Source: Actinophytocola sp.
GTDB taxonomy: Bacteria > Actinomycetota > Actinomycetes > Mycobacteriales > Pseudonocardiaceae
Direction: 5' to 3'
Assembly (NCBI GenBank): GCA_009379975.1
Contig: WHSS01000004.1
Location: forward strand, 1 to 64,000
DNA length: 64,000 nucleotides
Shown in pieces: positions 1 to 64,000 of this stretch. Both the position numbers and the translations under genes were made by a program. The stretch's first letter is position 1. Every line of letters starts with the position of its first letter. Below the pieces are notes generated by a model that was not told where the DNA came from, searched no databases, and saw nothing but the letters and a program-made list of their open reading frames with translations.

Positions 1-741
1 CCCGCAGACCTCGTCGTGGTCTCAGCGGGGGTGCGTGCCGAGACCGGCCTGGCCGAAGCCGCCGGGCTGACCATCGACCGGGGCATCGTGGTCGATGACT
101 CGCTGCGCACCAACGACCCGCGCGTTCACGCGATCGGCGACGTCGCCCAGCACCCGGGCACGGTATCCGGACTGGTGCAGCCCGCGTGGGAGCAGGCTGA
201 AGTGCTCGCCGGCCTGCTCACCGGCGCCGACACCGCCGCGCGTTACCGCGGCACGTCGGTGGTGACCCGGCTCAAGGCCCGCGGCATCGACCTGTCCGCG
301 CTCGGTGACGTGCATGCCGAACTCGACGCGGAAGACGACGAGGTGGTGTGCCTGTCCGATCCGAAACGCGGGCGCTACGCGAAGCTCGTGCTCCGGGATG
401 ACCGGGTGCGGGGCGCGATCCTGCTCGGCGTGCCCGACGCCGCCGCGACGGTGGCGCATCACTACGACAACGGCACGCCCGCTCCCAGCGACCGGCTCGC
501 CCTGCTGCTGGGCAGGGCATTGCCGGCGGAGGCCGCGCCGGCGCAGAACCCGGCGACGATGCCCGGTTCGGTGACGGTCTGCAAGTGCAACAACGTCACG
601 AAGTCCGCCCTGGTGGAGGCCTGGCGTGGCGGGGCCCGCAGTACGGGCGACTTCGCGAAGGCGACAAGGGCGGCCACCGGCTGCGGTGGCTGTTCTGACG
701 TCGTCGACGGCATCGCGACGTGGCTGGCCAGCACTGCCTAG
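1..741 (+). CDS. FAD-dependent oxidoreductase with C-terminal [2Fe-2S] domain, 5' truncated
   Basis: The reading frame is open from base 1, so the N-terminus lies outside the window. The visible 246 residues contain the end of a pyridine-nucleotide-disulfide oxidoreductase fold (the 'HAIGDVA' FAD-binding signature) and finish with a BFD-like [2Fe-2S] domain carrying Cys-Lys-Cys-Asn-Asn and Cys-Gly-Gly-Cys pairs. This architecture matches the electron-transfer subunit of actinobacterial assimilatory nitrate/nitrite reductases (NasB/NirB N-terminal half). It lies directly upstream of narK and nirBD, so it probably supplies electrons to nitrate or nitrite reduction. A separate role as an NAD(P)H-dependent ferredoxin-type reductase cannot be excluded without the missing N-terminus. 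Confidence 0.8.
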   Translation, partial: PADLVVVSAGVRAETGLAEAAGLTIDRGIVVDDSLRTNDPRVHAIGDVAQHPGTVSGLVQPAWEQAEVLAGLLTGADTAARYRGTSVVTRLKARGIDLSALGDVHAELDAEDDEVVCLSDPKRGRYAKLVLRDDRVRGAILLGVPDAAATVAHHYDNGTPAPSDRLALLLGRALPAEAAPAQNPATMPGSVTVCKCNNVTKSALVEAWRGGARSTGDFAKATRAATGCGGCSDVVDGIATWLASTA

Positions 742-888
742 GGCCGTCCTCGCCACCCTCACCGGCAGCGTTGCCGGCTGTGAGGAGGAGTTAGCACCAG
801 CGCGATTCGCTTACACCTTGGGCGAAACGGCTGGCGAATAGCTTTCCCCCAGCGCATCGGAAGGCGCGCGAATGACCAGGAGGTAGAG

Positions 889-2346
889 ATGACCGCAGTA
901 GCCGAGAAGACGGCTCAAGAACCGACACCGCAGGGGCGCCGGGGTCGTTGGATCGACCACTGGGAGCCAGAAGACCCCACTTTCTGGGAGCGGACCGGGA
1001 AGAAGATCGCGAACAAGAACCTGATTTTCTCGGTGTACGCGGAGAACCTCGGGTTCAGTGTGTGGGTGCTGTTCAGCATCCTCGTGACGCAGATGGGCAG
1101 CGCCGGTTTCGCCTTCATGGACGGCGATCTGGCCGTGACGAACGGCCTGATCCTGACGTCGGTCCCGGTGCTGGTCGGATCGACGTTGCGGCTGCCCTAC
1201 ACCTTCGCCATCCCCAAGTTCGGCGGCAGAGGGTTCACCGCGTTCAGCGCGGCGATGCTGCTGATCCCGTGTCTGGGCTTGGCTTTCGCCTTCACGCAGC
1301 CGGGTACGCCGATGTGGATGTTCATGATCCTGGCCGGACTGGCGGGCTTCGGCGGCGGCAACTTCTCGTCGTCGATGGCCAACATCTCGTTCTTCTTCCC
1401 GGAGAGCAAGAAGGGCGCCGCGCTCGGCATCAACGCCGCGGGCGGGAACATCGGTGTCGCCATCACCCAGCTCAGCATGCCGCTGGTGATCTCGCTCGGC
1501 CTGATCATGACCGCGTCGGACGCCGCGGGCTACCGGTTCGCGCTCATGCTCGCTTGCTTGACGTGGGTGCCGTTCATCATCTCGGCTTCGCTGCTCGCGT
1601 GGTTCCGGATGGACAGCCTGACCTCGGCCAAGCCGGACGGTGTGTCCTACAAGCTGGCCATGATGAACAAGCAGACGTGGGTGATGTCGTTCCTCTACAT
1701 CGGCACGTTCGGCTCCTTCATCGGGTTCTCGTTCGCGTTCCCGAACCTGCTCAAGGCCAACTTCCCCGAGATGTCCGAGGTCGCGTTGCTCGCCGCGCTG
1801 GGAAACCTGGCCTTCCTCGGCGCGTTGCTCGGCTCGGTCTCGCGGCCGTTCGGTGGCTGGGTCTCGGACAAGACCGGCGGCTCCAAGGTCACGCTGATGG
1901 TGTTCGTCGGCATGGCGGTCGGCGTCGCGTTGATCATGCTCGCGCTAGAGCTGAAGAGCTTCGTGTTGTACCTGCTGTCGTTCATCCTGCTGTTCATCTT
2001 CACCGGCATCGGCAACGGCTCCACCTACCGGATGATCCCGATCATCTTCAGTGCGAGTGCCAAGAAGCGGGCTGCGGAGACCGGGCAGGACCTGGCCGAG
2101 GCCGCCGCGTCGGCCAAGCGCCAGGCGGGTGCGGCGATCGGTGTCATCGGTGCGATCGGCGCCTTCGGCGGCTTCATCGTGCAGCAGGCGCTGCGGCTGT
2201 CCAACGTCCACCTCGGCACCATGGCCCCGGCGTTCTGGGCCTATGCGGCGCTGTTCCTGGTGATGGCGGGCGTGACCTGGTGGTTCTACCTGCGCACGAG
2301 CTTCGCGGTGCAGAAGGCGCCGAGCTTGGCCTACGCCAACGTGTGA
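889..2346 (+). CDS. narK: Nitrate/nitrite transporter, MFS (NarK/NasA type)
   Basis: A 485-residue major facilitator protein with about twelve hydrophobic segments. It has the glycine-rich stretch 'GLAGFGGGNFSSSMANISFF' in the first half and 'GIGNGSTYRMIP' in the second; these are the nitrate signatures of the NNP family, with the substrate-binding Arg in the latter. It imports nitrate and/or nitrite across the cytoplasmic membrane for the reductases encoded around it. The ATG at 889 is preceded by a strong AGGAGG ribosome site. A perfect 18-bp inverted repeat follows the stop codon and may terminate transcription. Length is in the normal range for the family. Confidence 0.93.
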   Translation: MTAVAEKTAQEPTPQGRRGRWIDHWEPEDPTFWERTGKKIANKNLIFSVYAENLGFSVWVLFSILVTQMGSAGFAFMDGDLAVTNGLILTSVPVLVGSTLRLPYTFAIPKFGGRGFTAFSAAMLLIPCLGLAFAFTQPGTPMWMFMILAGLAGFGGGNFSSSMANISFFFPESKKGAALGINAAGGNIGVAITQLSMPLVISLGLIMTASDAAGYRFALMLACLTWVPFIISASLLAWFRMDSLTSAKPDGVSYKLAMMNKQTWVMSFLYIGTFGSFIGFSFAFPNLLKANFPEMSEVALLAALGNLAFLGALLGSVSRPFGGWVSDKTGGSKVTLMVFVGMAVGVALIMLALELKSFVLYLLSFILLFIFTGIGNGSTYRMIPIIFSASAKKRAAETGQDLAEAAASAKRQAGAAIGVIGAIGAFGGFIVQQALRLSNVHLGTMAPAFWAYAALFLVMAGVTWWFYLRTSFAVQKAPSLAYANV

Positions 2347-2357
2347 TCCCCGTTGAT

Positions 2358-2430
2358 CAGGGACCCTGCCGTTAGACCCAGATCGATCGGGCGAATCGGA
2401 CAATTCTTGGGCCTAACGGCAGGGTCCCTG
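2358..2430. terminator. Long inverted repeat between narK and nirB
   Basis: Two perfect 18-bp arms, 2358-2375 and 2413-2430, each containing GGGACCC, are separated by 37 nt; the stem extends four more pairs after one mismatch. It lies 11 nt after the narK stop codon. No U-tract follows, as is common for high-GC terminators. It could end narK transcription or act as an attenuator for nirB, whose own promoter region (GlnR-type box) lies just downstream. Confidence 0.55.
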
Positions 2431-2501
2431 GCGAACATCGGCCGTTGTGAGGCAACCCACGCACCCGGCGAACACGTGCTGACCTGGGCAGGGAGCACTT
2501 G

Positions 2502-2528
2502 GTAACGCGAGGGAAACACCGGGGAAGT
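2502..2528 (+). promoter_or_regulatory. Putative GlnR box upstream of nirB
   Basis: GTAAC at 2502-2506, six bases, then GAAAC at 2513-2517 match the a/b sites of the actinomycete GlnR consensus (gTnAc-n6-GaAAc) exactly. After six more bases GAAGT is a weak third site. It lies about 26-35 nt before the nirB start codon and fits nitrogen-status control of nitrite reduction. Binding has not been shown; this is motif evidence only. Confidence 0.5.
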
Positions 2529-2553
2529 TAGGGCGACATCCCCAGCCCTGAGC

Positions 2554-5100
2554 ATGGGTTGCATGAGTCGCACGCTGGTAGTTGTCGGAAACGGCATGGT
2601 CGGCCACCGCCTGGTGGAGGCCGTGCGGGCAGAGGACACGGCAGGCGCATGGCGGGTGGTCGTGCTGGCCGAAGAGCCGCGACCCGCCTACGACCGTGTC
2701 GGGCTGTCCTCCTATGTCGGTACCTGGGACGCGGACACGCTGACCCTGGCCGGGTCGAGCTACCCCGATGACGACCTCGTGGAGCTCCGGCTCGGCGACG
2801 CTGTGGTGGCGCTGGACCCCGACCGCAAGGTCGTCACCACGGCGAGCGGGTTCGAGCAGGACTACGACGCCCTCGTGCTGGCCACCGGCTCGTACCCGTT
2901 CGTACCGCCGGTGCCAGGGCATGACCTGCCGGGCTGCTTCGTCTACCGGACCATCGACGACCTCGACGCCATCAAGGCAGCTGCCGACCACGCCCGGGAG
3001 GTCACCGGCCGCGCCGCGGGTGCGGTCATCGGCGGTGGCCTGCTCGGACTCGAGGCCGCGAAGGCCCTGCGCGACATGGGCATGTCCCCGCACGTCATCG
3101 AGATGGCGCCCCGGCTGATGCCGATCCAGGTCGATGACGGCGGCGGCTCGTTGCTCAAGCGGCTGGTCGAAGGCCTCGACGTCACGGTCCATGCGGGCAC
3201 ATCGACCAGCGAGATCGGCGCCGACCGGGGCAGGCTGCTGGCGAAGCTCGGCAACGGCACCGAGCTCGACCTGGACCTCATCGTGTTCTCCGCGGGCATC
3301 CGGCCGCGCGACGAGCTGGCCCGCACCGCCGGGCTCGACGTCGGCGAGCGTGGCGGCGTGCTGGTCGACGACAAGTGCCAGACCAGCGACCCCAGCATCT
3401 ACGCGATCGGCGAGGTCGCCGCGGTCGACGGCACCTGCTACGGCCTCGTCGCCCCCGGCTACACCATGGCGGAGATCGTCGCCGCCCAACTGGCCGCGGG
3501 CAACGGCGACGCCACCTTCCCCGGCGCCGACATGTCGACAAAGCTCAAGCTGCTCGGCGTCGACGTCGCGAGCTTCGGTGACGCGCACGCCACGACCGAG
3601 GGGTCCCTCGAAGTAGTCGTCAACGATGCCGTCGCGGGCACCTACAAGAAGCTGGTCGTCTCAGACGACACCAGGACACTGCTCGGCGGGGTACTGGTCG
3701 GTGATGCGAGCGAGTACAACACGCTGCGCCCGCTCGTCGGCCGCGAACTGCCCGGCGACCCGGCGGCGATCCTGTCACCCGCGGGAGAAAGCGGAATCGG
3801 CGGCATTGGTATTGAGGCGCTGCCCGACGAGGCACAGATCTGCTCCTGCAACAACGTCACCAAGGGCCGGATCAAGCACGCCATCGGCGAAGAAGGCTGC
3901 GACACCGTCCCCAAACTCAAGGCGTGCACCAGCGCCGGCACCGGCTGCGGCTCCTGTGTGACGATGCTGCCCAAGCTGCTGAAGTCGTGCGGCGTCGAGG
4001 TTTCCAAGTCGCTGTGCGAGCACTTCAGCCAGTCGCGGGCGGAGCTGTTCGAGATCGTCGCGGCCACGCGCATCACCACGTTCAGTGAGCTGATCGACCG
4101 CTACGGCAAGGGGGCGGGCTGCGCGATCTGCAAGCCGGCGGTCGCCTCGATCCTGGCCTCGATCGCCCCGGTGATCGGTGCGGACAAGCACATCCTCGAC
4201 GGTGAGCAGGCCACACTGCAGGACACCAACGACCGCTTCCTGGCGAACATGCAACGCAATGGCACCTACTCGGTCGTGCCGCGGGTGCCGGGCGGCGAGA
4301 TCACGCCGGACAAGCTGATCGTGCTCGGCGAGGTGGCCAAGGACTTCGGCCTCTACACCAAGATCACCGGCGGCCAGCGCATCGACCTGTTCGGCGCCAC
4401 CGTCGATCAGCTGCCGCACATCTGGAAGCGGCTGGTCGACGCGGGTTTCGAGTCCGGTCACGCCTACGGCAAGGCGTTGCGCACGGTGAAGTCCTGCGTC
4501 GGCTCGACCTGGTGCCGCTACGGCGTGCAGGACTCGGTCGGCATGGCCGTCGAACTGGAACTGCGCTACCGCGGCCTGCGTTCGCCGCACAAGCTGAAGT
4601 CGGCGGTGTCCGGCTGTGCTCGTGAGTGCGCGGAGGCGCGGAGCAAGGACTTCGGCATCATCGCCACCGAGAAGGGCTGGAACCTCTACGTCTGCGGCAA
4701 CGGCGGCATGACACCGCGCCATGCCGACCTGCTGGCGTCCGATGTGGACAGTGAGACGCTGATCAGGCTGATCGACCGGTTCCTGATGTTCTACATCCGC
4801 ACCGCCGACCGGCTGCAGCGGACCGCGCCGTGGCTGGAGGAGCTGGCAGGCGGCCTCGATCACCTGCGCGAAGTCATCGTCGACGACAAGCTCGGCATCT
4901 GCGATGACCTCGAAGCGGCGATGGCCAAGCACGTCGAGAACTACGCCGACGAATGGCAGGGCGTGCTGGCGGACCCGGACAAGCTCGCGCGCTTCACCTC
5001 CTTCGTCAACGCGCCGGGGATGCCGGACCCGACCATCTCGTTCCGGGAGGAACGGCAGCAGAAAGTCCCCGTACTGCTCGGAATTCCGGAGGTGAAGTGA
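2554..5100 (+). CDS. nirB: Assimilatory nitrite reductase [NAD(P)H] large subunit
   Basis: An 848-residue protein in canonical NirB order: an N-terminal FAD/NAD(P) oxidoreductase (starting 'TLVVVGNGMVGHRL'), a BFD-like [2Fe-2S] region ('CSCNNVTKG', then 'GTGCGSC' and 'CAIC'), a ferredoxin-like half-domain, and the siroheme/[4Fe-4S] domain with cysteines in 'SCVGSTWC' and 'GCARECAEA'. It reduces nitrite to ammonium with six electrons from NAD(P)H in the cytoplasm. It starts an operon with nirD, nnaR and cbiX. The ATG at 2563 (Met-Ser-Arg-Thr) is a plausible alternative start three codons in; no clear ribosome site decides between them. Confidence 0.96.
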   Translation: MGCMSRTLVVVGNGMVGHRLVEAVRAEDTAGAWRVVVLAEEPRPAYDRVGLSSYVGTWDADTLTLAGSSYPDDDLVELRLGDAVVALDPDRKVVTTASGFEQDYDALVLATGSYPFVPPVPGHDLPGCFVYRTIDDLDAIKAAADHAREVTGRAAGAVIGGGLLGLEAAKALRDMGMSPHVIEMAPRLMPIQVDDGGGSLLKRLVEGLDVTVHAGTSTSEIGADRGRLLAKLGNGTELDLDLIVFSAGIRPRDELARTAGLDVGERGGVLVDDKCQTSDPSIYAIGEVAAVDGTCYGLVAPGYTMAEIVAAQLAAGNGDATFPGADMSTKLKLLGVDVASFGDAHATTEGSLEVVVNDAVAGTYKKLVVSDDTRTLLGGVLVGDASEYNTLRPLVGRELPGDPAAILSPAGESGIGGIGIEALPDEAQICSCNNVTKGRIKHAIGEEGCDTVPKLKACTSAGTGCGSCVTMLPKLLKSCGVEVSKSLCEHFSQSRAELFEIVAATRITTFSELIDRYGKGAGCAICKPAVASILASIAPVIGADKHILDGEQATLQDTNDRFLANMQRNGTYSVVPRVPGGEITPDKLIVLGEVAKDFGLYTKITGGQRIDLFGATVDQLPHIWKRLVDAGFESGHAYGKALRTVKSCVGSTWCRYGVQDSVGMAVELELRYRGLRSPHKLKSAVSGCARECAEARSKDFGIIATEKGWNLYVCGNGGMTPRHADLLASDVDSETLIRLIDRFLMFYIRTADRLQRTAPWLEELAGGLDHLREVIVDDKLGICDDLEAAMAKHVENYADEWQGVLADPDKLARFTSFVNAPGMPDPTISFREERQQKVPVLLGIPEVK

Positions 5101-5101
5101 C

Positions 5102-5455
5102 ATGACGGCGGTGATGGACGCCGGTGCCACGGTGTGGACCGAGATCTGTGCGGTGTCGCGAATCCCGATCGCCTGCGGCGTGGGCGCGCTGCTGCCTGAC
5201 GGTGAACAGGTCGCGATCTTCCGCACCACCGACGAGGAGATCCTCGCGATCGGCAACATCGACCCGATCAGCGGCGCCGCGGTGCTTTCGCGCGGCATCG
5301 TCGGCGACGCCGATGGCGTGCCCTGCGTCGCCTCGCCGATCTACAAGGAACGCTTCGACCTGCGTTCCGGGGCGTGCCTGGATGACCCGGACATGAGCGT
5401 GCCGACTTATCCGGTCCGGGTGGAAGCCGGCGTTATCTACGTCGGATCGGCGTGA
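5102..5455 (+). CDS. nirD: Nitrite reductase small subunit
   Basis: A 117-residue Rieske-fold protein of the NirD type ('WTEICAVSRIP' near the start, 'YKERFDLRSGACLDDP' near the end). NirD-type Rieske folds usually lack the full Cys-His cluster ligands, and here the pairs are not intact, so it is probably structural rather than redox-active. It forms the small subunit that accompanies NirB. The ATG follows the nirB stop codon by one base and is preceded by GGAGGTGAAG, so the two are translationally coupled. Confidence 0.94.
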   Translation: MTAVMDAGATVWTEICAVSRIPIACGVGALLPDGEQVAIFRTTDEEILAIGNIDPISGAAVLSRGIVGDADGVPCVASPIYKERFDLRSGACLDDPDMSVPTYPVRVEAGVIYVGSA

Positions 5456-6621
5456 CCGAGATCCCGCCGCTCGCGGGCTACGCGATCGGACTGACCGCCG
5501 CGCGCCGGGCCGACGAACTGGGTGCGCTGTTCGTCCGCAAGGGCGCGACGGTGCGCTACGGGCCGTCGATCAGGATCGTGCCGCTCTCCGACGACACCGA
5601 ACTGCGCGCGGCCACGATGCGGCTGCTCGACTCGCCGGTCGACGCCGCCGTGCTGACCACCGGCATCGGCTTTCGCGGCTGGCTCGAAGCCGCCGAAGGC
5701 TGGGGTCTCGGCGACGAGCTGATCAACCAGCTGGCGAAGGCGAGCGTGCTTGCCCGCGGTCCCAAGGCGAAGGGCGCGGTCCGCGCGGCGGGGTTGACCG
5801 AGGCGTACTCGCCGTCCTCGGAAAGCAATGCCGAAGTCCTCGACTACCTGCTGAACTCCGGCGTCGACGGCCAGCGCATCGCGGTGCAACTGCACGGCGA
5901 ACCGTTGCCGTTCTTCGTCGAGTCGCTGCGACAAGCGGGCGCCGAAGTCATCGAGATCCCGGTGTATCGCTGGGTGGGCCCCGCGGACCCCGGCCCGCTC
6001 GACCGGCTGATCGACGGCGTGCTCGACGGCGTCATCGACGCGCTGCCGTTCACCAGCGCACCGGCCGCGGCCAGCACCTTGACGATGGCGAAGCGATCCG
6101 GGCGCTACGGGGCGCTGGTCGAGGCGATGCAGCACCGGGTCCTGGTCGCGGCCGTCGGCCCGATCACGGCGGGCCCGCTCGCCGCGCTCGGCGTCCCTGT
6201 CGTGCAGCCGGAACGGGCGCGGATCGGTGCGCTGGCGAGGGTCGTCTCCCTCGCGCTCGAACAGCGGACACCGAAGCTGAACGCGGTCGGGCACCGGATC
6301 GAACTCCGCGGGCAGGCGGTCATCGTCGACGGCCACCTGCGTGACATGGCACCCGCGCCGATGTCGGTGCTCCGGGCGCTCTCCCGTCGGCCGGGGGTCG
6401 TCGTCGCCCGCAAGGAGCTGACCAGTGCGCTGCCCAGCGGCGGGGAGGAGCACGCCGTCGAGACCGCGGTGGGGAGGCTGCGTACCGCGCTCGGCCACAG
6501 TGCGCTGGTGCAAACCGTGGTCAAGCGCGGATATCGGCTCGCCGTCGACGAAACCGACATCGACCGGAGTGACCTCAGGCCGTCCGAGAAGTACAGCGGC
6601 AACACCAAGACGGGGCGGTGA
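5452..6621 (+). CDS. nnaR: HemD-domain transcriptional regulator of nitrate/nitrite assimilation (NnaR-like)
   Basis: A 389-residue fusion. Residues about 1-265 are a uroporphyrinogen-III synthase (HemD) domain, with 'RGPKAKGAVRAAGL' and 'DALPFTSAPAA' motifs; residues about 275-375 are an OmpR-type winged helix ('LSRRPGVVVARKELTSALP', 'VQTVVKRGYRLAV'). Proteins of this architecture in Streptomyces and mycobacteria (NnaR) are co-activators of nitrogen-assimilation genes. The GTG start overlaps the nirD stop by 4 bp. Whether it also retains synthase activity cannot be told from sequence. A second HemD paralogue without the DNA-binding domain lies at 19696. Confidence 0.87.
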   Translation: MTEIPPLAGYAIGLTAARRADELGALFVRKGATVRYGPSIRIVPLSDDTELRAATMRLLDSPVDAAVLTTGIGFRGWLEAAEGWGLGDELINQLAKASVLARGPKAKGAVRAAGLTEAYSPSSESNAEVLDYLLNSGVDGQRIAVQLHGEPLPFFVESLRQAGAEVIEIPVYRWVGPADPGPLDRLIDGVLDGVIDALPFTSAPAAASTLTMAKRSGRYGALVEAMQHRVLVAAVGPITAGPLAALGVPVVQPERARIGALARVVSLALEQRTPKLNAVGHRIELRGQAVIVDGHLRDMAPAPMSVLRALSRRPGVVVARKELTSALPSGGEEHAVETAVGRLRTALGHSALVQTVVKRGYRLAVDETDIDRSDLRPSEKYSGNTKTGR

Positions 6622-7319
6622 CCGCCGTGCTGCTACTGGTTGCCCATGGGACGCGCGATCCCGCAGGAGCGCTCGCCACGGAGGCGCTGGCCGAACGGGT
6701 GCGGGCTGCCCTGCCCGGCGAGCGCGTCCGCGTGGCGTATGCGGATGTGCGCTCGCCGAGCGTCACCGATGTGCTCTTGCGACACCGCGGCGAGCCCGTC
6801 GTGGTTGTTCCCGCGTTTCTCGCCGCCGGATACCACGTGCGAGTCGACATCCCTGCGCAGATCGAGGCAAGTGGACATCGCCATGCGGTGCTGGCCGAAG
6901 CCTTCGGACCGGCACCGGAACTGGTCGCGGTCGTGATCGAACGGCTGCGCGAGTCCGGGTACCGCGGCGGTGACCGGGTTGTCCTGGCCGCTGCCGGATC
7001 CAGCGACCCGCGTGCGCTCGTCGACGTGCATGATGCGGCCTACGCACTGGGAGTCCGGCTCGGCGCGCCGGTGCGGATCGGCTACGCCGCGACCGCGACG
7101 CCGTCGGTGGCCGACGCCGTTGCCGGGGTGCGCGCCGCGTCGCCGGGCGGTGCGCGCATCGCGGTCGCGTCCTGGCTGCTCGCGCCCGGGTTGTTCCAGC
7201 GCAGGCTGGACACGGCGGGGGCGGATCTGGTGGCGGACCCGCTCGGCGCTCACCGCCGCGTCGCGGACCTCGTGGTGCGCCGCTACACCGAGGCACACCG
7301 GGTACTGACCGCCGCCTGA
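6618..7319 (+). CDS. Sirohydrochlorin chelatase (CbiX/SirB family)
   Basis: A 233-residue protein with two tandem chelatase repeats; the catalytic His is seen in 'LLVAHGTRDPAG' at the N-terminus. It inserts Fe2+ (or Co2+) into sirohydrochlorin, giving siroheme, the NirB cofactor, which explains its place as last gene of the nitrite operon. The GTG start overlaps nnaR by 4 bp. The last 88 bases are repeated at 16412-16499, so this 3' end may be a recombination site (see findings). Confidence 0.9.
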   Translation: MTAVLLLVAHGTRDPAGALATEALAERVRAALPGERVRVAYADVRSPSVTDVLLRHRGEPVVVVPAFLAAGYHVRVDIPAQIEASGHRHAVLAEAFGPAPELVAVVIERLRESGYRGGDRVVLAAAGSSDPRALVDVHDAAYALGVRLGAPVRIGYAATATPSVADAVAGVRAASPGGARIAVASWLLAPGLFQRRLDTAGADLVADPLGAHRRVADLVVRRYTEAHRVLTAA

Positions 7320-7324
7320 GTGCG
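7237..7324 (+). repeat. Direct repeat, left copy (3' end of cbiX)
   Basis: These 88 bases, covering the last 27 codons of the chelatase gene, its stop and 5 bases beyond, match 16412-16499 with 7 mismatches (about 92%). The identity stops abruptly just after the stop codon. The two copies bracket the tct/CoA-transferase block, like attL/attR of an element integrated at a gene 3' end. Confidence 0.8.
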
Positions 7325-7330
7325 CTGGCC

Positions 7331-8866
7331 TCATGGCACCCGGTCATCGGCGTCCCGGAGTTGCGCCCGCACGATCCGCTTGAACAGCGGGGCGATGACC
7401 GGCAGCAGGAGCAGCACCGCGATCATGATCAGCAGCCACATCGAGGTGGTGCGCTCGAGGAAGATGGCCGGGTCGCCGCCGGAGATGACCATGGTCTGGC
7501 GCAGCGTCTCCTCGGCGAGCGGGCCGAGCACGAGGGCGATCACGAGCGCCGCCGGCGACATCCCGAAACGCCGCATGAAGAAGCCGAGCACGCCGCAGGC
7601 CAGCATCACGCCGACCTCGATGACGCTGCCGTTGACCGTGTAGGTGCCGAACGTGCAGAGCACGATGACGATGGGCGCGAGCAGCCGGAACGGGACCCGG
7701 GCGATGCTCGCGAACACCGGGATCATGAAGATGTTGATGACCAGCAGCATCACGTTGCCGAGGTACATGCTGCCGATGAGGCCCCACGCGAACTCCGGGT
7801 TCTGCTGCATCAGCAGCGGACCGGGCTGGAGGCCCCACAGCAGGAATCCCGCCAGCAGCACCGCCGTCGATGCCGACCCCGGGATGCCGAGAGTCAGCAG
7901 TGGCACCATGGCGCCGGACGAGGCGCCGTTGTTGGCGGCCTCCGGGCCGGTGAGGCCTGCCATCGCGCCCTTGCCGAACTTCTCGGGTGTCTTCGAGACC
8001 GACTTCTCGAGGTTGTACGACATCAGGGATGCCACCGTGGCGCCGGCGCCCGGTGCGGTGCCGACGAAGAACCCGAGGAACGAGCCGCGCACCATCGAGC
8101 CGCGGGTCTCCTTGGCGTCGGCGCGGGTGGGCCAGAAGGCCCGGTTGCGAAACGACACCGACTTGAAGGCGATGTGCTCGAGGTGGCCGCCACGCCACAG
8201 GTTGTGCAGGATCTCACCGACACCGAACAGGCCGATGGCTACCGGGATGAAGTCGATGCCGTTGATGAGCTCGGATGAGCCGAACGTGTAGCGCTGTTGG
8301 CCTACGCCGACGTCGATGCCGACGGTGGCGATGGCGAAGCCGATGAGCGCCGAGAGCGCGCCGAGCATCCGGTGCTTGCCCACGATGACGATGAGGGTGA
8401 GCAGGCCGGCGATGGTGACCAGGAAGAGCTCGGGCGGGCCGAAGGTCCGGGCCACCGAGGCGGTCATTGGCGCGAAGAAGCTGATCAGGACCGCGCCGAT
8501 GGTGCCTGCGACGAACGACGCGATCGCCGCCATCACCAGCGCCGGCCCGGCGCGCCCGGCCTTCGCCAAGGGAAAGCCGTCGAAGGTGCTCGCCACGGTC
8601 GCCGATTCGCCGGGCGTGTTGATGAGCACCGAGGTGATCGTGCCGCCGTACATCGCGCCGTAGTAGACGGCCGCGAGCATGACGATCGCGCCGGTCGGGT
8701 CCAGGCCGAAGGTGACGGGGAGCAGGATCGCCAGGCCTGCCGACGGACCGAGGCCCGGCATGACTCCGACGACCATGCCGATCGATACGCCGGCGGCTAG
8801 CAGCAGCAGGTTCTGGACCGTCAGGATGGCGGCCAGGCCCTCTGCGAGGGAGCTGAAGACGTCCAC
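7331..8866 (-). CDS. tctA: Tripartite tricarboxylate transporter, large membrane subunit (TctA)
   Basis: A 511-residue TctA-family permease with about a dozen membrane segments; the family signatures 'GVMPGLGPSAGLAILLP' and 'GTAPGAGATVASLMSYNLEK' are both present and intact. With TctB and the periplasmic-type TctC it takes up a carboxylate in symport with cations. The GTG start is preceded by AAGG. It lies 44 bp after tctB, so it is the last gene of tctC-tctB-tctA. The substrate is unknown; nearby CoA-transferase and hydratase suggest a dicarboxylate or aromatic acid that is activated as a CoA thioester. Confidence 0.94.
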   Translation of the reverse strand: MDVFSSLAEGLAAILTVQNLLLLAAGVSIGMVVGVMPGLGPSAGLAILLPVTFGLDPTGAIVMLAAVYYGAMYGGTITSVLINTPGESATVASTFDGFPLAKAGRAGPALVMAAIASFVAGTIGAVLISFFAPMTASVARTFGPPELFLVTIAGLLTLIVIVGKHRMLGALSALIGFAIATVGIDVGVGQQRYTFGSSELINGIDFIPVAIGLFGVGEILHNLWRGGHLEHIAFKSVSFRNRAFWPTRADAKETRGSMVRGSFLGFFVGTAPGAGATVASLMSYNLEKSVSKTPEKFGKGAMAGLTGPEAANNGASSGAMVPLLTLGIPGSASTAVLLAGFLLWGLQPGPLLMQQNPEFAWGLIGSMYLGNVMLLVINIFMIPVFASIARVPFRLLAPIVIVLCTFGTYTVNGSVIEVGVMLACGVLGFFMRRFGMSPAALVIALVLGPLAEETLRQTMVISGGDPAIFLERTTSMWLLIMIAVLLLLPVIAPLFKRIVRAQLRDADDRVP

Positions 8867-8910
8867 GGTGTGACCTTCGTGTCTGGGTTACGTGCGTTCC
8901 GGACGGCGCG

Positions 8911-9447
8911 TCAGAAGCGCGGCAACAGGCCCTCGGGCAGTCCGGCGTTGAGCGCGGTCTGGAAGAGCAGGTAAAGGCCAAGGGGGATCGCGACGCTCAG
9001 CACGGCGTTGGTCCCCCAGCGCCCCGGGTTGAGGAAGGCGAGCATGCCGAACATGAAGAGCGTGCCGGCGATGATCGCGCCGAGCGCTACGAACGTGGCT
9101 CCCAGCAGGCCCCCGGCCACGACCACCAGCAGGAGGGGGGCCGGGTGACGGCCCAGATCCCCCTCCCCGACCTCGTCCTCGGGTGACTCCTCGTCGCCCT
9201 CCCGGCCCGGACGCAGGCTGTCGAGCAGCGCGCCGAGGCACATGACCGAGCCGAGGATGCCGATGATCCGGGGGAAGAACCCGGGACCGACGCGGCCGCC
9301 GGCGCTCGTCCACTCCAGCTCGAAGGCCATCTCGGTGTAGCCGACGAGGACCACGAGCAGCACCCCGAAGAACGCGGTGCGCGAGGTCGGTTGCCATCGC
9401 CTCGCGGACGGGCTCGTCGTCGGACGGAGGCCGGTCTGGTTGCTCAT
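8911..9447 (-). CDS. tctB: Tripartite tricarboxylate transporter, small membrane subunit (TctB)
   Basis: A 178-residue protein with four predicted membrane helices and the TctB motif 'GRVGPGFFPRIIG' after the first. A Ser/Glu/Asp-rich loop follows the second helix. The ATG at 9447 was preferred to an in-frame codon 27 residues upstream because the upstream part lies inside tctC and has no family similarity. It starts 4 bp after the tctC stop and pairs with TctA in the membrane. Confidence 0.88.
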   Translation of the reverse strand: MSNQTGLRPTTSPSARRWQPTSRTAFFGVLLVVLVGYTEMAFELEWTSAGGRVGPGFFPRIIGILGSVMCLGALLDSLRPGREGDEESPEDEVGEGDLGRHPAPLLLVVVAGGLLGATFVALGAIIAGTLFMFGMLAFLNPGRWGTNAVLSVAIPLGLYLLFQTALNAGLPEGLLPRF

Positions 9448-9451
9448 CGGG

Positions 9452-10435
9452 TCACAGAGCTCCGGCTTCCTTGAGAACCGTCTCGAACTCGGTCGAGGTC
9501 CGGTCCAGGAACGCCGTGAACTCCTCACCCCAGAGGATGTTCTCGGCGAGGTACTGGGATTCGATGTACTCCTGCCACTCCGGGGTCTCGACGACCTCCT
9601 TCATAGTCTTGATCCACCAGTCCTGCGCCTCCTTGGGCGCGTCGGGCGGCAGGATCATGCCGCGCGGCATCGCGGGCAGGTCGACGATGCCCGTCTCCTC
9701 GCCGGTGGGTACGTCGGGCAGTACGTCGAGCCGCTCGGGACCGGTGAACAGGAGCGGCCGGACCTCCTTGGCTTCGATCTGGCCGAGGATCGACCCGGTG
9801 TTGGAGACGATCGCGTCCAGCGCGCCGGAGAAGAGGGCGGTCTGCATCTGGCCCTCCTCGTTGAACGGGACGTATTCGAACTCGTAGCCCGCCTCCTCCG
9901 CGATCTTCGAGTGCAGGATGAAGTCGACATTGACGGTGCTGATGCCGCCCAGGACGACCTTCTTGTCGGCACCTTTGGCGTGTTGGACCCAGTCATCCCA
10001 GGTCTCGAACTCCGAGTCGCCCGGGACGACGAAGATGGCGTCGTCAGTCGCGAACAGGCCGACCGGCGTGAAGTCCTTGTAGGTCCAGCCGGTGTCGGCC
10101 TGCAATGGCGTGGTGATGTAGGAGCCCGATGTCGTGGAGATCCCGTAGCCGCTGCCGCGCTGGTTGGAGAGGTAGCCCCAGCCGGTGGCGCCGCTGCCGC
10201 CTTCGCGGTTGGTGAGCTGGATGTTCTCGGGGTACAGGTCGTGCTTCTCGATGATGTCGACCATCGTCCGGGCCATGATGTCGTTGCCGCCGCCCGGACC
10301 GAAGGCGATGGTCCAGTCCAGGTCCTCGGATGGATAGTCGCCGGCGGCCTCATCGCCGCCGGAGCTGCCGCCGCAGGCGGCCAGCGTCGCGCAGAGAGCG
10401 AAGCTCCCGAGGGCTGCGATCCACTTCGAACGCAT
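9452..10435 (-). CDS. tctC: Tripartite tricarboxylate transporter substrate-binding lipoprotein (TctC)
   Basis: A 327-residue extracytoplasmic solute receptor. Residues 1-21 form a lipoprotein signal with lipobox Leu-Ala-Ala-Cys (Cys21), followed by a Gly/Ser/Asp linker. The motif 'FGPGGGNDIMARTM' is the Bug/TctC carboxylate-binding loop. It captures the substrate outside the membrane and delivers it to TctAB. It is the first gene of its operon. Its upstream region holds a MITE-like repeat (10508-10612) that could affect its promoter. Confidence 0.93.
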   Translation of the reverse strand: MRSKWIAALGSFALCATLAACGGSSGGDEAAGDYPSEDLDWTIAFGPGGGNDIMARTMVDIIEKHDLYPENIQLTNREGGSGATGWGYLSNQRGSGYGISTTSGSYITTPLQADTGWTYKDFTPVGLFATDDAIFVVPGDSEFETWDDWVQHAKGADKKVVLGGISTVNVDFILHSKIAEEAGYEFEYVPFNEEGQMQTALFSGALDAIVSNTGSILGQIEAKEVRPLLFTGPERLDVLPDVPTGEETGIVDLPAMPRGMILPPDAPKEAQDWWIKTMKEVVETPEWQEYIESQYLAENILWGEEFTAFLDRTSTEFETVLKEAGAL

Positions 10436-10507
10436 GTTGTTCCTCCAACTGTCGGTGTGAAACCGGGAAAGGAAGCCGGCCGCGGGGTCGGCGGGTGCCT
10501 CATAGTC

Positions 10508-10612
10508 GGGCTATTCACAGACTCGTCGCACGTCACCCCCCGTGGTGACCTCGGCCGATCGCTCGGGCGGACCTGACGGCCCACCCTCGCTGGATCGGCT
10601 TGCGAATAGCCC
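10508..10612 (+). repeat. MITE-like interspersed repeat, copy 1
   Basis: A 105-bp element beginning GGGCTATTCAC and ending GCGAATAGCCC (imperfect terminal inverted repeats), with the internal conserved stretch 'CGATCGCTCGGGCGG'. Related elements lie at 20924, 51130 (reverse) and 60779. It occupies most of the 205-bp gap between the thioesterase and tctC. Confidence 0.8.
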
Positions 10613-10640
10613 TCCAGGTGTCGGTCAGGTGGCCACCTCC

Positions 10641-11078
10641 TTAAAGCGCGTCGAGCCGGTGCCACGAGCCAACGCCGTGGGCGACCAGCCGACCCGCTGA
10701 GTCGGTCATCCGGGACTCGATGTGCACCAGGCGACGTCCTGGCTTGAGCAGGCGGGCAGTGGCGGTGCCGTCGCCGGTCAAGGGGCGGAAGAACCGCAGG
10801 TTCATCTCGATGGTCATAGCGGAGGAGAGGAAGCGATGGGTGAGGTGACCCATCGAGATGTCCATGGCGGTCGTGATGATTCCGCCGTGGACCGAGCCCT
10901 GGGGGTTGCCCAGGTGGGGCGCGTAGGGGAGTCGCACCGAGCAGGTCTTCTCCTCATCGTCGTAGGAGATCTCCAGCCCGAGGAAGCGGGAGAGGAAGAA
11001 GTCACCGAACTCCTGGGTGTCGCTCGCGGCGGCCGCCTCGGCGCGCCGGACCGGGTCGACCTGTGTCGCACTACTCAT
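10641..11078 (-). CDS. PaaI-family acyl-CoA thioesterase (hotdog fold)
   Basis: A 145-residue single-hotdog protein with the family motif 'GSVHGGIITTAMDISMGH' (catalytic Asp at the helix) and 'NLRFFRPL'. It hydrolyses acyl- or aryl-CoA thioesters, probably recycling CoA for the neighbouring pathway. The ATG shares one base with the stop of the enoyl-CoA hydratase gene (TGATG), which sets this start; a longer frame extending upstream is only the other frame of that gene. Confidence 0.87.
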   Translation of the reverse strand: MSSATQVDPVRRAEAAAASDTQEFGDFFLSRFLGLEISYDDEEKTCSVRLPYAPHLGNPQGSVHGGIITTAMDISMGHLTHRFLSSAMTIEMNLRFFRPLTGDGTATARLLKPGRRLVHIESRMTDSAGRLVAHGVGSWHRLDAL

Positions 11079-11860
11079 CACGACCACCGGAACTCCGGTG
11101 GCCGCTTCGCCAGGAAGGCGCGGACCCCTTCGGCGTAGTCGTCGGTGTCGAAGGAGGAGTTGCGGATCTCGACGGACTCCTCGTCGTCGACGACCTGGCC
11201 GTTGACGACGCGGTCCACCATCTCCTTGCCCATCCGGACGCTGAACTGCGCCCGCGTGGTGATCACCTCGGCGAAGTCGTAGGTGAACGTCTCGAGCTCC
11301 TCGGGCTCGACCAGCTCGTCGAAGAGCCCGAGCTCGTAGGCCCGCCGCGCCATGATCTGCTGGCCGGACATGAGGATCCACTTCGCACGCGACGGCCCGG
11401 CGAGATCGACGACCCGCTTGGTCGACTCCAGGCTGTAGACGAGGCCCAGCTTGGCCGGCGTGATCGCGAACCGGGCGCCGGTGTCGGCGAAGCGGACGTC
11501 GCAGGCCAGCGCGAGCCCCGCGCCGCCGCCGATGCAGTAGCCGTGGATCATCGCGATGGTGGGCTTCGAGCTGCCCTCGATCGCCCGTTCGGCGGCGGCG
11601 ACCTTCTCGTTGTAGTTGCGGGCGGCCGTCGCGCTGCCGCGCTCACGCTCGAACTCGGTGATGTCCGCGCCCGATGCGAAGGAGCGCTCGCCGGCGCCCC
11701 GCACGACGATCACTTTGACCTCGGGATCCTTGTCGAGGCCGGCGACCAGGTCAGGGAGGGCTTGGTACATGCCGATGTTGATCGCGTTGTGGCTGCCGGC
11801 CCGGTTCAGGGTGAGCGTGGCGATGGCGCCGTGGGTTTCCACCAGCAGGTCGTCGGTCAT
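11078..11860 (-). CDS. Enoyl-CoA hydratase/isomerase family protein
   Basis: A 260-residue crotonase-fold protein. The oxyanion-hole motifs 'SFASGADITEF' and 'IHGYCIGGGAGLALACDVRFA' are clear; the usual second catalytic Glu position carries 'PAKLGLVYSLEST', so it may act as an isomerase, decarboxylase or thioesterase rather than a classical hydratase. The ATG is preceded by GAGGAGA and overlaps the CoA-transferase gene by 4 bp. It probably processes the CoA ester made by that transferase. Confidence 0.88.
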   Translation of the reverse strand: MTDDLLVETHGAIATLTLNRAGSHNAINIGMYQALPDLVAGLDKDPEVKVIVVRGAGERSFASGADITEFERERGSATAARNYNEKVAAAERAIEGSSKPTIAMIHGYCIGGGAGLALACDVRFADTGARFAITPAKLGLVYSLESTKRVVDLAGPSRAKWILMSGQQIMARRAYELGLFDELVEPEELETFTYDFAEVITTRAQFSVRMGKEMVDRVVNGQVVDDEESVEIRNSSFDTDDYAEGVRAFLAKRPPEFRWS

Positions 11861-13089
11861 GTCTCCTCTTTCTCCTTCTGCTGCTCGTGAAGCTCGGGGT
11901 GGGCGTCGTAGAGGACCCCGGAGTCGAAGAGCTCGGCGATCCGGTCGGGGGAATAGCCCGCATCGCCGAGGACCTCCGCCGTGTGCTGGCCCAGCCACGG
12001 GGCGGGCGATCGCACGGCGAACTCCATATCGGAGAACTTCGTAGGGGGCGCGGTCGTCTTCATCGGGCCGATGATCGGGTGCTCGACTTCGGCGATCATG
12101 TCGCGTGCGAGGACCTGCGGGTCCGACCAGGCCTGGTCGTAGGTGAGCACCGGGCCGCAGGGGACCCCGGCCTGGTCGATGATCTCGATCCACTCGTCGG
12201 TGGTCTTGAGCGTCGTGATCGCCTCGATCTCGGCCTCGAGCTCGTCGATGTTGCGCATGCGGTCGGGCAGGGTGAGGAAGCGCGGGTCCGTCATCCACTC
12301 CGGCTTGCCGAGGGCGTCCTCGACCAGGCGCTGCCACAGCCGGTCGTTGCCGGCGCCGATGGTCACGTATCCGTCCTTGGTCCGGTAGGCCTGATAGGGC
12401 GTGGAGCGGCGGTGCCGGGTGCCCGTGGCCTGGGGGACTTCGCCACCACCGAAGAAGGCACCCGACTCCCAGACGGTCCACGCCAGGCCGGCCTCGACGA
12501 GGGAGATGTCCATGTACTGCCCGCGGCCGGTTCGCTCGCGCAGCATCTGTGCACCAAGGACCGAGTAGATCGCGGTGGCGCCGGCAGCGATGTCGTTGAT
12601 CGCGATGCCGACCTTCGCCGGGCGATCGCCGTCGCCGGTCATGCGCAGGAAACCGGTGACGCCCTGGGCCATGATGTCGAAGCCAGGGCGGTGCTTGTGG
12701 GGGCCGGTCTGACCGAACCCGCTGATGGAGCAGTAGACGATGTCCGGGCGTAGGGCCTTCACCGACTCGTAGTCGATGCCGAGCTTCGCCACGACACCCG
12801 GGCGGAAGTTCTCCATGACCAGGTCGGCGTCCTTGACGAGGTGCAGGAAGATCTCGCGTCCCTCATCGGTCTTGAGGTCGAGCGAGACGCTGCGCTTGCT
12901 CCGATTGGGCATCGCGCCCGGATAGCTCTCCCCGCCGAACTTGGGCTCGAACCGCCGGGAGTCGTCGCCGGTACCGGGCAACTCGATCTTGATGACGTCG
13001 GCACCCAGCTCCGCCAGAACCATCGTGGCGTAGGGCCCCGAGAGAAACCTCGTCAGGTCGAGGACTCGGAAACCGTCAAGAGGAAGCAT
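11857..13089 (-). CDS. Class III CoA-transferase (CaiB/BaiF family)
   Basis: A 410-residue protein with the family N-terminus 'LDGFRVLDLTRFLSGPYATM', a conserved Asp after 'GRGQYMDISLVEA' and 'HRRSTPYQAYRTKDG'. It transfers CoA between an acyl-CoA donor and a carboxylate. It leads a three-gene unit (transferase, hydratase, thioesterase) next to a carboxylate transporter, suggesting uptake followed by CoA activation. The ATG has a good GGAAGGAA ribosome site. An IclR-type gene is transcribed divergently 160 bp away and probably controls it. The substrate cannot be assigned from sequence. Confidence 0.92.
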   Translation of the reverse strand: MLPLDGFRVLDLTRFLSGPYATMVLAELGADVIKIELPGTGDDSRRFEPKFGGESYPGAMPNRSKRSVSLDLKTDEGREIFLHLVKDADLVMENFRPGVVAKLGIDYESVKALRPDIVYCSISGFGQTGPHKHRPGFDIMAQGVTGFLRMTGDGDRPAKVGIAINDIAAGATAIYSVLGAQMLRERTGRGQYMDISLVEAGLAWTVWESGAFFGGGEVPQATGTRHRRSTPYQAYRTKDGYVTIGAGNDRLWQRLVEDALGKPEWMTDPRFLTLPDRMRNIDELEAEIEAITTLKTTDEWIEIIDQAGVPCGPVLTYDQAWSDPQVLARDMIAEVEHPIIGPMKTTAPPTKFSDMEFAVRSPAPWLGQHTAEVLGDAGYSPDRIAELFDSGVLYDAHPELHEQQKEKEET

Positions 13090-13249
13090 TGAGTTCCTTC
13101 CCGCATTGTGGAAGAGTGTTCTGCGATGTAGGAAAAACGATTGTCACCGTACTGACGTGCCTTCGAAGTCGTCAAGGGATCCGAAGAAGAAAATGAGACG
13201 GTCGTCACGCCGCCCGCCCGGTCGCGCTTTAGGAGAGGATGAGTCGGTG

Positions 13250-14098
13250 ATGACCGAGGACACTGGGGCCGCCCCGCCGAGCGGCGGCAAGCGCGCCGGC
13301 GGGGTGCAATCGATCGACCGGGCGGTGGCGATCCTGCGCTGCTTCGACGCCAGGCAGCCGGAAATCAGCCTGTCCGAGCTGGCTCGCCGTACCGGTCTCT
13401 CGACGAGCACGGTGCACCGCCTGCTGGTGTCGATGGTCGAGAATGACCTGGTCCGGCAGAGCGCCGACCGCAAGTATCGGCTTGGTCCGCTGGTGATCCG
13501 TCTGGGTCGCAGCGGTGGCGTGGCGACCACGATGCGCGAAGCCGCGCTGTCGATCGCCCGGGAGGCCCGCGATGAGGCCGACGAGACCGTCGGCATCCAC
13601 GAGCTCCTCCCGACCGGGCATCGAGTGGTCGTCGACCAGGTGGAGAGCCACCAGGAGCTACGCCGTACCTATACCGAGCTGGGTGTCCAAATTTCGATCG
13701 TCCACGGCGCTCCGGGCAAGTCGATGCTCGCCTTCCAGCCCGCCGAGAAGCGCGAGTGGTGGTTGGCTCAGGGCATCGACCAGAAAACGCCGACGACGAT
13801 CGCCGACCCCGAGCGGCTGCGCGACCAGCTCGTGGAGATCCGTGAGCTGGGCTGGGCCTACTCCGACGGCGAACGGACGCCCGGCATCCGGGCGGTCGCG
13901 GCTCCGGTTTTCGACCACACCGGCGCCGTGGTGGGTGCGCTCGGTTACTCCGTGCCGACGGTCCGGATGGACGATGATCGGGTACCGGAGCTGGGGGAGC
14001 GGATCAAGGCCGCCGCGTGGCGGGTGTCGGCGACGCTCGGTGCGACCGCTGAGGCGGTCGCGGAGACCCGGGAGCGGGCGGCCGACGCGTCGCCCTGA
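13250..14098 (+). CDS. IclR-family transcriptional regulator
   Basis: A 282-residue protein: an N-terminal winged helix ('SIDRAVAILRCFD', 'LSELARRTGLSTSTVHRLL') and the IclR effector domain ('GYSVPTVRM' near the end). The ribosome site AGGAGAGG at 13231 supports ATG 13250 or the adjoining GTG 13247; the frame runs further upstream without similarity. Divergent from the CoA-transferase operon, it is its likely repressor or activator with a pathway acid as ligand. No convincing palindrome was found in the 160-bp intergenic region. Confidence 0.88.
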   Translation: MTEDTGAAPPSGGKRAGGVQSIDRAVAILRCFDARQPEISLSELARRTGLSTSTVHRLLVSMVENDLVRQSADRKYRLGPLVIRLGRSGGVATTMREAALSIAREARDEADETVGIHELLPTGHRVVVDQVESHQELRRTYTELGVQISIVHGAPGKSMLAFQPAEKREWWLAQGIDQKTPTTIADPERLRDQLVEIRELGWAYSDGERTPGIRAVAAPVFDHTGAVVGALGYSVPTVRMDDDRVPELGERIKAAAWRVSATLGATAEAVAETRERAADASP

Positions 14099-14113
14099 CG
14101 TCGGCGCACGCGA

Positions 14114-14920
14114 TCAGGTGGTGTCCTGGCGCGTTGTGCGGGGGATCTGGGGGTTGTCCCCTTGGGGTGTGGCGAGTTGCTTCTCGACCCACGCGGCGGC
14201 GGCGGTCACCTGAGCGGCCACGTCGGTTGTGCGTTCGCGCGGTAGTCGCTCCGCGGGTCCGGTGGCGTTGAGGGCGGCGACCGTCTGGCCTGCCGGGTCC
14301 CGCACCGCCGCGGCCACCGAGGTGACGCCCGGCACCCGGGCGCCGCGGCTGACGGCGTATCCCTGGGCGATGGTCTCTGTCAACGTGCGCTCGACGTCGT
14401 CGCGCGTGCCAGGGACGGCGTGCGCGTCGACGTACGCCTCCCGCTCCCGTTTGGGGAGCGCGGCGAGAATCGCGAGCGATGGTGCGCCGGAGAGGAGGGA
14501 GATCGGCCGGCCCAGCTCGCGGTAGGTCCGGTGCAGCTCGTGGTGCGACTCAACCTGGCGTACGACGACACGCGATCCGCCCTGGCGCAGGTGCAGCGCG
14601 GCGGTCTCGCCGACGGCATCGCGGAGCCGGACCAGGGCGGCCCCGGCCGCCGCCTCGAGCTCGCCCCACTGCCGGGTGTAGGCCTCCGCGAGGCTGACTG
14701 TGCGGGCACCGAGGCCGAAGCGCCCGTCGCCGAGGTCGTGCACCATGCCGGTGCCGGCGAGGGTCTGCAGGTAGCGCCAGGTCGTGGTGCGGTTGAGCCC
14801 GATAGCGGTGGCCACCTCGGCGGCGCTCAGCGCGGATGCGGGCGAGTCGGCGTTCTCGAGGCAGAACAACACCTCGATCGCTCGCCTCACCGACTGCTGG
14901 CCCGGTAACCTCGTGTTCAT
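14114..14920 (-). CDS. IclR-family transcriptional regulator
   Basis: A 268-residue IclR protein with a winged helix ('VATAIGLNRTTTWRYLQTLA') and effector domain ('SVAAAVRDPAGQTVAALNATG'). It converges on the other IclR gene (15 bp between stops) and diverges from an MFS permease, which it probably regulates. ATG 14920 is chosen; an in-frame GTG at 14929 lies inside the palindrome described below. The two IclR proteins share 'VVVDQVESHQEL'/'VVVRQVESHHEL' and are likely related paralogues. Confidence 0.88.
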   Translation of the reverse strand: MNTRLPGQQSVRRAIEVLFCLENADSPASALSAAEVATAIGLNRTTTWRYLQTLAGTGMVHDLGDGRFGLGARTVSLAEAYTRQWGELEAAAGAALVRLRDAVGETAALHLRQGGSRVVVRQVESHHELHRTYRELGRPISLLSGAPSLAILAALPKREREAYVDAHAVPGTRDDVERTLTETIAQGYAVSRGARVPGVTSVAAAVRDPAGQTVAALNATGPAERLPRERTTDVAAQVTAAAAWVEKQLATPQGDNPQIPRTTRQDTT

Positions 14921-14924
14921 ACTA

Positions 14925-14939
14925 TGCACTTTACGTGCA
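14925..14939. promoter_or_regulatory. Putative IclR operator
   Basis: A perfect palindrome TGCAC-TTTAC-GTGCA lies in the short gap between the divergent IclR and MFS genes, 5 bp before the regulator's ATG. IclR proteins often bind short palindromes in such divergent regions, so it may mediate autoregulation and control of the permease. Motif evidence only. Confidence 0.4.
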
Positions 14940-14966
14940 CCATGTGAACAAGTTCAAGGAGCGGGT

Positions 14967-16190
14967 ATGGCGGGTGTCAAAGCGGACGGCTCGCCGGTGG
15001 CTTCGCAGCTGTTCCCGATGCGCACGGTGGTGTTCGGGGCGCTGGCGCCCGCGCTGCTGTTCGGGATCGCACTCGGTATCGCGCTGCCGATTGTCCCGGC
15101 GAGCGCCAGTCTGCTCGGCGCCAATCTGGCCGTGGCAGGCTTCGTCGTGGCACTACTCCCGATCGGCAAGGTCCTCGCCGACGTGCCGGCGGGGGCAATC
15201 GCCTCGCGAATCGGCGACGACAACGCGATGTTCCTCGCCGCGGTGCTGGGAGTGGCGGCCTTCGCCGGGGCCGCGTTGGCGCCGTCGCTGCTGGTGCTCG
15301 AGGTGAGCATCCTGCTCGTCGGCGTTTCGAGTGCGGTGTTCCACCTGGCCCGGCACTCCTACCTCACCGAGGTCACTCCGCCGACCCACCGCGCCCGGGT
15401 TCTCTCGACGCTGGGCGGGACGCATCGGCTGGGCTACCTGGTCGGGCCGTTTCTCGGCGCGGTGGTGATCGCCAATTCCTCGGTCCAGCCGGCGTACTGG
15501 CTGGCGATGGGGTGTACCGCGCTGGCTCTCGTCGTGCTGCTAGCAGCACGGTCATCGCGTGCCGCCCGTCGGTACGTGGCTCGGCCTGCCGAGCGGGCCA
15601 CGGTCTGGGGTGTCGCCCGCGAGCACCGGCGGCTGTTCCACACCCTCGGTGTCGCGACCCTCCTGGTCGGCTCGGTACGGGGCGCCCGGCAGACGGTGCT
15701 GCCGCTGTGGGGCGAGTACCTCGGGCTCGATCCGGCTACCGTATCGCTGGTCTTCGGGCTCTCTGGGGCGCTCGACATCATGCTGTTCTACCCCGCCGGA
15801 CACATCATGGATCGGTTCGGCCGGCTCTGGGTCGCCCTGCCGTCGATGCTCGCGATGGGCGTGGCGATGGCGGCGCTGCCGTTCACCACGGGCCTGGTCT
15901 CGATGTCGCTGGCCGCCGGTCTGCTGGGGCTCGGCAACGGGTTCGGCTCCGGCATCATCATGACACTCGGCGCCGACGTCGCTCCGGCCGACAGCCGGTC
16001 GGCGTTCCTCGGTGTCTGGCGGCTCTTCCAGGACATCGGTGAGGGCGTCGGCCCTCTCGTCCTCACCGTCGGCGCCGCGCTCGGGTCGCTTGCCGTCGGC
16101 ATCTGGGTCGCCGCCGCATTCGGCGGGCTCTCGTCGTGGGCGTTAGCCCGCTGGGTACCGCGCTACTCGCGAACAGGATCTGGGGCGTAG
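14967..16190 (+). CDS. MFS permease
   Basis: A 407-residue major facilitator with about twelve hydrophobic segments and the loop 2-3 motif region 'GKVLADVPAGAIASRIGDD'; a second copy of the motif occurs as 'PAGHIMDRFGRLW'. ATG 14967 follows an AAGGAG ribosome site; the frame extends upstream only into the antisense of the IclR gene. Substrate unknown. Its position beside the tct/CoA-transferase genes suggests a second carboxylate or aromatic-acid uptake or efflux route. It is the last complete gene before the right-hand cbiX repeat. Confidence 0.85.
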   Translation: MAGVKADGSPVASQLFPMRTVVFGALAPALLFGIALGIALPIVPASASLLGANLAVAGFVVALLPIGKVLADVPAGAIASRIGDDNAMFLAAVLGVAAFAGAALAPSLLVLEVSILLVGVSSAVFHLARHSYLTEVTPPTHRARVLSTLGGTHRLGYLVGPFLGAVVIANSSVQPAYWLAMGCTALALVVLLAARSSRAARRYVARPAERATVWGVAREHRRLFHTLGVATLLVGSVRGARQTVLPLWGEYLGLDPATVSLVFGLSGALDIMLFYPAGHIMDRFGRLWVALPSMLAMGVAMAALPFTTGLVSMSLAAGLLGLGNGFGSGIIMTLGADVAPADSRSAFLGVWRLFQDIGEGVGPLVLTVGAALGSLAVGIWVAAAFGGLSSWALARWVPRYSRTGSGA

Positions 16191-16411
16191 TCCGACTTCA
16201 CGCACATGCGTGGCCGAATGTCCCACTTCGGTGCGGTGGCGCGCGATATATGGGGGAGAACCTCATGCCGAATGGCGCGGTGGCAGGTACGTGTCGGAGT
16301 CAAGGGAAGCGCATGCCGCGAATACGCGGCCGCCAGCCCATCAAGCCGGGCGTGGCGGTGATGCGATCAAATGCCACGTCGCCTCCCACGGAATGCTCAG
16401 ATGACAGCGTA
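16191..16411. other. Non-coding stretch at the right edge of the catabolic block
   Basis: No protein-like reading frame, RNA gene or strong hairpin is seen here. The composition is somewhat less GC-rich than its surroundings ('gatatatggggga'). Together with the repeat at 16412 it may be the non-coding end of an inserted element. Confidence 0.45.
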
Positions 16412-16499
16412 ACCGGCTCGGCGCTCACCGCCGCGTCGCAGACCTCGTAGTGCGCGGCTACACCGAGGCGCACCAGGTACTGGCCGCCGCCTGAGTGCG
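16412..16499 (+). pseudogene. Truncated duplicate of the sirohydrochlorin chelatase 3' end (right direct repeat)
   Basis: The frame ending at the TGA in 16491-16493 encodes Leu-Gly-Ala-His-Arg-Arg-Val-Ala-Asp-Leu and so on, the same C-terminus as the chelatase at 6618-7319, with 7 base differences in 88. Upstream the frame hits a stop (16402) and similarity ends, so only about 26 codons remain. It is not expressed as a working protein. It marks the right boundary of the block at 7325-16411. Confidence 0.82.
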
Positions 16500-16633
16500 G
16501 CTTCCGCGCGGGAGCCCGACTCAGAAGGTCGGGGCGGCGTGCGTTGGCGAGGTTGCGCTCCGGCAGGGTTACCAAAGGACGGTAACGGCGCTGACCAGCC
16601 GGTATATGCGGTGAAGACACCGATTGGCGCCGG

Positions 16634-18058
16634 TCAGGCCTGCCATGCCTGGAGGAGGTCGTCGGCGCCGAGTGTGTGGATGCCGTCGATGGTCGTGCCG
16701 CTGCGTGACACCACGAGCAGGGGCGTGGTGTCGTCGGCACCGGGAAGCTGAGACCGGTGGAGGATGAGGCGGCCGAGGTCATGGGCGTCGAACGGGTGGT
16801 TGTCCAGCCACTTGATCGAGCCGACCACGGTGATCTGCTTGGCGATGGGTGCCCGGTCGGCTCCGACGATGTCGATTTCCGGAACGTTGGTGCGGGTCCA
16901 GAACCCGCCGATCGCGTTCGTGCCTTCCGGCAGGGTGCCCGGGATGAGGCGTCGCAGGGATTCCCTGATCACCGGTTCGATCGCACGGCCTCGCCACGCT
17001 GTCCAGGCCGCGGTGATCTTGCCGAGGACTAGGTCGCCCCGGCCGCGTTCGACCTCGGCGAAATGCGGTCCGAGAAACCGTAGCCAGAAGCGTAGGTAGG
17101 GATCGGCGAGCGCGTACCGGGTTTCGCGTGATGGCCGCGTCGAAAGGGGTGTCATGGGTTCGACCAGGCGTTTGTCCGTCAGTACCCGCAGTGCCCGAGT
17201 GAGCGACGCCTGGGGCATGCCGCCTGCGGCGCGCCCGATCAGCGCGAAACTGCGTTCGCCTGACCCGATGGCGCTCAGCACGCGCCGGGCCTGCGCTTCG
17301 ACCGGGAACTCAGCCGCGAGTGCCCGCTCGGCGCTCACCAACAGCGCGGAGGTCGGATCGGTGACGGCGTCGGTCAGATATTCGATGAGCGACGTGCCCC
17401 GGGGCCACTCGTCCAGGATGAGCGGCAACCCACCGGTCACCAGGTAGGCGTCGAAGACGTCGCCGGCGTCCAGTTCGAGCATGTCGGCGACATCGGCGGG
17501 GCTCAGCGGCTGGATCACCATCTCGGTTGCTCGTTGGTGGAACGGGCGACCGTACTCGTTGAGCGCCTGCATCATTGCCAGGTCGGATCCGATACACACG
17601 AGCAGCACCGGCAGGCGTGACAATGTGCGGTCGAAGATCTTCTGCAGCGTGCCCTCGAACCCGGGGTCATTGGCGAGTAGATAGGGCATCTCGTCGAGTA
17701 CCAACACCGAAGGCCGGTCTTCGGGCAGCGCGCCGGCCAGCAGGCGCAGAGCCGCATCCCAGGACCGAGGGGTCTGATCGTGAAACACCTCGGCGGCCGG
17801 AAGATCCGAGCCCGCGCCGGCTTCGGTGAACAATGCCAGGTCACTGTCCTTGTCCGGCTGGGCCGAGGCGGTGAAGAACACCGAAGGAACGCCCGCTCTG
17901 TCGACGAACTCCTCCACAAGCCGCGACTTTCCGACTCGACGGCGGCCCCGCATGAGTACCGCCCGCCCAGGCCGACCGGCCCGCCCCCCGGAGCGGACCC
18001 GCTCGAGCATCCGGTCCAGCATGGCAAGCTCACGGTCGCGTCCGATAAACTCAGCCAA
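16634..18058 (-). CDS. AAA-family ATPase with DUF234-type C-terminal domain
   Basis: A 474-residue protein of the archaeal-ATPase type. Residues 38-45 'GRRRVGKS' are the Walker A motif and 'VLVLDEMPYLL' Walker B; a winged helix follows ('FALIGRAAGGMPQASLTRAL') and then a DUF234/PDDEXK-like region ('ETRYALADPYLRFWLRFLGP', later 'EIDIVG' and 'GSIKW'). The late acidic/Lys motifs resemble a restriction-type nuclease core. The biological role of this family is unknown. The TTG start is chosen because an AGGAG site lies just before it and 'FIGRDREL' is the usual N-terminus. A 6-bp inverted repeat CACTCA/TGAGTG (18073-18103) lies in its promoter region. Confidence 0.8.
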   Translation of the reverse strand: MAEFIGRDRELAMLDRMLERVRSGGRAGRPGRAVLMRGRRRVGKSRLVEEFVDRAGVPSVFFTASAQPDKDSDLALFTEAGAGSDLPAAEVFHDQTPRSWDAALRLLAGALPEDRPSVLVLDEMPYLLANDPGFEGTLQKIFDRTLSRLPVLLVCIGSDLAMMQALNEYGRPFHQRATEMVIQPLSPADVADMLELDAGDVFDAYLVTGGLPLILDEWPRGTSLIEYLTDAVTDPTSALLVSAERALAAEFPVEAQARRVLSAIGSGERSFALIGRAAGGMPQASLTRALRVLTDKRLVEPMTPLSTRPSRETRYALADPYLRFWLRFLGPHFAEVERGRGDLVLGKITAAWTAWRGRAIEPVIRESLRRLIPGTLPEGTNAIGGFWTRTNVPEIDIVGADRAPIAKQITVVGSIKWLDNHPFDAHDLGRLILHRSQLPGADDTTPLLVVSRSGTTIDGIHTLGADDLLQAWQA

Positions 18059-18219
18059 CCTATCTCCTAATGCACTCACAGATGAAACTATCACCGATGA
18101 GTGTATCAAGTTGTAGTGTTTTGAGGGACCGGCACGTTGTGGCAGGTCGTCACGCCAGCCACGCGGGTTCCCTACCAATTTGTCGCATGATCGACAGCTG
18201 CTGAGTGCGGCGCCGAGCA

Positions 18220-19353
18220 CTAGCCGAAGCTGACGGCGACCTCGGCGAAGCCGCGGGTGGCGGCCACCCTGGCGGCCTCGGCTTCGACGTCGGATCTGGT
18301 CGTGGGCCGCATGGTCCACAACGGACTGACCGTGATGTCGACGCGCTTGCGCCCCTTGGCCTTGGCCCGCCAGGTGGCGACGATCTCGCCGTCGGCGAGG
18401 ACCACGCCGGGGTTGCCGATGATCCGCCAGATCGCTTTGTGGTTGGCCTTGTCCGGCACGAGTGTGAGCCGGTCTCGCGCCTGCAGCAGCGGATCCGACG
18501 GCGGCAGCAACCGCACGAAGTCCGGCTCCGGTGGGTTCGCCAGCGCGTCGAGGTCGGCCGGATCGAGATAGGCCCGCTTGCCGTCCACTTCGACTTCGGC
18601 CAGGTCGACCGGCCAGATGCCGGCGGCGACGGTCTTCGTCGTGCCGATGAACCCGGCTGCTTCCGCGGCCGCCGCGGGCCCGTGCATGCGCAGATACCGT
18701 GATACGACCTCGGCGCAGGCGGCCGGGTCCGGATCGTCCGTGCGGACACCGTCGACGGGCGTCAGCGTCGCCGGCGAGACGTCCGGTTCGAGCCGGATCC
18801 CGGCGCGCAGCGTGACCAGCCGCATCAGTTGCTCGTGGATATGCGTCGCTTGGCAGCCACGGCACCAGCGGGTCAGGCCTTCGGGCAGGAGCTTCGTCAC
18901 CCGCTCGCTCGCGGCGCCCTTGGTCATCGTCGCGTCGACGGCTTCTCGCATCGCGGCCGCCGCCGTCCGCAGTGACTCCACCGCCGGCATTCCCGCCAGC
19001 GCGACGTCCTTGCGTTGCCACGAAAGGCGGGCCAGGCCGTCGGCGTCGTTCAGCGGGACCATCGACGCCGCGACGGCGGGCAGTTCGGCGGCGTGATGCA
19101 GGTGCGGAGCGCCACGGTGGCTCCACGCCAGGGTCACGCCGGCCGCCGTGAGGGTGTCGGCGAAGGACTCGGCGGCCAGCGCGCCGGGATCGTGATCGAG
19201 CCGGGCCTCGATAGCCGGCCGCGCGGAAACCTGCTGGGCGTCCTGCACACCAAGCCTCAGCACGGCCAGCTTCGCCAGGTCACCGTGCGGGCGATGCAAC
19301 TCCTGCGCGGCGATCCTGAAAGCACGTACCTGCTCGCGGTCCACGGCCAGCAC
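18220..19353 (-). CDS. Winged helix DNA-binding protein of the AlkZ/YcaQ-like (HTH_42) superfamily
   Basis: A 377-residue protein with the layout of the HTH_42 family that includes the interstrand-crosslink glycosylase AlkZ: tandem winged-helix segments, 'LAWSHRGAPHLHHAAELP' in the first third, and a C-terminal beta barrel ('PGVVLADGEIVATWRAK'). Family members unhook or excise bulky alkylated bases. The exact catalytic Gln motif of AlkZ was not recognised, so glycosylase activity is unproved. GTG 19353 has a GGAGG ribosome site. Two other alkylation/strand-break repair loci lie close by. Confidence 0.75.
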   Translation of the reverse strand: MLAVDREQVRAFRIAAQELHRPHGDLAKLAVLRLGVQDAQQVSARPAIEARLDHDPGALAAESFADTLTAAGVTLAWSHRGAPHLHHAAELPAVAASMVPLNDADGLARLSWQRKDVALAGMPAVESLRTAAAAMREAVDATMTKGAASERVTKLLPEGLTRWCRGCQATHIHEQLMRLVTLRAGIRLEPDVSPATLTPVDGVRTDDPDPAACAEVVSRYLRMHGPAAAAEAAGFIGTTKTVAAGIWPVDLAEVEVDGKRAYLDPADLDALANPPEPDFVRLLPPSDPLLQARDRLTLVPDKANHKAIWRIIGNPGVVLADGEIVATWRAKAKGRKRVDITVSPLWTMRPTTRSDVEAEAARVAATRGFAEVAVSFG

Positions 19354-19436
19354 GAACCCTCCTACCCGAGTGTGTATTCGAACTCGTAGTTCATTGTCGC
19401 GGACGATCCGGAGATCGTGCCGCTCCCGGTGAGGCC

Positions 19437-19622
19437 GGCGAACCGCCGGACTCCGACGGCTGGCAGCTTGTCAAGCTCCCGGTGGAGGAAGGCGCGCCCG
19501 CGCTGGGGGAGTTATTGCGTTTCGGGCCGAACCTGGAAGTCTTGGAGCCTGCCGAACTCCGCGAAGAACTCGCCGCAGCCGTGCAGCGGATGGGGAGGTT
19601 GTACCAAGAAGCGCGGAAGTAG
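19437..19622 (+). pseudogene. C-terminal remnant of a WYL-domain transcriptional regulator
   Basis: The frame ending in TAG at 19620-19622 reads 'GWQLVKLPVEEGAPALGELL' then 'LRFGPNLEVLEPAELREELA', the typical end of a WYL-domain regulator (winged helix plus ligand-binding WYL). Only about 60 residues are left, and the upstream 'DDPEIVPLPV' is in a different frame, so the gene is truncated and probably frameshifted. The rest has been lost, presumably by deletion when the neighbouring AlkZ-like/ATPase genes were placed here. Confidence 0.65.
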
Positions 19623-19695
19623 GGGGGACGTGCCATCATGGCTTCACCTGCACGTTCACCTACTTCCAAGTCGGATTGCTATCTACCGGATCAGT

Positions 19696-20532
19696 ATGAC
19701 CCAGGACGCTAGCCTGCTCACCGGTCTCACCATCGGGATCACCGCCGAGCGCCGCGCCGAGGACTTCATCACCGCGTTGCGGCGAAAGGGCGCCGCGGTG
19801 GTGCATGCGCCGACCATCAACATCGTGCCGGTCGCCGACGACGAGCAGCTACGCGCCGCGACCGACGCGGTGATCGCCGCACCGGTCGATCTCGTGGTGG
19901 TGATGACGGGTCAGGGCTTTCGCGGCTGGATGTCGGCGGCCTACGAATGGGGACTGGCCGGGTCGCTGCTGAGTAGGTTCGCCGACGCTCGCGTGGTCGT
20001 CCGCGGGCCGAAAGCGAAGGGGGCGGTCCGTGGTGAAGGGCTGCGCGAGGAATGGTCGTCGCCGGAGGAGACCAACGCCGACATGCTCGAGTACCTGATC
20101 GAGCAAGGATTGGGCGGCCTGCGCGTCACGGTGCAGCTACACGGCGCCCCGTTGCCGGAGTTCGTCGGCGCATTGCGTGACGCGGGCGCCGACGTAATCG
20201 AAGCGCAGCCTTACCGGTGGCTGCGTCCGTCCAATGTGGACGTAGTGTTCGAGCTGATCGACCTCGCCGTCGGCGGTGAGATCGACGCGCTCGCGTTCAC
20301 CAGCGCGCCCGCGGCGGCGAACCTGCTGAACCTGGCCCGCGAGCACGGCCGGTACGACGAGCTACTCGACGCGATGCGCGGGCGCCTGCTGTGTGCCTGC
20401 GTCGGCCCGGTCACCGCCGCGCCGCTGGTCGAGCTGGGTCTGCCGGTGGTGCAGCCGGAGCGGCAGCGCCTCGGCGCCCTGGTGAAGCTGCTCGCCGCCG
20501 AACTTCCAGCACGAACAGCGCGAAGCAGGTGA
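19696..20532 (+). CDS. Uroporphyrinogen-III synthase (HemD) paralogue without regulator domain
   Basis: A 278-residue HemD-fold protein that parallels the first two thirds of NnaR at 5452: 'VVRGPKAKGAVRGEGLREEW', 'VTVQLHGAPLPEFVGALRDA', 'ALAFTSAPAAANLL'. It stops where NnaR continues into its winged helix. It may be a genuine synthase (cyclising hydroxymethylbilane to uroporphyrinogen III) or a ligand-sensing paralogue. ATG 19696 is chosen; upstream the frame runs through the WYL remnant in another frame. A hairpin repeat follows the stop codon. Confidence 0.82.
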   Translation: MTQDASLLTGLTIGITAERRAEDFITALRRKGAAVVHAPTINIVPVADDEQLRAATDAVIAAPVDLVVVMTGQGFRGWMSAAYEWGLAGSLLSRFADARVVVRGPKAKGAVRGEGLREEWSSPEETNADMLEYLIEQGLGGLRVTVQLHGAPLPEFVGALRDAGADVIEAQPYRWLRPSNVDVVFELIDLAVGGEIDALAFTSAPAAANLLNLAREHGRYDELLDAMRGRLLCACVGPVTAAPLVELGLPVVQPERQRLGALVKLLAAELPARTARSR

Positions 20533-20539
20533 GCCGGGC

Positions 20540-20596
20540 GAGCCCAAGGGCGCCTTCGGTGCCGTATAGGAACCCACTGGCACCTTGGTGCCGCCT
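20540..20596 (+). repeat. Post-stop hairpin repeat, copy 1
   Basis: A roughly 57-bp element containing 'AAGGGCGCCTTCGGTGCC', a 'GTATAGG' core and 'GGCACCTTGGTGCC'. It lies 7 bp after a stop codon in the sense direction, like copies at 40287 and 51494. The arms can pair around the core, so it could act as a transcription terminator. Confidence 0.7.
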
Positions 20597-20604
20597 GTGC
20601 TCGT

Positions 20605-20895
20605 TCACGAGCCATCCCAGCGGTACGCCCGCAGGTCGACCCGGCCGTTCGCGGACGGCACGCCCTCACTCCTGAGGAGTTCGAGCTGCTTGGTCACCAG
20701 ATGCTCCGCCGGCGTGCCGTTCGCCCGCAACACCCGGTGCCACGGCAGATCGGCGCCGTCCTCGCTGAGGATCCGGCCGATAAGGCGGGGCGTCGTCGCA
20801 CCCGCGTACGACGCGACGTCGCCGTAGGTCGCCACCGTCCCCTCGGGGATCGCGGCGACCGTCGCTCGCACCCGTTCATGAAGTTCTTCGTTCAC
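20605..20895 (-). CDS. Alkyltransferase-like (ATL) DNA repair protein
   Basis: A 96-residue protein equal to the DNA-binding domain of O6-alkylguanine transferases ('IPEGTVATYGDVASYAG', 'RLIGRILSEDG'). The active-site motif Pro-Cys-His-Arg-Val reads Pro-Trp-His-Arg-Val: the acceptor Cys is Trp. This is the hallmark of ATL proteins, which bind O6-alkylguanine without repairing it and hand the lesion to nucleotide excision repair. It is divergent from adnAB, as a similar gene is in mycobacteria. The start is GTG. Confidence 0.9.
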   Translation of the reverse strand: MNEELHERVRATVAAIPEGTVATYGDVASYAGATTPRLIGRILSEDGADLPWHRVLRANGTPAEHLVTKQLELLRSEGVPSANGRVDLRAYRWDGS

Positions 20896-20923
20896 GCTTG
20901 ACAGTGTGTCTTATTCCTAAGCC

Positions 20924-21020
20924 GGGCTATTCACAAGAAGCATGCATGTCACCATAGGCTCCTGACCTCCCCGATCACTCTGGCGGCCCAACCATCGCTG
21001 GATCGGGTTGTGAATAGCCC
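20924..21020 (+). repeat. MITE-like interspersed repeat, copy 2
   Basis: A 97-bp element with GGGCTATTCACAA at the left and TTGTGAATAGCCC at the right, a perfect 13-bp terminal inverted repeat. It sits between the divergent ATL and adnA genes and fills most of their shared promoter region. Its right half ('CATCGCTGGATCGGGTTGTG') is almost identical to copy 4 at 60779. Confidence 0.85.
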
Positions 21021-21076
21021 TCGGTGTGCCGCGTGCCGGGTGCCGCTCTGTCGGGGGAACGTGATTGCATCCCGGT

Positions 21077-24000
21077 ATGACTCGGACAGCCCAGCGTGCG
21101 CCGCGGCCCGGCGGGCCGGAGCTGATCCGGCGTCGGCTGGGCGAGGCCGGTGCCCGGGAGTGGGATGCCCGCGCCAGGGAGGTGCTCGACGGCAAGGGCT
21201 TCCAGCGAGTGCTCGGCGGGCCTGGCACCGGGAAGACCACCCTGCTCGCCGAGACGGCGGCCGTGCGCATCCTCGACGGTGCGGACCCGGATCAGGTGCT
21301 GGTGCTGAGCGCGTCGCGCCGTGCGGCCGACGGGCTGCGCACCGAGATCGCGCGGCTGCTGACCGGCGGGCCGGACACCGATGCGCCGCGGACGGTCCGG
21401 GAGCCGCTGGTGCGCACGGTGCACTCCTACGCGTTCGGCGTGCTGCGGGCGCAGGCGACGAGCAACGGCGCCCCGCCGCCCCGGTTGTTGTCCGGGCCGG
21501 AGCAGGACGCCGTGGTACGGGATCTGCTCGCGGGCGACATGGAGGCAGGCGCGGCGTACTGGCCTGACGCGCTGCGTCCCGCCTTGGTCGTGCCCGGCTT
21601 CGGGGAAGAGCTCCGGGATCTGGTGCTGCGTGCCGCCGAGCGGGGTCTCGGTCCGGAGGATCTGGTCCGGCTCGGTAAGCGCAAGCACCGCGAGGAATGG
21701 GTGGCGGCTGGCACGTTCTGGAAACAGTACGAGCAGGTCACGTTGCTGCAAGGGGCTGGCGGCAGCGCGCTGGCGGCGCCGAGCGCCGAAGCGTTGGACG
21801 CCGCCGAGCTGGTCTCGTCGGCGCTGCTTTCGCTGATCGGCGACGGTGACCTGCTCGACCGGGAGCGGCGCCGCATCCGGCATCTGCTGGTCGACGACGC
21901 CCAGCACCTCGACCCGCTGCAGTGGCGGCTACTCCGGTTGATCGGCCAAGGGGCGGAGCAGTTCGTCATCGCGGGCGACGGCGACCAGGCGGTGTTCTCG
22001 TTCCGGGGCGCCGACCCGCGAATATTGGCCCATGCCGACGAGTCCGGTGATGCCACCGTGGTGCTCGAGACGGGCCACCGGATGACCTCGGTTGTTGCCG
22101 AGTCGGCCGGGCGGATCGCGGCGGCGATGCCGCGGTCACGCAAGCCACCTATCGCGGCGCCGGACGTGACGGAGTCGGCGGTGTCGGTGCGGCGCTTCCC
22201 CAACTCGTCGTTCGAGGCGAGCTGGGTCGCCGACCAGCTGCGCCGGGCACACCTCATCGACGGCATCGCGTGGTCGGAGATGGCGATCGTGGTCCGTTCG
22301 GCCGCGCGGACTTTTCCGGTACTGCAGCGGGCGTTGCGGGCAGCGGGGGTGCCGATCTCGGCGGCGGCCGATGAGCTGCCGCTGGCGCGCAACCCCGCCG
22401 TCCGCCCGCTGCTGACCGCGCTGCGGGTGGCCTCGAATCCGGACACCCTCGACGGGGAGGTCGCCGAGCAGTTGCTGTCCTCGTCGCTCGGTGGCGCCGA
22501 TCCGCTCGCGCTGCGCAGGCTCCGGCGGGGATTGCGGAGGCTCGAACTCGCCGGTGGCGGCCTCCGCCCGAGCGATGACCTGCTGGTGGAGGCGCTGCGC
22601 ACCGGCGACCCGCTCATCGGGCTCGCCGACTCGGAGTCCGCGCCGATGCGCCGGGTAGGCGACGTTCTCGCCGCGGGCAAGCAGGCGATCTCCCGTTCGG
22701 CGGGCGTCGAGCAGGTGCTGTGGGAAATGTGGCGGGCGAGTGGCCTGCAGCGGCGGTGGCAGCGATTGTCCGAGCGCGGCGGATCCCTCGGCAGGCAAGC
22801 CGATACCGATCTGGACGCCGTCGTCGCGCTGTTCCACGCCGCCGGGTCCTATGTGGACAGATTGCCGCACGCGGGGGTGGCAGGCTTCGCCGATTACCTG
22901 CTCTCGCAGCGGATCGCGGGGGACAGCCTGGCGCCGTCCGCCGCGAAGACCGAGGGCGTCGAACTTCTCACCGCGCACGGCGCCGTTGGCCGCGAGTGGG
23001 CCCTCGTCGCGGTCCCGAGCGTGCAGGAGGGCAGCTGGCCCGACCTACGCCCGCGTGGCTCGCTGCTCGGCGTCGAGCGGCTGGTCGACCTGATGGCGGG
23101 TATCGACGCCCAGGTCTCCGCGATCGCCCCGCTGCTCGCCGAAGAGCGAAGGCTGTTCTACGTGGCGGCGAGCAGGGCGCGCGTGCGGTTGCTGGTCAGC
23201 GCGACCGAGGGCGAGGACGAGCAGCCTTCCCGGTTCCTCGACGATATCGAGGTCCTCGACGCGGGCAGCGACGCCCGGCCCATCGTTCGGGCGGCAGGCG
23301 CCGAGCGGCCGCTCGTGCTGTCCCGGCTGGTCGGTGACCTGCGTTCGGCGGTGTGCGATCCCGGCAGCGACGACGACCGGCGCGGGCGTGCCGCCCGGCA
23401 GCTGGCGCGGCTGGCCCAAGCCGGTGTGCCGGGGGCGCATCCGGACTCGTGGTACGGGCTCGGCGCGGTATCGACCGAGGAACCACTGAAACGGCAGGAC
23501 GAATTGATCAGCGTGTCGCCGTCGACGGTGGACATGCTCGGCCGCTGCCCGTTGCGCTGGCTCGTCGAGCGCAACGGCGGGACCGAGCCGCCTCCGCTGG
23601 CCGCCGTCACCGGCACCGTGATCCACGCCCTGGCGCAGGCGGCGGCCGACGGCGCGACCGACGAGCAGCTACGCGCGACGCTCGACGCCGCATGGTCGCA
23701 GGTCAACGCGGGCGCACCCTGGTTCTCGCGGCGCGAGCGGCAGCGGTTGGAGAGCATGGTTACGGCCTTCCTGACCTGGCTGCGGGGTAGCAGGCACGAA
23801 TTGACCGAGGCGGGCGTGGAGCGTGACATCGAGGTCGAGCTGCCGGTCGCCGACGGCGAGCCGCGGATCAGGCTGCGCGGCCGGATCGACCGCCTGGAAC
23901 GCGACTCCCAGGGGCGCCTGGTGGTCGTCGACCTCAAGACCAGCAAGTCCGCGGTCAGCAAGGCCGATGCCCAGCAGCATCCGCAGCTTGCCACGTACCA

Positions 24001-24280
24001 GCTCGCCATCACGCTCGGGGCCGCCGGAGATGGCGGCGAGCCGGGTGGCGGGCGCTTGATCTACGTGGCCGATGTGCGCAAGCAGACCGGCGCGGCGAAG
24101 GAACTGCCGCAGGACCCGCTGGATGAACCGGCGCGGGTGCAGTGGCTGGGTACCGTCCGGCGTGCGGCCGTCGCGAGCGTCGGGCCCGAGTACGTCGCGC
24201 AGGAAGGCCCCGACTGCGGGCGCTGCCCTTCGCGTGGCTGCTGCCCGCTGCAGCCGGAAGGCAGGCAGGTGACCTCGTGA
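21077..24280 (+). CDS. adnA: ATP-dependent helicase-nuclease subunit AdnA
   Basis: A 1067-residue UvrD/RecB-like protein. Walker A is at about residues 47-54 (Gly-Gly-Pro-Gly-Thr-Gly-Lys-Thr); superfamily 1 motifs follow. The C-terminal third is a RecB-type nuclease with 'GRIDRL' and the catalytic Asp952-Leu-Lys954. Cys824 with Cys1047, Cys1050 and Cys1055/1056 form the pattern of an iron-sulfur 'staple' as in AddB. With AdnB it resects double-strand breaks in actinobacteria. ATG 21077 is used; an upstream TTG is possible. The stop overlaps adnB by 4 bp. Confidence 0.93.
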   Translation: MTRTAQRAPRPGGPELIRRRLGEAGAREWDARAREVLDGKGFQRVLGGPGTGKTTLLAETAAVRILDGADPDQVLVLSASRRAADGLRTEIARLLTGGPDTDAPRTVREPLVRTVHSYAFGVLRAQATSNGAPPPRLLSGPEQDAVVRDLLAGDMEAGAAYWPDALRPALVVPGFGEELRDLVLRAAERGLGPEDLVRLGKRKHREEWVAAGTFWKQYEQVTLLQGAGGSALAAPSAEALDAAELVSSALLSLIGDGDLLDRERRRIRHLLVDDAQHLDPLQWRLLRLIGQGAEQFVIAGDGDQAVFSFRGADPRILAHADESGDATVVLETGHRMTSVVAESAGRIAAAMPRSRKPPIAAPDVTESAVSVRRFPNSSFEASWVADQLRRAHLIDGIAWSEMAIVVRSAARTFPVLQRALRAAGVPISAAADELPLARNPAVRPLLTALRVASNPDTLDGEVAEQLLSSSLGGADPLALRRLRRGLRRLELAGGGLRPSDDLLVEALRTGDPLIGLADSESAPMRRVGDVLAAGKQAISRSAGVEQVLWEMWRASGLQRRWQRLSERGGSLGRQADTDLDAVVALFHAAGSYVDRLPHAGVAGFADYLLSQRIAGDSLAPSAAKTEGVELLTAHGAVGREWALVAVPSVQEGSWPDLRPRGSLLGVERLVDLMAGIDAQVSAIAPLLAEERRLFYVAASRARVRLLVSATEGEDEQPSRFLDDIEVLDAGSDARPIVRAAGAERPLVLSRLVGDLRSAVCDPGSDDDRRGRAARQLARLAQAGVPGAHPDSWYGLGAVSTEEPLKRQDELISVSPSTVDMLGRCPLRWLVERNGGTEPPPLAAVTGTVIHALAQAAADGATDEQLRATLDAAWSQVNAGAPWFSRRERQRLESMVTAFLTWLRGSRHELTEAGVERDIEVELPVADGEPRIRLRGRIDRLERDSQGRLVVVDLKTSKSAVSKADAQQHPQLATYQLAITLGAAGDGGEPGGGRLIYVADVRKQTGAAKELPQDPLDEPARVQWLGTVRRAAVASVGPEYVAQEGPDCGRCPSRGCCPLQPEGRQVTS

Positions 24281-27200
24281 GCGAAGCACCACGGGCGGAT
24301 CCCGCGCGGGTGGCCGCCGCGCTCGGGTTACCGCCGCCGACACCGGAGCAGGCCGCGGTCATCGCCGCACCCATCGAACCGGCGCTGGTCGTCGCCGGTG
24401 CCGGTGCCGGCAAGACCGAGACCATGGCCGCCCGCGTGGTGTGGCTGGTCGCCAACGGGCTCGTGTCGCCGGAACGGGTGCTCGGCCTGACCTTCACCCG
24501 CAAGGCCGCGCGCCAGCTCGCCGAGCGGGTCAGGACACGGCTGCGGGTGCTGGCGGGTTCCGGGTTGCTCGAACAGCTGGACCCGACCGGTCAGCGCCGG
24601 GCACAGCTGGTCGCGAGCGAGCCGACGGTGCTCACCTATCACGCCTACGCCGGGCGCCTGCTCGCCGAGCACGGCCTGCGGCTGCCGGTGCAGCCCGGTT
24701 CACGGTTGCTGTCCGAGACCGCGTCCTGGCAGCTCGCACATCGGGTGGTGGCCACCTGGGACGGCGACCTGGCCACATCACTGGTGCCCGCCACGATCAC
24801 CGAGCGGTTGCTGCGGCTGGCGGGCGAGCTCGGCGAACACCTGGTGGATCCCGAGCGCATCACGGGATACAGCGAGTGGCTCGTCACGCTCATCGAGCAC
24901 GCACCGCGGGCGAAAGGCGGCCGCGCCGCGCTGCAGCAGGACCTGGTCGACATCGTCGAGGCGCAGCGTTTCCGGCTGCAGCTGTTGCCGCTTGTCGCCG
25001 AGTATCTGCGGCGCAAACGCGCGGAAGGCGCGCTGGACTTCGCCGATCAGATGGCGCTCGCGGCCCGGTTGGCCACCGAGCATCCCGAGGTCGTCGACAT
25101 CGAGCGGGAGCGTTATGTCGCCGTGCTGCTCGACGAGTACCAGGACACCGGGCACGCGCAGCGCGTGCTGTTGCGGGGACTGTTCGGCACCGGTGAACGC
25201 AAGCCGCTGCCGGTGACCTCGGTCGGTGATCCGGTGCAGGCGATCTACGGCTGGCGCGGCGCGAGCGCGGCGAACCTGCCCAGATTCACCACCGACTTCC
25301 CCCGTGCGGTCCGCGGGACGGACAAAGGTCTCGCGCCTGCCAAGGAGTACGGGCTGCTGACCAGTTTCCGTAACCCGCCCGAGGTGCTCACCCTGGCCAA
25401 TGCCATCTCGGCGCCGTTGCGCAATGACATCGACGAGCTCAGGCCGCGAGATGGGGCGCCGCCCGCGGACGTCCGGTGTGCGCTGCTGCCCGATGTCGCC
25501 GCGGAGCGGGAGTGGCTCGCCGACGAGATCGCCGAGCGCTGGTTCGCGCCTCGCGAGCCGGGATCCGCTGACGAGGCCGAGCCACCGACGGCCGCGGTGC
25601 TGGTGCGGCGCCGGGCCGATATGGCGCCGATCGCGAGCGCCCTGCGGGAACGCGGTGTGCCGGTCGAGGTCGTCGGCCTCGGTGGGCTGCTGGCCGAGCC
25701 GGAGGTCGCCGACCTGGTCGCGACGCTGCGGGTGCTCGCCGATCCGATGTCCGGCTCGGCCGCCGCCCGATTGCTGACCGGGGCGCGGTGGCGGCTCGGC
25801 GCCGCCGATCTCGCCGCGCTGTGGCGCCGGGCGGTCGAGCTGTCGGCGGGCCAGCAAGCGGTCGAGATCGCCGCCCCATCGGCCGAGTCGCCCGGGCAGT
25901 CTGGTCACGCCGCCCCTGCCGGGAACACCCTCATCGCCGAGCGGGCCGAGCTCACCGGGCTGGTCGACGCCATCGACGATCCGGGGGAGAGGGCCCGCTA
26001 CTCCGACGTGGGCTACCGGCGGATCCGGGCGCTCGGCAGCGAGTTGAACGCATTGCGCCGGCGGCTCGATCAGTCGCTGCCGGAGCTGATAGCCGACGTG
26101 GAGCGCACCATGCTGCTCGACGTCGAGGCGACGGCGCGCCAGGGCCCGACCGGGCGGGTGCAGCTCGACGCCTTCGCCGACGTGGTCACCGAGTTCGCCG
26201 AAAGCTCCGCGAGGCCGACGCTGCTGGCGTTCGTGGACTACCTGGCGACCGCGGAGCAGGCGGAGGACGGGCTCACGCCGGGCGAAGTCGTGGTAGCCGC
26301 CGACCGGGTGCAGGTGCTGACAGCGCATGCCGCGAAGGGGCTGGAGTGGCAGATAGTGGCGGTGCCCCACCTGGTCAAGGATGTCTTTCCCAACCGGCGA
26401 CGGGGCGGCACCTGGCTCACCTCGGTCACCGAACTCCCCGCCGAGCTGCGCGGGGACGCGCGGGACCTGCCGCGGCTGCGTCTTTCGGGCGGCGAGGACC
26501 GCAAGGAGATCCTCGACGCCGTCGCCCGGCACAAAGAGGAGTTCGCCCAGCGGCAGGCCGACGAGGAACGCAGGCTCTGCTACGTCGCGCTGACGCGTTC
26601 CGAGCACTGCCTGCTGGTATCGGGGCATTGGTGGAGTGAGACCGGGCCATCGGCGCGTGGCCCTTCGGAGTTCCTGACCGAGCTCGCCGAGCTGATCTCC
26701 TCCGACGAGCGGCTGGGCACCATCGCCTGCTGGACGGACGAACCGGAGGGCGAGAACCCGAACCTCGCCGAGGCCCGCACGGCGCAGTGGCCTGCCGACC
26801 CGCTCGGCGGGCGTCGGGCGGCGGTCGCCAACGGTGCCGAGCTGGTCTTCGAGGAGCTCGCCGGGCTGCCCACGGAACCCGATCCCGATCACGAGGACGA
26901 CCTCGAGGAAGACGACCCTGAGGGATGGCAAGCCGACACCGACGTGTTACTGGCCGAGCGCGCGCGGGGCGGCGGGAGCACCGAGCGGATCGCCCTGCCG
27001 GAGCAGCTCTCGGTCAGCCAACTCGTCGAACTCGCCACCGACCCCGCTTCGCTGGCGCGCAGACTGCGGCGGCCGCTGCCCATGCCGCCGAACGCCGTCG
27101 CCCGGCGGGGAACCGCCTTTCACGCCTGGCTGGAACGGCGTTTCGGCAGCGCCCGCCTGCTCGAGTTCGACGACCTGCCCGGCGCGGCCGACACCGACGC

Positions 27201-27594
27201 GGGCAGCGACGCGGAGTTCGAGGAGCTACGCAGGGCCTTCGAGGCGAGCGAGTGGGCGGAGCGCACGCCGCACGACGTGGAAGTGCCGTTCGTGTGCGAG
27301 TTCGACGGGATGGCGCTGCGCGGCAGGATGGACGCGGTGTTCGCCGATCCCGACGGCGGCTGGACCGTGGTGGACTGGAAGACCGGCGCGGTGCCGTCGG
27401 CCGAGGCGATGCCCGTGTTGTCGGTGCAGCTCGCCGCTTACCGGGTGGCATGGGCGGCGCTGGCGGGGGTGCCGCTGGCACAGGTGCGCGCGGCATTTCA
27501 CTATGTGCGCGCATCTCACACCGCCCGCCCTGCCGACCTGCTGGACGCCGACGGCCTTCGTGACCTGCTGCGATCCGTTCCGTCGGGTGAATAA
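24277..27594 (+). CDS. adnB: ATP-dependent helicase-nuclease subunit AdnB
   Basis: A 1105-residue protein with an N-terminal UvrD-like motor (Walker A Gly41-Ala-Gly-Ala-Gly-Lys46-Thr47; Walker B 'DEYQDT' at 286-291) and a C-terminal RecB-like nuclease with 'GRMDAV' and Asp1033-Trp-Lys1035. In mycobacteria AdnB is the main translocating motor of the AdnAB heterodimer, which unwinds and degrades DNA ends. The GTG start overlaps the adnA stop by 4 bp. A Glu/Asp-rich insertion at about 870-895 ('DPDHEDDLEEDDPEG') separates motor and nuclease. Confidence 0.95.
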   Translation: MSEAPRADPARVAAALGLPPPTPEQAAVIAAPIEPALVVAGAGAGKTETMAARVVWLVANGLVSPERVLGLTFTRKAARQLAERVRTRLRVLAGSGLLEQLDPTGQRRAQLVASEPTVLTYHAYAGRLLAEHGLRLPVQPGSRLLSETASWQLAHRVVATWDGDLATSLVPATITERLLRLAGELGEHLVDPERITGYSEWLVTLIEHAPRAKGGRAALQQDLVDIVEAQRFRLQLLPLVAEYLRRKRAEGALDFADQMALAARLATEHPEVVDIERERYVAVLLDEYQDTGHAQRVLLRGLFGTGERKPLPVTSVGDPVQAIYGWRGASAANLPRFTTDFPRAVRGTDKGLAPAKEYGLLTSFRNPPEVLTLANAISAPLRNDIDELRPRDGAPPADVRCALLPDVAAEREWLADEIAERWFAPREPGSADEAEPPTAAVLVRRRADMAPIASALRERGVPVEVVGLGGLLAEPEVADLVATLRVLADPMSGSAAARLLTGARWRLGAADLAALWRRAVELSAGQQAVEIAAPSAESPGQSGHAAPAGNTLIAERAELTGLVDAIDDPGERARYSDVGYRRIRALGSELNALRRRLDQSLPELIADVERTMLLDVEATARQGPTGRVQLDAFADVVTEFAESSARPTLLAFVDYLATAEQAEDGLTPGEVVVAADRVQVLTAHAAKGLEWQIVAVPHLVKDVFPNRRRGGTWLTSVTELPAELRGDARDLPRLRLSGGEDRKEILDAVARHKEEFAQRQADEERRLCYVALTRSEHCLLVSGHWWSETGPSARGPSEFLTELAELISSDERLGTIACWTDEPEGENPNLAEARTAQWPADPLGGRRAAVANGAELVFEELAGLPTEPDPDHEDDLEEDDPEGWQADTDVLLAERARGGGSTERIALPEQLSVSQLVELATDPASLARRLRRPLPMPPNAVARRGTAFHAWLERRFGSARLLEFDDLPGAADTDAGSDAEFEELRRAFEASEWAERTPHDVEVPFVCEFDGMALRGRMDAVFADPDGGWTVVDWKTGAVPSAEAMPVLSVQLAAYRVAWAALAGVPLAQVRAAFHYVRASHTARPADLLDADGLRDLLRSVPSGE

Positions 27595-27674
27595 CCCCTG
27601 TCGACGGGTACGTGGTGGACATCAGGACACTGTTGAGAAGTGTGTTTCGCGCGCGGATCTGCGACGATCGACGG

Positions 27675-28148
27675 GTGCTTCGGCAGGTGGTCCAGCAGTT
27701 CAGTCCCAAGACCCGCGCGCTGCTCGTCGCGGGACTTGCCGGGCTGGTCGTCATTGTGCTGACCTGGGCAATCGGGCCGGGGGTATTCGCCGTCAAGCAG
27801 GACCCGGTGCGAACGGTGACCGCGGCGGTGATCGAGCCGGCCTCGTGCGCCGATCCGCGGCCGGTGGAGAAGGTCCGCTTCACCGAAGCAGGTGAGCCCC
27901 GGGACGCCTCGCTGCCGGCCTGTGGCCATGACAAGGGTGAGGAGTTGCAGGTAGCGATTCCGCACGCCGCCGCAACGGCAGGCCCGCTCACCGTGCGCAT
28001 CGCCGAGACCTACACCGGTTACAGCACGATGCGCCGGTCGGTCGGCTTGCTGTTGGTAGCGCTGAGCAGCGCGGGTGGCGCCACGTACGCGTTCCTGCTC
28101 CTCAGGGGTGCGCCGTCACGACACCGCCGCCGTGTGCAGCCGGTGTAG
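27675..28148 (+). CDS. Uncharacterised membrane protein with two transmembrane segments
   Basis: A 157-residue protein with a membrane helix near the N-terminus ('ALLVAGLAGLVVIVLTWAIG'), an extracytoplasmic region of about 80 residues with two cysteines, and a second helix ('GLLLVALSSAGGATYAFLLL') before a basic tail. GTG 27675 is preferred because GACGAT lies exactly six bases upstream, the leaderless pattern seen at other genes here; an in-frame GTG at 27612 is possible. No family was recognised and the role is unknown. Confidence 0.6.
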   Translation: MLRQVVQQFSPKTRALLVAGLAGLVVIVLTWAIGPGVFAVKQDPVRTVTAAVIEPASCADPRPVEKVRFTEAGEPRDASLPACGHDKGEELQVAIPHAAATAGPLTVRIAETYTGYSTMRRSVGLLLVALSSAGGATYAFLLLRGAPSRHRRRVQPV

Positions 28149-28160
28149 AAGCGCGCCCGT

Positions 28161-29168
28161 TCACCGCACCTTGTTGTTGCTCGCGCTGAAGGTGTTGCAG
28201 TCGGCGATGCGGTTGTCCAACGCGCCGGTCCGCCACCACTCGGCGTAGTTCACGTTGCTGCCGTGATCATGGCCGCCCGAGGTGTTGTCGCCCCTGGTTT
28301 CTTGGTCGTGCCACGCCGCGTCGTACATCTGCCGCGTGATCGACCCGCCCCGGTCGACGTGCGCGCCGAGGAACATTCCGGAGAAGCACTGCGCCTGCAG
28401 TTCCTTGCGGCGTGACATCTCCCTGCCCTCGTCGGAGTCCTCACCCGCGCCGTAGATCTTGCGCCAGGCGGCATCCATGATGCCCGCGAGTTCTTGCACG
28501 TGGTGGCCGTACTCGTGGGCGATGAGCGCGAGGAAGACCCCGGGATTGTTCTCGTACTGCTCGATCTGCAGCCCGCCCCACGGCAGGAACAGTTCGCCCT
28601 CGCAGTAGTAGGCGGCGGTCTCCAGCCCGACCTCGATGGTGCCGCAGTCGCTGTCGAAGGACGAGCCCGACGGGAAATACAACCGGGGCGGCGTAAACGG
28701 CAGGTTGTAGGAGCGCAACAGCGGAGCCCACGCCTCGTCAAGGCATCGGGTCGCGGCTCGGAAGAACGCCTTCGCCTTGTCCTTGGTGTTCTGCCATTCC
28801 GGCAGGTCGCACCGCTTGTTGGACAGGCCGACGCCGTCGTCGAGCAGCAGCGGATGGTCCTCGAGTTCGAGGATCTTGCCGGGCATCACGCGCAGCGACG
28901 TCGTCGTGCTGGACGGCTTGGCGCCGGCGGCGGAGCCTTCACCCGGCCGCCCGGTGGGCGAAGCGCTGTCGGATCCCGCCCGCGGCGCAGTGCCGCCGTC
29001 GCCGCCGAGCGTGGCGATCAGCACCGACACCGCGATCGCGAGCAGCACGATCGCCGCGGCGCAGGTGATGACGACCGGTACGAAATTGTTCTTGCCGGAT
29101 GCGCGCCCGCCCGTGGTGTCCTCGGCTGCGGGAGTGTCCGGCCGCTGCTCGGGCGGCGGTTGCGTCAT
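28161..29168 (-). CDS. Membrane-anchored neutral zinc metallopeptidase (YpfJ family)
   Basis: A 335-residue protein with a proline-rich cytoplasmic N-terminus, one transmembrane helix (about 31-53), a Gly/Ser linker and an extracellular peptidase domain. The zinc motif is 'IAHEYGHHVQ' (His-Glu-x-x-His-His) with a downstream 'RRKELQAQCFSGMFLGAH' supplying the third ligand. Several cysteines suggest disulfides. Substrates of this family are unknown. ATG 29168 is chosen; a TTG 18 codons upstream extends the proline-rich segment and cannot be ruled out. It diverges from the M16 pair. Confidence 0.85.
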   Translation of the reverse strand: MTQPPPEQRPDTPAAEDTTGGRASGKNNFVPVVITCAAAIVLLAIAVSVLIATLGGDGGTAPRAGSDSASPTGRPGEGSAAGAKPSSTTTSLRVMPGKILELEDHPLLLDDGVGLSNKRCDLPEWQNTKDKAKAFFRAATRCLDEAWAPLLRSYNLPFTPPRLYFPSGSSFDSDCGTIEVGLETAAYYCEGELFLPWGGLQIEQYENNPGVFLALIAHEYGHHVQELAGIMDAAWRKIYGAGEDSDEGREMSRRKELQAQCFSGMFLGAHVDRGGSITRQMYDAAWHDQETRGDNTSGGHDHGSNVNYAEWWRTGALDNRIADCNTFSASNNKVR

Positions 29169-29306
29169 GAAGAAGTCGTCCTGGGGGCGGCGCGGCGGGT
29201 GATGACTGTTGGTGCCAGCCAAGCATATCGAGCGTCACCGAAGCGAGCGACGCCGCCACGTGCGGTGTCGCCACACCGGCGGCTACGCACCGAGCGCGGG
29301 CACGGT

Positions 29307-29312
29307 TACAGT
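29307..29312 (+). promoter_or_regulatory. -10 box of a leaderless transcript (M16 peptidase)
   Basis: TACAGT is followed by seven bases and then the ATG at 29320, with no ribosome site. A TAnnnT hexamer at this distance places the transcription start at or next to the start codon. Confidence 0.5.
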
Positions 29313-29319
29313 GGCGCAC

Positions 29320-30615
29320 ATGGCCGGACCTGACTTGCATCGATACGTCCTAGACAACGGCCTGCGCGTAGTTCTCGCCCCCGACTCGACGTCCCCGGTC
29401 GTCGGTGTCAGCGTGCACTACGACGTGGGTTTCCGCTCGGAGCCGGAGGGACGGACCGGCTTCGCTCACCTGTTTGAGCATCTGATGTTCCAGGGCAGTG
29501 AGAGCTTGGAGAAGCTCGCGCACTTCCGGCACATCCAGGGCAGCGGTGGCACCTTCAACGGGTCGACCCACCCGGACTACACCGACTACTTCGAGGTGTT
29601 GCCGTCGGCCGCGCTCGAGCGTGCGCTGTTCCTCGAGGCCGACCGGATGCGGGCGCCCAAGCTGACCGAAGAGAACTTGGCCAACCAGATCGACGTGGTC
29701 AAGGAAGAGATCAGGCTCAACGTGCTGAACCGTCCTTACGGCGGGTTCCCGTGGATCCTGCTGCCGCCGGTGCTCTACGACACCTTCCCCAACGCGCACA
29801 ACGGCTACGGCGACTTCGTCGACCTGGAGCGGGCGACGCTCGACGACTGCGCGGAGTTCTTCGACACCTTTTACGCGCCCGCCAACGCGGTGCTGACCAT
29901 CGCGGGCGATGTCGACATCGAACGGGCCCGCGAGCTGATCGACGCGCACTTCGGTGACGTGCCCGCCCGGCAGGCGCCGCCGCGGCCGTCCTTCGCCGAA
30001 CCAGCGCCGACCGGGGAGAAGCGCGGCACCCACGAGGACCCGCACGCGCCGCTGCCCGCGCTTGCCGTCGGCTACCGCATGCCGGACCCGGTCGGTGACC
30101 TGGACGGCTACCTGGCCAACCTGGTGCTCGCCAGCGTGCTGGCCGACGGCGACGGATCGCGGCTGCAGCAGCGGCTGGTGCACACCGATGCGCTGGTCAG
30201 CGACATCGGCGCCGGGGCGGGCCTGTTCGGGCCGTTCGAAGCACGCGACCCCGACACGTTCGCGATCACCGCGGTGCACCCGGCCGAGGTGTCGGACGCG
30301 CAGATCCTCGACGCGGTCGACGAGGAGCTGGCGAAGCTGGCCAGCACCCCGCCCGACGCCGAGGAACTGGCCAAGGTGACCGCGAGGTGGACGGCGAACC
30401 TGCACAGTGAGCACGACCGCTTGATCTCGCGCACCCTCGGGTTCGGCTCGTTCGCGCTGCTCTACGACGACCCGAGCTTGTTCTACCAACTCCCGGAACG
30501 CATCGGCGCGGTCACCGCGGACGACGTTTCGGCCGCGGCGGCGGCGCTGCGCCCGGACGCGCGCGCCGTGCTGGTCGTGGCACCCGCCAACAACGGCACG
30601 GAGGCAACCGAATGA
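29320..30615 (+). CDS. M16-family zinc peptidase, catalytic subunit
   Basis: A 431-residue pitrilysin-type protein. The inverted zinc motif His-Leu-Phe-Glu-His in 'TGFAHLFEHLMFQGS' and a distal Glu in 'VVKEEIRLN' are intact, so it is predicted to be active. M16 peptidases of this size work as heterodimers with a non-catalytic partner, here encoded by the next gene with a 4-bp overlap. They degrade small peptides in a closed chamber. ATG 29320 is favoured over GTG 29311; it has no ribosome site but a -10 box seven bases upstream. Confidence 0.9.
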   Translation: MAGPDLHRYVLDNGLRVVLAPDSTSPVVGVSVHYDVGFRSEPEGRTGFAHLFEHLMFQGSESLEKLAHFRHIQGSGGTFNGSTHPDYTDYFEVLPSAALERALFLEADRMRAPKLTEENLANQIDVVKEEIRLNVLNRPYGGFPWILLPPVLYDTFPNAHNGYGDFVDLERATLDDCAEFFDTFYAPANAVLTIAGDVDIERARELIDAHFGDVPARQAPPRPSFAEPAPTGEKRGTHEDPHAPLPALAVGYRMPDPVGDLDGYLANLVLASVLADGDGSRLQQRLVHTDALVSDIGAGAGLFGPFEARDPDTFAITAVHPAEVSDAQILDAVDEELAKLASTPPDAEELAKVTARWTANLHSEHDRLISRTLGFGSFALLYDDPSLFYQLPERIGAVTADDVSAAAAALRPDARAVLVVAPANNGTEATE

Positions 30616-31985
30616 CCGTCGCGAAAACCCACCGCAGCGCCGAGGAGATCGGCCGCACCGAGCGCGGTCCCCGGCCGCTGCCGGGGCTCGGTGAGCAGCG
30701 GGCGGCCGCCGAGTTCTCGGTCGCCGACACGGTGCTGGACAACGGGCTGCGCGTGCTCGCGGTGCGTAAGGCGACCGTGCCGACGGTGGAACTGCGGCTG
30801 CGCATTCCGTTCGGCGGGACCGATCCGATGCACAGCGCGCGTTCCGAAGTGCTGGCCGAGACGCTGCTCACCGGGACCGAGCGGTGGGACCGGGTCACCA
30901 TCGACACCGAACTGGCCCTCATCGGTGGCGAACTGGGCACGGCCGTCGACCCGGAACGGCTCTCCATCAGCGGGAGTGCGCTGGCCGACGGGCTGCCGAC
31001 GCTGCTCGACGTCCTCGCCGACGCGCTCACCGGCGCGTCCTACGCCGGCAATGAGGTCGCCCGGGAGCGGGAGCGCCTCGTCGAACGGCTCGCGGTGGCG
31101 CGGACCCAGCCGCGCGTGATCGCGCGAGAGGCGCTGCAGCGCAGGCGCTACGGCGATCACCCGGTCACCCGCGAGATGCCGCAGGCCGAAGACGTCGCCC
31201 TGGTCGACCCCGAGCAGGTGCGGGCGCTGCACACCGCGTCGGTACTGCCTCGTGGCTCGGTGCTGGTGCTGGTCGGCGATGTCGACCCGGACACGGTGAT
31301 CGGCCAGGTCACCGACGCGCTGGCCGGTTGGGCGTCGGACGCCGCCGCGACCACGCTGCTGCCGCTGCCGGACCTCGACGGCGGCGATCTGCACCTGGTG
31401 ACGCGGCCGGGCGCGGTGCAGTCGCAGATCCGGCTCTCGGCGCAGGCGATCGGCCGCACCGATCCGCGCTACGCCGCGCTGCAACTGGCGAACCTGACCT
31501 ACGGCGGGTACTTCTCGTCGCGGCTGGTCGAGAACATCCGTGAGGACAAGGGCTACACCTACGGCGCCCACTCCGGGTTCGACTTCACCGGCGACTCCGC
31601 GACACTGATCGTCGATGCCGACACGGCGAGCGAGGTCACCGCGGCGGCCCTGCTGGAGACCCGCTACGAGCTCGCCAGGCTGGGCATCGTGCCGCCGACG
31701 GCGGAGGAAGTGGAGTCGGTGCGGCAGTACGCGATCGGTTCGCTGCTGATCTCGACGTCATCGCAGGGCGGGCTGGCGAGCCAACTGGCCGGGCTGGCCG
31801 GGCAGGGCCTCGACGCCGAGTGGCTCGCCGAGCACCCAGGGAGGCTGGCCGCGGTCACCGCGGATGAAGTCGCCTCCGCGGCCATCGAGTTCTTCGCGCC
31901 AGCCCGCTTCACCGGCGTCGTGGTCGGCGACCCGGACGTCGTCGGGGCGGGGCTTACCGCACTCGGTGGCGTCGTCGTGCCGTGA
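30612..31985 (+). CDS. M16-family peptidase-like partner subunit, non-catalytic
   Basis: A 457-residue pitrilysin-fold protein. The position of the zinc motif reads Ser-Glu-Val-Leu-Ala-Glu-Thr-Leu, so the His-x-x-Glu-His residues are gone and it cannot bind zinc. It retains the C-terminal Arg/Tyr motif 'LVENIREDKGYTYGAHSGF', which in heterodimeric M16 enzymes contacts the substrate from the inactive subunit. Together with the preceding gene it makes one complete active site. It overlaps its neighbours by 4 bp on both sides. Confidence 0.9.
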   Translation: MTVAKTHRSAEEIGRTERGPRPLPGLGEQRAAAEFSVADTVLDNGLRVLAVRKATVPTVELRLRIPFGGTDPMHSARSEVLAETLLTGTERWDRVTIDTELALIGGELGTAVDPERLSISGSALADGLPTLLDVLADALTGASYAGNEVARERERLVERLAVARTQPRVIAREALQRRRYGDHPVTREMPQAEDVALVDPEQVRALHTASVLPRGSVLVLVGDVDPDTVIGQVTDALAGWASDAAATTLLPLPDLDGGDLHLVTRPGAVQSQIRLSAQAIGRTDPRYAALQLANLTYGGYFSSRLVENIREDKGYTYGAHSGFDFTGDSATLIVDADTASEVTAAALLETRYELARLGIVPPTAEEVESVRQYAIGSLLISTSSQGGLASQLAGLAGQGLDAEWLAEHPGRLAAVTADEVASAAIEFFAPARFTGVVVGDPDVVGAGLTALGGVVVP

Positions 31986-32977
31986 CGGTGCCGTTTCAAC
32001 TCGGCGAGCCGCCCGCGTTGTCGCGGGCGGTGGTGGACCGCGAGGAGTCGTTGCGCACCGACGCCGAGCGGCTGCGCGCCCGGTGGTCCTCGGCGAAGGC
32101 GATCGCGCTGGATGAACGGGGCCGCACCCCGGTCCCGCTCGACGAGCAGCGGCTGGCCATACGCGATGCGGTGACCTGGGGCGACGAGCCTCCCGCGGCG
32201 GCGGTGTTTCTCGGTCAAGCCGACGACGTGGACTACTGGGCGGTGCTCGACACCGAGGTCGTCGACGGGGAGACGGTCCGGATGCCCGGCCGGTTCGGCG
32301 CCTGGGTGGACACCGTCGTCGCCGACGGCGAGATGTGGGTCGGCCTGCGCGAATACGGCGATCGGCTCGACGCCGCCGGTGCGGGGCTGTTGACCACAGC
32401 CGTCGCGTTGCGCAACTGGCATCGGCGAGCCCGGTTCTGCGCCCGGTGCGGGACGCCGACGGAGCGTGAGCAGTTCGGGTGGGTCTCGCGATGCCCGACT
32501 TGCGAGCGGGAGGAGTACCCGCGCACCGATCCCGCGGTGATCTGCCTGGTGCATGACGATGTCGGCGTCAACGGCGAGCACGTCCTGCTCGCGCAGGGTG
32601 CGGGCTGGCCGAAATGGGCGCGCTCGGTGCTCGCCGGCTTCGTCGAGGCGGGCGAATCGCTCGAGGCCTGTGTGATCAGGGAGATCCGCGAAGAGGTCGG
32701 CATCATCGTGCGCGATGTCCGCTACCTCGGTAGCCAGCCGTGGCCGTTCCCGCGCTCGATCATGCTGGGCTTCGCCGCACGCGCCGACCGCGCGGCGCTG
32801 TTGCAGCTGGCCGATGGTGAGATCGAGGCGGCGGCGTGGTTCTCGCGGGAAGAGGTCCGGGCCGCGTTCGCCCGGGCGCGGGTGCCCCACGATCCCGAAT
32901 CGAACGAGCTGCGGCTGCCGGGCAACGCCTCCATCGCGCGGGTGATGCTCGAGGCGTGGGCGGCCGCCGCACCGTAA
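31982..32977 (+). CDS. nudC: NAD+ diphosphatase / RNA-decapping Nudix hydrolase NudC
   Basis: A 331-residue NudC. Residues about 140-165 hold a four-cysteine zinc ribbon ('FCARCGTPT', 'RCPTCERE'). The Nudix box begins 'GFVEAGESLEACVIREIREE' and is followed by the family-specific 'SQPWPFPRS'. It cleaves NADH/NAD+ to NMN(H) and AMP and removes NAD caps from RNA. The start is GTG, overlapping the M16 partner gene by 4 bp. In mycobacteria nudC also lies near the adnAB region. Confidence 0.94.
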   Translation: MTVPFQLGEPPALSRAVVDREESLRTDAERLRARWSSAKAIALDERGRTPVPLDEQRLAIRDAVTWGDEPPAAAVFLGQADDVDYWAVLDTEVVDGETVRMPGRFGAWVDTVVADGEMWVGLREYGDRLDAAGAGLLTTAVALRNWHRRARFCARCGTPTEREQFGWVSRCPTCEREEYPRTDPAVICLVHDDVGVNGEHVLLAQGAGWPKWARSVLAGFVEAGESLEACVIREIREEVGIIVRDVRYLGSQPWPFPRSIMLGFAARADRAALLQLADGEIEAAAWFSREEVRAAFARARVPHDPESNELRLPGNASIARVMLEAWAAAAP

Positions 32978-32997
32978 AAGGCGCTCCGACCCCCACC

Positions 32998-33047
32998 CTC
33001 GTGCGTGAAACACCTTGCTCCGGCACGCTTGATCACTCACGACGCCG
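32998..33047 (+). repeat. GTGCGTGAAA repeat, copy 1
   Basis: A roughly 50-bp element with 'GTGCGTGAAACACC' at the left, 'GGCACGCTTGA' in the middle and 'CACTCACGAC' at the right. It lies between the convergent nudC and AbiEi-like genes. Related copies are at 34203 (reverse), 62587 and 62645 (reverse). Confidence 0.7.
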
Positions 33048-34077
33048 GCCGGTGCTCGGTCAGCAGCGCGCAGTGGGCAGATCGGCACGGATGGGCGTTG
33101 CCCCGCCACCCATCGCGCCGCAGCACGGCGATGACCTCGGCCGCGACGCCACACGGGTCGGCTGAGACCTCAGCCCAGCCGTAGATGAGCCTGCGCCGAT
33201 CGGCCAACTCGGCGGCGTTGTCCCTGCGCCGATCACGGAACGCGATGCCAGGGGTCGAATGAGTTGCCCTACCGTCGAGCCGCACGGTCAGCCGCGTGCC
33301 TGCTTTGTCATATCCGACGTCCTCCCAGAGCACTCTGCCGTCGACGTGGAACGGCTGCTGGCGCGCGCCGGTCGGCAGCCCATGCGCTTGCTCGACGGCC
33401 ATCGTGTACTCGGCTTCCAGCGCCGAGAGCGAGCCACCGCGAACCAGTTCGAGCGCATGATTGAGCGCGGCGCGGTAGCGAAACGGCGGCCGGCACAGCA
33501 ATTGCCGGGCCAGCGCTGTCATGCTCACCGGCGTGCTTCCCGCGAGGTGGACGAAGCTCAAGCGGGCTTCGGCCGCGGTCGGTTCGCTTGCCGCGAGGTC
33601 AATGATGGTGTCAGCTCGACTGGTTCTGGGCTGCGGTGTGTCGGCGGACGCGATGACATCGAACGCCCGGGAGCGATGCAGCATCACTGCGGGTGGGTGG
33701 GATACCGCGTTCCTGCCGTACGGAACCGTGACGTGCACCGGCTCGTCGTCGCGCAGCGGACACATGCCCCACTCCTCAGCTGCGGTTACGTGGCTGAGCA
33801 TCGCTGGAGGGCCCGCGTAGAGCAGCGCGGCGGTGAGCCGGGCGGGCCTGGTGAGCGGCCCGGTAAAGGCCGCGTAGACGTTGTGCAGCAAGCGACGCCA
33901 TCGGTGCGCCGCGACTTGACTGGCAATGGCCTGGGGTGTGATGCCGAGGCTGATGGCCTGCGCGCAGCTCAGCACGCCGTGCTGTTCGAGCATGAGCAGA
34001 CGCCATTCGGCGCGTCGCTCGGCGGTGATCTGCGGCGGCGCGACGGGGACCGGGGTGAATGCATTGAGTTCGTCCAT
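33037..34077 (-). CDS. AbiEi-antitoxin-like protein with DUF559-type tail
   Basis: A 346-residue protein of a type common in actinomycetes. The N-terminal about 60 residues form a winged helix like the type IV antitoxin AbiEi ('LLMLEQHGVLSCAQAISLGI', 'RWRRLLHNVYAA'), followed by a central 'MLSHVTAAEEWG' region and a C-terminal endonuclease-like segment ('WEDVGYDKAGTRLTVRLDG', 'RRRDN'). No AbiEii nucleotidyltransferase toxin gene lies beside it, so it is probably not a working toxin-antitoxin pair. Its last bases run into the repeat at 32998-33047. Function unknown. Confidence 0.65.
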   Translation of the reverse strand: MDELNAFTPVPVAPPQITAERRAEWRLLMLEQHGVLSCAQAISLGITPQAIASQVAAHRWRRLLHNVYAAFTGPLTRPARLTAALLYAGPPAMLSHVTAAEEWGMCPLRDDEPVHVTVPYGRNAVSHPPAVMLHRSRAFDVIASADTPQPRTSRADTIIDLAASEPTAAEARLSFVHLAGSTPVSMTALARQLLCRPPFRYRAALNHALELVRGGSLSALEAEYTMAVEQAHGLPTGARQQPFHVDGRVLWEDVGYDKAGTRLTVRLDGRATHSTPGIAFRDRRRDNAAELADRRRLIYGWAEVSADPCGVAAEVIAVLRRDGWRGNAHPCRSAHCALLTEHRPAS

Positions 34078-34202
34078 GCGAGCACGCTCGGCGGCTCGCG
34101 GACTGCTGCGCTAGGGCAGATGACGCATCTGTGGACAACTCCGGCGCATTGCGCCACCAACGGCACCACTCGCGCCCGCCGTGCTTGGGTGGTGGACGAA
34201 CT

Positions 34203-34253
34203 GGTGTCGTGAGTGCTGAGGAGTGCGGGTGCAAGGGTTTTCACGCACGAGCC
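34203..34253 (-). repeat. GTGCGTGAAA repeat, copy 2 (reverse)
   Basis: The reverse complement begins 'GTGCGTGAAAACCC' and ends 'CACTCACGAC', matching copies 1 and 3. It lies in the 256-bp intergenic region between the divergent AbiEi-like and cobD genes. Apart from this element, that region shows only a possible -10 sequence (TACGGT) near 34283. Confidence 0.65.
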
Positions 34254-34333
34254 ACCCGGTGTCCGCACGAGGCCGGTTTCTAGTACGGTCGTGCTGATCG
34301 AAGCGGACGGGCGCGGATCATGGGGAGCATGGG

Positions 34334-35209
34334 GTGGGCGTAGGACGGGCGATAGGGCTGTTGCTCGGCGTCGCCGCCGACACTGTCGCCGGAGACCACA
34401 AGCGGGGCGTGCCCGCGCCGGCCAGTGCGCGCGGTGCGGCGATCGCGCTGGGCGTCCTCGCGGATCGGCTGGGTAAGAACCGGGCCGCGCTGCGGGTACT
34501 GGGCACGGGGTTGACCACCTGGGGTGCGCTGGGCGGCGCCGGGCTCGCGGCGCAGGGCACGATGCTGGCGCGCCAGCTGGAATCCGAGGACTTCGACGCC
34601 GCACGCGACGGGCTGGCCGAGCTCGACCCCCGGTGCACGGATTCGCTCGGCGGCGTCGGGCTCACCCGGGCGGCGGTGGAAGCGGTCGCCGGGAACACCT
34701 CGTCGGTGGTGGTGGCGCCGCTGCTGTGGGGTGCGGTGGCCGGTGCGCCGGGCATCCTCGCGCAGACCGCGGTCAAGCACGTCAAGGGCACGCTCGCGCG
34801 GCGCCCGAAGCGGTCGAGGCCACTGTCGGCCGTTGTCGATCGGACCGACGAGTTCGTCGACCTGCTGCCGACGCGCTGCACCTCGGCGCTGACCGTGGCG
34901 GCGGCGCCCGTCGTCGGTGGTTCGGCGAGTGAAGCGTGGCTGGCGTGGCGCCGGGACTCCGCGGCGCATCCCAGCCCGAACGCGGGCAGGGTGGAAGCCG
35001 CGTTCGCGGGTGCGTTGGAGATCAGGCTGGGTGGCAGGACGGTGTACCCGGACCGGATCCAGGAGTTGCCGGTGCTGGGAGCGGGCCGTAACCCCGATGC
35101 GGGACATGTCACGCGCGCCGTCGAGCTTTCGCGCCTGGTGGGGTGGCTCGCGGCGATCAGCGCGGCGGTGTTGGCTGTCGTGTTCTCAAGCCCGCGTCGC
35201 CGTCGTTAA
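34334..35209 (+). CDS. cobD: Cobalamin biosynthesis protein CobD/CbiB
   Basis: A 291-residue integral membrane protein with the family N-terminus 'RAIGLLLGVAADTVAGD', the central 'LDPRCTDSLGGVGLTRAAVE' and 'GALEIRLGGRTVYPDRI' near the end. It forms the amide between adenosylcobyric acid and (R)-1-amino-2-propanol (phosphate) late in vitamin B12 synthesis. The GTG start is a choice among close codons. Its 3' end overlaps the convergent SURF1 gene by 53 bp, an unusually long sharing of coding DNA. The same neighbours (SURF1, ptpA) are found in mycobacteria. Confidence 0.92.
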   Translation: MGVGRAIGLLLGVAADTVAGDHKRGVPAPASARGAAIALGVLADRLGKNRAALRVLGTGLTTWGALGGAGLAAQGTMLARQLESEDFDAARDGLAELDPRCTDSLGGVGLTRAAVEAVAGNTSSVVVAPLLWGAVAGAPGILAQTAVKHVKGTLARRPKRSRPLSAVVDRTDEFVDLLPTRCTSALTVAAAPVVGGSASEAWLAWRRDSAAHPSPNAGRVEAAFAGALEIRLGGRTVYPDRIQELPVLGAGRNPDAGHVTRAVELSRLVGWLAAISAAVLAVVFSSPRRRR

Positions 35210-36053
35210 TGCCGCCGGTAACACCTTCGGCCTCGTCTGCTGCTTCGTCTTGGGCAAGCTGCTCCGCCACCGACGGCCGCCGCTGCCGGGTGCCGGGTGC
35301 TCCTTCGGCCAGTGCGCCGCCGGGCCGTACCTCGCGAACGCTGAAGTAGAGCCAGCCGAGGAGCGCCATGATGCCGAACGCGATCCACTGCAGCGCGTAC
35401 GACAGGTACGGGCCCGCCTCGGTACGGGGCAACGGCAGCGGGTTGAGCACACCGGGCTGCTCGGGCGTGAGCTGGAAGTACCCGGGCCGCATCGTCAGCC
35501 CGGTCGCCTCGGCCACCACCGCGGAATTGATGCTGTAGGTGTGCAGCTCACCGTTGGTGGTGTCGTCCGCGAAGGTGGCCCTGTCGCGCGAGACCGATTC
35601 GTCGGCTCGCGCTCGCGCCACCACGGTCACGCTGCCCGTGGGCGGCGGCGCGTAGTCGGGCACCCGGACCCGCTCGTCGGGGCGCAGGTAGCCACGGTTG
35701 ATCAGCACCGTGGTGCCCGCCGCCGTCCGCAGCGGCGCCAGCACCTCGTATGCCGCCTCGCCCTGCACGGTCCGCAGCCGGGCGACCACCTCGGCATCGG
35801 GTAGATAGGTCCCGGTGAGACGCACCTGGGCCCACTGCGTCGTGGCGTTGGGGGCGGCGCCGCCGGGAAGTACCTCGTCGATCGGCCGCGGCTGGGACGC
35901 GATCGAACGGGCCACCGCTTCGTTCTGCACCTTCTGCTGGGCGTGCCGGTCGAACTGCCACGGCGAGAGCAGTGCGAAGCACGAGATGGCGAAGGTGAAG
36001 ACGACCAGGGTCAACACCAGCCAGCTCGGCCGCATCAGGAACTTCCACCGCAC
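35157..36053 (-). CDS. SURF1-family protein (cytochrome oxidase biogenesis)
   Basis: A 298-residue protein with the SURF1 topology: a first membrane helix at about 10-28, a large extracytoplasmic domain ('VLINRGYLRPDER', 'GYFQL'), and a second helix at about 216-236 ('LSYALQWIAFGIMALLGWLY'). A charged, glutamate-rich cytoplasmic tail of about 55 residues follows and overlaps cobD in its last 18 codons. It assists assembly of haem a3-containing cytochrome c oxidase. Start is ATG at 36053; Met7 is an alternative. Confidence 0.9.
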   Translation of the reverse strand: MRWKFLMRPSWLVLTLVVFTFAISCFALLSPWQFDRHAQQKVQNEAVARSIASQPRPIDEVLPGGAAPNATTQWAQVRLTGTYLPDAEVVARLRTVQGEAAYEVLAPLRTAAGTTVLINRGYLRPDERVRVPDYAPPPTGSVTVVARARADESVSRDRATFADDTTNGELHTYSINSAVVAEATGLTMRPGYFQLTPEQPGVLNPLPLPRTEAGPYLSYALQWIAFGIMALLGWLYFSVREVRPGGALAEGAPGTRQRRPSVAEQLAQDEAADEAEGVTGGINDGDAGLRTRQPTPPR

Positions 36054-36093
36054 ATGTCAACGGTAAGGCACACGGCCCGCCGAGGTGACACCC

Positions 36094-36176
36094 GCGCTGA
36101 AAGACGCACTCAGTCCGTTGAACGGACTGAAAGGCCCTTTCACTCCGCCCAATGGACTGAAAGCGTCTTTCAGCGC
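36094..36176 (+). repeat. 83-bp nested palindrome, copy 1
   Basis: The outer arms are GCGCTGAAAGACGC and GCGTCTTTCAGCGC (14-bp inverted repeat). Inside is a hairpin with arms CAGTCCGTT/AACGGACTG around a two-base centre. It is the same length as the copy at 40435 and similar to 58310. Its right end supplies the stop codon of the kinase gene at 36170. Confidence 0.85.
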
Positions 36177-37051
36177 GCGCGGGCTTTCAGGGCGCTGCGG
36201 GCGGCGGCCACGGTCTGGGCCGCGTAGCCGCCGCCGAAGAGCACGGTGTGCACCAGCAGCGGAAAGAGCTGGTGCAGCCCGACCCGGTCACGCCACCCGT
36301 CGGCGAGCGGGGCGCCGGCATCGGCCGCGGCCTCGGCGTAAGCGTCGAGAATATGCTCGAGCAGCGGCGCGCCGAACAGCCGGATCATCGCGAGGTCGCT
36401 CTCGCGGTGGCCGCCGTGCGCCGCGGGATCGAGCAGCCAGACCCCGCCCGTCGACCAGTGCAGATTGCCGTTCCACGCGTCGCCGTGCAGGCGGGCGGGC
36501 GGCTCATCGGGGCCCGCGATGTCGCAGAGCCCGTCAGATACCTGGGTGATCACCGCCGCCTGCTCCGCGGTGAGCGCACCGTCATCCCGGGCGGCGCGCA
36601 GGTACGGCTCGATCCGGTGGGTCGCGAAGAACGCCGGCCAGTCGTCTTCGGTGATATTGCGCATCGGCGCGAGCCCGATCCACGCGTCGACCGGGCCCCC
36701 AGGCGGTGCGGCGCCGAACGCCGGGGCACCGCGCAGGTGCAGCCCGGCCAGCCCGCGACCGAAGTCACGGGCCGCGTCGACATCGGGCGCCGCCGAGGGA
36801 AGGTGTTCGAGCAGCAGCCAATCCTCGTCGCAGCCGTACACCTCGGGCGTGGGTACGTCGCCGGGCTCACCGAGCCACCGCAGGCCGGCGGCCTCCGCGG
36901 CGTTCGCGCCGGTACCCGCCCCGCGTTTGGCGACGATGCGGCGCCCATCGGCTGCCTCGACCAGAGACAGGCCACTCGACAGCGGCGAGCTTCCGCTGAT
37001 TTCGACCCCGAGCATCCGCCGCACCGCGTCACCGGGTTCGGACGGCCTCAC
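36170..37051 (-). CDS. Fructosamine kinase family protein
   Basis: A 293-residue protein kinase-like enzyme. The catalytic loop is '[15 protein letters not shown]' (Asp as base) and the metal motif '[20 protein letters not shown]'. Bacterial members phosphorylate ketoamine (fructosamine) adducts on amino acids or proteins, starting deglycation, though some act on other sugars. The gene ends inside the palindromic repeat at 36094-36176: the stop codon and last residues are repeat sequence. It overlaps the 3' end of ptpA's coding start region by 4 bp and is probably co-transcribed with it. Confidence 0.87.
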
Positions 37052-37506
37052 AGCCGCTCGCGCACCCAGTCGAGCAGGCCGGGCATCGCCGCTTCGATCA
37101 TCTCGAGCACCTCGGCGAATCCGTTCCGCGCCCCGTAGTACGGATCCGGGACCTCCGCGTCCGCGGGCGCATCGGGATCGAAGGAGCGCAACAGCCGCAC
37201 CCGATCGGGGTCGGCGACGTGGCCGCGCAGTGCCCGCAGGTGACCGGCGTCCGCGGCGAGGAGCAGGTCCGCATCGAGGTGTTCGTCGCCGAGCTGCGCC
37301 GCGGCATGCTTCACCGGGTAGCCGTTCGCCTCGAGGACGGCGCGCGCTCGCTCGTCAGCGGGTTCGCCGACGTGCCAGCCACCGATGCCCGAGCTGGTGA
37401 CCGTGACTTCGGTATCGAGCCCGGCGCGCCGCAGGTGCTCGGTGAAGACCATCGCCGCCATGGGCGATCGGCAGATGTTTCCACTACAGACAAACGAGAT
37501 GTGCAC
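37048..37506 (-). CDS. ptpA: Low-molecular-weight protein-tyrosine phosphatase
   Basis: A 152-residue phosphatase with the P-loop Cys7-Ser-Gly-Asn-Ile-Cys-Arg13-Ser and the general-acid loop 'VPDPYYG'. It dephosphorylates phosphotyrosine proteins; the mycobacterial homologue PtpA is secreted, but no export signal is visible here. The start is GTG at 37506; TAGGCT lies six bases upstream on the same strand and no ribosome site is seen, so translation is probably leaderless. It diverges from the Nif3-like gene. Confidence 0.92.
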
Positions 37507-37512
37507 GCCGCC

Positions 37513-37518
37513 AGCCTA
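37513..37518 (-). promoter_or_regulatory. -10 box of a leaderless transcript (ptpA)
   Basis: On the minus strand TAGGCT is followed by six bases (GGCGGC) and then GTG 37506. It matches TAnnnT and no ribosome site intervenes. Confidence 0.5.
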
Positions 37519-37566
37519 GGACGTGTCCCAGCCGCGGCCCGCTTGCGTTGTGCGAGGATCACCGCC

Positions 37567-38433
37567 ATGCCCACGGTGACCGTTCGCGATGTGATCGACG
37601 CACTGGACGCGGCCTACCCGCCCGAGCTCGCCGAGTCCTGGGACGCGGTCGGCCTGGTATGTGGCGACCCGGCCGAGCCGGTGACGCGGGTGCTGGTGTG
37701 TGTCGACGTGGTCGAGGCGACGGTGGATGAAGCGCTCGAGCGCGGCGCGCAGCTGATCGTGGCGCACCACCCCTTACTGCTGCGTGGCGTGCACGGCGTA
37801 GCCGCCGACACCAGCAAGGGCCGGACGGTGCATCGGCTGATCCGCGCCGGGGCGGCGCTGTTCTGCGCGCACACCAACGCCGACGCGGCCAACCCCGGCG
37901 TCTCCGACGCGCTGGCGCGGGCGATCGGGCTCACCGTGCGGCGACCCCTGTCGCCACGCGCTGACGACGCCGCGACCGGAATCGGCCGCATCGGTGAGCT
38001 GCCCGAGCCCGAGCCGTTCGCGACGTTCGTCCGCCGGGTGGCCGCCGCGCTGCCCGCGACGGTGCCGGGAGTGCACGGTGCGGGCGATCCCGAACGGCCG
38101 ATCCACACGGTGGCCGTCTCCGGCGGGTCGGGCGACGGCTACCTCGCCGCGGCAACGGCGGCGGGCGTCGACGCCTACGTGACGGCGGACTTGCGGCACC
38201 ACCCGGCCAGCGAACACGTCGAGCTAGCCGCGTCGGTGGCCACGCCGGTGCCCGCGCTGGTCTCGGTGACGCACTGGGCGAGCGAGTGGCCGTGGTGCGG
38301 GCAGGCGGCCGACGTCATCCGCGCCGCGGCCGCGGGTACGGTCGATGTTCACGTATCCCATCGCCGCACCGACCCCTGGACCATCACCGCTACAAGCATG
38401 AACAGCATCGCGGAAGAAGGAAGCCCCAAGTGA
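37567..38433 (+). CDS. Nif3-like dinuclear metal centre protein
   Basis: A 288-residue NIF3-family protein with the metal-ligand motifs '[12 protein letters not shown]' and '[13 protein letters not shown]' and the C-terminal 'VSVTHWASE'. The family forms toroidal hexamers with two metals per subunit; proposed roles include a GTP cyclohydrolase-I-like hydrolase, but the reaction is not settled. ATG 37567 is preceded by GAGGAT seven bases upstream, a possible leaderless -10. It starts an operon with the zinc-ribbon and RNase H/phosphatase genes, in the same order as in mycobacteria. Confidence 0.9.
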
Positions 38434-39167
38434 ACGTGGATCCCGCGGTACAACGGCGGCTGCTCGAGCTGGCAGACGTCGACGCCGAGCTCGGCCGCAT
38501 CAACCACCGCCGCAAGAACCTGCCCGAACTGGCCGAGATCACCGAGGCCGAGAACGCGCTGCGGGCTGGCAAGGACGCGCTGGTGTCGATCCAGACCACC
38601 GCCTCCGACCTGGAACGCGAAGTCAAGCGGCAAGAGCGTGAGATCGAGTCGGTGCGCTCGCGGGAAGACAAAGACCGCAAGCTCATGGCGTCGGGTTCGG
38701 TCTCCGCCAAGCAGCTCACCGACCTGGAACACGAGCTGCAGACCTTGACGCGGCGGCAGACCGCGCTGGAGGACGACCTGCTGGAACTGATGGAGCGCGC
38801 CGAAGCCGTCGGCCTGGACGAGCAGCGGACCGGGGCCGAAGTCACCGCGGGCGAGCAGCGGCTCGCCGACGCGGAGCGGCGCAGGGATGACGTGGTGGCC
38901 GACCTGGACACGGCCGCGGCCCGCCGGGAAGCCGACCGCGCGAAGTTGCTGCCGCAGTTCCCTGCCGAACTGCTGGCCCTCTACGACAAGGTGCGGCACG
39001 CGCGGGGCAGGGGCGCCGGCTTGCTGCGCTCACGGCGATGTGGCTCCTGCCAGCTCGAGATGGACCGGTCGGCGATCTCGACGATCAAGGGCGCCGCGCC
39101 GGATGCCGTGCTGACCTGTGAAAACTGTGGCGCCATCATGGTGCGCACGCCGGAGTCCGGGCTGTGA
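38430..39167 (+). CDS. C4-type zinc-ribbon, coiled-coil protein
   Basis: A 245-residue protein. Residues about 5-180 form a long coiled coil rich in Glu, Arg and Leu ('[17 protein letters not shown]'). The C-terminus is a four-cysteine zinc ribbon ('[10 protein letters not shown]', '[10 protein letters not shown]'). The family (like Rv2229c and Helicobacter CT398 relatives) is predicted to bind nucleic acid, but its role is unknown. GTG 38430 overlaps the Nif3-like gene by 4 bp; GTG 38436 is an alternative. Tight coupling with Nif3 and RNase H is widely conserved in actinobacteria. Confidence 0.88.
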
Positions 39168-40276
39168 GCGGGCACGTCGTCGTCGAGGCCGACGGCGGCT
39201 CGCGCGGTAACCCTGGCCCGGCGGGCTACGGCGCCTTGGTGCGGGACCCGGCCACCGGTGAGCTGCTCGCCGAGCGCAAGGGCGGTCTGGGCATCGCCAC
39301 CAACAACGTCGCCGAGTACACCGGGCTCATCGAGGGGCTGCGCGCCGCGGCGGACCTCGGAGCCGTGACCGTCGAGGCGAGGCTGGACTCCAAGCTGGTC
39401 GTCGAGCAGATGAGCGGCCGCTGGAAGATCAAGAACACCACGCTGCAGCCGCTGGCCCTGCAGGCGCGCGAGCTCGCCTCGCGGTTCTCCCGCATCACCT
39501 ACACCTGGATTCCGCGCGCCAGGAACGCCCACGCCGACCGGCTCGCGAACGAGGCGATGGACGCCCAGGCGGGTGCCGACGACGACCCCGAGCCCGCCCG
39601 GCGGCAGCCCTCGAAGTCCGCGCCCGCGGCGTGGACCGGGGCGACGGGCACCCCGACGCGGCTGTACCTGCTCCGCCACGGCCAGACACCGTTGTCCGCC
39701 GAACGGCGCTATTCGGGCCGGGGCGACGTCGAACTCACCGAGGAGGGGCTGCGGCAGGCCGCCGCTGCCGCCAAGCGCCTCGCCGCCATGGGCAGGGCTG
39801 CGACGGGTGAGCCGCTGCCGATCGTGGCGTCCCCGCTGCTCAGGGCGGTGCGGACGGCGAACGAGGTGACCGGTGCCATCGGTGGCGAGGTGCGCACCCA
39901 CCGAGGCCTGCTGGAAACCGACTTCGGCGAGTGGGAAGGACTGAGCTTCACCGAGGCCGCCGAGCGGGATCCTGAGGTGCACCGTTCCTGGCTGGGTGAC
40001 TCCTCGGTCGCGCCGCCCGGTGGCGAGAGTTTCGACGTGGTGCACCGGCGGGTACGCCGCACGCGAGACGACCTCATCAGCGAGTACGGCGGCCGGGACG
40101 TCGTGGTCGTCTCGCATGTCACGCCGATCAAGTCCCTGCTCCGGATGGGGCTCAACGCCGGCCCCGAACTGCTGTTCCGGCTGCACCTCGATCTGGCGTC
40201 GTTGTCGATCGTGGAGTTCTACCCCGACGGCAACGCATCGGTCCGGCTGGTCAACGACACTTCCCACCTCGACTGA
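39164..40276 (+). CDS. Bifunctional RNase HI / acid phosphatase (alpha-ribazole phosphatase-like)
   Basis: A 370-residue fusion. Residues 1-140 are RNase HI ('VVEADGGSRGNPGPAGYG' with Asp10, then Glu in 'EYTGLIEGL', Asp in 'LDSKLVVEQM' and 'NAHADRLANEA'). After a proline-rich linker, residues about 165-370 are a histidine phosphatase ('LYLLRHGQTPLS' with the catalytic His). Its mycobacterial counterpart Rv2228c cleaves RNA-DNA hybrids and dephosphorylates alpha-ribazole phosphate in B12 synthesis. GTG start overlaps the previous gene by 4 bp. Two repeat elements follow the stop. Confidence 0.93.
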   Translation: MSGHVVVEADGGSRGNPGPAGYGALVRDPATGELLAERKGGLGIATNNVAEYTGLIEGLRAAADLGAVTVEARLDSKLVVEQMSGRWKIKNTTLQPLALQARELASRFSRITYTWIPRARNAHADRLANEAMDAQAGADDDPEPARRQPSKSAPAAWTGATGTPTRLYLLRHGQTPLSAERRYSGRGDVELTEEGLRQAAAAAKRLAAMGRAATGEPLPIVASPLLRAVRTANEVTGAIGGEVRTHRGLLETDFGEWEGLSFTEAAERDPEVHRSWLGDSSVAPPGGESFDVVHRRVRRTRDDLISEYGGRDVVVVSHVTPIKSLLRMGLNAGPELLFRLHLDLASLSIVEFYPDGNASVRLVNDTSHLD

Positions 40277-40286
40277 CCCGCCCGCG

Positions 40287-40347
40287 GTGGAGCCCAAGGT
40301 GGCCTCGGGTGCCATATAGGCGCCCCGTGGCACCTTCGTGCCGCCGT
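40287..40347 (+). repeat. Post-stop hairpin repeat, copy 2
   Basis: It lies 10 bp after the RNase H/phosphatase stop codon in the sense direction: 'GGTGGAGCCCAAGGTGGC' then a 'CCATATAGG' core and 'GTGGCACCTTCGTGCC'. AAGGTG and CACCTT can pair around the core. Likely terminator. Confidence 0.75.
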
Positions 40348-40434
40348 GAAGCTACGCAAATGGGACGAACAGGTGGTTTTGTGCGAGGGTCCCCGCGCAA
40401 AATCCACCGGACCGACGCCGGCCACCCTCACCCC

Positions 40435-40517
40435 GCGCTGAAAGACGCTTTCAGTCCGTTCAACGGACTGAAAGCGTCTTTCACTCCGTTCAGTGGACTG
40501 AAGGCGTCTTTCAGCGC
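40435..40517 (+). repeat. 83-bp nested palindrome, copy 2
   Basis: The clearest copy: 14-bp outer arms GCGCTGAAAGACGC/GCGTCTTTCAGCGC, then a perfect inner hairpin (TTTCAGTCCGTT / AACGGACTGAAA) and further CTGAAAG/CTTTCA pairings. It lies between the RNase H/phosphatase gene and rnpB, about 40 bp before the rnpB -10 box. Confidence 0.85.
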
Positions 40518-40555
40518 GCGGGGGTTCCGATCGGCTCGCGTCACGGGCACACCCG

Positions 40556-40561
40556 TATCCT
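40556..40561 (+). promoter_or_regulatory. -10 box of rnpB
   Basis: TATCCT lies 9 bases before the first base of the P1 helix of RNase P RNA, the right distance for a transcription start near 40568-40571. No good -35 hexamer was recognised. Confidence 0.5.
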
Positions 40562-40568
40562 TTACGCC

Positions 40569-40997
40569 AGGACGAGTTGGCAGGGCGGCCGCGGGCGGTA
40601 CTCGTCAGAGCACCGTCCGAGGAAAGTCCGGACTCCACAGGGCAGGGTGGTTGCTAACGGCAACCCGGGGTGACCCGCGGGAAAGTGCCACAGAAAACAG
40701 ACCGCCGCCGTGGCGGAGCAGGTGCCTCTGGCGCAGGGGACGCAACGGCGGTAAGGGTGAAACGGCGGTGTAAGAGACCACCAGCACCCCGGGTGACCGG
40801 GGTGGCTCGGCAAACCCCACCCGGAGCAAGGCCAAGAGGGCACCTCGGTGCCTGCGCGAGCAACAGGGCGGCCCGTCCTCGCTCGCGGGTAGGCCGCTGG
40901 AGCCCGCCGGCGACGACGGGCCAAGATGGATGGTCGCCACCTGCGGCGCCGCGAGGTGTCGCAGGGACAGGATCCGGCTTACATGCCAACTCGTCCC
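40569..40997 (+). ncRNA. rnpB: RNase P RNA (M1 RNA, type A)
   Basis: About 429 nt. The 5' GACGAGTTGG (40571-40580) pairs perfectly with CCAACTCGTC (40986-40995), closing helix P1. Universal core sequences are present in order: GAGGAAAGTCCGGACTCC near 40619, the GGGTGAAACGGCGGTGTAAG region near 40755 with ACCACCAGC after it, and GGACAGGATCCGGCTTAC near 40963, which pairs back with the first core to form P4. It is the catalytic subunit that matures tRNA 5' ends. Ends are given to within a few bases. Confidence 0.95.
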
Positions 40998-41000
40998 CCA

Positions 41001-41036
41001 TTGGGTGTTACCGCGCGTCCGGGCGGTATCGCCCAA
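41001..41036 (+). terminator. Hairpin downstream of rnpB
   Basis: TTGGGTGTTACCGC (41001-41014) pairs with GCGGTATCGCCCAA (41023-41036), a 14-bp stem with one G-U pair and one mismatch around an 8-nt loop, five bases after the RNA. No U-tract follows. Likely the rnpB terminator. Confidence 0.6.
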
Positions 41037-41249
41037 GCGCGTCTGCTCAGCCATGGTCTGGCCCCCAATTGGCCTACATGACCTGGGCTTACGCAAACGA
41101 AACGGTGCGGATGGTCCACTCGACGCAGTTGTCGCTGCTCCGTTCAAGTGGTTTCCACGGGCCGGTCTGGGATGTAGTCCCAGTACCCGGATGATGGAAT
41201 CGGCCGCTTGCCGGCTCGGCGTCACATGTGGCACCCGGCCACGTTGTAC
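41037..41249. other. Non-coding stretch between rnpB and the secretion operon
   Basis: No convincing gene is seen. Short ATG frames exist on the plus strand but lack a ribosome site, codon bias and family resemblance. With the flanking hairpin and promoter it makes up the 366-bp gap before 41364. Confidence 0.5.
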
Positions 41250-41278
41250 TTAACAGAACGGGTTGAGAACGCTACCTT
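41250..41278 (+). promoter_or_regulatory. Putative promoter of the secretion operon
   Basis: TTAACA (41250-41255), 17 bases, TACCTT (41273-41278) fit a housekeeping sigma-factor promoter. It would give an untranslated leader of about 80 nt before the ATG at 41364. Confidence 0.45.
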
Positions 41279-41363
41279 AGGTGACGGTAATGATGATTTG
41301 GACCAACGAAGGGGCACGTGCGATGCTCCGTTCGACCTCGCTCCTCGCAATCGGGAGTTCAAG

Positions 41364-41636
41364 ATGACCACCATGATGACCCTTGCGACGCTGGCACAGC
41401 AAGAAGGCGAAATCAGTACCGGAGGGCTGAACGACTGGCTGGTCAACAATGCCATACCGCTCGTCCTGCTCGCGGTCGCGGTACTGCTGCTCTGGCTCGG
41501 CGGCGGTAAGGGCGACAACGCCGGTGTCATGCGCCGTCTCGGGGGTGTGGTGATCGCGCTCGCGATCATCGGCCTCGCGGTGGGCGGCTCGGGAGTGAAG
41601 GTCGGCGAGTGGATCTCCGGCTTGTTCACCGGCTGA
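41364..41636 (+). CDS. Small two-helix membrane protein, VirB2-like candidate pilin
   Basis: A 90-residue protein with two hydrophobic helices ('AIPLVLLAVAVLLLWLGGG' and 'LGGVVIALAIIGLAVGGSGV') joined by a short charged loop. This topology and its position as first gene before VirB3- and VirB4-like genes match VirB2/TrbC-type subunits, but there is no detectable cleaved signal and sequence similarity cannot be claimed by eye. ATG 41364 is preceded by GGGAG. The frame extends upstream without protein-like features. It opens the seven-gene operon to 51120. Confidence 0.6.
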   Translation: MTTMMTLATLAQQEGEISTGGLNDWLVNNAIPLVLLAVAVLLLWLGGGKGDNAGVMRRLGGVVIALAIIGLAVGGSGVKVGEWISGLFTG

Positions 41637-41656
41637 TCAGGGCACGGTGAACCGAC

Positions 41657-42091
41657 TTGCGCATCCGCACCGATGACGAGGTGTACCGCGTCGACGCAGT
41701 CTGGCTCGGTCCGCCGAAAGCGACGTTTCCCTGGCGCGCCCGTTACGTGGCGTGGGGCGTCGGTTTCGTCCTGTTCCTGCTCATACTCACCGTCGAGCGG
41801 CAGCTCGGCATCACCTTCGGTTTCTTCAGCACGGCGTGGGCCTTCGTCATCACCATCGCACTCACCAAACTCATCACCTCGCGCATCAGCCACGAGCGGC
41901 CGCTCGGCGCCGTGCTCGCGATGTGGTTTCGCGAGCTCACCACGCCACGGGAGAAGACAACCGGAGAGGGTGGCGCCGTGAGCGCGAGCAAGGTGCGGAT
42001 CCACACCCAGCGCCCGAGACCGCAGCGAGCACGTCACGGGACGCCCGTCACAGCAGACACACGCCAGCGCGTCATGCAGGCCAGGAGGTAG
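41657..42091 (+). CDS. PrgI/VirB3-like inner membrane protein
   Basis: A 144-residue protein with two adjacent membrane helices in the first half ('YVAWGVGFVLFLLILTVE' and 'FFSTAWAFVITIALTKLI') and a basic, cytoplasmic C-terminal half ending 'RVMQARR'. Two-helix proteins encoded directly before VirB4 in type IV secretion loci belong to the VirB3/PrgI group, and this one fits by size, topology and place. The start is TTG. It stops 3 bp before the ATPase gene, so the two are translationally coupled and likely interact. Confidence 0.65.
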   Translation: MRIRTDDEVYRVDAVWLGPPKATFPWRARYVAWGVGFVLFLLILTVERQLGITFGFFSTAWAFVITIALTKLITSRISHERPLGAVLAMWFRELTTPREKTTGEGGAVSASKVRIHTQRPRPQRARHGTPVTADTRQRVMQARR

Positions 42092-42094
42092 TCG

Positions 42095-45000
42095 TTGTTC
42101 GGTCGCGGCGCAAGCCAGAGCCAGCCGGAGCGGGCCAACCCGGACTCCGGGCCGAACGGCGCGCGCAAGCCTCGCAAGGGGCGCAGACTGCCCGGCGAGC
42201 AGTCGGTGCCCTCCTACACGCCGTCGATCGCCGCCCGCAGCATCGACGGGCATCTGCTCCGCACCAGCCAGGAGATCTACGCCTGGTACCGCCTCTCACC
42301 GCAGCGCTGGTCGTTCCGTTCCGACTCGCAGCGCCGCGACCTGATCGCCGCGATCGCCGGGCAGTACGCCGAGCTGCAAGGCCGGTGGCTGCACCTGCGG
42401 GTCACCACCCGGCCGTATCCGATCCGGATGTGGGCGGAAGCGCACGTCCATAACGCCGCCAACCGGCTGCAGGACACGCCGGGCGCGCAGTCGTTCGACG
42501 ACTACCTGATCGGCGAGCAGCAGCAGCTGATGGGCCGTTCCATGGCGGAGAAAGAGGTGTACCTCGGCGTGCAGGTGCAGACCCGCAACGCGGTGGACCG
42601 GGCCGTCGAGCGCGTCGCCCCGCTGCTGCGCAAGGTGCTGCCCGAGGCCGTCGACGCCGAACTGATCGCGCTCGACTCCGAAGTGGAGCACCTCGATCAG
42701 GTGCTCAGTGCCGCCGGCCTGGAAGGGCGGCCCGCCGAAGCGGGCGAGATGTCCTGGCTGATGCACCGTTCCTGCGCGCTCGGCCTGCCCGCGCCGCGCA
42801 GCATGCCCGCCGTGCCCGGCGCGGCTTGGGAGCCGGAAGACCTCGCCAGCTTCACCGACGCCGCCGACTTCCACGCCGACCCGTACGCGCCGACCGTCAC
42901 CGTGCGCGGGCGCACCGGCTCCAACGCGGGCGTCACCAGTCACCTCACCGTGCTGACCATCGGCCAGATGCACGGCCTGCAGATCCCCGAGGTCGACGAC
43001 CCGTGGATGCAGCACGCCGATCGGCTGCCCTCCGCCGTCGAGTGGTCGGCCCGCATCTATGTGCGGCGGCCCGAGGAGGTCGCCGGCGAGCTCGCCAGGC
43101 AGATGAACAAGGTCCGCTCGCAGGTCAAGCATTACACCGATGAGCACGAGCTGGAGCCACCGCAGTCGCTGTCCCGGCAGGCGGCGCGCGTACTCGAGAT
43201 CGACGACGAGATGACATCGGGCTTCACCGCGCTCGCCACGCGCGTGCATTCCTGGTGGCGGATGGCGGTCTCGGGCCCGACCGAGCGCGACACGCTCCGG
43301 CATGCCCAGCAGCTGCTCGAGCTCTACAAGCCGAAGATCGCCGTCGAGCATCCGGAGGCGCAGTACGCGCTGGCGCGCGAGTTCATCCCCGGTGAGCCGC
43401 TCGCGTCGGCCGCGTACAAGCGGCGCGGCTCGGTGGTGTGGGCGGCGTCCTCGGTGCCGACGGCGACAGCGGACGTCGGCGACCGGCGAGGCATCCTGCT
43501 CGGCGAGACCTGCACCGCGACCCGCAGGCCGGTCGCGTGGGACCCGTGGATGGCGCAGGAGATCAGGGACGGCTCCGGCCTGACGGCAATCGTGGCCGGT
43601 TTAGGCGGGGGCAAGGCGCTGGCACTGGACACCCCGTTGCCCACGCCGACCGGCTGGACCACGATGGGCGAGGTCCAGGTGGGCGATCAGCTGCTGGGAA
43701 TGGATGGCAAGCCTACCGGCGTGATCGCGGCGACGGACGTGATGATCGACCGGCCCTGTTTCGACGTGGTGTTCTCGGACGGATCGGTGATACGCGCGGA
43801 CGCGCAGCATCAGTGGCTGACCCGGACGAGGAAGGACTGGAAGGCGCAGGACCGGCTCAACGAACGAATGCAGCGCGCATCCGCCGCGGTCCCTGCCGCT
43901 GAGGCGCCTCCTGGTATATGTGCTTGCGGTTGCGGTCAGCCGACGCGAAGGTGGACGTATCGGAGAACGCCCATGGCGCGCAGCGACGGCACGTACTACT
44001 ACTCGCGCTTCGCTCATGGCCACCAGCGGCGAGGTGAGATTTCGCTGGTCGCCAATCAGCTGCCCACAGTTCATACGACCGCGGAGATCGCTCAGACGCT
44101 GCGGTCCGGTCAGCAGAACAATCACTCGGTTCCGGTGGCCCGGGCGTTCGACCTGCCCGCAGCCGAGCTGCCGGTCGATCCCTATCTCCTCGGAGCCTGG
44201 CTGGGCGACGGGACCTCCATTCGAGCGGAGATCACGGTCTTCGACCGCGAGATCGTCGACCACATCGAGGCATCCGGCCAAGAGTGCCGACCTCGGCGGG
44301 CCGAAGGACACTACGGCTTGCCGGGCACGTTGCAGAAGCGTTTGCGAGAGCTGGGCGTCCTCGGCGACAAGCACATCCCGGCGGGCTATCTTCGCGCAGC
44401 CGAGCCGCAACGACGTGCCTTGCTCGCCGGTCTGCTGGACACCGACGGCTACTGCAAACCGACCGGCGGCATCCAGTTCTCGGTGACGAACGAGCGGTTG
44501 GCTCGCGGCTTCCATGAACTCGCGCTCAGTCTCGGATACCAGCCCCGGATGAGCACGAAGCGGGTGAAGGGGCGCCACCCGCACACATCGACCGTGTACA
44601 CGATCTCCTTCACGACCGCTGACAAGGTCTTCCGGGTCACTCGGAAGTTGGCGCGTCTCAACCCCAGCATCCGAGACACGAACCACCGTCGGTACATCAC
44701 CGACGTAATCCCGGTCGAATCTGTGGCGGTGCGTTGCGTCCAGGTAGACAACGCCGACCACACGTATCTCGCCGGGAATACATGCATCCCTACGCACAAC
44801 TCTTTTCTTGGCGGCGGCACGGTGTACAAGACGCTGCGGGCGGGCGCGCATTGGACGATCCTCGACCCCTCCGGCCCGCTCTCCAGGCTGTGTGACCTGC
44901 CCGAACTGCGGCCGTACGCGCGTCCGATCAACCTCCTCAACGCGCAGCCCGGCATCCTCAACCCCTACCGGGTCGTCGCGGAGCCGCTGCTCGAGCACTT

Positions 45001-46252
45001 CATGGACGAGGACGATCCGGAGCGGGCCTGGCGCCGGGAGTCGGCGCTGGCGGGCGCGACCCGGCGCAGGCTGGTGCTCGACGTGCTTTCCGGCATCCTG
45101 CCCTACGAGGTCGCCCGGCTGCCGCAGACCAGGATCGTGCTGCTGCGTGCGGTCAGGGCGGTCGGCGGCCGGTTCGACGCCGACCCTGGGCAGGTCATCG
45201 ACGCGCTGCGACGCGACGCGAGCGAGCACCACGAGCATGCCGTCGTCGTCGCCGACTTCCTCGACGAGATGCGTGAGCGCATGTCGCTGCTCATCCCCGA
45301 GGCCGATGCCGACCCGTACCGCGATCACCGCGACGACCGGCTCACCGTGCTGACCATGGCAGGCCTGACGCTGCCCAAGGACGGTGTCGGCCGCGAGCAC
45401 TGGACCGACGCCGAAGCGCTGGGCGTCGAAATGCTCAACCTCGCCGCGTGGCTGACCCAGCGTTCGGTCTATGAGCGGCCGAAGGAGGAGCGCAAGGGTG
45501 TCTGGATCGATGAGGCGTTCTTCCTCTCCGAAGTGCCGACCGGCCGGGTGCTGATGAACCGGTTCGCGCGTGACTCGCGTAAATGGAACGTGCGGGTGCT
45601 GCTGTCGTCGCAGATCCCCGCGGACTTCCTGCGCATCCAAGGGTTCGTCTCGCTGCTCGACTCGGTGTTCGTCGGCAGGCTGGATGACGACGACGTCCAG
45701 TCCGATGCCCTGCGCCTGCTCAAGGTGCCGGTCGGCGTCGGCTACGAACAGGTCGTCTCGGCGCTCGGCAGGCGCCCCGGTATCGCCAGGGGGGAGACCG
45801 AGCGGGACCGCGACCCGCGGCAGTTCATCTTCGCCGATGGCGCTGGCGGCGTGGAGCGCATCAGGGTGGACTTCTCCGGTGCCCACCTCGCGCATCTGCG
45901 CGACGCGCTGGACACCACACCGGGCGCCAAGGAGCCGTCCGGCAGGCAGGAAGCCGCGCCGGCGGTGCAGGGCGGCGGGCGGGGCGAGCAGGCCGCGCAG
46001 CGGCAGGAGCAGGAGCAGGCCCGGCAGGGCGGTATGCCCTTCGACGACGCCGACTTCCAACTGGCCGCCGAGCAGGAGCTCGGCATCGCCGAGGACGACC
46101 TGGGCAAAAACGACGCCAGAGATCCCAGTCACGCCAGAGATGCCAGAGCACCAGAGGAGACAGGAGCCGCAGGAGGAGCCGAAGCCACTCGCGAGGAAGG
46201 AACTCACGCCAGGGCTGGGCGCAAGCGCGGAACCGGCAGGGACGCGGCATGA
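42095..46252 (+). CDS. VirB4-like type IV secretion ATPase interrupted by an intein
   Basis: A 1385-codon gene; after removal of the 395-residue intein (codons 508-902) the ATPase has 990 residues. The N-terminal about 480 residues are a CagE/TrbE/VirB-like domain. The Walker A motif Ala-Gly-Leu-Gly-Gly-Gly-Lys507 | Ser903 is split by the intein between Lys and Ser, so the ATPase is inactive until splicing. Walker B is 'GVWIDEAFF' at about 1135-1143, followed by 'VLLSSQIPADFLRIQGF'. A Gln/Glu-rich low-complexity tail of about 90 residues ends the protein. VirB4 proteins power assembly and substrate transfer in type IV secretion. The start is TTG at 42095, 3 bp after the VirB3-like gene. Confidence 0.85.
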   Translation: MFGRGASQSQPERANPDSGPNGARKPRKGRRLPGEQSVPSYTPSIAARSIDGHLLRTSQEIYAWYRLSPQRWSFRSDSQRRDLIAAIAGQYAELQGRWLHLRVTTRPYPIRMWAEAHVHNAANRLQDTPGAQSFDDYLIGEQQQLMGRSMAEKEVYLGVQVQTRNAVDRAVERVAPLLRKVLPEAVDAELIALDSEVEHLDQVLSAAGLEGRPAEAGEMSWLMHRSCALGLPAPRSMPAVPGAAWEPEDLASFTDAADFHADPYAPTVTVRGRTGSNAGVTSHLTVLTIGQMHGLQIPEVDDPWMQHADRLPSAVEWSARIYVRRPEEVAGELARQMNKVRSQVKHYTDEHELEPPQSLSRQAARVLEIDDEMTSGFTALATRVHSWWRMAVSGPTERDTLRHAQQLLELYKPKIAVEHPEAQYALAREFIPGEPLASAAYKRRGSVVWAASSVPTATADVGDRRGILLGETCTATRRPVAWDPWMAQEIRDGSGLTAIVAGLGGGKALALDTPLPTPTGWTTMGEVQVGDQLLGMDGKPTGVIAATDVMIDRPCFDVVFSDGSVIRADAQHQWLTRTRKDWKAQDRLNERMQRASAAVPAAEAPPGICACGCGQPTRRWTYRRTPMARSDGTYYYSRFAHGHQRRGEISLVANQLPTVHTTAEIAQTLRSGQQNNHSVPVARAFDLPAAELPVDPYLLGAWLGDGTSIRAEITVFDREIVDHIEASGQECRPRRAEGHYGLPGTLQKRLRELGVLGDKHIPAGYLRAAEPQRRALLAGLLDTDGYCKPTGGIQFSVTNERLARGFHELALSLGYQPRMSTKRVKGRHPHTSTVYTISFTTADKVFRVTRKLARLNPSIRDTNHRRYITDVIPVESVAVRCVQVDNADHTYLAGNTCIPTHNSFLGGGTVYKTLRAGAHWTILDPSGPLSRLCDLPELRPYARPINLLNAQPGILNPYRVVAEPLLEHFMDEDDPERAWRRESALAGATRRRLVLDVLSGILPYEVARLPQTRIVLLRAVRAVGGRFDADPGQVIDALRRDASEHHEHAVVVADFLDEMRERMSLLIPEADADPYRDHRDDRLTVLTMAGLTLPKDGVGREHWTDAEALGVEMLNLAAWLTQRSVYERPKEERKGVWIDEAFFLSEVPTGRVLMNRFARDSRKWNVRVLLSSQIPADFLRIQGFVSLLDSVFVGRLDDDDVQSDALRLLKVPVGVGYEQVVSALGRRPGIARGETERDRDPRQFIFADGAGGVERIRVDFSGAHLAHLRDALDTTPGAKEPSGRQEAAPAVQGGGRGEQAAQRQEQEQARQGGMPFDDADFQLAAEQELGIAEDDLGKNDARDPSHARDARAPEETGAAGGAEATREEGTHARAGRKRGTGRDAA
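43616..44800 (+). mobile_element. Class 3-type intein with LAGLIDADG homing endonuclease in VirB4 Walker A
   Basis: 395 codons inserted in frame between Lys507 and Ser903 of the VirB4-like ATPase. It begins Ala-Leu-Ala-Leu-Asp-Thr-Pro (no Cys or Ser at position 1) and ends Pro-Thr-His-Asn before Ser+1. The three class 3 residues are present: Trp574 in block B ('DAQHQWLT'), Cys881 in block F ('VRCVQVD') and Thr900 in block G. Endonuclease motifs are 'LLGAWLGDG' (698-706) and 'LLAGLLDTDG' (776-785), both with their Asp. A cysteine cluster (Cys609, 611, 613) lies between block B and the endonuclease. GC content and codon use are slightly less extreme than in the extein. Confidence 0.92.
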
Positions 46253-46343
46253 GGACTGCTTGCAGGTCCGAATCATCGGGCACCATGCCTCTGCCTGCCA
46301 ATGATCTGGCGCGGCTTGCCGCTTTCCGTTGGGAGCCGCGGGC

Positions 46344-48422
46344 ATGAGCGGGTGGACCGTGCTGGTGGTGATCATCGCTGCCGTTGCCGTGGCGCGAGCG
46401 GCTCGGCGGCGTCTCAAACGTCCCGGCGGTCATCGTGGCCGGATCATGCTCATCGTCACCGCGCTCGTCGGGTTCCAGCTGCTCATCGGCGCGCCGATGG
46501 CCGCGGCGAGCAAATGCGGTGAGGCGCCGAACCCCGAGCGGCCGGGCACCGGGATGGTAGGTGCGCTCGATCCCGCGGAAGACCGTGGCGAGCCCGGCAG
46601 CCCCTACAGCGACTACAGCTACGCGGGCATGGTCTGGCACACCTTCGAAACCGAATGCGATGCGCTCTCCGGGGTCACCGACGCGAACACCACGCTCGAT
46701 ACCTGGGCGGGAAACCAGCTGTTCAACATCGGCAAGAACATCGCGGGCGCCACCAACGCGCTGCACTACACCGTGATGGAAGGCGGGCTGTTCACCCCGC
46801 TGCACAACGCCATCAAAACCGGCACCGAGAAGGTCTACAACAACATCTACGCGCAGCTGTTCGGCCTGGTCGCGCTGTTGCTGGCGATCCTGATGTTCCG
46901 CCACATCTGGCGCGGTGACCTGCCCTCGGTGAGCAAGCGCGCGCTCTTCGCCCTCGGTGCGGTATGGCTGGCGGCGTCGTCGCTGGCCTTGCTGCGGTAC
47001 TTCGACAGCATCGACAACGCGATCGTGAACACCACGACCAAGATCCAAGCGGGCTTTGTCGACCATTCCGAGAACCGCAACGTCGAGGACGTCCTGCCGA
47101 CGAACCTGCACAACGAGATCGTCTACAAGAACTGGCTGCGCGGCGAGTTCGGCTCGCCGGATGCCGCCGAGGCCGAAGAACACGGCATGCCGCTGCTCGA
47201 CGCGCAGGCGTTCACCTGGGAACAGATGGCCAACGGCGATGACGGCGACGAGAGGGTCATCGACGAGAAGAACCGGGAATACGAGCGCATCGCGGAGGAG
47301 CTCGGGCCGTCACAGGGCTACTTCACCGGAGAGGACGGCAGCCGCACCGGCGCCGGCTTCATCGCGCTCCTGCAAAGCCTGGTGTATTCGCTGTTCCAGC
47401 TCCTCGCCAAGGCCGCCGTGCTGCTGGCGCAAGTGCTGGTCAGACTGCTCACCTTGACGGCGCCCCTGCTGGGCCTGGTCGCACTGCTGCATCACGACAT
47501 CCTGCGTCGCGTCGCGAAGGTCGCGGGCACCGTCGGGTTCAACCTGATCGTGCTCTCGGTATTGGCGGGCGTGCACGCGCTGCTGTTGAACGCGATCTTC
47601 GCCGCGGCGGGCCCGCTGTCCATGCTGACGCAGATGGCGATGGCAGGCCTGGTGACGATCTTGCTCTTCGTCGTCGGCAGGCCGGTACGCAGGCTGTGGC
47701 AGATGGTGGACGTGACGACCAGGACGGTCGGCGCCGCGCTGCCCACCGCGCCGAGCTTGTTCTCCCGATTCCGGCGCAAGCAGGAGGGCCGGACGCCGCA
47801 GGACGAGTTCTGGCAGAACGTCAAGGACACCGATACCGACGCGATCGAGCACGCGCCGGGGCCGATGGGCAGCTCCACCATGGCGAACCGGCGGGTGCGG
47901 CCCGAGGCGAGGACCCCGGTCGCCGCCTCCGCCCAGCGGCTCGACCGGCGCGGCGAGGCCGGGCAGGCGGCGTTGGGTACCACGGCGGGCAGGCCCGCGC
48001 TGCCGCCCGGCGGTATGCCACAGCCCGCCGCACTCGGTTTCACACCGGGAGGCGTGCGCGGCGACGGCATGGCTCCCGGCAGGCCGCAGTACCAAACGGC
48101 CGTGCGCGCGGACGGCGGTCCCGCTCAGCCGAGGCGCCGCTTCGACGCACCGGTCCGCGGCCAAGCTCCCGCTCTCGACTACGGCGATCCGCTCGTCATA
48201 CCGTCCCGGATGCCCGGCACGCAGCCCGAGACAGGCGGTGCGCCCGATACACCCGTTGACATGCCCGGCGAGCGGCAGTCGCGCACCGGCGGGCCGCAGC
48301 CGCGCCGGGCGGACACCGAAGTGATCAACGGCAAACCGGTATTCGTGCTGTATCGGCCGTCACGCGGCCTCGAAGTACGGCCGGACAACGCTGTCCGCGA
48401 CACCGATTCCGTGGTGAGGTGA
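46344..48422 (+). CDS. VirB6/TrbL-like polytopic membrane protein
   Basis: A 692-residue protein. A membrane helix at about 3-18, a second signal-like hydrophobic segment ending 'GAPMAAAS', an extracytoplasmic region, then several helices: 'LFGLVALLLAILMFRHIW', 'ALGAVWLAASSLALLRYF', and a cluster between about 340 and 460. The last 200 residues are a proline/arginine-rich cytoplasmic tail. The layout resembles VirB6/TrbL proteins, the membrane channel of type IV secretion systems. ATG 46344 with GGGAG is preferred to TTG 46329. It lies 91 bp after the ATPase gene. Confidence 0.7.
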   Translation: MSGWTVLVVIIAAVAVARAARRRLKRPGGHRGRIMLIVTALVGFQLLIGAPMAAASKCGEAPNPERPGTGMVGALDPAEDRGEPGSPYSDYSYAGMVWHTFETECDALSGVTDANTTLDTWAGNQLFNIGKNIAGATNALHYTVMEGGLFTPLHNAIKTGTEKVYNNIYAQLFGLVALLLAILMFRHIWRGDLPSVSKRALFALGAVWLAASSLALLRYFDSIDNAIVNTTTKIQAGFVDHSENRNVEDVLPTNLHNEIVYKNWLRGEFGSPDAAEAEEHGMPLLDAQAFTWEQMANGDDGDERVIDEKNREYERIAEELGPSQGYFTGEDGSRTGAGFIALLQSLVYSLFQLLAKAAVLLAQVLVRLLTLTAPLLGLVALLHHDILRRVAKVAGTVGFNLIVLSVLAGVHALLLNAIFAAAGPLSMLTQMAMAGLVTILLFVVGRPVRRLWQMVDVTTRTVGAALPTAPSLFSRFRRKQEGRTPQDEFWQNVKDTDTDAIEHAPGPMGSSTMANRRVRPEARTPVAASAQRLDRRGEAGQAALGTTAGRPALPPGGMPQPAALGFTPGGVRGDGMAPGRPQYQTAVRADGGPAQPRRRFDAPVRGQAPALDYGDPLVIPSRMPGTQPETGGAPDTPVDMPGERQSRTGGPQPRRADTEVINGKPVFVLYRPSRGLEVRPDNAVRDTDSVVR

Positions 48423-48429
48423 TCGCGGC

Positions 48430-49047
48430 ATGCCGATTCGGACCCATCGCGGCCGGGCCGCGGTCTACCGGCGGATCTGGGGCGCGCCGTTGCGCTCGCC
48501 GAAGCACCTCATCGTCACCGTGGTGATCATGGTCGCGCTGGTCACGACCGTCGGCTTCGTGGTGCCGAAGCTGATCCCCGGCGGGGACACGCCGTCACCC
48601 GCGGCGAGCGAAAGCGAGAACCGGTGGACGCACGAGGACAGCGAGGAGTCCTCCGCCGCATCGCCGGGGAAAGCCATACCGGCTGAGCCGTCCGAGACCC
48701 GATTGACCGAGTCACCGCTCTCACCCACTTCGGCGCCTGCCGCCCCCGAGGCGGTCGCCGCGGCGACGAAGTGGGCGCGGGCATGGGTCGACCATCCGGA
48801 GGGCACCACCAGCGAGAAGTGGCTCGCCGGCCTCGCTCCTTACACGACCGACGAATACCTGCCCGTGATGGAATCCGTCGAGCCGCCGAACATTCCCGCG
48901 TCGAAGGTCATCGGCAAGGCGAAGGTCACCCATTCGACTTCGAGTTCGGTCGAAGCTGAGGTGCCTACGGACGGCCCGACGCTGCTGATCACGGTGGTCA
49001 AGACCCATGACGGGTGGCTTGTCGCCGCCTACGACCAAGGGTCCTGA
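48430..49047 (+). CDS. Bitopic membrane protein, VirB8-like
   Basis: A 205-residue protein: a basic cytoplasmic N-terminus, one membrane helix ('LIVTVVIMVALVTTVGFVVP'), a Ser/Glu/Pro-rich linker and a C-terminal domain of about 100 residues ('VAAATKWARAWVDH', 'ASKVIGKAKVTH', 'GWLVAAYDQGS') with the alpha+beta pattern of NTF2-like VirB8/TraM domains. Such proteins stabilise the translocation channel in Gram-positive type IV secretion. Assignment is by topology and position rather than direct similarity. It starts 7 bp after the VirB6-like gene. Confidence 0.6.
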   Translation: MPIRTHRGRAAVYRRIWGAPLRSPKHLIVTVVIMVALVTTVGFVVPKLIPGGDTPSPAASESENRWTHEDSEESSAASPGKAIPAEPSETRLTESPLSPTSAPAAPEAVAAATKWARAWVDHPEGTTSEKWLAGLAPYTTDEYLPVMESVEPPNIPASKVIGKAKVTHSTSSSVEAEVPTDGPTLLITVVKTHDGWLVAAYDQGS

Positions 49048-49051
49048 TCCG

Positions 49052-50053
49052 ATGCGCCTCGGTGTGGTGGTGGCCTGCCTCGTTGCCGCGACGGCGTTCG
49101 CCGTGGTCGTCGCGACGACCACGGTGGTCAGCGTCATCGAAGCCGACGAGCGGGCGCAGGCCGGCGGGATCAGCACCGTCAGCTGCGAGGCGTCGATCGG
49201 GCCGACCGGGCAGGGTGATCGGCGCCGGGCCGAGGTCCAGGTGGGCAACCTCGACGAAGAGCAGCGGGGCATCGTCGCGCTCATCGTTTCGATCGGGAAA
49301 CAGCGCGAGTTGTCGCCCCGCGCGTGGCAGATCGCGATCCAGGCGGGCATGACCGAGTCCGGGCTGCGTAACCTCCGGCACGGCGACCGTGACTCGCTCG
49401 GGATCTTCCAGATGCGGCCGTCGATGGGATGGGGAACGATCGCTCAGGTGACCCATCCGACCTATCAGGTCAACAAGTTCTACGACGTGCTCGAATCGCT
49501 GCCGGACTGGCAGAGCCGCAGGCCGGGCGACGCCGCCCAGGCGGTCGAGCGTTCCGCGTTTCCCGATCGCTATCATCAGTGGGAGTCGATGGCGGTTCAT
49601 CTGGTCGAGAACGTCGGCAAGGTCGGCGACGCCGCCGGGTGCGGTGAGAGTGCCGGCTCCGCGCTGCCCCCGAGCGAGGCCGCGGCGCAGGCGATCAAGT
49701 TCGCGATGAAGGAGCGGGGCAAGCCCTATGTGTGGGGTGCGACCGGGCCCGATTCCTACGACTGCTCGGGGCTGTTGCTGCGGGCGTTCGAGTCCGCCGG
49801 CATAACGCTGCCGCGGGTGTCGCGTGATCAGTACCGGGCGGGTGCGATGCTCCCGGTCGAGAAGGCGAAGCCGGGTGACCTGTTGTTCTGGGCCTATGAC
49901 CGGTCCAACCCGGCCACCATCCACCACGTCGCGATGTACATCGGCGACGGCCAGATCGTCGAAGCTCAGCAGTCCGGCGTGCCGGTGCACACCCGGTCGG
50001 TGGTATTTGACGAGGCGGAACTGCTGCCGGTCGCGGTCCGTCCGGGAGTCTGA
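49052..50053 (+). CDS. Cell-wall hydrolase: lysozyme-like domain plus NlpC/P60 endopeptidase
   Basis: A 333-residue protein: an N-terminal membrane anchor ('LGVVVACLVAATAFAVVVA'), a transglycosylase-like region ('TESGLRNLRHGDRDSLGIFQ' with its Glu) and a C-terminal NlpC/P60 domain ('YDCSGLLLRAFE' catalytic Cys, 'HHVAMYIGDGQIVEA' catalytic His). This two-enzyme layout is the Gram-positive equivalent of VirB1 (as in Tn916 Orf14/TcpG): it opens peptidoglycan for the secretion apparatus. ATG 49052 follows the preceding stop by 4 bp; the in-frame upstream codon lies inside that gene. Confidence 0.88.
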   Translation: MRLGVVVACLVAATAFAVVVATTTVVSVIEADERAQAGGISTVSCEASIGPTGQGDRRRAEVQVGNLDEEQRGIVALIVSIGKQRELSPRAWQIAIQAGMTESGLRNLRHGDRDSLGIFQMRPSMGWGTIAQVTHPTYQVNKFYDVLESLPDWQSRRPGDAAQAVERSAFPDRYHQWESMAVHLVENVGKVGDAAGCGESAGSALPPSEAAAQAIKFAMKERGKPYVWGATGPDSYDCSGLLLRAFESAGITLPRVSRDQYRAGAMLPVEKAKPGDLLFWAYDRSNPATIHHVAMYIGDGQIVEAQQSGVPVHTRSVVFDEAELLPVAVRPGV

Positions 50054-50091
50054 GGTCCGCCGGTGAGACACAGCAGAAGGGATGCGCAGTC

Positions 50092-51120
50092 GTGAAATTC
50101 GGTAAGCGGTCAAAGCTGCCCGTCGAGCCCGAGCAGCGGTCCGACCCGCGGAGTTCCTTCGCCGGCGCGCCACTGCCGAGACACGCGGGCCCGCCTGCTT
50201 CGAGCACGCCGCTGGCCGATCAGCTGGCCCGCGGTGGCCCCGGCGTCGATGCCGACTACGTCGTGCTGCCTCGCTCGCTCGCCGAGCAGATGCCGCTGCC
50301 GTGGCAGCGGCAGATGGCGCAAGCGCTCGGCCAGTTTCATCGCACGCATCAGGGTTTGTCCTGGCCGCGGTATCGGGTGCTGCCCTCCCGCGAGGAGAAT
50401 CTGGTCGATCTCGACGAGCAGCAACTGGCCGAGGCGGGCTATGTCGTCGAGATGGACTCCGACGGCGAGCTGGTCTACCGCGAGCACAGCGGCAGGCAGG
50501 TCGACGACCCGGAGCACAAGAAGGTGCTGGTGACCTGCCTCGACCCGGTCATCGCGGGCCGGCGCTCCGCGCCGCCGCGAGCCGATGGCCCCGCGGTGCC
50601 GTCGCAGGCCAGCCCGGGGGCGGACGCGCAGGCCCCGGGTGCGCCGGGCGAGCCGCGGTCCTGGCCCCCGGCGCCGATGAACATCGGGCCCCAGCCGGTG
50701 TGGCACCCGGTCTCGCCCGGCGAGCGGCAGCAGCGGCCCCCGGCCCCGCCGTTGCCCGAGCAGCCGGTGGCGGAAGCGCCCGCGCCACCGCCCCCTGCCC
50801 CGCCAGCCCCGCCAGCTGTGCCAACTCCGTCAGCCGAGCCGGACGTTGGTGCGCCGGAGGACGACATGGTCACCCCACCGAGCGGGATCACGATGCCCGC
50901 CGCGACGGCTGAGCAGAACGTCGACTGGTTCGGCGAAGGCGCGGTGGCGGAGGAGGCCGGCGACCAGGCCGGAGACGAGGCCGGTGTTTCCGGCGTCGAG
51001 TCGGGTAACGGCAGGCAGGATGACCGGGGCGAGGACCACGCCGGCGGCGAAGACGATGCGCCGCAGACCTTCGGCCCGAGCGGGGATCCGATCGAGCGGC
51101 CCTACCGTTTCGGCGGTTGA
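50092..51120 (+). CDS. Proline-rich protein of the secretion operon
   Basis: A 342-residue cytoplasmic-looking protein without membrane segments. Residues about 45-150 are ordered and charged ('LPWQRQMAQALGQFHRTHQG', 'LVDLDEQQLAEAGYVVEMDS'); the rest is low-complexity Pro/Ala/Glu/Asp ending 'RPYRFGG'. No family was recognised. As last gene of the operon it may be an adaptor or substrate of the secretion machine. The GTG start is preceded by AAGGGA. Confidence 0.6.
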   Translation: MKFGKRSKLPVEPEQRSDPRSSFAGAPLPRHAGPPASSTPLADQLARGGPGVDADYVVLPRSLAEQMPLPWQRQMAQALGQFHRTHQGLSWPRYRVLPSREENLVDLDEQQLAEAGYVVEMDSDGELVYREHSGRQVDDPEHKKVLVTCLDPVIAGRRSAPPRADGPAVPSQASPGADAQAPGAPGEPRSWPPAPMNIGPQPVWHPVSPGERQQRPPAPPLPEQPVAEAPAPPPPAPPAPPAVPTPSAEPDVGAPEDDMVTPPSGITMPAATAEQNVDWFGEGAVAEEAGDQAGDEAGVSGVESGNGRQDDRGEDHAGGEDDAPQTFGPSGDPIERPYRFGG

Positions 51121-51129
51121 AGCCCCGGA

Positions 51130-51235
51130 GGGCTATTCACAAGTCAGGTGGCGGGGCCGCCCGGAGGGTGGTTCGCGACGACTGACTGCAGGTGACAGGC
51201 AAGATCGGGTGACCTTGGGAAGAAGTGAATAGCCC
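51130..51235 (-). repeat. MITE-like interspersed repeat, copy 3 (reverse)
   Basis: A 106-bp element. On the minus strand it begins GGGCTATTCAC and ends GTGAATAGCCC (perfect 11-bp terminal repeats) with 'CTCCGGGCGGCCCC' inside. It lies 9 bp after the end of the secretion operon. Confidence 0.8.
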
Positions 51236-51266
51236 GACTTATGAGTAGACCATGGACACTGGACAC

Positions 51267-51479
51267 ATGGCTGCACGTGGCAAAGACCCGAATCCGGACA
51301 AGGGCTGGTACTACAACACCAAGACGGGCGAGGTCGAGCACCTTGAGCTGTCGCGGTCGATTGATCGGCTGGGGCCCTATCCCGACGAAGCCACCGCCCG
51401 GCGGGCGCTCGAGATCGCCCGAAAGCGCACCGAGGAAGCCGATCGCGCCGACCGGGAGTTCAACCGCGGCGGCGACTAG
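51267..51479 (+). CDS. Small actinobacterial protein (SPOR-like annotation)
   Basis: A 70-residue protein: 'DKGWYYNTKTGEVEHLELSR' then 'LGPYPDEATARRALEIARKR'. Similar short proteins in actinomycetes are often named SPOR-domain proteins; the aromatic N-terminal strand and an amphipathic helix are visible, but no function is known. ATG 51267 is chosen because relatives start Met-Ala; ATG 51252 five codons upstream is possible. A hairpin repeat follows the stop. Confidence 0.7.
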   Translation: MAARGKDPNPDKGWYYNTKTGEVEHLELSRSIDRLGPYPDEATARRALEIARKRTEEADRADREFNRGGD

Positions 51480-51493
51480 TTGGCTTGGGAGGC

Positions 51494-51553
51494 GGTGGAG
51501 CCGAAGGTGGCCCTGGGCGCCATATAGGCACCCCATGGCACCTTCGTGCCACC
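51494..51553 (+). repeat. Post-stop hairpin repeat, copy 3
   Basis: It lies 14 bp after the stop codon of the small protein, sense orientation: 'GGTGGAGCCGAAGGTGGC', the 'CCATATAGG' core and 'ATGGCACCTTCGTGCC'. Same layout as copies at 20540 and 40287. Likely terminator. Confidence 0.75.
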
Positions 51554-51596
51554 TGAGATCCAGGGCGACTAGTCCCATTCCAGCGGGCGGCGCAGG

Positions 51597-51602
51597 TATC
51601 GT
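51597..51602 (+). promoter_or_regulatory. -10 box of a leaderless transcript (RNase II-like gene)
   Basis: TATCGT is followed by seven bases (GCGTGGC) and GTG 51610. It supports that start over GTG 51601, which overlaps the -10 box. Confidence 0.5.
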
Positions 51603-51609
51603 GCGTGGC

Positions 51610-53037
51610 GTGGACGACGCACCTGCCGACAAGTCGGCCGCCTCGTGGGACTTCGCCGCCGTGCGCGCGGAGTTCGATCTCCCGGAGGGCTTCGCGCAGT
51701 CCGTGCTCGCCGAGGCGGAGGAAACCGCGACGAACGCGCGGGAGCTCGCAGGCGATCGTGACGATGCCACCGACCTGCCGTTCGTCACCATCGACCCGCC
51801 GGGCGCCAAGGACCTCGACCAGGCGTTGCTCGTCGAGCGGCGGCCCGGAGGTGGCTACCGGGTCTCTTACGCGATCGCCGATCTAGGCGCCTTCGTCATC
51901 CCCGATGGCGCGATCGACAACGACGCCCGGCGGCGCGGTCAGACGCTCTACCTGCCTGACGGCAACATCCCGCTGCACCCGCCGTTGCTGTCCGAGGGCG
52001 CGGCGAGCCTGCTGCCCGGCGAGACCAGGCCCGCGGTGCTGTGGCGGATCGACACCGACTCCGATGGCCAGCCGACGAGCGTCGACGTGCGCAGGGCGCT
52101 GGTGCGTTCGATCGAGCGGTTCGACTACGAGGGGGTGCAGGCCGCGCTCGAGCGTGGCACGTCGCACCCGTCGATCGAGGTGCTGGCCGATTTCGGCAGG
52201 TTGCGGCGGGCACGCGCGGTCGAACGCGGTGCGCTCGAACTGCAACTGCCGGAGCAGCAGATCACCTGCGGCGCTCGTGGCGACTGGTCGCTCGCGTTAC
52301 GGCTGCGCACCGAGGTCGACGCCTGGAACGCGGAGATTTCGCTGCTGACCGGTATGTGTGCGGCGCGGATGATGCTGGCGGCAGGCGTCGGGGTGGTGCG
52401 GACGCTGCCGGATGCGGATTCGGAAGAGTTGCGCCGGTTGCGCCGGTCCGCCACGACGCTGGGTATCGAGTGGCCCGCGGGCACGAGTGTCGCCGAGTTG
52501 CTCGCCGGGCTCGACCCGGACCGTCCCGAATCGCTCGCGCTCTACACCGACAGCACCCGGCTGCTGCGCGGTGCCGGCTACACCGCGTTCGACGGCGGCG
52601 CTCCCGAAGGCGCGACGCATGCCGGCATCGGTGGGCCGTATGCCCATGTCACCGCCCCGATCCGGCGACTGGTCGATCGCTTCGCCACCGAGGTCTGCCT
52701 CGCGGTGAACAGCGACAGCCCGGTGCCCGAATGGACCAGGGCCGCGCTCGCCGACCTGCCGTCGCTGATGGGGATATCGGACACCCTCGCGGCCAAGGTC
52801 GAGCGCGCATGCCTCGACCAGGTCGAGGCATGGGTACTCGCCGAGCGGATCGGGCAGTGGTTCCAAGCGGTGGTGCTGCGTGCCGACGAAACCAAGGCCG
52901 AAGTGCTGCTGACCGATCCGCCGGTGCTGGCCAAATGCGCCGGAGCGGGTATGCCCGAAGGCGGGCACGTGACGCTCAAGCTGCTCGACGTGGACGTGGC
53001 CGCGCGAACGGTTTCCTTCGAACGGGTGACAGGCTGA
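51610..53037 (+). CDS. RNase II/RNB-family exoribonuclease, short form
   Basis: A 475-residue protein built around an RNB domain: 'VTIDPPGAKDLDQALLVE' carries the catalytic aspartates, and 'GGPYAHVTAPIRRLVDRF' is the conserved arginine motif. There are no cold-shock domains at the N-terminus and no S1 domain at the C-terminus, so it is much shorter than E. coli RNase II/R; this short form is usual in actinomycetes. It degrades RNA 3'-5' processively. Its stop shares one base with the next start (TGATG). Confidence 0.88.
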   Translation: MDDAPADKSAASWDFAAVRAEFDLPEGFAQSVLAEAEETATNARELAGDRDDATDLPFVTIDPPGAKDLDQALLVERRPGGGYRVSYAIADLGAFVIPDGAIDNDARRRGQTLYLPDGNIPLHPPLLSEGAASLLPGETRPAVLWRIDTDSDGQPTSVDVRRALVRSIERFDYEGVQAALERGTSHPSIEVLADFGRLRRARAVERGALELQLPEQQITCGARGDWSLALRLRTEVDAWNAEISLLTGMCAARMMLAAGVGVVRTLPDADSEELRRLRRSATTLGIEWPAGTSVAELLAGLDPDRPESLALYTDSTRLLRGAGYTAFDGGAPEGATHAGIGGPYAHVTAPIRRLVDRFATEVCLAVNSDSPVPEWTRAALADLPSLMGISDTLAAKVERACLDQVEAWVLAERIGQWFQAVVLRADETKAEVLLTDPPVLAKCAGAGMPEGGHVTLKLLDVDVAARTVSFERVTG

Positions 53038-53822
53038 TGCGCTTGTTCGACGATCTCGGTGAGCAGGTTCCGCTGCGAAGGCCACCGTCGAGCGTGGTCT
53101 CACTGGTGCCATCGCTGACCGAGTCGGTGGCGGCGAGCGATCCCGGGCTGCTGGTCGGTGTCACCGATTACTGCACCCACCCGCCGGACCTCGACGTCGA
53201 GCGGGTCGGTGGCTCGAAGTACCCGAAGGTGGACGCGGTGTTGCGGCTGCGGCCGGATCTCGTGCTGGCCAACTCGGAGGAGAACCGGCAGGAGGACGTA
53301 GAGCGGCTGCGCGCCGACGGGATCGCGGTGTGGGTGATGCGCGCCCCCGAAACGGTGCCCGATGCGCTCGCCTCGCTGCGCAGGATGCTGACCCAGGCCT
53401 TCGAGCTGGCCGAGCCGGAGTGGCTGTGCACGGCTGAAGACATCTGGTCGGCCACGCGGCCTGAGCGGGTGCGCGCGCTCGTGCCGGTATGGCGCAAGCC
53501 GTGGGTGGTGCTCGGGCGCGGCACCTTCGCCGGCGACGTGCTGCACCGGCTCGGTGTCGGCAATGTCTACGCCGATCATGCCGATCGCTACCCTCGGCCG
53601 AAGCTCGACGAGCTTTCGGCGCAGTTCGCGGCGGGCGCCGCCGACCTGCTGGTGCTCCCCGACGAGCCGTGGGAGTTCACCAGCTCCGACGGCCGGGACG
53701 CTTTCCCCGGCGTGCCGTATGTGCTGGTGTCCGGGCGTTATCTCACCTGGTACGGGCCGTCCCTTGTTGACGCGCACCGCGAACTGACCGCGGCCATCGC
53801 CACGGTCGCTGACGCCGGGTGA
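53037..53822 (+). CDS. Helical-backbone metal receptor (BtuF/FhuD-like), no signal peptide
   Basis: A 261-residue protein of the periplasmic-binding superfamily that binds corrinoids or iron chelates: 'VVSLVPSLTESV' at the start, 'LRPDLVLANSEENRQEDVER', 'YPRPKLDEL' and 'VLVSGRYLTWYGPSLVDA'. It has neither a Sec signal nor a lipobox and no permease or ATPase gene nearby, so it is probably cytoplasmic. It is translationally coupled to the RNase gene, an odd pairing. A cobalamin-binding or helicase-accessory role is possible; none is proven. Confidence 0.75.
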   Translation: MRLFDDLGEQVPLRRPPSSVVSLVPSLTESVAASDPGLLVGVTDYCTHPPDLDVERVGGSKYPKVDAVLRLRPDLVLANSEENRQEDVERLRADGIAVWVMRAPETVPDALASLRRMLTQAFELAEPEWLCTAEDIWSATRPERVRALVPVWRKPWVVLGRGTFAGDVLHRLGVGNVYADHADRYPRPKLDELSAQFAAGAADLLVLPDEPWEFTSSDGRDAFPGVPYVLVSGRYLTWYGPSLVDAHRELTAAIATVADAG

Positions 53823-53826
53823 GCGA

Positions 53827-54711
53827 TCAGTGGAAGGCGTGCCCGGGCGCCGGGAACTCGCCGCGCCGGACCTCCTCGGCGTACGCGCTCGCCGCCCCGG
53901 AGATCACCCCGGCGACATCGGCGTAGCGCTTGACGAAGCGTGGGGCCTTACCCCGGCGCAGCCCGACCATGTCCTGCCAGACCAGTACCTGCGCGTCGCA
54001 GTCCGGACCGGCGCCGATGCCGACGGTGGGGATGGCGAGCTCGTGCGTGACCTTCTTCGCCACCTCGGCGGGCACCATTTCCATCACGACGGAGAACGCG
54101 CCTGCCTCCTGGAGCGCGAGGGCGTCCTCGACCAGGGCGGCCCCCGTGTCACCCCGCCCCTGGACCCGGTAGCCGCCCAGGTTGTGTTCACTCTGCGGGG
54201 TGAATCCGATGTGGCCCATGACGGGGATGCCCGCGGTGGTCAGCGCTTCGACGTGCGGCGCGAACTTGCGGCCGCCTTCGAGCTTGACGGCATGTGCGCG
54301 GCCTTCCTTCATGAAGCGCACCGAGGTGGCAACTGCCTGCTCCGGGGAAAGCTGATACGACCCGAAGGGCAGGTCGGCGACGACCAGAGCACGCTTCACG
54401 GCGCCGGTCACCGCACGCACCAGCGGGATCAGTTCGTCCACCGTCACCGGCAGGGAGGTTTCGTAGCCGAAGACGTTGTTGGCCGCCGAGTCGCCGACGA
54501 GCAGCACCGGAATGCCCGCCTCGTCGAACAGTTCGGCGGTGTACATGTCGTACGCGGTCAGCATGGGCCACGGCTCGCCGCGATCCTTGAGCTCCCGCAA
54601 GTGGTGAACGCGGACCTTCTTCGGTGCTTTGACCTGCTGGGTCGAGGCGCCGTTGCCGTAGGGCGCTTGCTCTTCGGCGGGTACTGAAGCGCCGGTGGAT
54701 GGGGTGGACAT
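53827..54711 (-). CDS. panB: 3-methyl-2-oxobutanoate hydroxymethyltransferase
   Basis: A 294-residue PanB with an extra N-terminal tail of about 35 residues. Signatures include '[20 protein letters not shown]', '[20 protein letters not shown]', 'AVKLEGG' and '[20 protein letters not shown]'. It adds a hydroxymethyl group from methylenetetrahydrofolate to 2-oxoisovalerate, the first step to pantothenate and CoA; the metal-binding Asp is in 'VGDSAA'. ATG 54711 is chosen; the frame continues upstream without similarity. It converges on the metal-receptor gene with only 4 bp between. Confidence 0.95.
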
Positions 54712-55014
54712 AGTCGTCGACCGTCCTTTCCTCGAGGCCCATACGGGTCCCCGGGCGGTATTGGCTCCCCGCTTCGGCTGATCACGGCCCGAGCTTGCCG
54801 CCATTGCTGGTCGACTGGCTCACCAGTGGCGAAGGTGAATCGCCGTCGCGTGGATGGTGTGCACGTCAAGCGTGGCACCAGATCACCTCGGCCGCACCGG
54901 CCATGCGACGAGGCTCACACTCCGGTGCCCGATGCCTGAGGTCGAGGCGCACGCTTCCCGACCAAAACGCTTGTTACGGGTACGCTTCCCAGGGGCGATC
55001 ACAAGGGAGTGCGC
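54712..55014. other. Divergent intergenic region between panB and a small hypothetical gene
   Basis: About 300 bp without a supported gene. A possible plus-strand promoter is TTGTTA near 54971 with TACGCT near 54981, too close for a standard spacer; nothing else stands out. Confidence 0.4.
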
Positions 55015-55224
55015 ATGACAGCGGCACGGGATGAGTTGAAACGCGAGCTGGGCGACATCGGCGCGATCGAGACGCTGACCGACGACCAGGCCGTAGCGCT
55101 GCTCACCGCGTTCAACGGCGCACGGCGGCGGCAGGCCGCGATCCTGACGGCCGCCCGGGACGAGGCGCTCAGACATGTCCCCAGGCTGCTGCGTGGCAGC
55201 GTCCGCCGCGTGCTGGGGGCGTGA
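55015..55224 (+). CDS. Small hypothetical protein
   Basis: A 69-residue, mostly helical, charged protein ('DELKRELGDIGAIETLTDDQ', 'LLTAFNGARRRQAAILTAAR'). No membrane segment. ATG 55015 follows an AAGGGA ribosome site. It lies 7 bp before the next gene and is probably co-transcribed with it. No family was recognised. Confidence 0.6.
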   Translation: MTAARDELKRELGDIGAIETLTDDQAVALLTAFNGARRRQAAILTAARDEALRHVPRLLRGSVRRVLGA

Positions 55225-55231
55225 GGACGAG

Positions 55232-56509
55232 ATGAGCCGTGACCTCGCTGCCAAAGCCGAGCTGGTCAAACTCGCCCGGGCGCTCAACACCGAACCCGAT
55301 GCGGTCGCCTTCGCCGATTCGCTCGACGCCACCGACCTGCACCAGCTACGCGAAGCGATCAGCGGCTCGCTCTATGACGAGCATCGGGTCGTCTACCAGC
55401 GGATCGCGGCGGCGAGCAAGCTGCTGCCCGCCCCGATGACCGCGAAGATCGCCGAGCATGCCTTCCCGCCGCTGATCTCCGCGCGGGTGGCCGCCGAGCT
55501 GGGTGCTGAGCGTGCCGCGGATCTGGCGGGCAGGCTGCCGGTCGGCTATCTCGCCGACGTGTGCATCGGGCTGGATCCGCGCAAGGTGGCGCGAATCATC
55601 GAACGGATCCCGCTCGACCGCGCCACCGAGGTCGCGACCGAACTCGTGCGCCGGGGCGAGTTCATCACGCTCGGCAGGTTGATCGACGCGGCGACCCGGG
55701 AACAGCTGCTCGGCGTCGCGGCCGAGGTCGACTCCGATGAGGCGCTGCTGTGGATCGGCTTCTACGCCGAGTCGCCGCGGCACCTGACCGAGGCGATCAA
55801 GGCGCTGCCGGATGAACGCATACGCCGCATCGTGCACACCGCGCTGGACGGTCCTGCCGAGGTGCATTCGGCAGGCCTGGCCCTGATGTCGCGCGTCGAC
55901 GACGCCCGGCTGCGCCGTCAGCTCGGCGATATGGCGGCCGAATGTGCACCGAGTTCGCTGACTGCCCTGGTGCACACCGCGGTCGATGAAGGCTTCCTTC
56001 CCGAGATCCTCACCGTATTCGCCAGCATGAGCGAAGCGTCGCAGCGCAGTGTGATGACGCTGGATGTGCTGGCCGAGCAGGGGGTGCTGGTCGCGTTGGT
56101 CCGCGCCACCGCGGCCGCCGACCTGTGGGATCGGCTGCTGCCGCTGGTCGAGTACATCGACGATGACCTTCGCGCGCGGTTGGCGGCACTGGTGACCGAG
56201 TACGACGACGACGTGCTGCATAGCGTTGTCGCCATAGCGCAACGCGATCGCCGCTGGTCGGACCTGCTGCCGCTCATCGGCTCGATGACCGTGTCGGGCA
56301 GGCGGCGGGTGGCCCGGTTCGTGAGCGAGCTGAGGGCCCCGATGCTCCGCGATGTTGTCGACAGCGCCCAGCAGTACGACCTGTGGTCTCAGCTGTTCGC
56401 GGTTGCCGAGTACCTGGACGCCGATGCGGTAGGCGTGGTGTACGAGGCGTTGGGCGAGGCCGACCAGGAGCTCCTCGCGGGAGACCTGCGCGCAGTGCGT
56501 GAGGCCTGA
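55232..56509 (+). CDS. Helical-repeat protein resembling the MgtE N-terminal domain
   Basis: A 425-residue soluble protein made of repeated amphipathic helices. The stretch 'LAGRLPVGYLADVCIGLDPR' then 'IIERIPLDRATEVATELVRR' has the alternating Leu/Asp-Pro pattern of the MgtE intracellular N domain, but there is no CBS pair and no membrane channel. It may be a scaffold. Translationally close to the 69-residue gene upstream. Function unknown. Confidence 0.65.
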   Translation: MSRDLAAKAELVKLARALNTEPDAVAFADSLDATDLHQLREAISGSLYDEHRVVYQRIAAASKLLPAPMTAKIAEHAFPPLISARVAAELGAERAADLAGRLPVGYLADVCIGLDPRKVARIIERIPLDRATEVATELVRRGEFITLGRLIDAATREQLLGVAAEVDSDEALLWIGFYAESPRHLTEAIKALPDERIRRIVHTALDGPAEVHSAGLALMSRVDDARLRRQLGDMAAECAPSSLTALVHTAVDEGFLPEILTVFASMSEASQRSVMTLDVLAEQGVLVALVRATAAADLWDRLLPLVEYIDDDLRARLAALVTEYDDDVLHSVVAIAQRDRRWSDLLPLIGSMTVSGRRRVARFVSELRAPMLRDVVDSAQQYDLWSQLFAVAEYLDADAVGVVYEALGEADQELLAGDLRAVREA

Positions 56510-56517
56510 CAGACCGC

Positions 56518-58236
56518 TCAGTGCACCTCGCGCCAGCGGTTGGTGATCGGCAGCCTGCGGTCCCTGCCGAACGCCTTGAACGTGATTTTGGTGCCCGGCG
56601 GGTACTGCCGCCGCTTGTACTCCGCGATGTCGACCATCCGGACCACCTTGTCGATGACCGCGGCGTCGAATCCGGCTTCGAGCAGGTCAGCGACGCCCCG
56701 GTCGCCTTCGACGTAGTCGTCGAGGATGTTGTCGAGCAGCGCGTAGTCGGGCAGCGAGTCGGTGTCGAGCTGATCCGGCCGGAGCTCGGCCGACGGCGGC
56801 TTGGTGATCGAGTTCTCCGGGATCGGCGGGGTCTCGCCGCGCTTCTCGGCCTCGGCGTTGCGCCAGCGGGCCAGCTCCCAGACCTGCGTCTTGAAGACGT
56901 CCTTGATCGGCGCGAACGCACCGACCGCGTCGCCGTACATGGTCGAGTAGCCCACCGCGATCTCGGTCTTGTTGCCGGTCGCCAGCACCAGGTGAGATTC
57001 CTGGTTGGACAGCGCCATCAGCAGCACGCCCCGCGCGCGGGCCTGGACGTTCTCCTCCGCGAGGCCAACCAGGTCCAGCTGCCCGACGTATGCCTGCACC
57101 ATGTCGGCCACCGGCTCGACCCGGAAGTGGCAGCCGAGCCTGCGGGCGAGTTCCGCGGCGTCGGACTGGGAGTGATCCGACGAGTACTTCGACGGCATCG
57201 ACACGCCGTACACGGCATCGGCGCCCAGTGCGTCGACGGCGATGGCCGCGGTCACCGCGGAGTCGATACCTCCGGAGAAGCCGAAGATCACCGAGCGGAA
57301 GCCGTTCTTGTGAACGTAGTCGCGCAGCCCGGTGACCAGCGCGGACCAGACTTCGGCCGTGTCGGTGAGCGGTTCGGAGATCGGCGGATCCGGCTGCGGC
57401 TCGTAGGCCGGTAGCGGCGTGCCCGACAGCAGCCACCTGCGCACCTCGAGCCCGGCGAAGCTGCCGGTGCCGGTGTTGTCCCCTGTCGCGACATCGAGGT
57501 CGACGACGAGCAGGTGTTCGGTGAACTGTGGGGCGCGAGCGTGCACCACACCCGCGGCGTCGACGACGAACGAATCGCCGTCGAAGACCAGGTCATCCTG
57601 CCCGCCGACCTGGTTGCAGTAGACGAGCGGGGCGACTGCCTCGGCCGCCCGCCTGGTGGCCAGCGGGACCCGCTGCTCGTCCTTGGCCTGCTCGTACGGC
57701 GAGGCGTTGGGTGCGAGCACCAGGTCGACACCGGCCTCGCCGAGCGCGGCGATCGGGCCGCCGTCCTGCCAGATGTCCTCGCAGATCACCATGCCAATGT
57801 CGACGCCGTGCAGCCGGACGATGTCCAGGGTCTGGCCCGCCTTGAAGTACCGGTGCTCGTCGAACACGCCGTAGTTCGGCAGGTGGTGCTTGAACTGGCG
57901 TGCGACGACCTCGCCGCGGTAGAGCATCGCGGCGGCGTTGCGGGCGCCGGCCTTGTCGAAGTCGAGGTAACCGATGCATACCAGGAGCTCGCCACAACCC
58001 GCCTTGGCCAGCCGTGCCGCCAGCTGGTCCACCGCGGCCCTGCTGGCCTGCGCGAACGTCTCGCGCAGCGCGAGGTCCTCGACGGGATAGCCGGTCAGGG
58101 CCATCTCGCTGAACACCACGACATGCGCGCCCGCTTCGGCCGCGTCGTGGACACCGTTGACGATCAGCTCGGTATTGCCGCGCAGGTCGCCGACGGTCGG
58201 ATTCAGCTGTGCGATCGCGATACGCAGTTGGGCCAT
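56518..58236 (-). CDS. nadE: Glutamine-dependent NAD+ synthetase
   Basis: A 572-residue protein. The N-terminal nitrilase-type glutaminase has Glu in 'VFSEMALTGYP', Lys in 'KHHLPNYGVFDEHRYF' and Cys in 'MVICEDIWQDGG'. The C-terminal synthetase has the P-loop 'FGFSGGIDSAVTAAIAVDAL' and 'LATGNKTEIAVGYSTMYGD'. It amidates nicotinic acid adenine dinucleotide to NAD+. It is the shorter form; mycobacterial NadE is about 680 residues. ATG 58236 is chosen because CAGAAT lies six bases upstream with no ribosome site. Confidence 0.96.
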   Translation of the reverse strand: MAQLRIAIAQLNPTVGDLRGNTELIVNGVHDAAEAGAHVVVFSEMALTGYPVEDLALRETFAQASRAAVDQLAARLAKAGCGELLVCIGYLDFDKAGARNAAAMLYRGEVVARQFKHHLPNYGVFDEHRYFKAGQTLDIVRLHGVDIGMVICEDIWQDGGPIAALGEAGVDLVLAPNASPYEQAKDEQRVPLATRRAAEAVAPLVYCNQVGGQDDLVFDGDSFVVDAAGVVHARAPQFTEHLLVVDLDVATGDNTGTGSFAGLEVRRWLLSGTPLPAYEPQPDPPISEPLTDTAEVWSALVTGLRDYVHKNGFRSVIFGFSGGIDSAVTAAIAVDALGADAVYGVSMPSKYSSDHSQSDAAELARRLGCHFRVEPVADMVQAYVGQLDLVGLAEENVQARARGVLLMALSNQESHLVLATGNKTEIAVGYSTMYGDAVGAFAPIKDVFKTQVWELARWRNAEAEKRGETPPIPENSITKPPSAELRPDQLDTDSLPDYALLDNILDDYVEGDRGVADLLEAGFDAAVIDKVVRMVDIAEYKRRQYPPGTKITFKAFGRDRRLPITNRWREVH

Positions 58237-58242
58237 GCCCAC

Positions 58243-58248
58243 ATTCTG
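58243..58248 (-). promoter_or_regulatory. -10 box of a leaderless transcript (nadE)
   Basis: On the minus strand CAGAAT is followed by six bases and ATG 58236. It fits NAnnnT, one base from TAnnnT, and no ribosome site is present. Confidence 0.4.
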
Positions 58249-58309
58249 CCTCGCCGGGATCAGGTGCGGTCGCCGCGCGTCAGTGAGGGCCGCGCCCGTG
58301 CTGGCAAAA

Positions 58310-58391
58310 CGCTGAAAGACGCTTTCAGTCCACTGGGTAGAGTGAGTGACGCTTTCAGTTCGTTGGACGGACTGAAAGCGTCTTTCAGCGC
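58310..58391 (-). repeat. 83-bp nested palindrome, copy 3
   Basis: 82 bp. Its reverse complement begins GCGCTGAAAGACGC and aligns with copies 1 and 2 along its length; the outer arms are intact and the middle has diverged. It lies just after the secA2 stop codon, between secA2 and nadE. Confidence 0.8.
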
Positions 58392-58395
58392 GGGA

Positions 58396-60738
58396 TCAGG
58401 TGCGTTTCTTCCGCAACATCCCGCGCACCTTCTTCAGCGCCTGCTCCGCGTCCGAGTCGAACGGGTTGTCGTGCACCAGGTAGGTCCAGGTCGAGGTCGG
58501 CCGCGCGACACCCGATGCGCCGAGGTCGATGCCACCGTCGGTGATCTCCGCCTTGGTGAACGACTCGACCGCGCGCGACCGTGCCTCGGAGATGATCTTG
58601 TGGAACTCGGGGATGGCGGCGCGGTGGAACTCGTCGATCGGGGTCTCCCTGCCCAGCGCACGCAGGTGGATGCTCTCCCGCACGTCGGCGAGGAACGCGA
58701 GGTGATCGGACCACAGCTGGTCGACGTGGTAGAGCAGGATCTCCCGGCATACCCGCGATGCCGTCGCGTCGTCGAACTTCTCGGTGAGCTCGACGTAGTG
58801 TTCTTCCGCTTCGGTGGCCAGCAGTTCGGCGGCGAGTTCGGTGCGCACCACCTCGTCCCGGAACTTCAGCAGGTCGGCGCGCTGCCGCTCGATCAGCCGG
58901 GTGTAGCGCCAGGTGTTGCGGTGGATCTCCAGGTTCGCGCCTTCCACCACGCGCTGGGCATGGTTGAGGTGGCGCTGTGCCGCGGGATCGGTGACCTCGT
59001 CGTTCTCGTCGGGCCGGATGCCTTGCGGGACGTCGGGGGCGCCCGCCAGCACCAGTTCGTCGTTGAGGCTGGCGAAGAAGACCGAGCCGCCGGGATCGCC
59101 CTGCCTGCCCGCGCGCCCGCGCAACTGGTCGTCGAGTCTGCTGCTGGGATAGCGCGCGGTGCCGATGACGTAGAGGCCGCCGAGGTCGACGACCCCCTGC
59201 CACGCCGACTCGTCGCCCGAACTGCCGCCGAGCTTGATGTCGGTGCCACGTCCGGCCATCTGCGTGGACACGGTGATCGCGCTCGCCTTGCCCGCCTCGG
59301 CGATGATCTCCGCCTCTTCGGCGTCGTTGCGCGCGTTGAGTACGGTGACCTCGAGGCTGGCCTTCACCAGCTTCTCGGCGAGTTCCTCGGACTCCGCGAC
59401 GTCCTGGGTGCCGACCAGGATCGGCCTGCCCAGCTCGTGGACCCGGCGGATCTCGGCCACGATCGCGCGCAGCTTGTCCGACGGCGACGCGAAGATGCGG
59501 TCGGGTTCGTCAACGCGCACGTTGTCGGTGTTGGGCGGGATCACCGCGACCTCGAGCCGGTAGAACTCGCGCAGCGTCTCCGCGACGGCCACGGCGGTTC
59601 CCGTCATGCCCGCGACGGTCGGGTACCGGGCGATGAGTGCCTGCACGGTGATCGAGTCGAGGATCTCGCCGCGATCGGACGCGGGCAACTGCTCCTTGGC
59701 TTCGACCGCGGCCTGCAGGCCGTCCGGCCACCGCTGCAGCTCCGCGACCCGGCCGCGGGAAGCGTTGATCAGCTGGACCTTGCCATCGCGCACCAGGTAG
59801 TCCACGTCGCGGGTGAGCAGTGCATGCGCGTGGAGCGCGACGTTGACCGATGCCAGTCGTTCCGAGCCGGTGTGGCCGTAGAGCTCGATACCGCCGAGCG
59901 CCTTCTCGACCACCGACGCGCCGGCGGGCGTGAGCCAGGCGTTCTTGCCGTCGGAGTCGGTCTCGTAGTGCAGCCCGAGCCGCAGCCGCCGGACGATCTT
60001 GGCGACTTCCTCGTCGGCGACGCCCGCATCCACGGAGCCCGCCATCACCAGCGGCACCCGTGCTTCGTCGACGAGCACCGAGTCGGCCTCGTCGATGATG
60101 GCGACCTCCGGTTCGGCGAGCACGATGTCCTCGGCGCCGGTCACCAACCGGTCGCGCAGCACATCGAAGCCGATCTCGCTGACCGCCCCGTAGGTCACTT
60201 CGCAGTCGTAGGCCGCACGACGTTCGCCGTGGGTGCGGGCAGGCTCCACCCAGTCGACGGAGACGCCGAGCAGGTCGAACACCGGGCGCATCCACTCCGC
60301 GTCGCGGCGGGCGAGGTAGTCGTTGACGGAGATGACGTGCACGCGCTTGCCTTGCAGCGCATACCCGCAGGCGGCGAGCGCGCCGGCGAGGGTCTTACCC
60401 TCACCGGTGGCCATCTGCACGACATGGCCGGTGAGCAGGCCCATGACGCCGAGTAGCTGCACGTCGAAAGGGCGTTCGTCGAGCGCCCGCCGCGCGGCCT
60501 CCCGGCCGAGGGCGCACACCTCGATCAGCTGCGGGTGACCGAAGGAGGCTTCGAGCCGGAGCTGGGCCGCCGACTCCGCCAGTTCCTCATCGGAGAGGTC
60601 GCGCATGCTGTCTTCGCGCGCCTCGATCGCGGGCAGCAACTTCTCGTACTTGGTCAGCGCGACGCTGGCAGGCCGCTGGATGATTCTGCGCAGCCGACTG
60701 CCGACCTTGGTCCGCATCGGCAGTTGCCCGCGGCTCAT
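58396..60738 (-). CDS. secA2: Accessory Sec translocase ATPase SecA2
   Basis: A 780-residue SecA. The motor is intact: Walker A 'QMATGEGKTLAGALAACGYA', Walker B 'IIDEADSVLVDEARVPL', 'TVAGMTGTA' and 'STQMAGRGTDIKLGG', 'DDQLRGRAGRQGDPG'. It lacks the long C-terminal linker and zinc-binding tail of housekeeping SecA1 and is shorter, which is typical of actinobacterial SecA2. It exports a limited set of proteins with the SecYEG channel. ATG 60738 has a GGGAG ribosome site. It diverges from a lipoprotein hydrolase gene. Confidence 0.92.
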   Translation of the reverse strand: MSRGQLPMRTKVGSRLRRIIQRPASVALTKYEKLLPAIEAREDSMRDLSDEELAESAAQLRLEASFGHPQLIEVCALGREAARRALDERPFDVQLLGVMGLLTGHVVQMATGEGKTLAGALAACGYALQGKRVHVISVNDYLARRDAEWMRPVFDLLGVSVDWVEPARTHGERRAAYDCEVTYGAVSEIGFDVLRDRLVTGAEDIVLAEPEVAIIDEADSVLVDEARVPLVMAGSVDAGVADEEVAKIVRRLRLGLHYETDSDGKNAWLTPAGASVVEKALGGIELYGHTGSERLASVNVALHAHALLTRDVDYLVRDGKVQLINASRGRVAELQRWPDGLQAAVEAKEQLPASDRGEILDSITVQALIARYPTVAGMTGTAVAVAETLREFYRLEVAVIPPNTDNVRVDEPDRIFASPSDKLRAIVAEIRRVHELGRPILVGTQDVAESEELAEKLVKASLEVTVLNARNDAEEAEIIAEAGKASAITVSTQMAGRGTDIKLGGSSGDESAWQGVVDLGGLYVIGTARYPSSRLDDQLRGRAGRQGDPGGSVFFASLNDELVLAGAPDVPQGIRPDENDEVTDPAAQRHLNHAQRVVEGANLEIHRNTWRYTRLIERQRADLLKFRDEVVRTELAAELLATEAEEHYVELTEKFDDATASRVCREILLYHVDQLWSDHLAFLADVRESIHLRALGRETPIDEFHRAAIPEFHKIISEARSRAVESFTKAEITDGGIDLGASGVARPTSTWTYLVHDNPFDSDAEQALKKVRGMLRKKRT

Positions 60739-60778
60739 ACACCGTCTCCCTCGTCTTGCCGTGTTCTATTTATACGTC

Positions 60779-60882
60779 GGGTTATTCACAAAAGGCATGC
60801 ATGTCGCCATCCGCTTCCAACTCCCCCGATCGCTCAGGCGGGCCTCCGGCCCGCCATCGCTGGCTCGGGTTGTGATTAGCCC
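60779..60882 (+). repeat. MITE-like interspersed repeat, copy 4
   Basis: A 104-bp element beginning GGGTTATTCACAA and ending TTGTGATTAGCCC (each end one base off the consensus), with 'CGATCGCTCAGGCGGGCC' inside. It lies between the divergent secA2 and hydrolase genes and is close in sequence to copy 2. Confidence 0.8.
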
Positions 60883-60966
60883 TCCGGGGTTCGCGTGCCC
60901 AACGTCGCTGACCTCCGGGGTGTTCCCTTACACCATCGTGCTCCATCGTGGATCCACCGGAAATGG

Positions 60967-60972
60967 CAGGAT
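60967..60972 (+). promoter_or_regulatory. -10 box of a leaderless transcript (secreted hydrolase)
   Basis: CAGGAT is followed by six bases (CGACCT) and GTG 60979. No ribosome site is present; the start codon is confirmed by the signal peptide that begins there. Confidence 0.45.
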
Positions 60973-60978
60973 CGACCT

Positions 60979-62559
60979 GTGCGCTCCTCGCTCCAGTCAC
61001 CCATGGCCGTTCTCGCCTGCCTGCTCGCCTTGGTGCTCTCCTCGTGCACGACGCCCGAATCGGGTGAATCCGTCACCGAGACGCGCGGCCCCACCGGCGT
61101 CGTGCCGGACAACCTCGACCAGTTCTACGGACAGAGCGTCACTTGGGGCGATTGTGGACCTTACGTGACAACCGGTACCAGCAAGCAAGCCTTCGGCACG
61201 CCTGGCGTGCGGTGCTCGCGGGTGAAGGTCCCGCTGGACTACGCCGAACCCGGCGGGGAGGCGATCGAGGTCGGCGTGCTGCGCAAGAAGGCGGGCGGCG
61301 ATCGCATCGGTTCGCTGCTGATCAACCCCGGGGGCCCTGGGGTTTCGGGGATGGAGTCGGCGGCCGCCCTGCTCGGCTCGCCCGCCATCGAGAAGCTGTC
61401 ACAACGATTCGACATCGTCGGTTTCGACCCGCGCGGGGTCGGCGCGAGCAAACCGGCCGTGCGCTGCCTGACCGGCGAGGAGCGCGACGCGGACCGGGGC
61501 GACGACATCGAGGTCGACGGTTCGCCAGAAGGTGTCGCCCAGCAGGAGGCCGAGGAGCGCGAGTTCGCCGAGCGGTGCACCGAACGCACCGAGCACGGCG
61601 AGAAGATGCTGGCCAACCTCGGTACGCGCGAGGTCGTGCGGGACATGGACGTGCTGCGTTCCGTGCTCGGCGACGAGAAGCTGACCTACCTGGGGTACTC
61701 CTACGGCACCCGGATCGGCTACACCTATGCCGAGGCCTTCCCGGACAACGTGCGTGCGCTGCTCCTCGACGGGGCAATGGATCCGGAAGAGGACATGGTG
61801 GCATCGATGGTCGCGCAGGGAAAGGGGTTCGGCGAAGCCTTCGACGAGTTCGTGGCGTGGTGTGCGGAGCGGGAGGACTGCGCGCTCGGCGATGACCCGG
61901 ACAAGGCGACGAAGGCCTACCAGGATCTGGCCCGCCCGCTGATAGAGCGGCCGGTGGGCCTCTCGGACGGCCGGAAGCTCTCTTTCGAGGACCTGAGCAC
62001 CGCGACGGTGCAGGCGTTGTATTCGCAAAGCTTGTGGGAGCGGCTCAACAGCGGGCTCAACGAGCTCACCCGGCAGCGCGGCGAGCAGTTGGTCGCGCTC
62101 GCCGACATGTACAACGAGCGCGACCCCGATGGCACGTACTCGACGACGCAGGATGCCTTCGTCGCGATCCGCTGCGTCGACGATCCCCAGGTCACCGACA
62201 AGCAGGAGATCCGCGAAGCGCAGCGGAAGTTCGCCAAGGTCGCGCCGTTCCTCGACAGCGGTGAGCCGCCTAGTCACGCCCGCGACGCCTGCGCGTTCTG
62301 GCCCGCGGAGAACACCTCGGAGCCGCACCTGCCCGACGTCAAGGGGGTGCCGCCGGTGCTGGTCATCTCGACGACCAAGGACCCGGCGACGCCCTATCAG
62401 GCCGGGGTGCAGCTGGCCAAGGCGATGAGTGGCCGGTTACTGACCTTCGAGGGCACCCAGCACACCGTGTTCGGGCATGGCCATGCGTGCATCGACGATG
62501 CGGGCGTCGCCTACCTCATCGACCAGAAGCTGCCCGATGACGGCAAGCGGTGCAGTTAG
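60979..62559 (+). CDS. Secreted alpha/beta-hydrolase lipoprotein (tripeptidyl aminopeptidase / Hip1-like)
   Basis: A 526-residue protein with a lipoprotein signal (residues 1-23, lipobox Leu-Ser-Ser-Cys). The hydrolase domain has the oxyanion motif 'LLINPGGPGVSG', nucleophile Ser in 'YLGYSYGTRIGYTYAEAFP', and a TAP-like C-terminal domain with Asp in 'TTKDPATPYQAG' and His in 'GTQHTVFGHGH'. Actinobacterial relatives (SlpD/E of Streptomyces, Hip1 of mycobacteria) are cell-envelope serine peptidases. The GTG start is set by the signal peptide and a leaderless -10 box. Cysteine pairs suggest disulfides. Confidence 0.9.
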   Translation: MRSSLQSPMAVLACLLALVLSSCTTPESGESVTETRGPTGVVPDNLDQFYGQSVTWGDCGPYVTTGTSKQAFGTPGVRCSRVKVPLDYAEPGGEAIEVGVLRKKAGGDRIGSLLINPGGPGVSGMESAAALLGSPAIEKLSQRFDIVGFDPRGVGASKPAVRCLTGEERDADRGDDIEVDGSPEGVAQQEAEEREFAERCTERTEHGEKMLANLGTREVVRDMDVLRSVLGDEKLTYLGYSYGTRIGYTYAEAFPDNVRALLLDGAMDPEEDMVASMVAQGKGFGEAFDEFVAWCAEREDCALGDDPDKATKAYQDLARPLIERPVGLSDGRKLSFEDLSTATVQALYSQSLWERLNSGLNELTRQRGEQLVALADMYNERDPDGTYSTTQDAFVAIRCVDDPQVTDKQEIREAQRKFAKVAPFLDSGEPPSHARDACAFWPAENTSEPHLPDVKGVPPVLVISTTKDPATPYQAGVQLAKAMSGRLLTFEGTQHTVFGHGHACIDDAGVAYLIDQKLPDDGKRCS

Positions 62560-62586
62560 CCCCGGGGGGTGCGAGCCACCACCTTC

Positions 62587-62635
62587 CTCGTGCGTGAAAG
62601 TCGTTGCTCTGGCACGCCTGAGCACTCACGACACC
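62587..62635 (+). repeat. GTGCGTGAAA repeat, copy 3
   Basis: 'CTCGTGCGTGAAAGTCG' at the left, 'GGCACGCCTGA' in the middle and 'CACTCACGACACCGG' at the right. It forms a back-to-back pair with copy 4, ten bases away. Confidence 0.75.
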
Positions 62636-62644
62636 GGCACGTTG

Positions 62645-62692
62645 GGTCGTGAGTGATGACGCGTGCCCATGCAAGGTGTTTCACGCACGACG
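62645..62692 (-). repeat. GTGCGTGAAA repeat, copy 4 (reverse)
   Basis: The reverse complement reads 'GTGCGTGAAACACCTTGC' to 'CACTCACGAC'. With copy 3 it makes a roughly 105-bp imperfect palindrome between two convergent genes (hydrolase and GlxA-type regulator), a likely bidirectional terminator. Confidence 0.75.
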
Positions 62693-62721
62693 CCACGGGT
62701 AGTCCGCCCGCCCGCCCGGCT

Positions 62722-63696
62722 CTAGCTCGCGCGGGCCGCGAATGTGCGCCGGTACGCCAGCGGCGCGACGCCGAGCGCGGCGTTGAAGTGCTGGCGCAAG
62801 GACGCCGCCGTGCCGAGGCCTGCTTCGGCCGCGACCTTGTCGATCGCCAACTCGGTGGTCTCCAGCAGGTGCCGGGCGCGCCGGACACGCTGCTGGGTCA
62901 GCCAGGCGTGCGGGGGCATGCCGGTTTCGGACCGGAAGCGCCTGCTGAACGTCCGCTCGCTCATCTTGGCGTGGCGGGCCATGACCGCGAGGCTCAGCGG
63001 TTCGGCCAGCCGCTCGACGGCCCAGGCCCTGGTGGCCGCGGTGCTGCCCACGCCGGCGGGAGGTAGCGGGGACTCGATGTACTGCGACTGACCGCCGTCG
63101 CGCCATGGCGGCACGACGCAGTAGCGCGCGGCGTGGTTGGCGACGTCGCTGCCGTAGTCGAGTCGCAGCACGTGCAGGCACAGGTCGACGCCCGCGGCCA
63201 GCCCCGCCGAGGTCAGCACGTCGCCGTCGTCGACGAACAGCACGTTCTCGTCGAGGTCGACGGCCGGGTACATCTCGCGGAATTGCGATGCGTACGCCCA
63301 ATGGGTCGTGGCTTTCCTGCCGTCGAGCAGGCCCGCCGCGCCGAGGACGAACGCGCCGGTGCAGATCGACATCACCCTGGCACCGGCAGGAATCCTGGCC
63401 AGTGCCGCGGCGATGTCCTCGGGCAACGTCCCGGCGTAACGCGGGCCGGCGACCTTGGTGCCGGGAATGATCACGGTGTCGGCCTCAGCCAGCGCTTCCG
63501 GCCCGTGATCGAGGTTTGCCGTGTAGCCCGCGCTGACCCGGACCGGCTGCTCGTCGATCCCGCAGATCCGGACATCGTAGAGCGCGCTGCCGTCGCGCTC
63601 GGCGGTCCGGAAGATCTGCGGCGGGATGTGCATGTCGTAGCCGACCACCTCGTCGATGGCCAGGACGACGACGCGGTGTGGCGCGTGCAACGTCAT
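62722..63696 (-). CDS. GlxA-family transcriptional regulator (DJ-1/PfpI plus AraC)
   Basis: A 324-residue fusion. Residues 1-190 are a DJ-1/PfpI-like domain with 'VMSICTGAFVLGAAGLLDGR' (the nucleophile-elbow Cys is kept) and 'TTHW'. Residues about 215-320 are an AraC/XylS double helix-turn-helix ('LAVMARHAKMSERTFSRRFR', 'VAAEAGLGTAASLRQHF'). Members sense small metabolites. It diverges from an MFS gene which it probably controls; direct repeats TTCTTGC lie in the gap. Confidence 0.9.
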   Translation of the reverse strand: MTLHAPHRVVVLAIDEVVGYDMHIPPQIFRTAERDGSALYDVRICGIDEQPVRVSAGYTANLDHGPEALAEADTVIIPGTKVAGPRYAGTLPEDIAAALARIPAGARVMSICTGAFVLGAAGLLDGRKATTHWAYASQFREMYPAVDLDENVLFVDDGDVLTSAGLAAGVDLCLHVLRLDYGSDVANHAARYCVVPPWRDGGQSQYIESPLPPAGVGSTAATRAWAVERLAEPLSLAVMARHAKMSERTFSRRFRSETGMPPHAWLTQQRVRRARHLLETTELAIDKVAAEAGLGTAASLRQHFNAALGVAPLAYRRTFAARAS

Positions 63697-63697
63697 G

Positions 63698-63729
63698 GCA
63701 AGATTCTTGCATATATTGACGTTCTTGCC
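63698..63729. promoter_or_regulatory. Putative operator between glxA-type regulator and MFS gene
   Basis: GCAAGATTCTTGC (63698-63710) is a perfect 13-bp palindrome. Its right half TTCTTGC repeats directly at 63722-63728, 18 bp downstream, the spacing typical of AraC-family double sites. It lies right at the regulator's start codon, suggesting autoregulation. Confidence 0.45.
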
Positions 63730-63766
63730 ACTCGTGGAACCCCGGCCGGCAAGAGACGCTCAACCG

Positions 63767-64000
63767 GTGACATTGGTCGAAGACGCCGGACACGAGTCCT
63801 TCCTTCCCGCCTCTCGACGCCGCTTCCATTGGGCATGGCTGGTGGCCTTCGCCGGGTTCATCGCACTGGTCGGCGCCGCGGGCTTCCGGGCGGCGCCCAG
63901 CGTGCTGATCGATCCGCTGCATACGGAATTCGGCTGGTCGCGGGGGACGATCTCGGCAGCGGTGTCGATCAACCTGGTGCTCTACGGGCTGATCTCGCCG
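63767..64000 (+). CDS. MFS transporter, 3' truncated by the window
   Basis: 78 codons from GTG 63767 to the window end. After a short cytoplasmic tail comes a first helix ('WAWLVAFAGFIALVGAAGF') and the 'GWSRGTISAAVSINLVLYG' segment seen in oxalate/formate-antiporter-like MFS proteins. Divergent from the GlxA-type regulator. The remainder and the substrate cannot be judged. Confidence 0.75.
   Translation, partial: MTLVEDAGHESFLPASRRRFHWAWLVAFAGFIALVGAAGFRAAPSVLIDPLHTEFGWSRGTISAAVSINLVLYGLISP

Follow-up and report, generated by a model that had tools for sequence, protein, structure and literature searches.

According to the available part of a 2025 review (PMC12857230), nearly all known functions of Gram-positive type IV secretion systems (T4SSs) consist of DNA translocation only, and effector export by these systems is a long-standing question. 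A chromosomal operon of Streptomyces coelicolor, cmdABCDEF, has been likened to the transfer genes of SLP2; as described in the accessible portion of that report (PMC2782261), it is required for normal sporulation and chromosome segregation, and its loss leaves the transfer of an SLP2-derived plasmid unchanged.

The locus considered here comprises seven genes on the + strand, occupying positions 41364–51120 of the window, i.e. the whole 64-kb stretch of Actinophytocola sp. DNA that was analysed. These genes encode a translocon of the Gram-positive T4SS type, and the locus is core to the Pseudonocardiaceae. An initial annotation had placed seven co-oriented genes at these positions, embedded between rnpB and RNase/panB, and both observations are borne out. 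As far as titles and abstract openings of the open-licence literature tell, neither the locus nor the intein found in its VirB4 gene has been described.

Layout of the locus and its gene products

The features of the locus and its neighbours are the following:

40573–40997, +, rnpB, RNase P RNA class A (Rfam RF00010, 276.4 bits), upstream neighbour
41250–41278, +, possible promoter TTAACA-N17-TACCTT, weak, conserved between the window and the five rows nearest to it in the upstream alignment
41364–41636, +, gene 1, 90 aa, two hydrophobic segments, VirB2-like by topology only
41657–42091, +, gene 2, 144 aa, two hydrophobic segments, VirB3/PrgI-like by topology and position only
42095–46252, +, gene 3, VirB4-type ATPase, precursor of 1385 aa including the intein (PF12846, E 4.5e-14)
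42095–43615, +, VirB4 N-extein, ending in the Walker A residues GLGGGK
43616–44800, +, class 3 intein of 395 aa with a LAGLIDADG homing endonuclease domain (LAGLIDADG_3, E 5.7e-6; TIGR01443)
44801–46249, +, VirB4 C-extein, beginning with SFLGGG, from empty-site relatives
46329–48422, +, gene 4, VirB6-like, 697 aa, eight hydrophobic segments (NF046089)
48430–49047, +, gene 5, VirB8-like, one TM helix and an NTF2-type domain (AF2 model, Foldseek, VIA-align)
49052–50053, +, gene 6, membrane-anchored NlpC/P60 hydrolase (PF00877, E 3.8e-23) with an upstream transglycosylase-like Glu motif
50092–51120, +, gene 7, cytoplasmic, conserved N-terminal domain and variable Pro-rich tail (family alignment)
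51241–53037, +, RNB-domain exoribonuclease (PF00773), downstream neighbour, true start uncertain
53827–54804, -, panB (PF02548), downstream neighbour

Ten flanking proteins of the window were scanned; nine carry housekeeping, enzyme or regulator domains and one is without a match. None of the ten is an integrase or a relaxase, in agreement with the earlier remark that no integrase or DNA-processing gene lies in or beside the locus. Scans for sigma-70 promoters and terminators gave nothing exceeding shuffles, the candidate promoter listed above matching the consensus at 8 of 12 positions, below the reporting level of the sigma-70 scan. A conserved hairpin over the ribosome site of gene 1 was considered and rejected after folding eight sequences (z from -2.0 to 1.3, one of them at -2), as was a defence system, the PADLOC match being the intein endonuclease alone.

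The VirB4, VirB8-like and NlpC/P60 identities proposed by the initial annotation are supported and the VirB6-like one is probable, whereas the VirB2- and VirB3-like calls follow from topology and gene order alone, genes 1 and 2 having no family match above cut-off. Gene 4 matches NF046089 (CD3337/EF1877 family) with an E-value of 2.8e-11 and 42.9 bits, the cut-off being 120. The product of gene 5 combines a TM anchor with an NTF2 domain of the VirB8 type, and VirB8-family proteins fill its top VIA-align rows (Z 11.2 to 9.0). Gene 6 provides a VirB1-like peptidoglycan hydrolase of the NlpC/P60 type, with the catalytic Cys motif present in 75 of 75 named loci and the His motif, in the pattern as written for the search, in 62 of 75. 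It had been called a dual hydrolase; the NlpC/P60 part stands, and the second domain consists only of a conserved Glu-containing motif (74/75 named loci) without a Pfam match. Its start, formerly set at 49007, to which the open reading frame reaches, is probably 49052 from the family alignment.

The motor protein encoded by gene 3 is a VirB4 ATPase with Walker A and Walker B motifs, the former being interrupted by an intein in this genome. The Walker B motif RKGVWIDEAFFL is found in all 78 named VirB4s and Walker A is intact in 77 of them, the remaining one being intein-bearing. The protein matches the TcpF model, below the cut-off of that curated model, and a search with the C-extein for solved VirB4 relatives gave none at E 0.01.

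The initial annotation recognized VirB4 correctly and overlooked the intein at 43616–44800 within the gene. The insertion splits Walker A after its Lys and before its Ser (GGGK|S), and relatives with an empty site read GLG[GA]GKSFLGGG in the family alignment. All the marks of class 3, as defined in the available text of PMC6195587, are present in six aligned VirB4 inteins from which they were read: Ala1 (no nucleophile at position 1), a DxxH block B and the W-C-T triplet. The PDB matches of the VirB4 intein are DnaB inteins (6rix, 6riy and 6bs8). Intein class and insertion site are established at the sequence level. Since the intein interrupts Walker A, ATPase activity would be possible only after splicing, so that the precursor, its Walker A split by a mobile class 3 intein, is probably inactive here; splicing would use the Walker A serine as the +1 residue. 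An over-long VirB4 frame was rejected as a sign of an intein, two genomes (G171 and G195) having long frames that are intein-free.

Gene 7 had been described as a proline-rich last gene. The Pro-rich tail is confirmed (185 residues, 22% Pro) and a conserved N-terminal domain is present as well; no TM segment is predicted and no recognised family was found. A fold assignment was abandoned, the model being weak (mean pLDDT 69.7) and giving no significant PDB match, and so was an identification as phrog_3527, the match being confined to residues 54–85.

Conservation in the Pseudonocardiaceae

VirB4 was matched in 200/200 sampled Pseudonocardiaceae genomes (own included), covering 46/46 genera, and in 15 of 158 genomes of the class-level sample, mostly at low identity. 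In 100 loci searched with tblastn, VirB4 was recovered in 100, genes 1 and 2 in 99, gene 4 in 98, genes 5 and 6 in 94 and gene 7 in 91; HMM searches of 80 named loci yielded 79, 79, 78, 75, 75, 75 and 74 for genes 1 to 7. Three loci from which genes are absent (L112, L146 and L056), and L140 as well, have N-run gaps in their sequence. In two genomes (G163 and G191) the VirB4 match is broken up, into 3 and 4 pieces respectively, and its best E-values are weaker. Gene order is conserved across the family, and the gene set is therefore more than a chance assembly. The synteny check suggested by the initial annotation places rnpB upstream of the operon in 91/100 loci.

The 44 family rows of the VirB4 tree form a single supported clade, whose sub-clades mostly track genera, and rows from outside the family sit on very long branches. 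VirB4 evolves under purifying selection (dN/dS 0.028–0.118 in nine pairs) and shows the highest conservation among the seven proteins, with a median identity of 85% for its N-part and 78% for its C-part vs. 66% for gene 6. Anatomy, family-wide conservation and selection are all read directly from the sequences, as is, for the queries used, the lack of coupling and relaxase genes in the loci described below.

Residency, function and rival readings

Family-wide presence, fixed neighbourhood, a genus-following tree and purifying selection together make it well supported that the locus is resident and not a conjugative element, as originally claimed. The initial annotation had wished to exclude a conjugative ancestry, which appears likely: because the closest relatives outside the family are modules of linear plasmids, with a VirD4- or FtsK-type protein nearby in three of four regions and adjacent in two, the operon is most likely a translocon of the conjugation type that became resident and acquired gene 7. 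The plasmid-to-chromosome direction is tentative since the outside rows of the VirB4 tree have very long branches.

Six coupling protein and relaxase queries gave no match in 100 loci, so that neither the coupling protein of a Gram-positive T4SS (VirD4 or TcpA type) nor the linked relaxase and coupling protein of an integrative or conjugative element was found; a TraG/VirD4 or relaxase gene in the locus of relatives had been named beforehand as the finding that would speak against residency. Two of the absences noted by the initial annotation carry little weight. The lack of VirB11 is a weak argument against conjugation because, according to the part of the review consulted (PMC12857230), no Gram-positive T4SS possesses it. 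That of a relaxase is likewise weak: actinobacterial linear plasmids, where the nearest relatives found outside the family reside, frequently lack relaxases according to the available text of PMC12803027. The genome may encode a coupling protein at another place, PF02534 (TraG-type) proteins being sporadic, with 8/13 family genomes, own included, carrying them.

We infer the following scenario, to which we assign as a whole a probability of about 0.6. A translocon of the linear-plasmid kind would have become a fixed chromosomal operon in the Pseudonocardiaceae ancestor, its coupling protein lost or never brought along, and gene 7 gained. VirB4 would power the translocon, gene 4 together with the small membrane proteins of genes 1 and 2 would form the membrane channel, the VirB8-fold protein of gene 5 would scaffold a wall-side complex and gene 6 would open the peptidoglycan. 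Gene 7, with a globular domain and a long, likely disordered tail, might bring or gate the substrate in replacement of the coupling protein. The likeliest cargo would be a protein or surface component exported in growth or development. Protein export, and a role of gene 7 as adaptor or substrate, had been put forward by the initial annotation and are hypotheses as yet. A more specific version, which we advance tentatively and at somewhat less than even odds, describes a vertically inherited family T4SS handling non-DNA cargo or a surface structure without a VirD4-type protein, with loading by gene 7 and a repeatedly intein-targeted motor that is maybe regulated by splicing.

Alternatively, the operon could be a resident DNA-transfer channel that moves chromosomal or element DNA, or aids segregation in sporulation, using an FtsK- or TraG-type ATPase encoded elsewhere, the elements served supplying their own coupling protein and relaxase. 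The coupling-type proteins near the plasmid relatives, the TraG and MobF relaxase on a separate contig (C32) of the genome itself and the sporulation and segregation phenotype of cmdABCDEF (PMC2782261, available part) point this way. We nevertheless regard it as rather unlikely: PF02534 is missing in 5/13 operon-bearing family genomes (one of the five being 74% complete), the coupling protein of pSM17C gave 2 weak matches among 60 family genomes, and the cmd phenotype is an analogy only because SLP2 is a separate lineage. Moreover, the TraG elements of G005 and G010 are accompanied by SCO6880-type transfer genes of their own; on this ground a resident pore serving coupling-protein elements without their own pore was rejected, although contig C32 of the genome itself, which is cut, could still hold such an element.

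Should the hydrolase itself be the effector, the VirB proteins would position and energise a wall-remodelling complex without substrate passage. Gene 6 is indeed a conserved membrane-anchored hydrolase that keeps its catalytic Cys, but the higher conservation of VirB4 fits a motor-centred machine and makes this explanation improbable. The reading as an integrated conjugative element, or as the decaying remains of one, is largely refuted and appears highly improbable; homologous modules do exist on plasmids, but the distribution is not the sporadic one of a mobile element (200/200 genomes, conserved neighbourhood), motor motifs are intact with low dN/dS, and the 100 loci and ten flanking proteins gave none of the genes expected.

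A resident translocon fixed throughout the antibiotic-producing Pseudonocardiaceae, without DNA-loading parts in its locus, would offer a tractable test case for the effector-export question. Where VirB4 is scored as a mark of mobile elements, the genomes of this family may be miscounted. The intein in the ATP site of the motor would constitute a natural on/off test.

Comparison with described systems

The SLP2 genes, and cmdABCDEF likened to them, resemble the present operon in having a VirB4-type ATPase, membrane proteins and a hydrolase. Comparison against SLP2 gave no counterpart of VirB4 or of the membrane proteins, nor a shared gene order: among the seven profiles of the window gene 6 alone matches, and SLP2 carries an SCO6880-type protein in a different gene order. 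The operon lineage differs from that of SLP2, and orthology with cmdABCDEF was rejected, the tie between cmd and SLP2 coming via the consulted part of PMC2782261 only.

The MPF_FA systems (Tcp of pCW3, Tn916) resemble the operon through the match of VirB4 to the TcpF model and of the VirB8 domain to TcpC (3ub1), the VirB6-like and NlpC-type proteins and the lack of VirB11, the VirB4 and VirB6 model matches being below cut-offs. In contrast to these systems, the locus is without coupling protein or relaxase and is core and chromosomal in one family.

Outside the family, the nearest relatives found are modules of six genes carried by linear plasmids of actinobacteria (a plasmid of Streptomyces sp. 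891-h, pSM17C, Pseudonocardia p1 and Gordonia pSMJS1.2), whose VirB4 is about 36–42% identical. According to HMM searches, the order of genes 2 to 6 is the same and gene 1 is detected on 2/4; these modules differ in being plasmid-borne and in lacking gene 7, which is absent from the four plasmids and from five loci outside the family.

Finally, the VirB4 intein shares with DnaBi1, the mycobacterial DnaB intein described in the available text of PMC6195587, Ala1, DxxH, W-C-T, the P-loop site and the Walker A Ser as +1 residue; whereas DnaBi1 is a mini-intein in DnaB, the VirB4 intein adds a LAGLIDADG domain and resides in another host protein.

Components of the operon

The initial annotation had claimed seven same-strand genes at 41364-51120, and all seven are present according to ORF listing and translation. 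Its VirB4 and cell-wall hydrolase claims are borne out by profile searches, and gene 3 contains a further element:

gene 3: VirB4-type ATPase (Pfam profile PF12846)
43616-44800 (+): intein, residues 508-902 of gene 3
gene 6: hydrolase (NlpC/P60 profile match)

AlphaFold models gene 5, annotated as VirB8-like, with a single TM helix plus a domain in which block-mean pLDDT is at least 95 across residues 101-200. Foldseek ranks TcpC (3ub1) at the top (E 5.6e-3, probability 1.00), and the leading VIA-align rows are VirB8-family proteins, namely pIP501 TraM (Z 11.2) and TcpC (10.7), then DotI, CagV, VirB8 and PrgL. Since unrelated NTF2-like proteins come next with Z up to 9.0, the fold alone does not settle this identity; fold and gene order together support a VirB8-like protein, the order adding weight. 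Gene 4 may be read as VirB6-like, its match to CD3337/EF1877-type membrane proteins lying below the model's cut-off. Genes 1 and 2, claimed as VirB2-like and VirB3/PrgI-like, gave no family match in profile searches and are assigned to putative small-membrane-protein roles from topology and position.

The gene 7 domain is matched in 4 of 246 class genomes, including the own genome; the neighbours in the other three were judged by eye to be phage-like. Gene 7 has about 30 residues in common with phrog_3527, and the motif around LPRSLAEQMPLPWQ in gene 7 (window 50092-50580) occurs both there and in proteins from phage-like contexts (loci L182, L183 and L185). In Amycolatopsis loci such as L118 (15166-18147), the gene 7 frame lengthens from ~160 to ~990 codons, almost wholly in the tail. 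A SecA-family protein of 780 residues, short enough for an accessory SecA, is encoded ~7 kb downstream of gene 7 (window 58396-60738, reverse strand).

The VirB4 intein

The intein, overlooked in the initial annotation, starts with ALALDTPLPTP, finishes with PTHN and is inserted exactly between the Walker A Lys and Ser; alignment shows the empty site of relatives as an uninterrupted GLG[GA]GKSFLGGG. Lys-to-Ser/Thr is described as a classic insertion site for inteins in P-loops (PMC5050341). The sequence matches the LAGLIDADG_3 and TIGR01443 profiles and, in the structural database, the solved DnaB inteins 6rix, 6riy and 6bs8. The class 3 marks listed in PMC6195587 (Ala1, DxxH and the W-C-T triplet) were found in all six aligned VirB4 inteins, which come from the window, genomes G068, G111, G065 and G036, and Amycolatopsis alkalitolerans, where block B reads DAEH. 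Among the named loci (best 80 of 207 relatives), 1 of 78 VirB4 proteins carries an intein. The six hosts are dispersed across Pseudonocardiaceae, a distribution that makes horizontal spread likely; the distances give no proof of it, as intein (72-87%) and extein (79-86%) identities are of the same order.

DnaB of the own genome (G000:C220:978-1862; L003, L007) has a related intein at its P-loop, 55-58% identical to the six VirB4 inteins. Its endonuclease is probably dead, because its first LAGLIDADG motif reads GAG instead of the GDG of the VirB4 intein. Another frame of this genome (G000:C100:19927-20997; L004, L006) holds a third intein-like stretch, which matches more weakly, at 32-34% identity. 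Phage records contain relatives in 719 of 50,697 cases, every one below 60% identity. Judging from the insertion site and the DnaB precedent, motor activity would require intein splicing.

Distribution, gene order and selection

The VirB4 C-extein, the part of the host protein downstream of the intein, was matched in 200/200 sampled Pseudonocardiaceae genomes (own included) from 46/46 genera, and in all 183 of good quality; the match is broken into 3 pieces in G163 and 4 in G191. The class-wide sample gave matches in 15 of 158 genomes, own included, the best outside the family (G294) showing 38% identity. A named-record scan retained the best 80 of 207 VirB4 relatives, with titles almost all from Pseudonocardiaceae genera, and 20 loci from the family list (15 across different genera with long contigs, 5 with unusually long frames) completed a set of 100. 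By tblastn, genes 1 to 7 were found in 99, 99, 100 (VirB4), 98, 94, 94 and 91 of these; HMM recovered gene 7 in three loci negative by tblastn, and detected genes 1 to 7 in 79, 79, 78, 75, 75, 75 and 74 of the 80 named loci (best 80 of 207). Runs of N occur in L112, L146, L056 and L140. The flanking counts, affected by contig ends that often cut the flanks off, were 91 for rnpB, 76 for the RNB gene, 69 for the RNase H gene and 53 for panB. The annotated position beside rnpB is thus usual, and it is not strict, since the upstream distance varies and orientation is reversed in two loci (L054, L137).

Nine close pairs gave VirB4 dN/dS values of 0.028-0.118, and constraint is loosest on genes 5 and 7, where values reach 0.48 and 0.46. 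The two VirB4 parts have median identities of 85% and 78% to the window, compared with 74% for panB and 65% for the RNB gene. A quick VirB4 tree with 53 rows places the 44 family rows together on one side of a branch (SH-aLRT 100); many sub-clades track genera, and the window groups with Actinophytocola MAGs. The branching order of the nine outside rows is not trustworthy, because the program flags long branches for all nine. L096, titled Nocardia sp. NRRL S-836, clusters with Lentzea, and its name may be wrong.

Function and comparison with known systems

We read the operon as a candidate machine for export or surface assembly that VirB4 would power, with gene 7 possibly acting as loader or gate. 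A TraG/VirD4 or relaxase gene at the locus in relatives had been named beforehand as evidence against such a proposal, and six coupling/relaxase queries gave no match in the 100 loci. A role in DNA transfer, with the coupling ATPase encoded elsewhere, is given about one chance in four. Of 13 family genomes searched for PF02534, 8 carry it, the own genome among them, and 5 lack it; on contig C32 of the own genome (L173, 10.5 kb), a TraG-type coupling protein (32-1513) and a MobF relaxase (4672-9114) form a distinct mobile element. Among plasmids, 86 records match the VirB4 C-extein, none at 60% identity or more. The order of genes 2 to 6 is the same on all four linear plasmids compared, gene 1 being detected on two and gene 7 on none. 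A coupling-type protein adjoins the module on pSM17C (annotated T4SS DNA transfer protein, PF02534 at only E 0.021), another, of FtsK/SpoIIIE type, adjoins that of the Gordonia plasmid, and on the 891-h plasmid a coupling-type protein lies ~2 kb off with two genes between; the stretch examined of the Pseudonocardia plasmid has no coupling-type protein. Two further families of the order have related T4SS gene sets, without gene 7, elsewhere on the chromosome: in G362 (L170) upstream of a gene with an mshC-resembling start, and in G294 (L168) beside a folP-like gene, both neighbours being named by eye from their translations.

In Streptomyces, PMC2782261 likens the chromosomal operon cmdABCDEF to the SLP2 transfer genes; its loss is reported there to disturb sporulation and chromosome segregation and to leave transfer of an SLP2-derived plasmid unchanged. 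Since gene 6 is the sole match of the window's profiles in SLP2, and SLP2 contains an SCO6880-family fragment, the window's operon is a separate lineage, with an apparently parallel history. In L175, an SCO6880-family transfer protein (12971-14875, reverse strand) gives a second, sub-cut-off match to EccE, a model for type VII secretion (E 2.8e-8). An actinobacterial ICE survey takes PF12846 as the VirB4 mark and reports 17 T4SS-type ICEs (PMC3218068), and our literature searches found no paper describing this family-wide Pseudonocardiaceae locus. The operon is clearly a T4SS relative, but a core one that apparently goes without a coupling protein and has an extra gene.

Follow-up and report, generated by a model that had tools for sequence, protein, structure and literature searches.

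The ATPase gene and the element within it

The window, i.e., the whole stretch of 64,000 nucleotides analysed here, comes from a draft genome of Actinophytocola sp. (86% complete). It carries an open, stop-free frame of 1385 aa at 42095-46252 (+), and within this frame lies an intein of 395 aa (43616-44800, +). The presence of the intein was confirmed and is far beyond chance. The features of the locus are as follows, with residues numbered within the intein unless stated otherwise.

40573-40997, upstream of the cluster: rnpB, RNase P RNA (class A)
41657..42091, + strand: small gene directly upstream of the ATPase; synteny kept in 9 of 9 loci tested
42095..43615, + strand: N-extein, 507 aa of the VirB4/TcpF-like ATPase, ending ...VAGLGGGK (Walker A through Lys)
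43616..44800, + strand: predicted class 3 intein, 395 aa, from A1 to PTHN
43757..43759, + strand: Cys48, counterpart of MsmDnaBi1 Cys48 (regulatory disulfide)
43808..43816, + strand: block B His65 (B:10), Gln66 and Trp67 (B:12); H and W invariant in the alignment
43913..44038, + strand: Cys/His-rich insert CxCxC...RFxxGHxRRGE, residues 100-141
44186..44212, + strand: LAGLIDADG motif 1, LLGAWLGDG (Asp198); a helix in the AlphaFold model
44423..44449, + strand: LAGLIDADG motif 2, LAGLLDTDG (Asp277)
44735..44737, + strand: block F Cys374 (F:4), precursor Cys881, predicted first nucleophile; invariant, aligns with the catalytic Cys of 6rix
44792..44800, + strand: block G Thr393-His394-Asn395; invariant in the alignment
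44801..46252, + strand: C-extein, 483 aa, starting SFLGGG (Ser+1 of the intein is the Walker A Ser), with AAA_10 domain
46329..48422, + strand: membrane protein downstream of the ATPase; weak match to the CD3337/EF1877 mobilome (VirB6-like) family, E 2.8e-11, below the model cutoff
49007..50053, + strand: NlpC/P60 peptidoglycan hydrolase of the same cluster, E 3.8e-23

The intein comprises precursor residues 508-902, with Lys507/Ala508 and Asn902/Ser903 at its two junctions (slashes mark junctions throughout). The sequence around the boundaries is GLGGGK/ALALDTP...PTHN/SFLGGG, and the precursor reads ...VAGLGGGK / ALALDTPLPTPTGW...ADAQHQW...VRCVQVD...CIPTHN / SFLGGG.... Intein-free relatives, with C-exteins 88-95% identical to that of the window and an intact P-loop, read VAGLGGGKSFLGGG without any gap, so both junctions were fixed to the residue, and the element separates exactly the Lys from the Ser of Walker A. 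These uninterrupted P-loops bear out the preliminary description, in which the intein was placed inside the Walker A motif between Lys507 and Ser903 and a search for empty alleles was suggested. The residue numbers given there (Lys507, Trp574, Cys881, Thr900, Asn902, and Ser903) were all correct. The N-extein was 63-89% identical to the N-terminal part of relatives, both with and without intein.

In the Pfam search the C-extein contained an AAA_10 domain (E 4.5e-14, 52.7 bits against a cutoff of 27.5). It also matched the model of the conjugal transfer ATPase TcpF (E 5.6e-9), at 34.4 bits, which is below the curated cutoff of 1100. Judged from these scores, the host ATPase is related to TcpF without being a member of TcpF proper; the AAA_10 domain and the sub-cutoff TcpF match are the basis for calling it VirB4-like, as had been proposed earlier. 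With a weakly VirB6-like membrane protein and an NlpC/P60 hydrolase alongside these matches, the chromosomal cluster appears similar to the type IV secretion (T4SS) machinery of Gram-positive bacteria, but the window ORFs scanned included neither a relaxase nor a coupling protein. The small gene at 41657..42091 gave zero matches in the family search. The chromosomal flanks of the cluster include rnpB, RNase H/acid phosphatase, RNase II, and panB.

The host gene was present in all 150 sampled genomes of the actinobacterial family (46 genera), which is Pseudonocardiaceae judging by named relatives. Carriers in the order sample numbered 39 of 101 genomes, of which 12 belong to this family; in the phylum sample there were 3 of 100, the genome of the window counted. 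Location of the gene on a mobile element was rejected in view of the chromosomal flanks together with its presence in 150/150 family genomes. Paralogues of the host gene with 34-42% identity occur on actinobacterial plasmids. Elsewhere in the window (21065-27594) there are two adjoining UvrD-helicase plus PD-(D/E)XK nuclease genes, which are AdnA/AdnB-like.

Class 3 features and proposed splicing route

Position 1 of the intein, as set by the empty alleles, is Ala, and not Cys, Ser, or Thr. The W-C-T triplet is present as Trp67 (B:12, precursor residue 574), Cys374 (F:4, 881), and Thr393 (G:5, 900), along with His65 (B:10), the penultimate His394, the terminal Asn395, and Ser+1. His65, Trp67, Cys374, Thr393, His394, and Asn395 were invariant across 17 aligned relatives, and the signature residues were likewise kept in a wider set of 133 inteins, for which H, W, C, and T had partly served as selection criteria. 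The profile of the 17 aligned inteins matched MchDnaB1 (6rix) with E 2.9e-56 and MsmDnaBi1 (6bs8) with E 1.9e-53, the former alignment spanning the first to the last residue with Ala1 at position 1. The intein C-terminal model TIGR01443 (intein_Cterm) was passed at 17.1 bits against a curated cutoff of 15.6, and in the phylogeny the window intein was nested inside the DnaB P-loop class 3 radiation.

The AlphaFold model of the intein (mean pLDDT 83, pTM 0.78) has a HINT fold with an inserted LAGLIDADG domain. Among PDB entries it was closest to PI-SceI (E 9e-20) and to MsmDnaBi1 and MchDnaB1, both of class 3; 69 model residues fitted these class 3 structures to 0.6-0.7 A and were 77% identical to MchDnaB1. 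PI-SceI, the yeast VMA intein, was the best match over the whole length, with HINT fold and two LAGLIDADG motifs, but it is a class 1 intein with 17% identity. By its sequence, the window element is a class 3 intein according to the definition in PMC5222942. The class 3 signature and the Ala start recognized in the preliminary description were thus upheld by residues, invariance, profile, and fold, and the alignment with known class 3 inteins proposed there gave the end-to-end match to MchDnaB1.

We hold with high confidence that the locus contains a class 3 LAGLIDADG intein in the Walker A motif of a family-core, chromosomal VirB4/TcpF-like ATPase, with the following mechanism and history. 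By analogy with solved and experimentally tested relatives, the precursor would fold and Cys374 of block F would attack the Lys507-Ala508 bond and take over the N-extein, after which the acyl group would move to Ser903 (+1). Cyclization of Asn902 would free the intein, and an O-N shift would rejoin GLGGGK with Ser and restore the P-loop; ATP binding should be blocked before splicing. If the endonuclease is active, it would cut the DNA of empty alleles at the P-loop codons, and repair would copy the intein in. The intein probably stems from the class 3 inteins of DnaB and phage helicases and reached the gene through a single entry, with later patchy spread or loss.

Cysteine 48, possible endonuclease activity, and alternative readings

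MsmDnaBi1 is inhibited by H2O2 via a Cys48-Cys118 disulfide (PMC6195587), and the window intein has both matching partners, Cys48 and Cys374. When 133 P-loop class 3 inteins were aligned, 126 had Cys48; the residue had played no part in selecting the set and was absent from the divergent plasmid TraD/VirB4 inteins. Together with a predicted splicing-domain fold nearly identical to MsmDnaBi1 and MchDnaB1, these data would be compatible with a functional class 3 intein doubling as a redox switch, in which oxidation links Cys48 to Cys374 and the ATPase is held as inactive precursor, as proposed for MsmDnaBi1. The conserved pair is the one additional point in favour of the post-translational switch raised as a possibility in the preliminary description, and we regard the redox-switch reading as unlikely. 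Splicing of MsmDnaBi1 was lost with every substitution of Cys48 (PMC6195587); the conservation may therefore stem from catalysis alone and is in itself no proof of regulation. Moreover, 145 of 150 relatives are without the intein, which speaks against a needed switch and makes the intein look more like a parasite that is tolerated than a control that is required. Still less likely is a reading by analogy with MsmDnaBi1 in which the intein of the few carrier lineages would serve the family-wide T4SS-like secretion ATPase as a post-translational valve that responds to redox state through Cys48-Cys374. Should splicing be redox-dependent, conditional splicing would be extended from replication to secretion.

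Both LAGLIDADG motifs of the window intein, LLGAWLGDG and LAGLLDTDG, keep their catalytic Asp (Asp198 and Asp277), and when the intein was searched alone, the Pfam families LAGLIDADG_3 (E 5.4e-7) and Hom_end exceeded their own cutoffs. Both catalytic Asps were intact in seven of the eight alleles of the VirB4-type gene that carry the intein, the exception being L022 with second motif LLDTAG. In pairwise comparisons (Nei-Gojobori) the splicing domain had a dN/dS of ~0.08, against ~0.15 in the endonuclease domain and 0.15 in the C-extein; these values are approximate because silent sites are near saturation. The intein domains are thus close to or below the C-extein, and purifying selection acts on the host gene. 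Given the two retained Asps and the low dN/dS, the endonuclease looks functional or recently functional, and the intein, with a LAGLIDADG domain that appears intact, is probably still mobile, in line with the earlier suggestion, drawn from the two Asps, that it may be.

It is very unlikely that the intein is degenerate, having lost splicing, or that the host gene is a pseudogene. Decay does occur in the same genome, where the first LAGLIDADG motif of a DnaB intein is broken (LGALLGAG), and L022 is a VirB4 intein relative that lost its second catalytic Asp; however, every splicing residue is invariant, the 1385-aa frame is open and stop-free, and the splicing domain with dN/dS ~0.08 is carried by a host gene under purifying selection.

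The Cys/His-rich insert of the window intein (CACGCGQPT...RFAHGHQRRGE, 43913-44038) sits between block B and the endonuclease. It was found in the VirB4-type intein clade, where it is mostly deleted in L022, and lies in a region of low model confidence. Searched against Pfam, the insert gave zero matches even at E 5. It could be a candidate DNA-recognition element, acquired along with the change of target.

A class 2-like mechanism, with Ser903 attacking the N-junction directly and Cys374 not the first nucleophile, would agree with Ala at position 1, since class 2 inteins likewise have no nucleophile there (PMC5222942), but is extremely improbable in view of the complete W-C-T signature, the profile matches to class 3 structures, and the requirement for CysF:4 demonstrated in the close kin MsmDnaBi1 (PMC5222942).

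Distribution, history, and related inteins

Among the 150 family genomes, the class 3 intein was found inside the host gene in only five, i.e., the genome of the window, G036, G065, G068, and G111. A scan of genome contigs added alleles in Amycolatopsis alkalitolerans and two Pseudonocardia, giving a total of eight, while a long ORF of G134, checked as a possible further allele, had no intein inside. Relatives with up to 95% identity in the C-extein keep the P-loop uninterrupted. The eight VirB4-type inteins formed one clade (support 100/100) within the class 3 DnaB/phage-helicase radiation. The intein-bearing alleles were scattered over the host tree, where at least five gains or losses are needed, and the window allele grouped with eight empty alleles (98% SH-aLRT).

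A single intein clade with carriers scattered on the host tree is consistent with a single entry into the gene and subsequent spread and loss, and the patchy occurrence would fit a homing endonuclease cutting uninterrupted alleles. At the deepest split, inteins and exteins were equally diverged, with about 66% identity each, so vertical inheritance with many losses may also explain the distribution, and either transfer or loss may have prevailed. The locus adds a well-documented insertion site for which one bacterial family offers both natural empty alleles and eight alleles with the intein, and it is a good natural system for studying how a homing endonuclease switches target protein yet keeps the motif.

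The genome of the window has a second class 3 intein of 277 aa in the Walker A motif of DnaB (L003, contig C220, 1020-1850), in which the first LAGLIDADG motif is the one without Asp. In the tree this DnaB intein fell among the other DnaB inteins of the family, while a long branch leads to the VirB4 inteins, which form a clade of their own; a direct derivation of the window intein from this DnaB intein was not supported. In the same genome PhoH is also interrupted by an intein (L004, contig C100, 1171-3282, -; RGR/SQPRF...LLTHN/T), which has W, C, and T at the class 3 positions, yet its first residue is likely Ser. Class 3 PhoH inteins are known from mycobacteria (PMC6195587).

The nearest characterized relatives, MsmDnaBi1 and MchDnaB1 (6bs8, 6rix), have the class signature, the P-loop insertion, and Cys48 in common with the window intein, and the N-terminal part of the latter is 77% identical to MchDnaB1 over 69 residues. 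They differ in being endonuclease-free mini-inteins of a replicative helicase, whereas the window intein has a full LAGLIDADG domain and interrupts a VirB4-like ATPase. TerL1-a and other mycobacteriophage class 3 inteins are likewise inserted between the invariant P-loop Lys and Ser/Thr, a site termed 'classic' (PMC5050341), but their hosts are phage terminases and identity to the window intein is about 35-41%.

Our search of openly accessible literature on inteins with VirB4 or secretion found nothing relevant. IcmO is a coupling-protein homologue, outside the VirB4 family. The IcmO intein of Burkholderia vietnamiensis, in a T4SS-type ATPase, was shown experimentally in 2016 to splice via the class 3 route (PMC5222942). 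Like the window intein, it belongs to class 3 and interrupts a protein whose name refers to type IV secretion, but it is a mini-intein (142 aa) with Cys+1 in a proteobacterial plasmid gene. W-C-T inteins in conjugation-type ATPases are also present in the TraD protein of plasmid pKAZ5 (L233) and in VirB4-like proteins of Bifidobacterium longum (L234) and Curtobacterium (L235) plasmids. The former two share the site GSGK/A...THN/T with the window-type insertion, while the Curtobacterium intein differs with the site DPK/T; all three are separate lineages with 24-40% identity to the window intein. The 'new host context' claimed in the preliminary description was therefore overstated, with the splicing IcmO intein and the TraD and VirB4-like class 3 inteins in public records. 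In the light of the IcmO precedent and the classic Lys-Ser/Thr site, the window site adds to a known pattern. What is new here is the insertion site in a family-wide gene, its history, and the conserved Cys48-Cys(F:4) pair.

Related class 3 inteins at the GK/(S or T) site were found in DnaB, FtsK-like (L042 and L046), terminase-like (L080 and L081), and many viral ATPases, as well as in a ClpB-like AAA ATPase (L236), the plasmid TraD, and the Bifidobacterium VirB4-like protein; the FtsK, terminase, and ClpB host names were taken from flanking sequence or record annotation and not from a family search. The locus adds to the pattern that class 3 inteins move among unrelated P-loop ATPases sharing this motif (DnaB, FtsK-like, terminase, TraD, ClpB-like, and VirB4-like). 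A single origin for all VirB4-type inteins was rejected (p-AU 0.0036), with the caution that the plasmid rows are long branches, and the rejection argues that T4SS-type ATPases were entered several times.

Some details of the plasmid records are worth adding. The pKAZ5 gene (IncC-type plasmid, 2946-5918 of L233; coupling protein with junctions GTTGSGK/A...THN/T) is annotated merely as TraD, and matches with equal scores occur in plasmids of Enterobacteriaceae. In the Curtobacterium plasmid D40 (5001-6197 of L235), the W-C-T intein lies at DPK/TGSDHSG and leaves the Walker A sequence GAGKS whole, which makes it a second insertion site in the VirB4-like family. The ClpB-like AAA ATPase of a Streptomyces plasmid (3818-8113 of L236) has two inteins, apparently one per Walker A motif.
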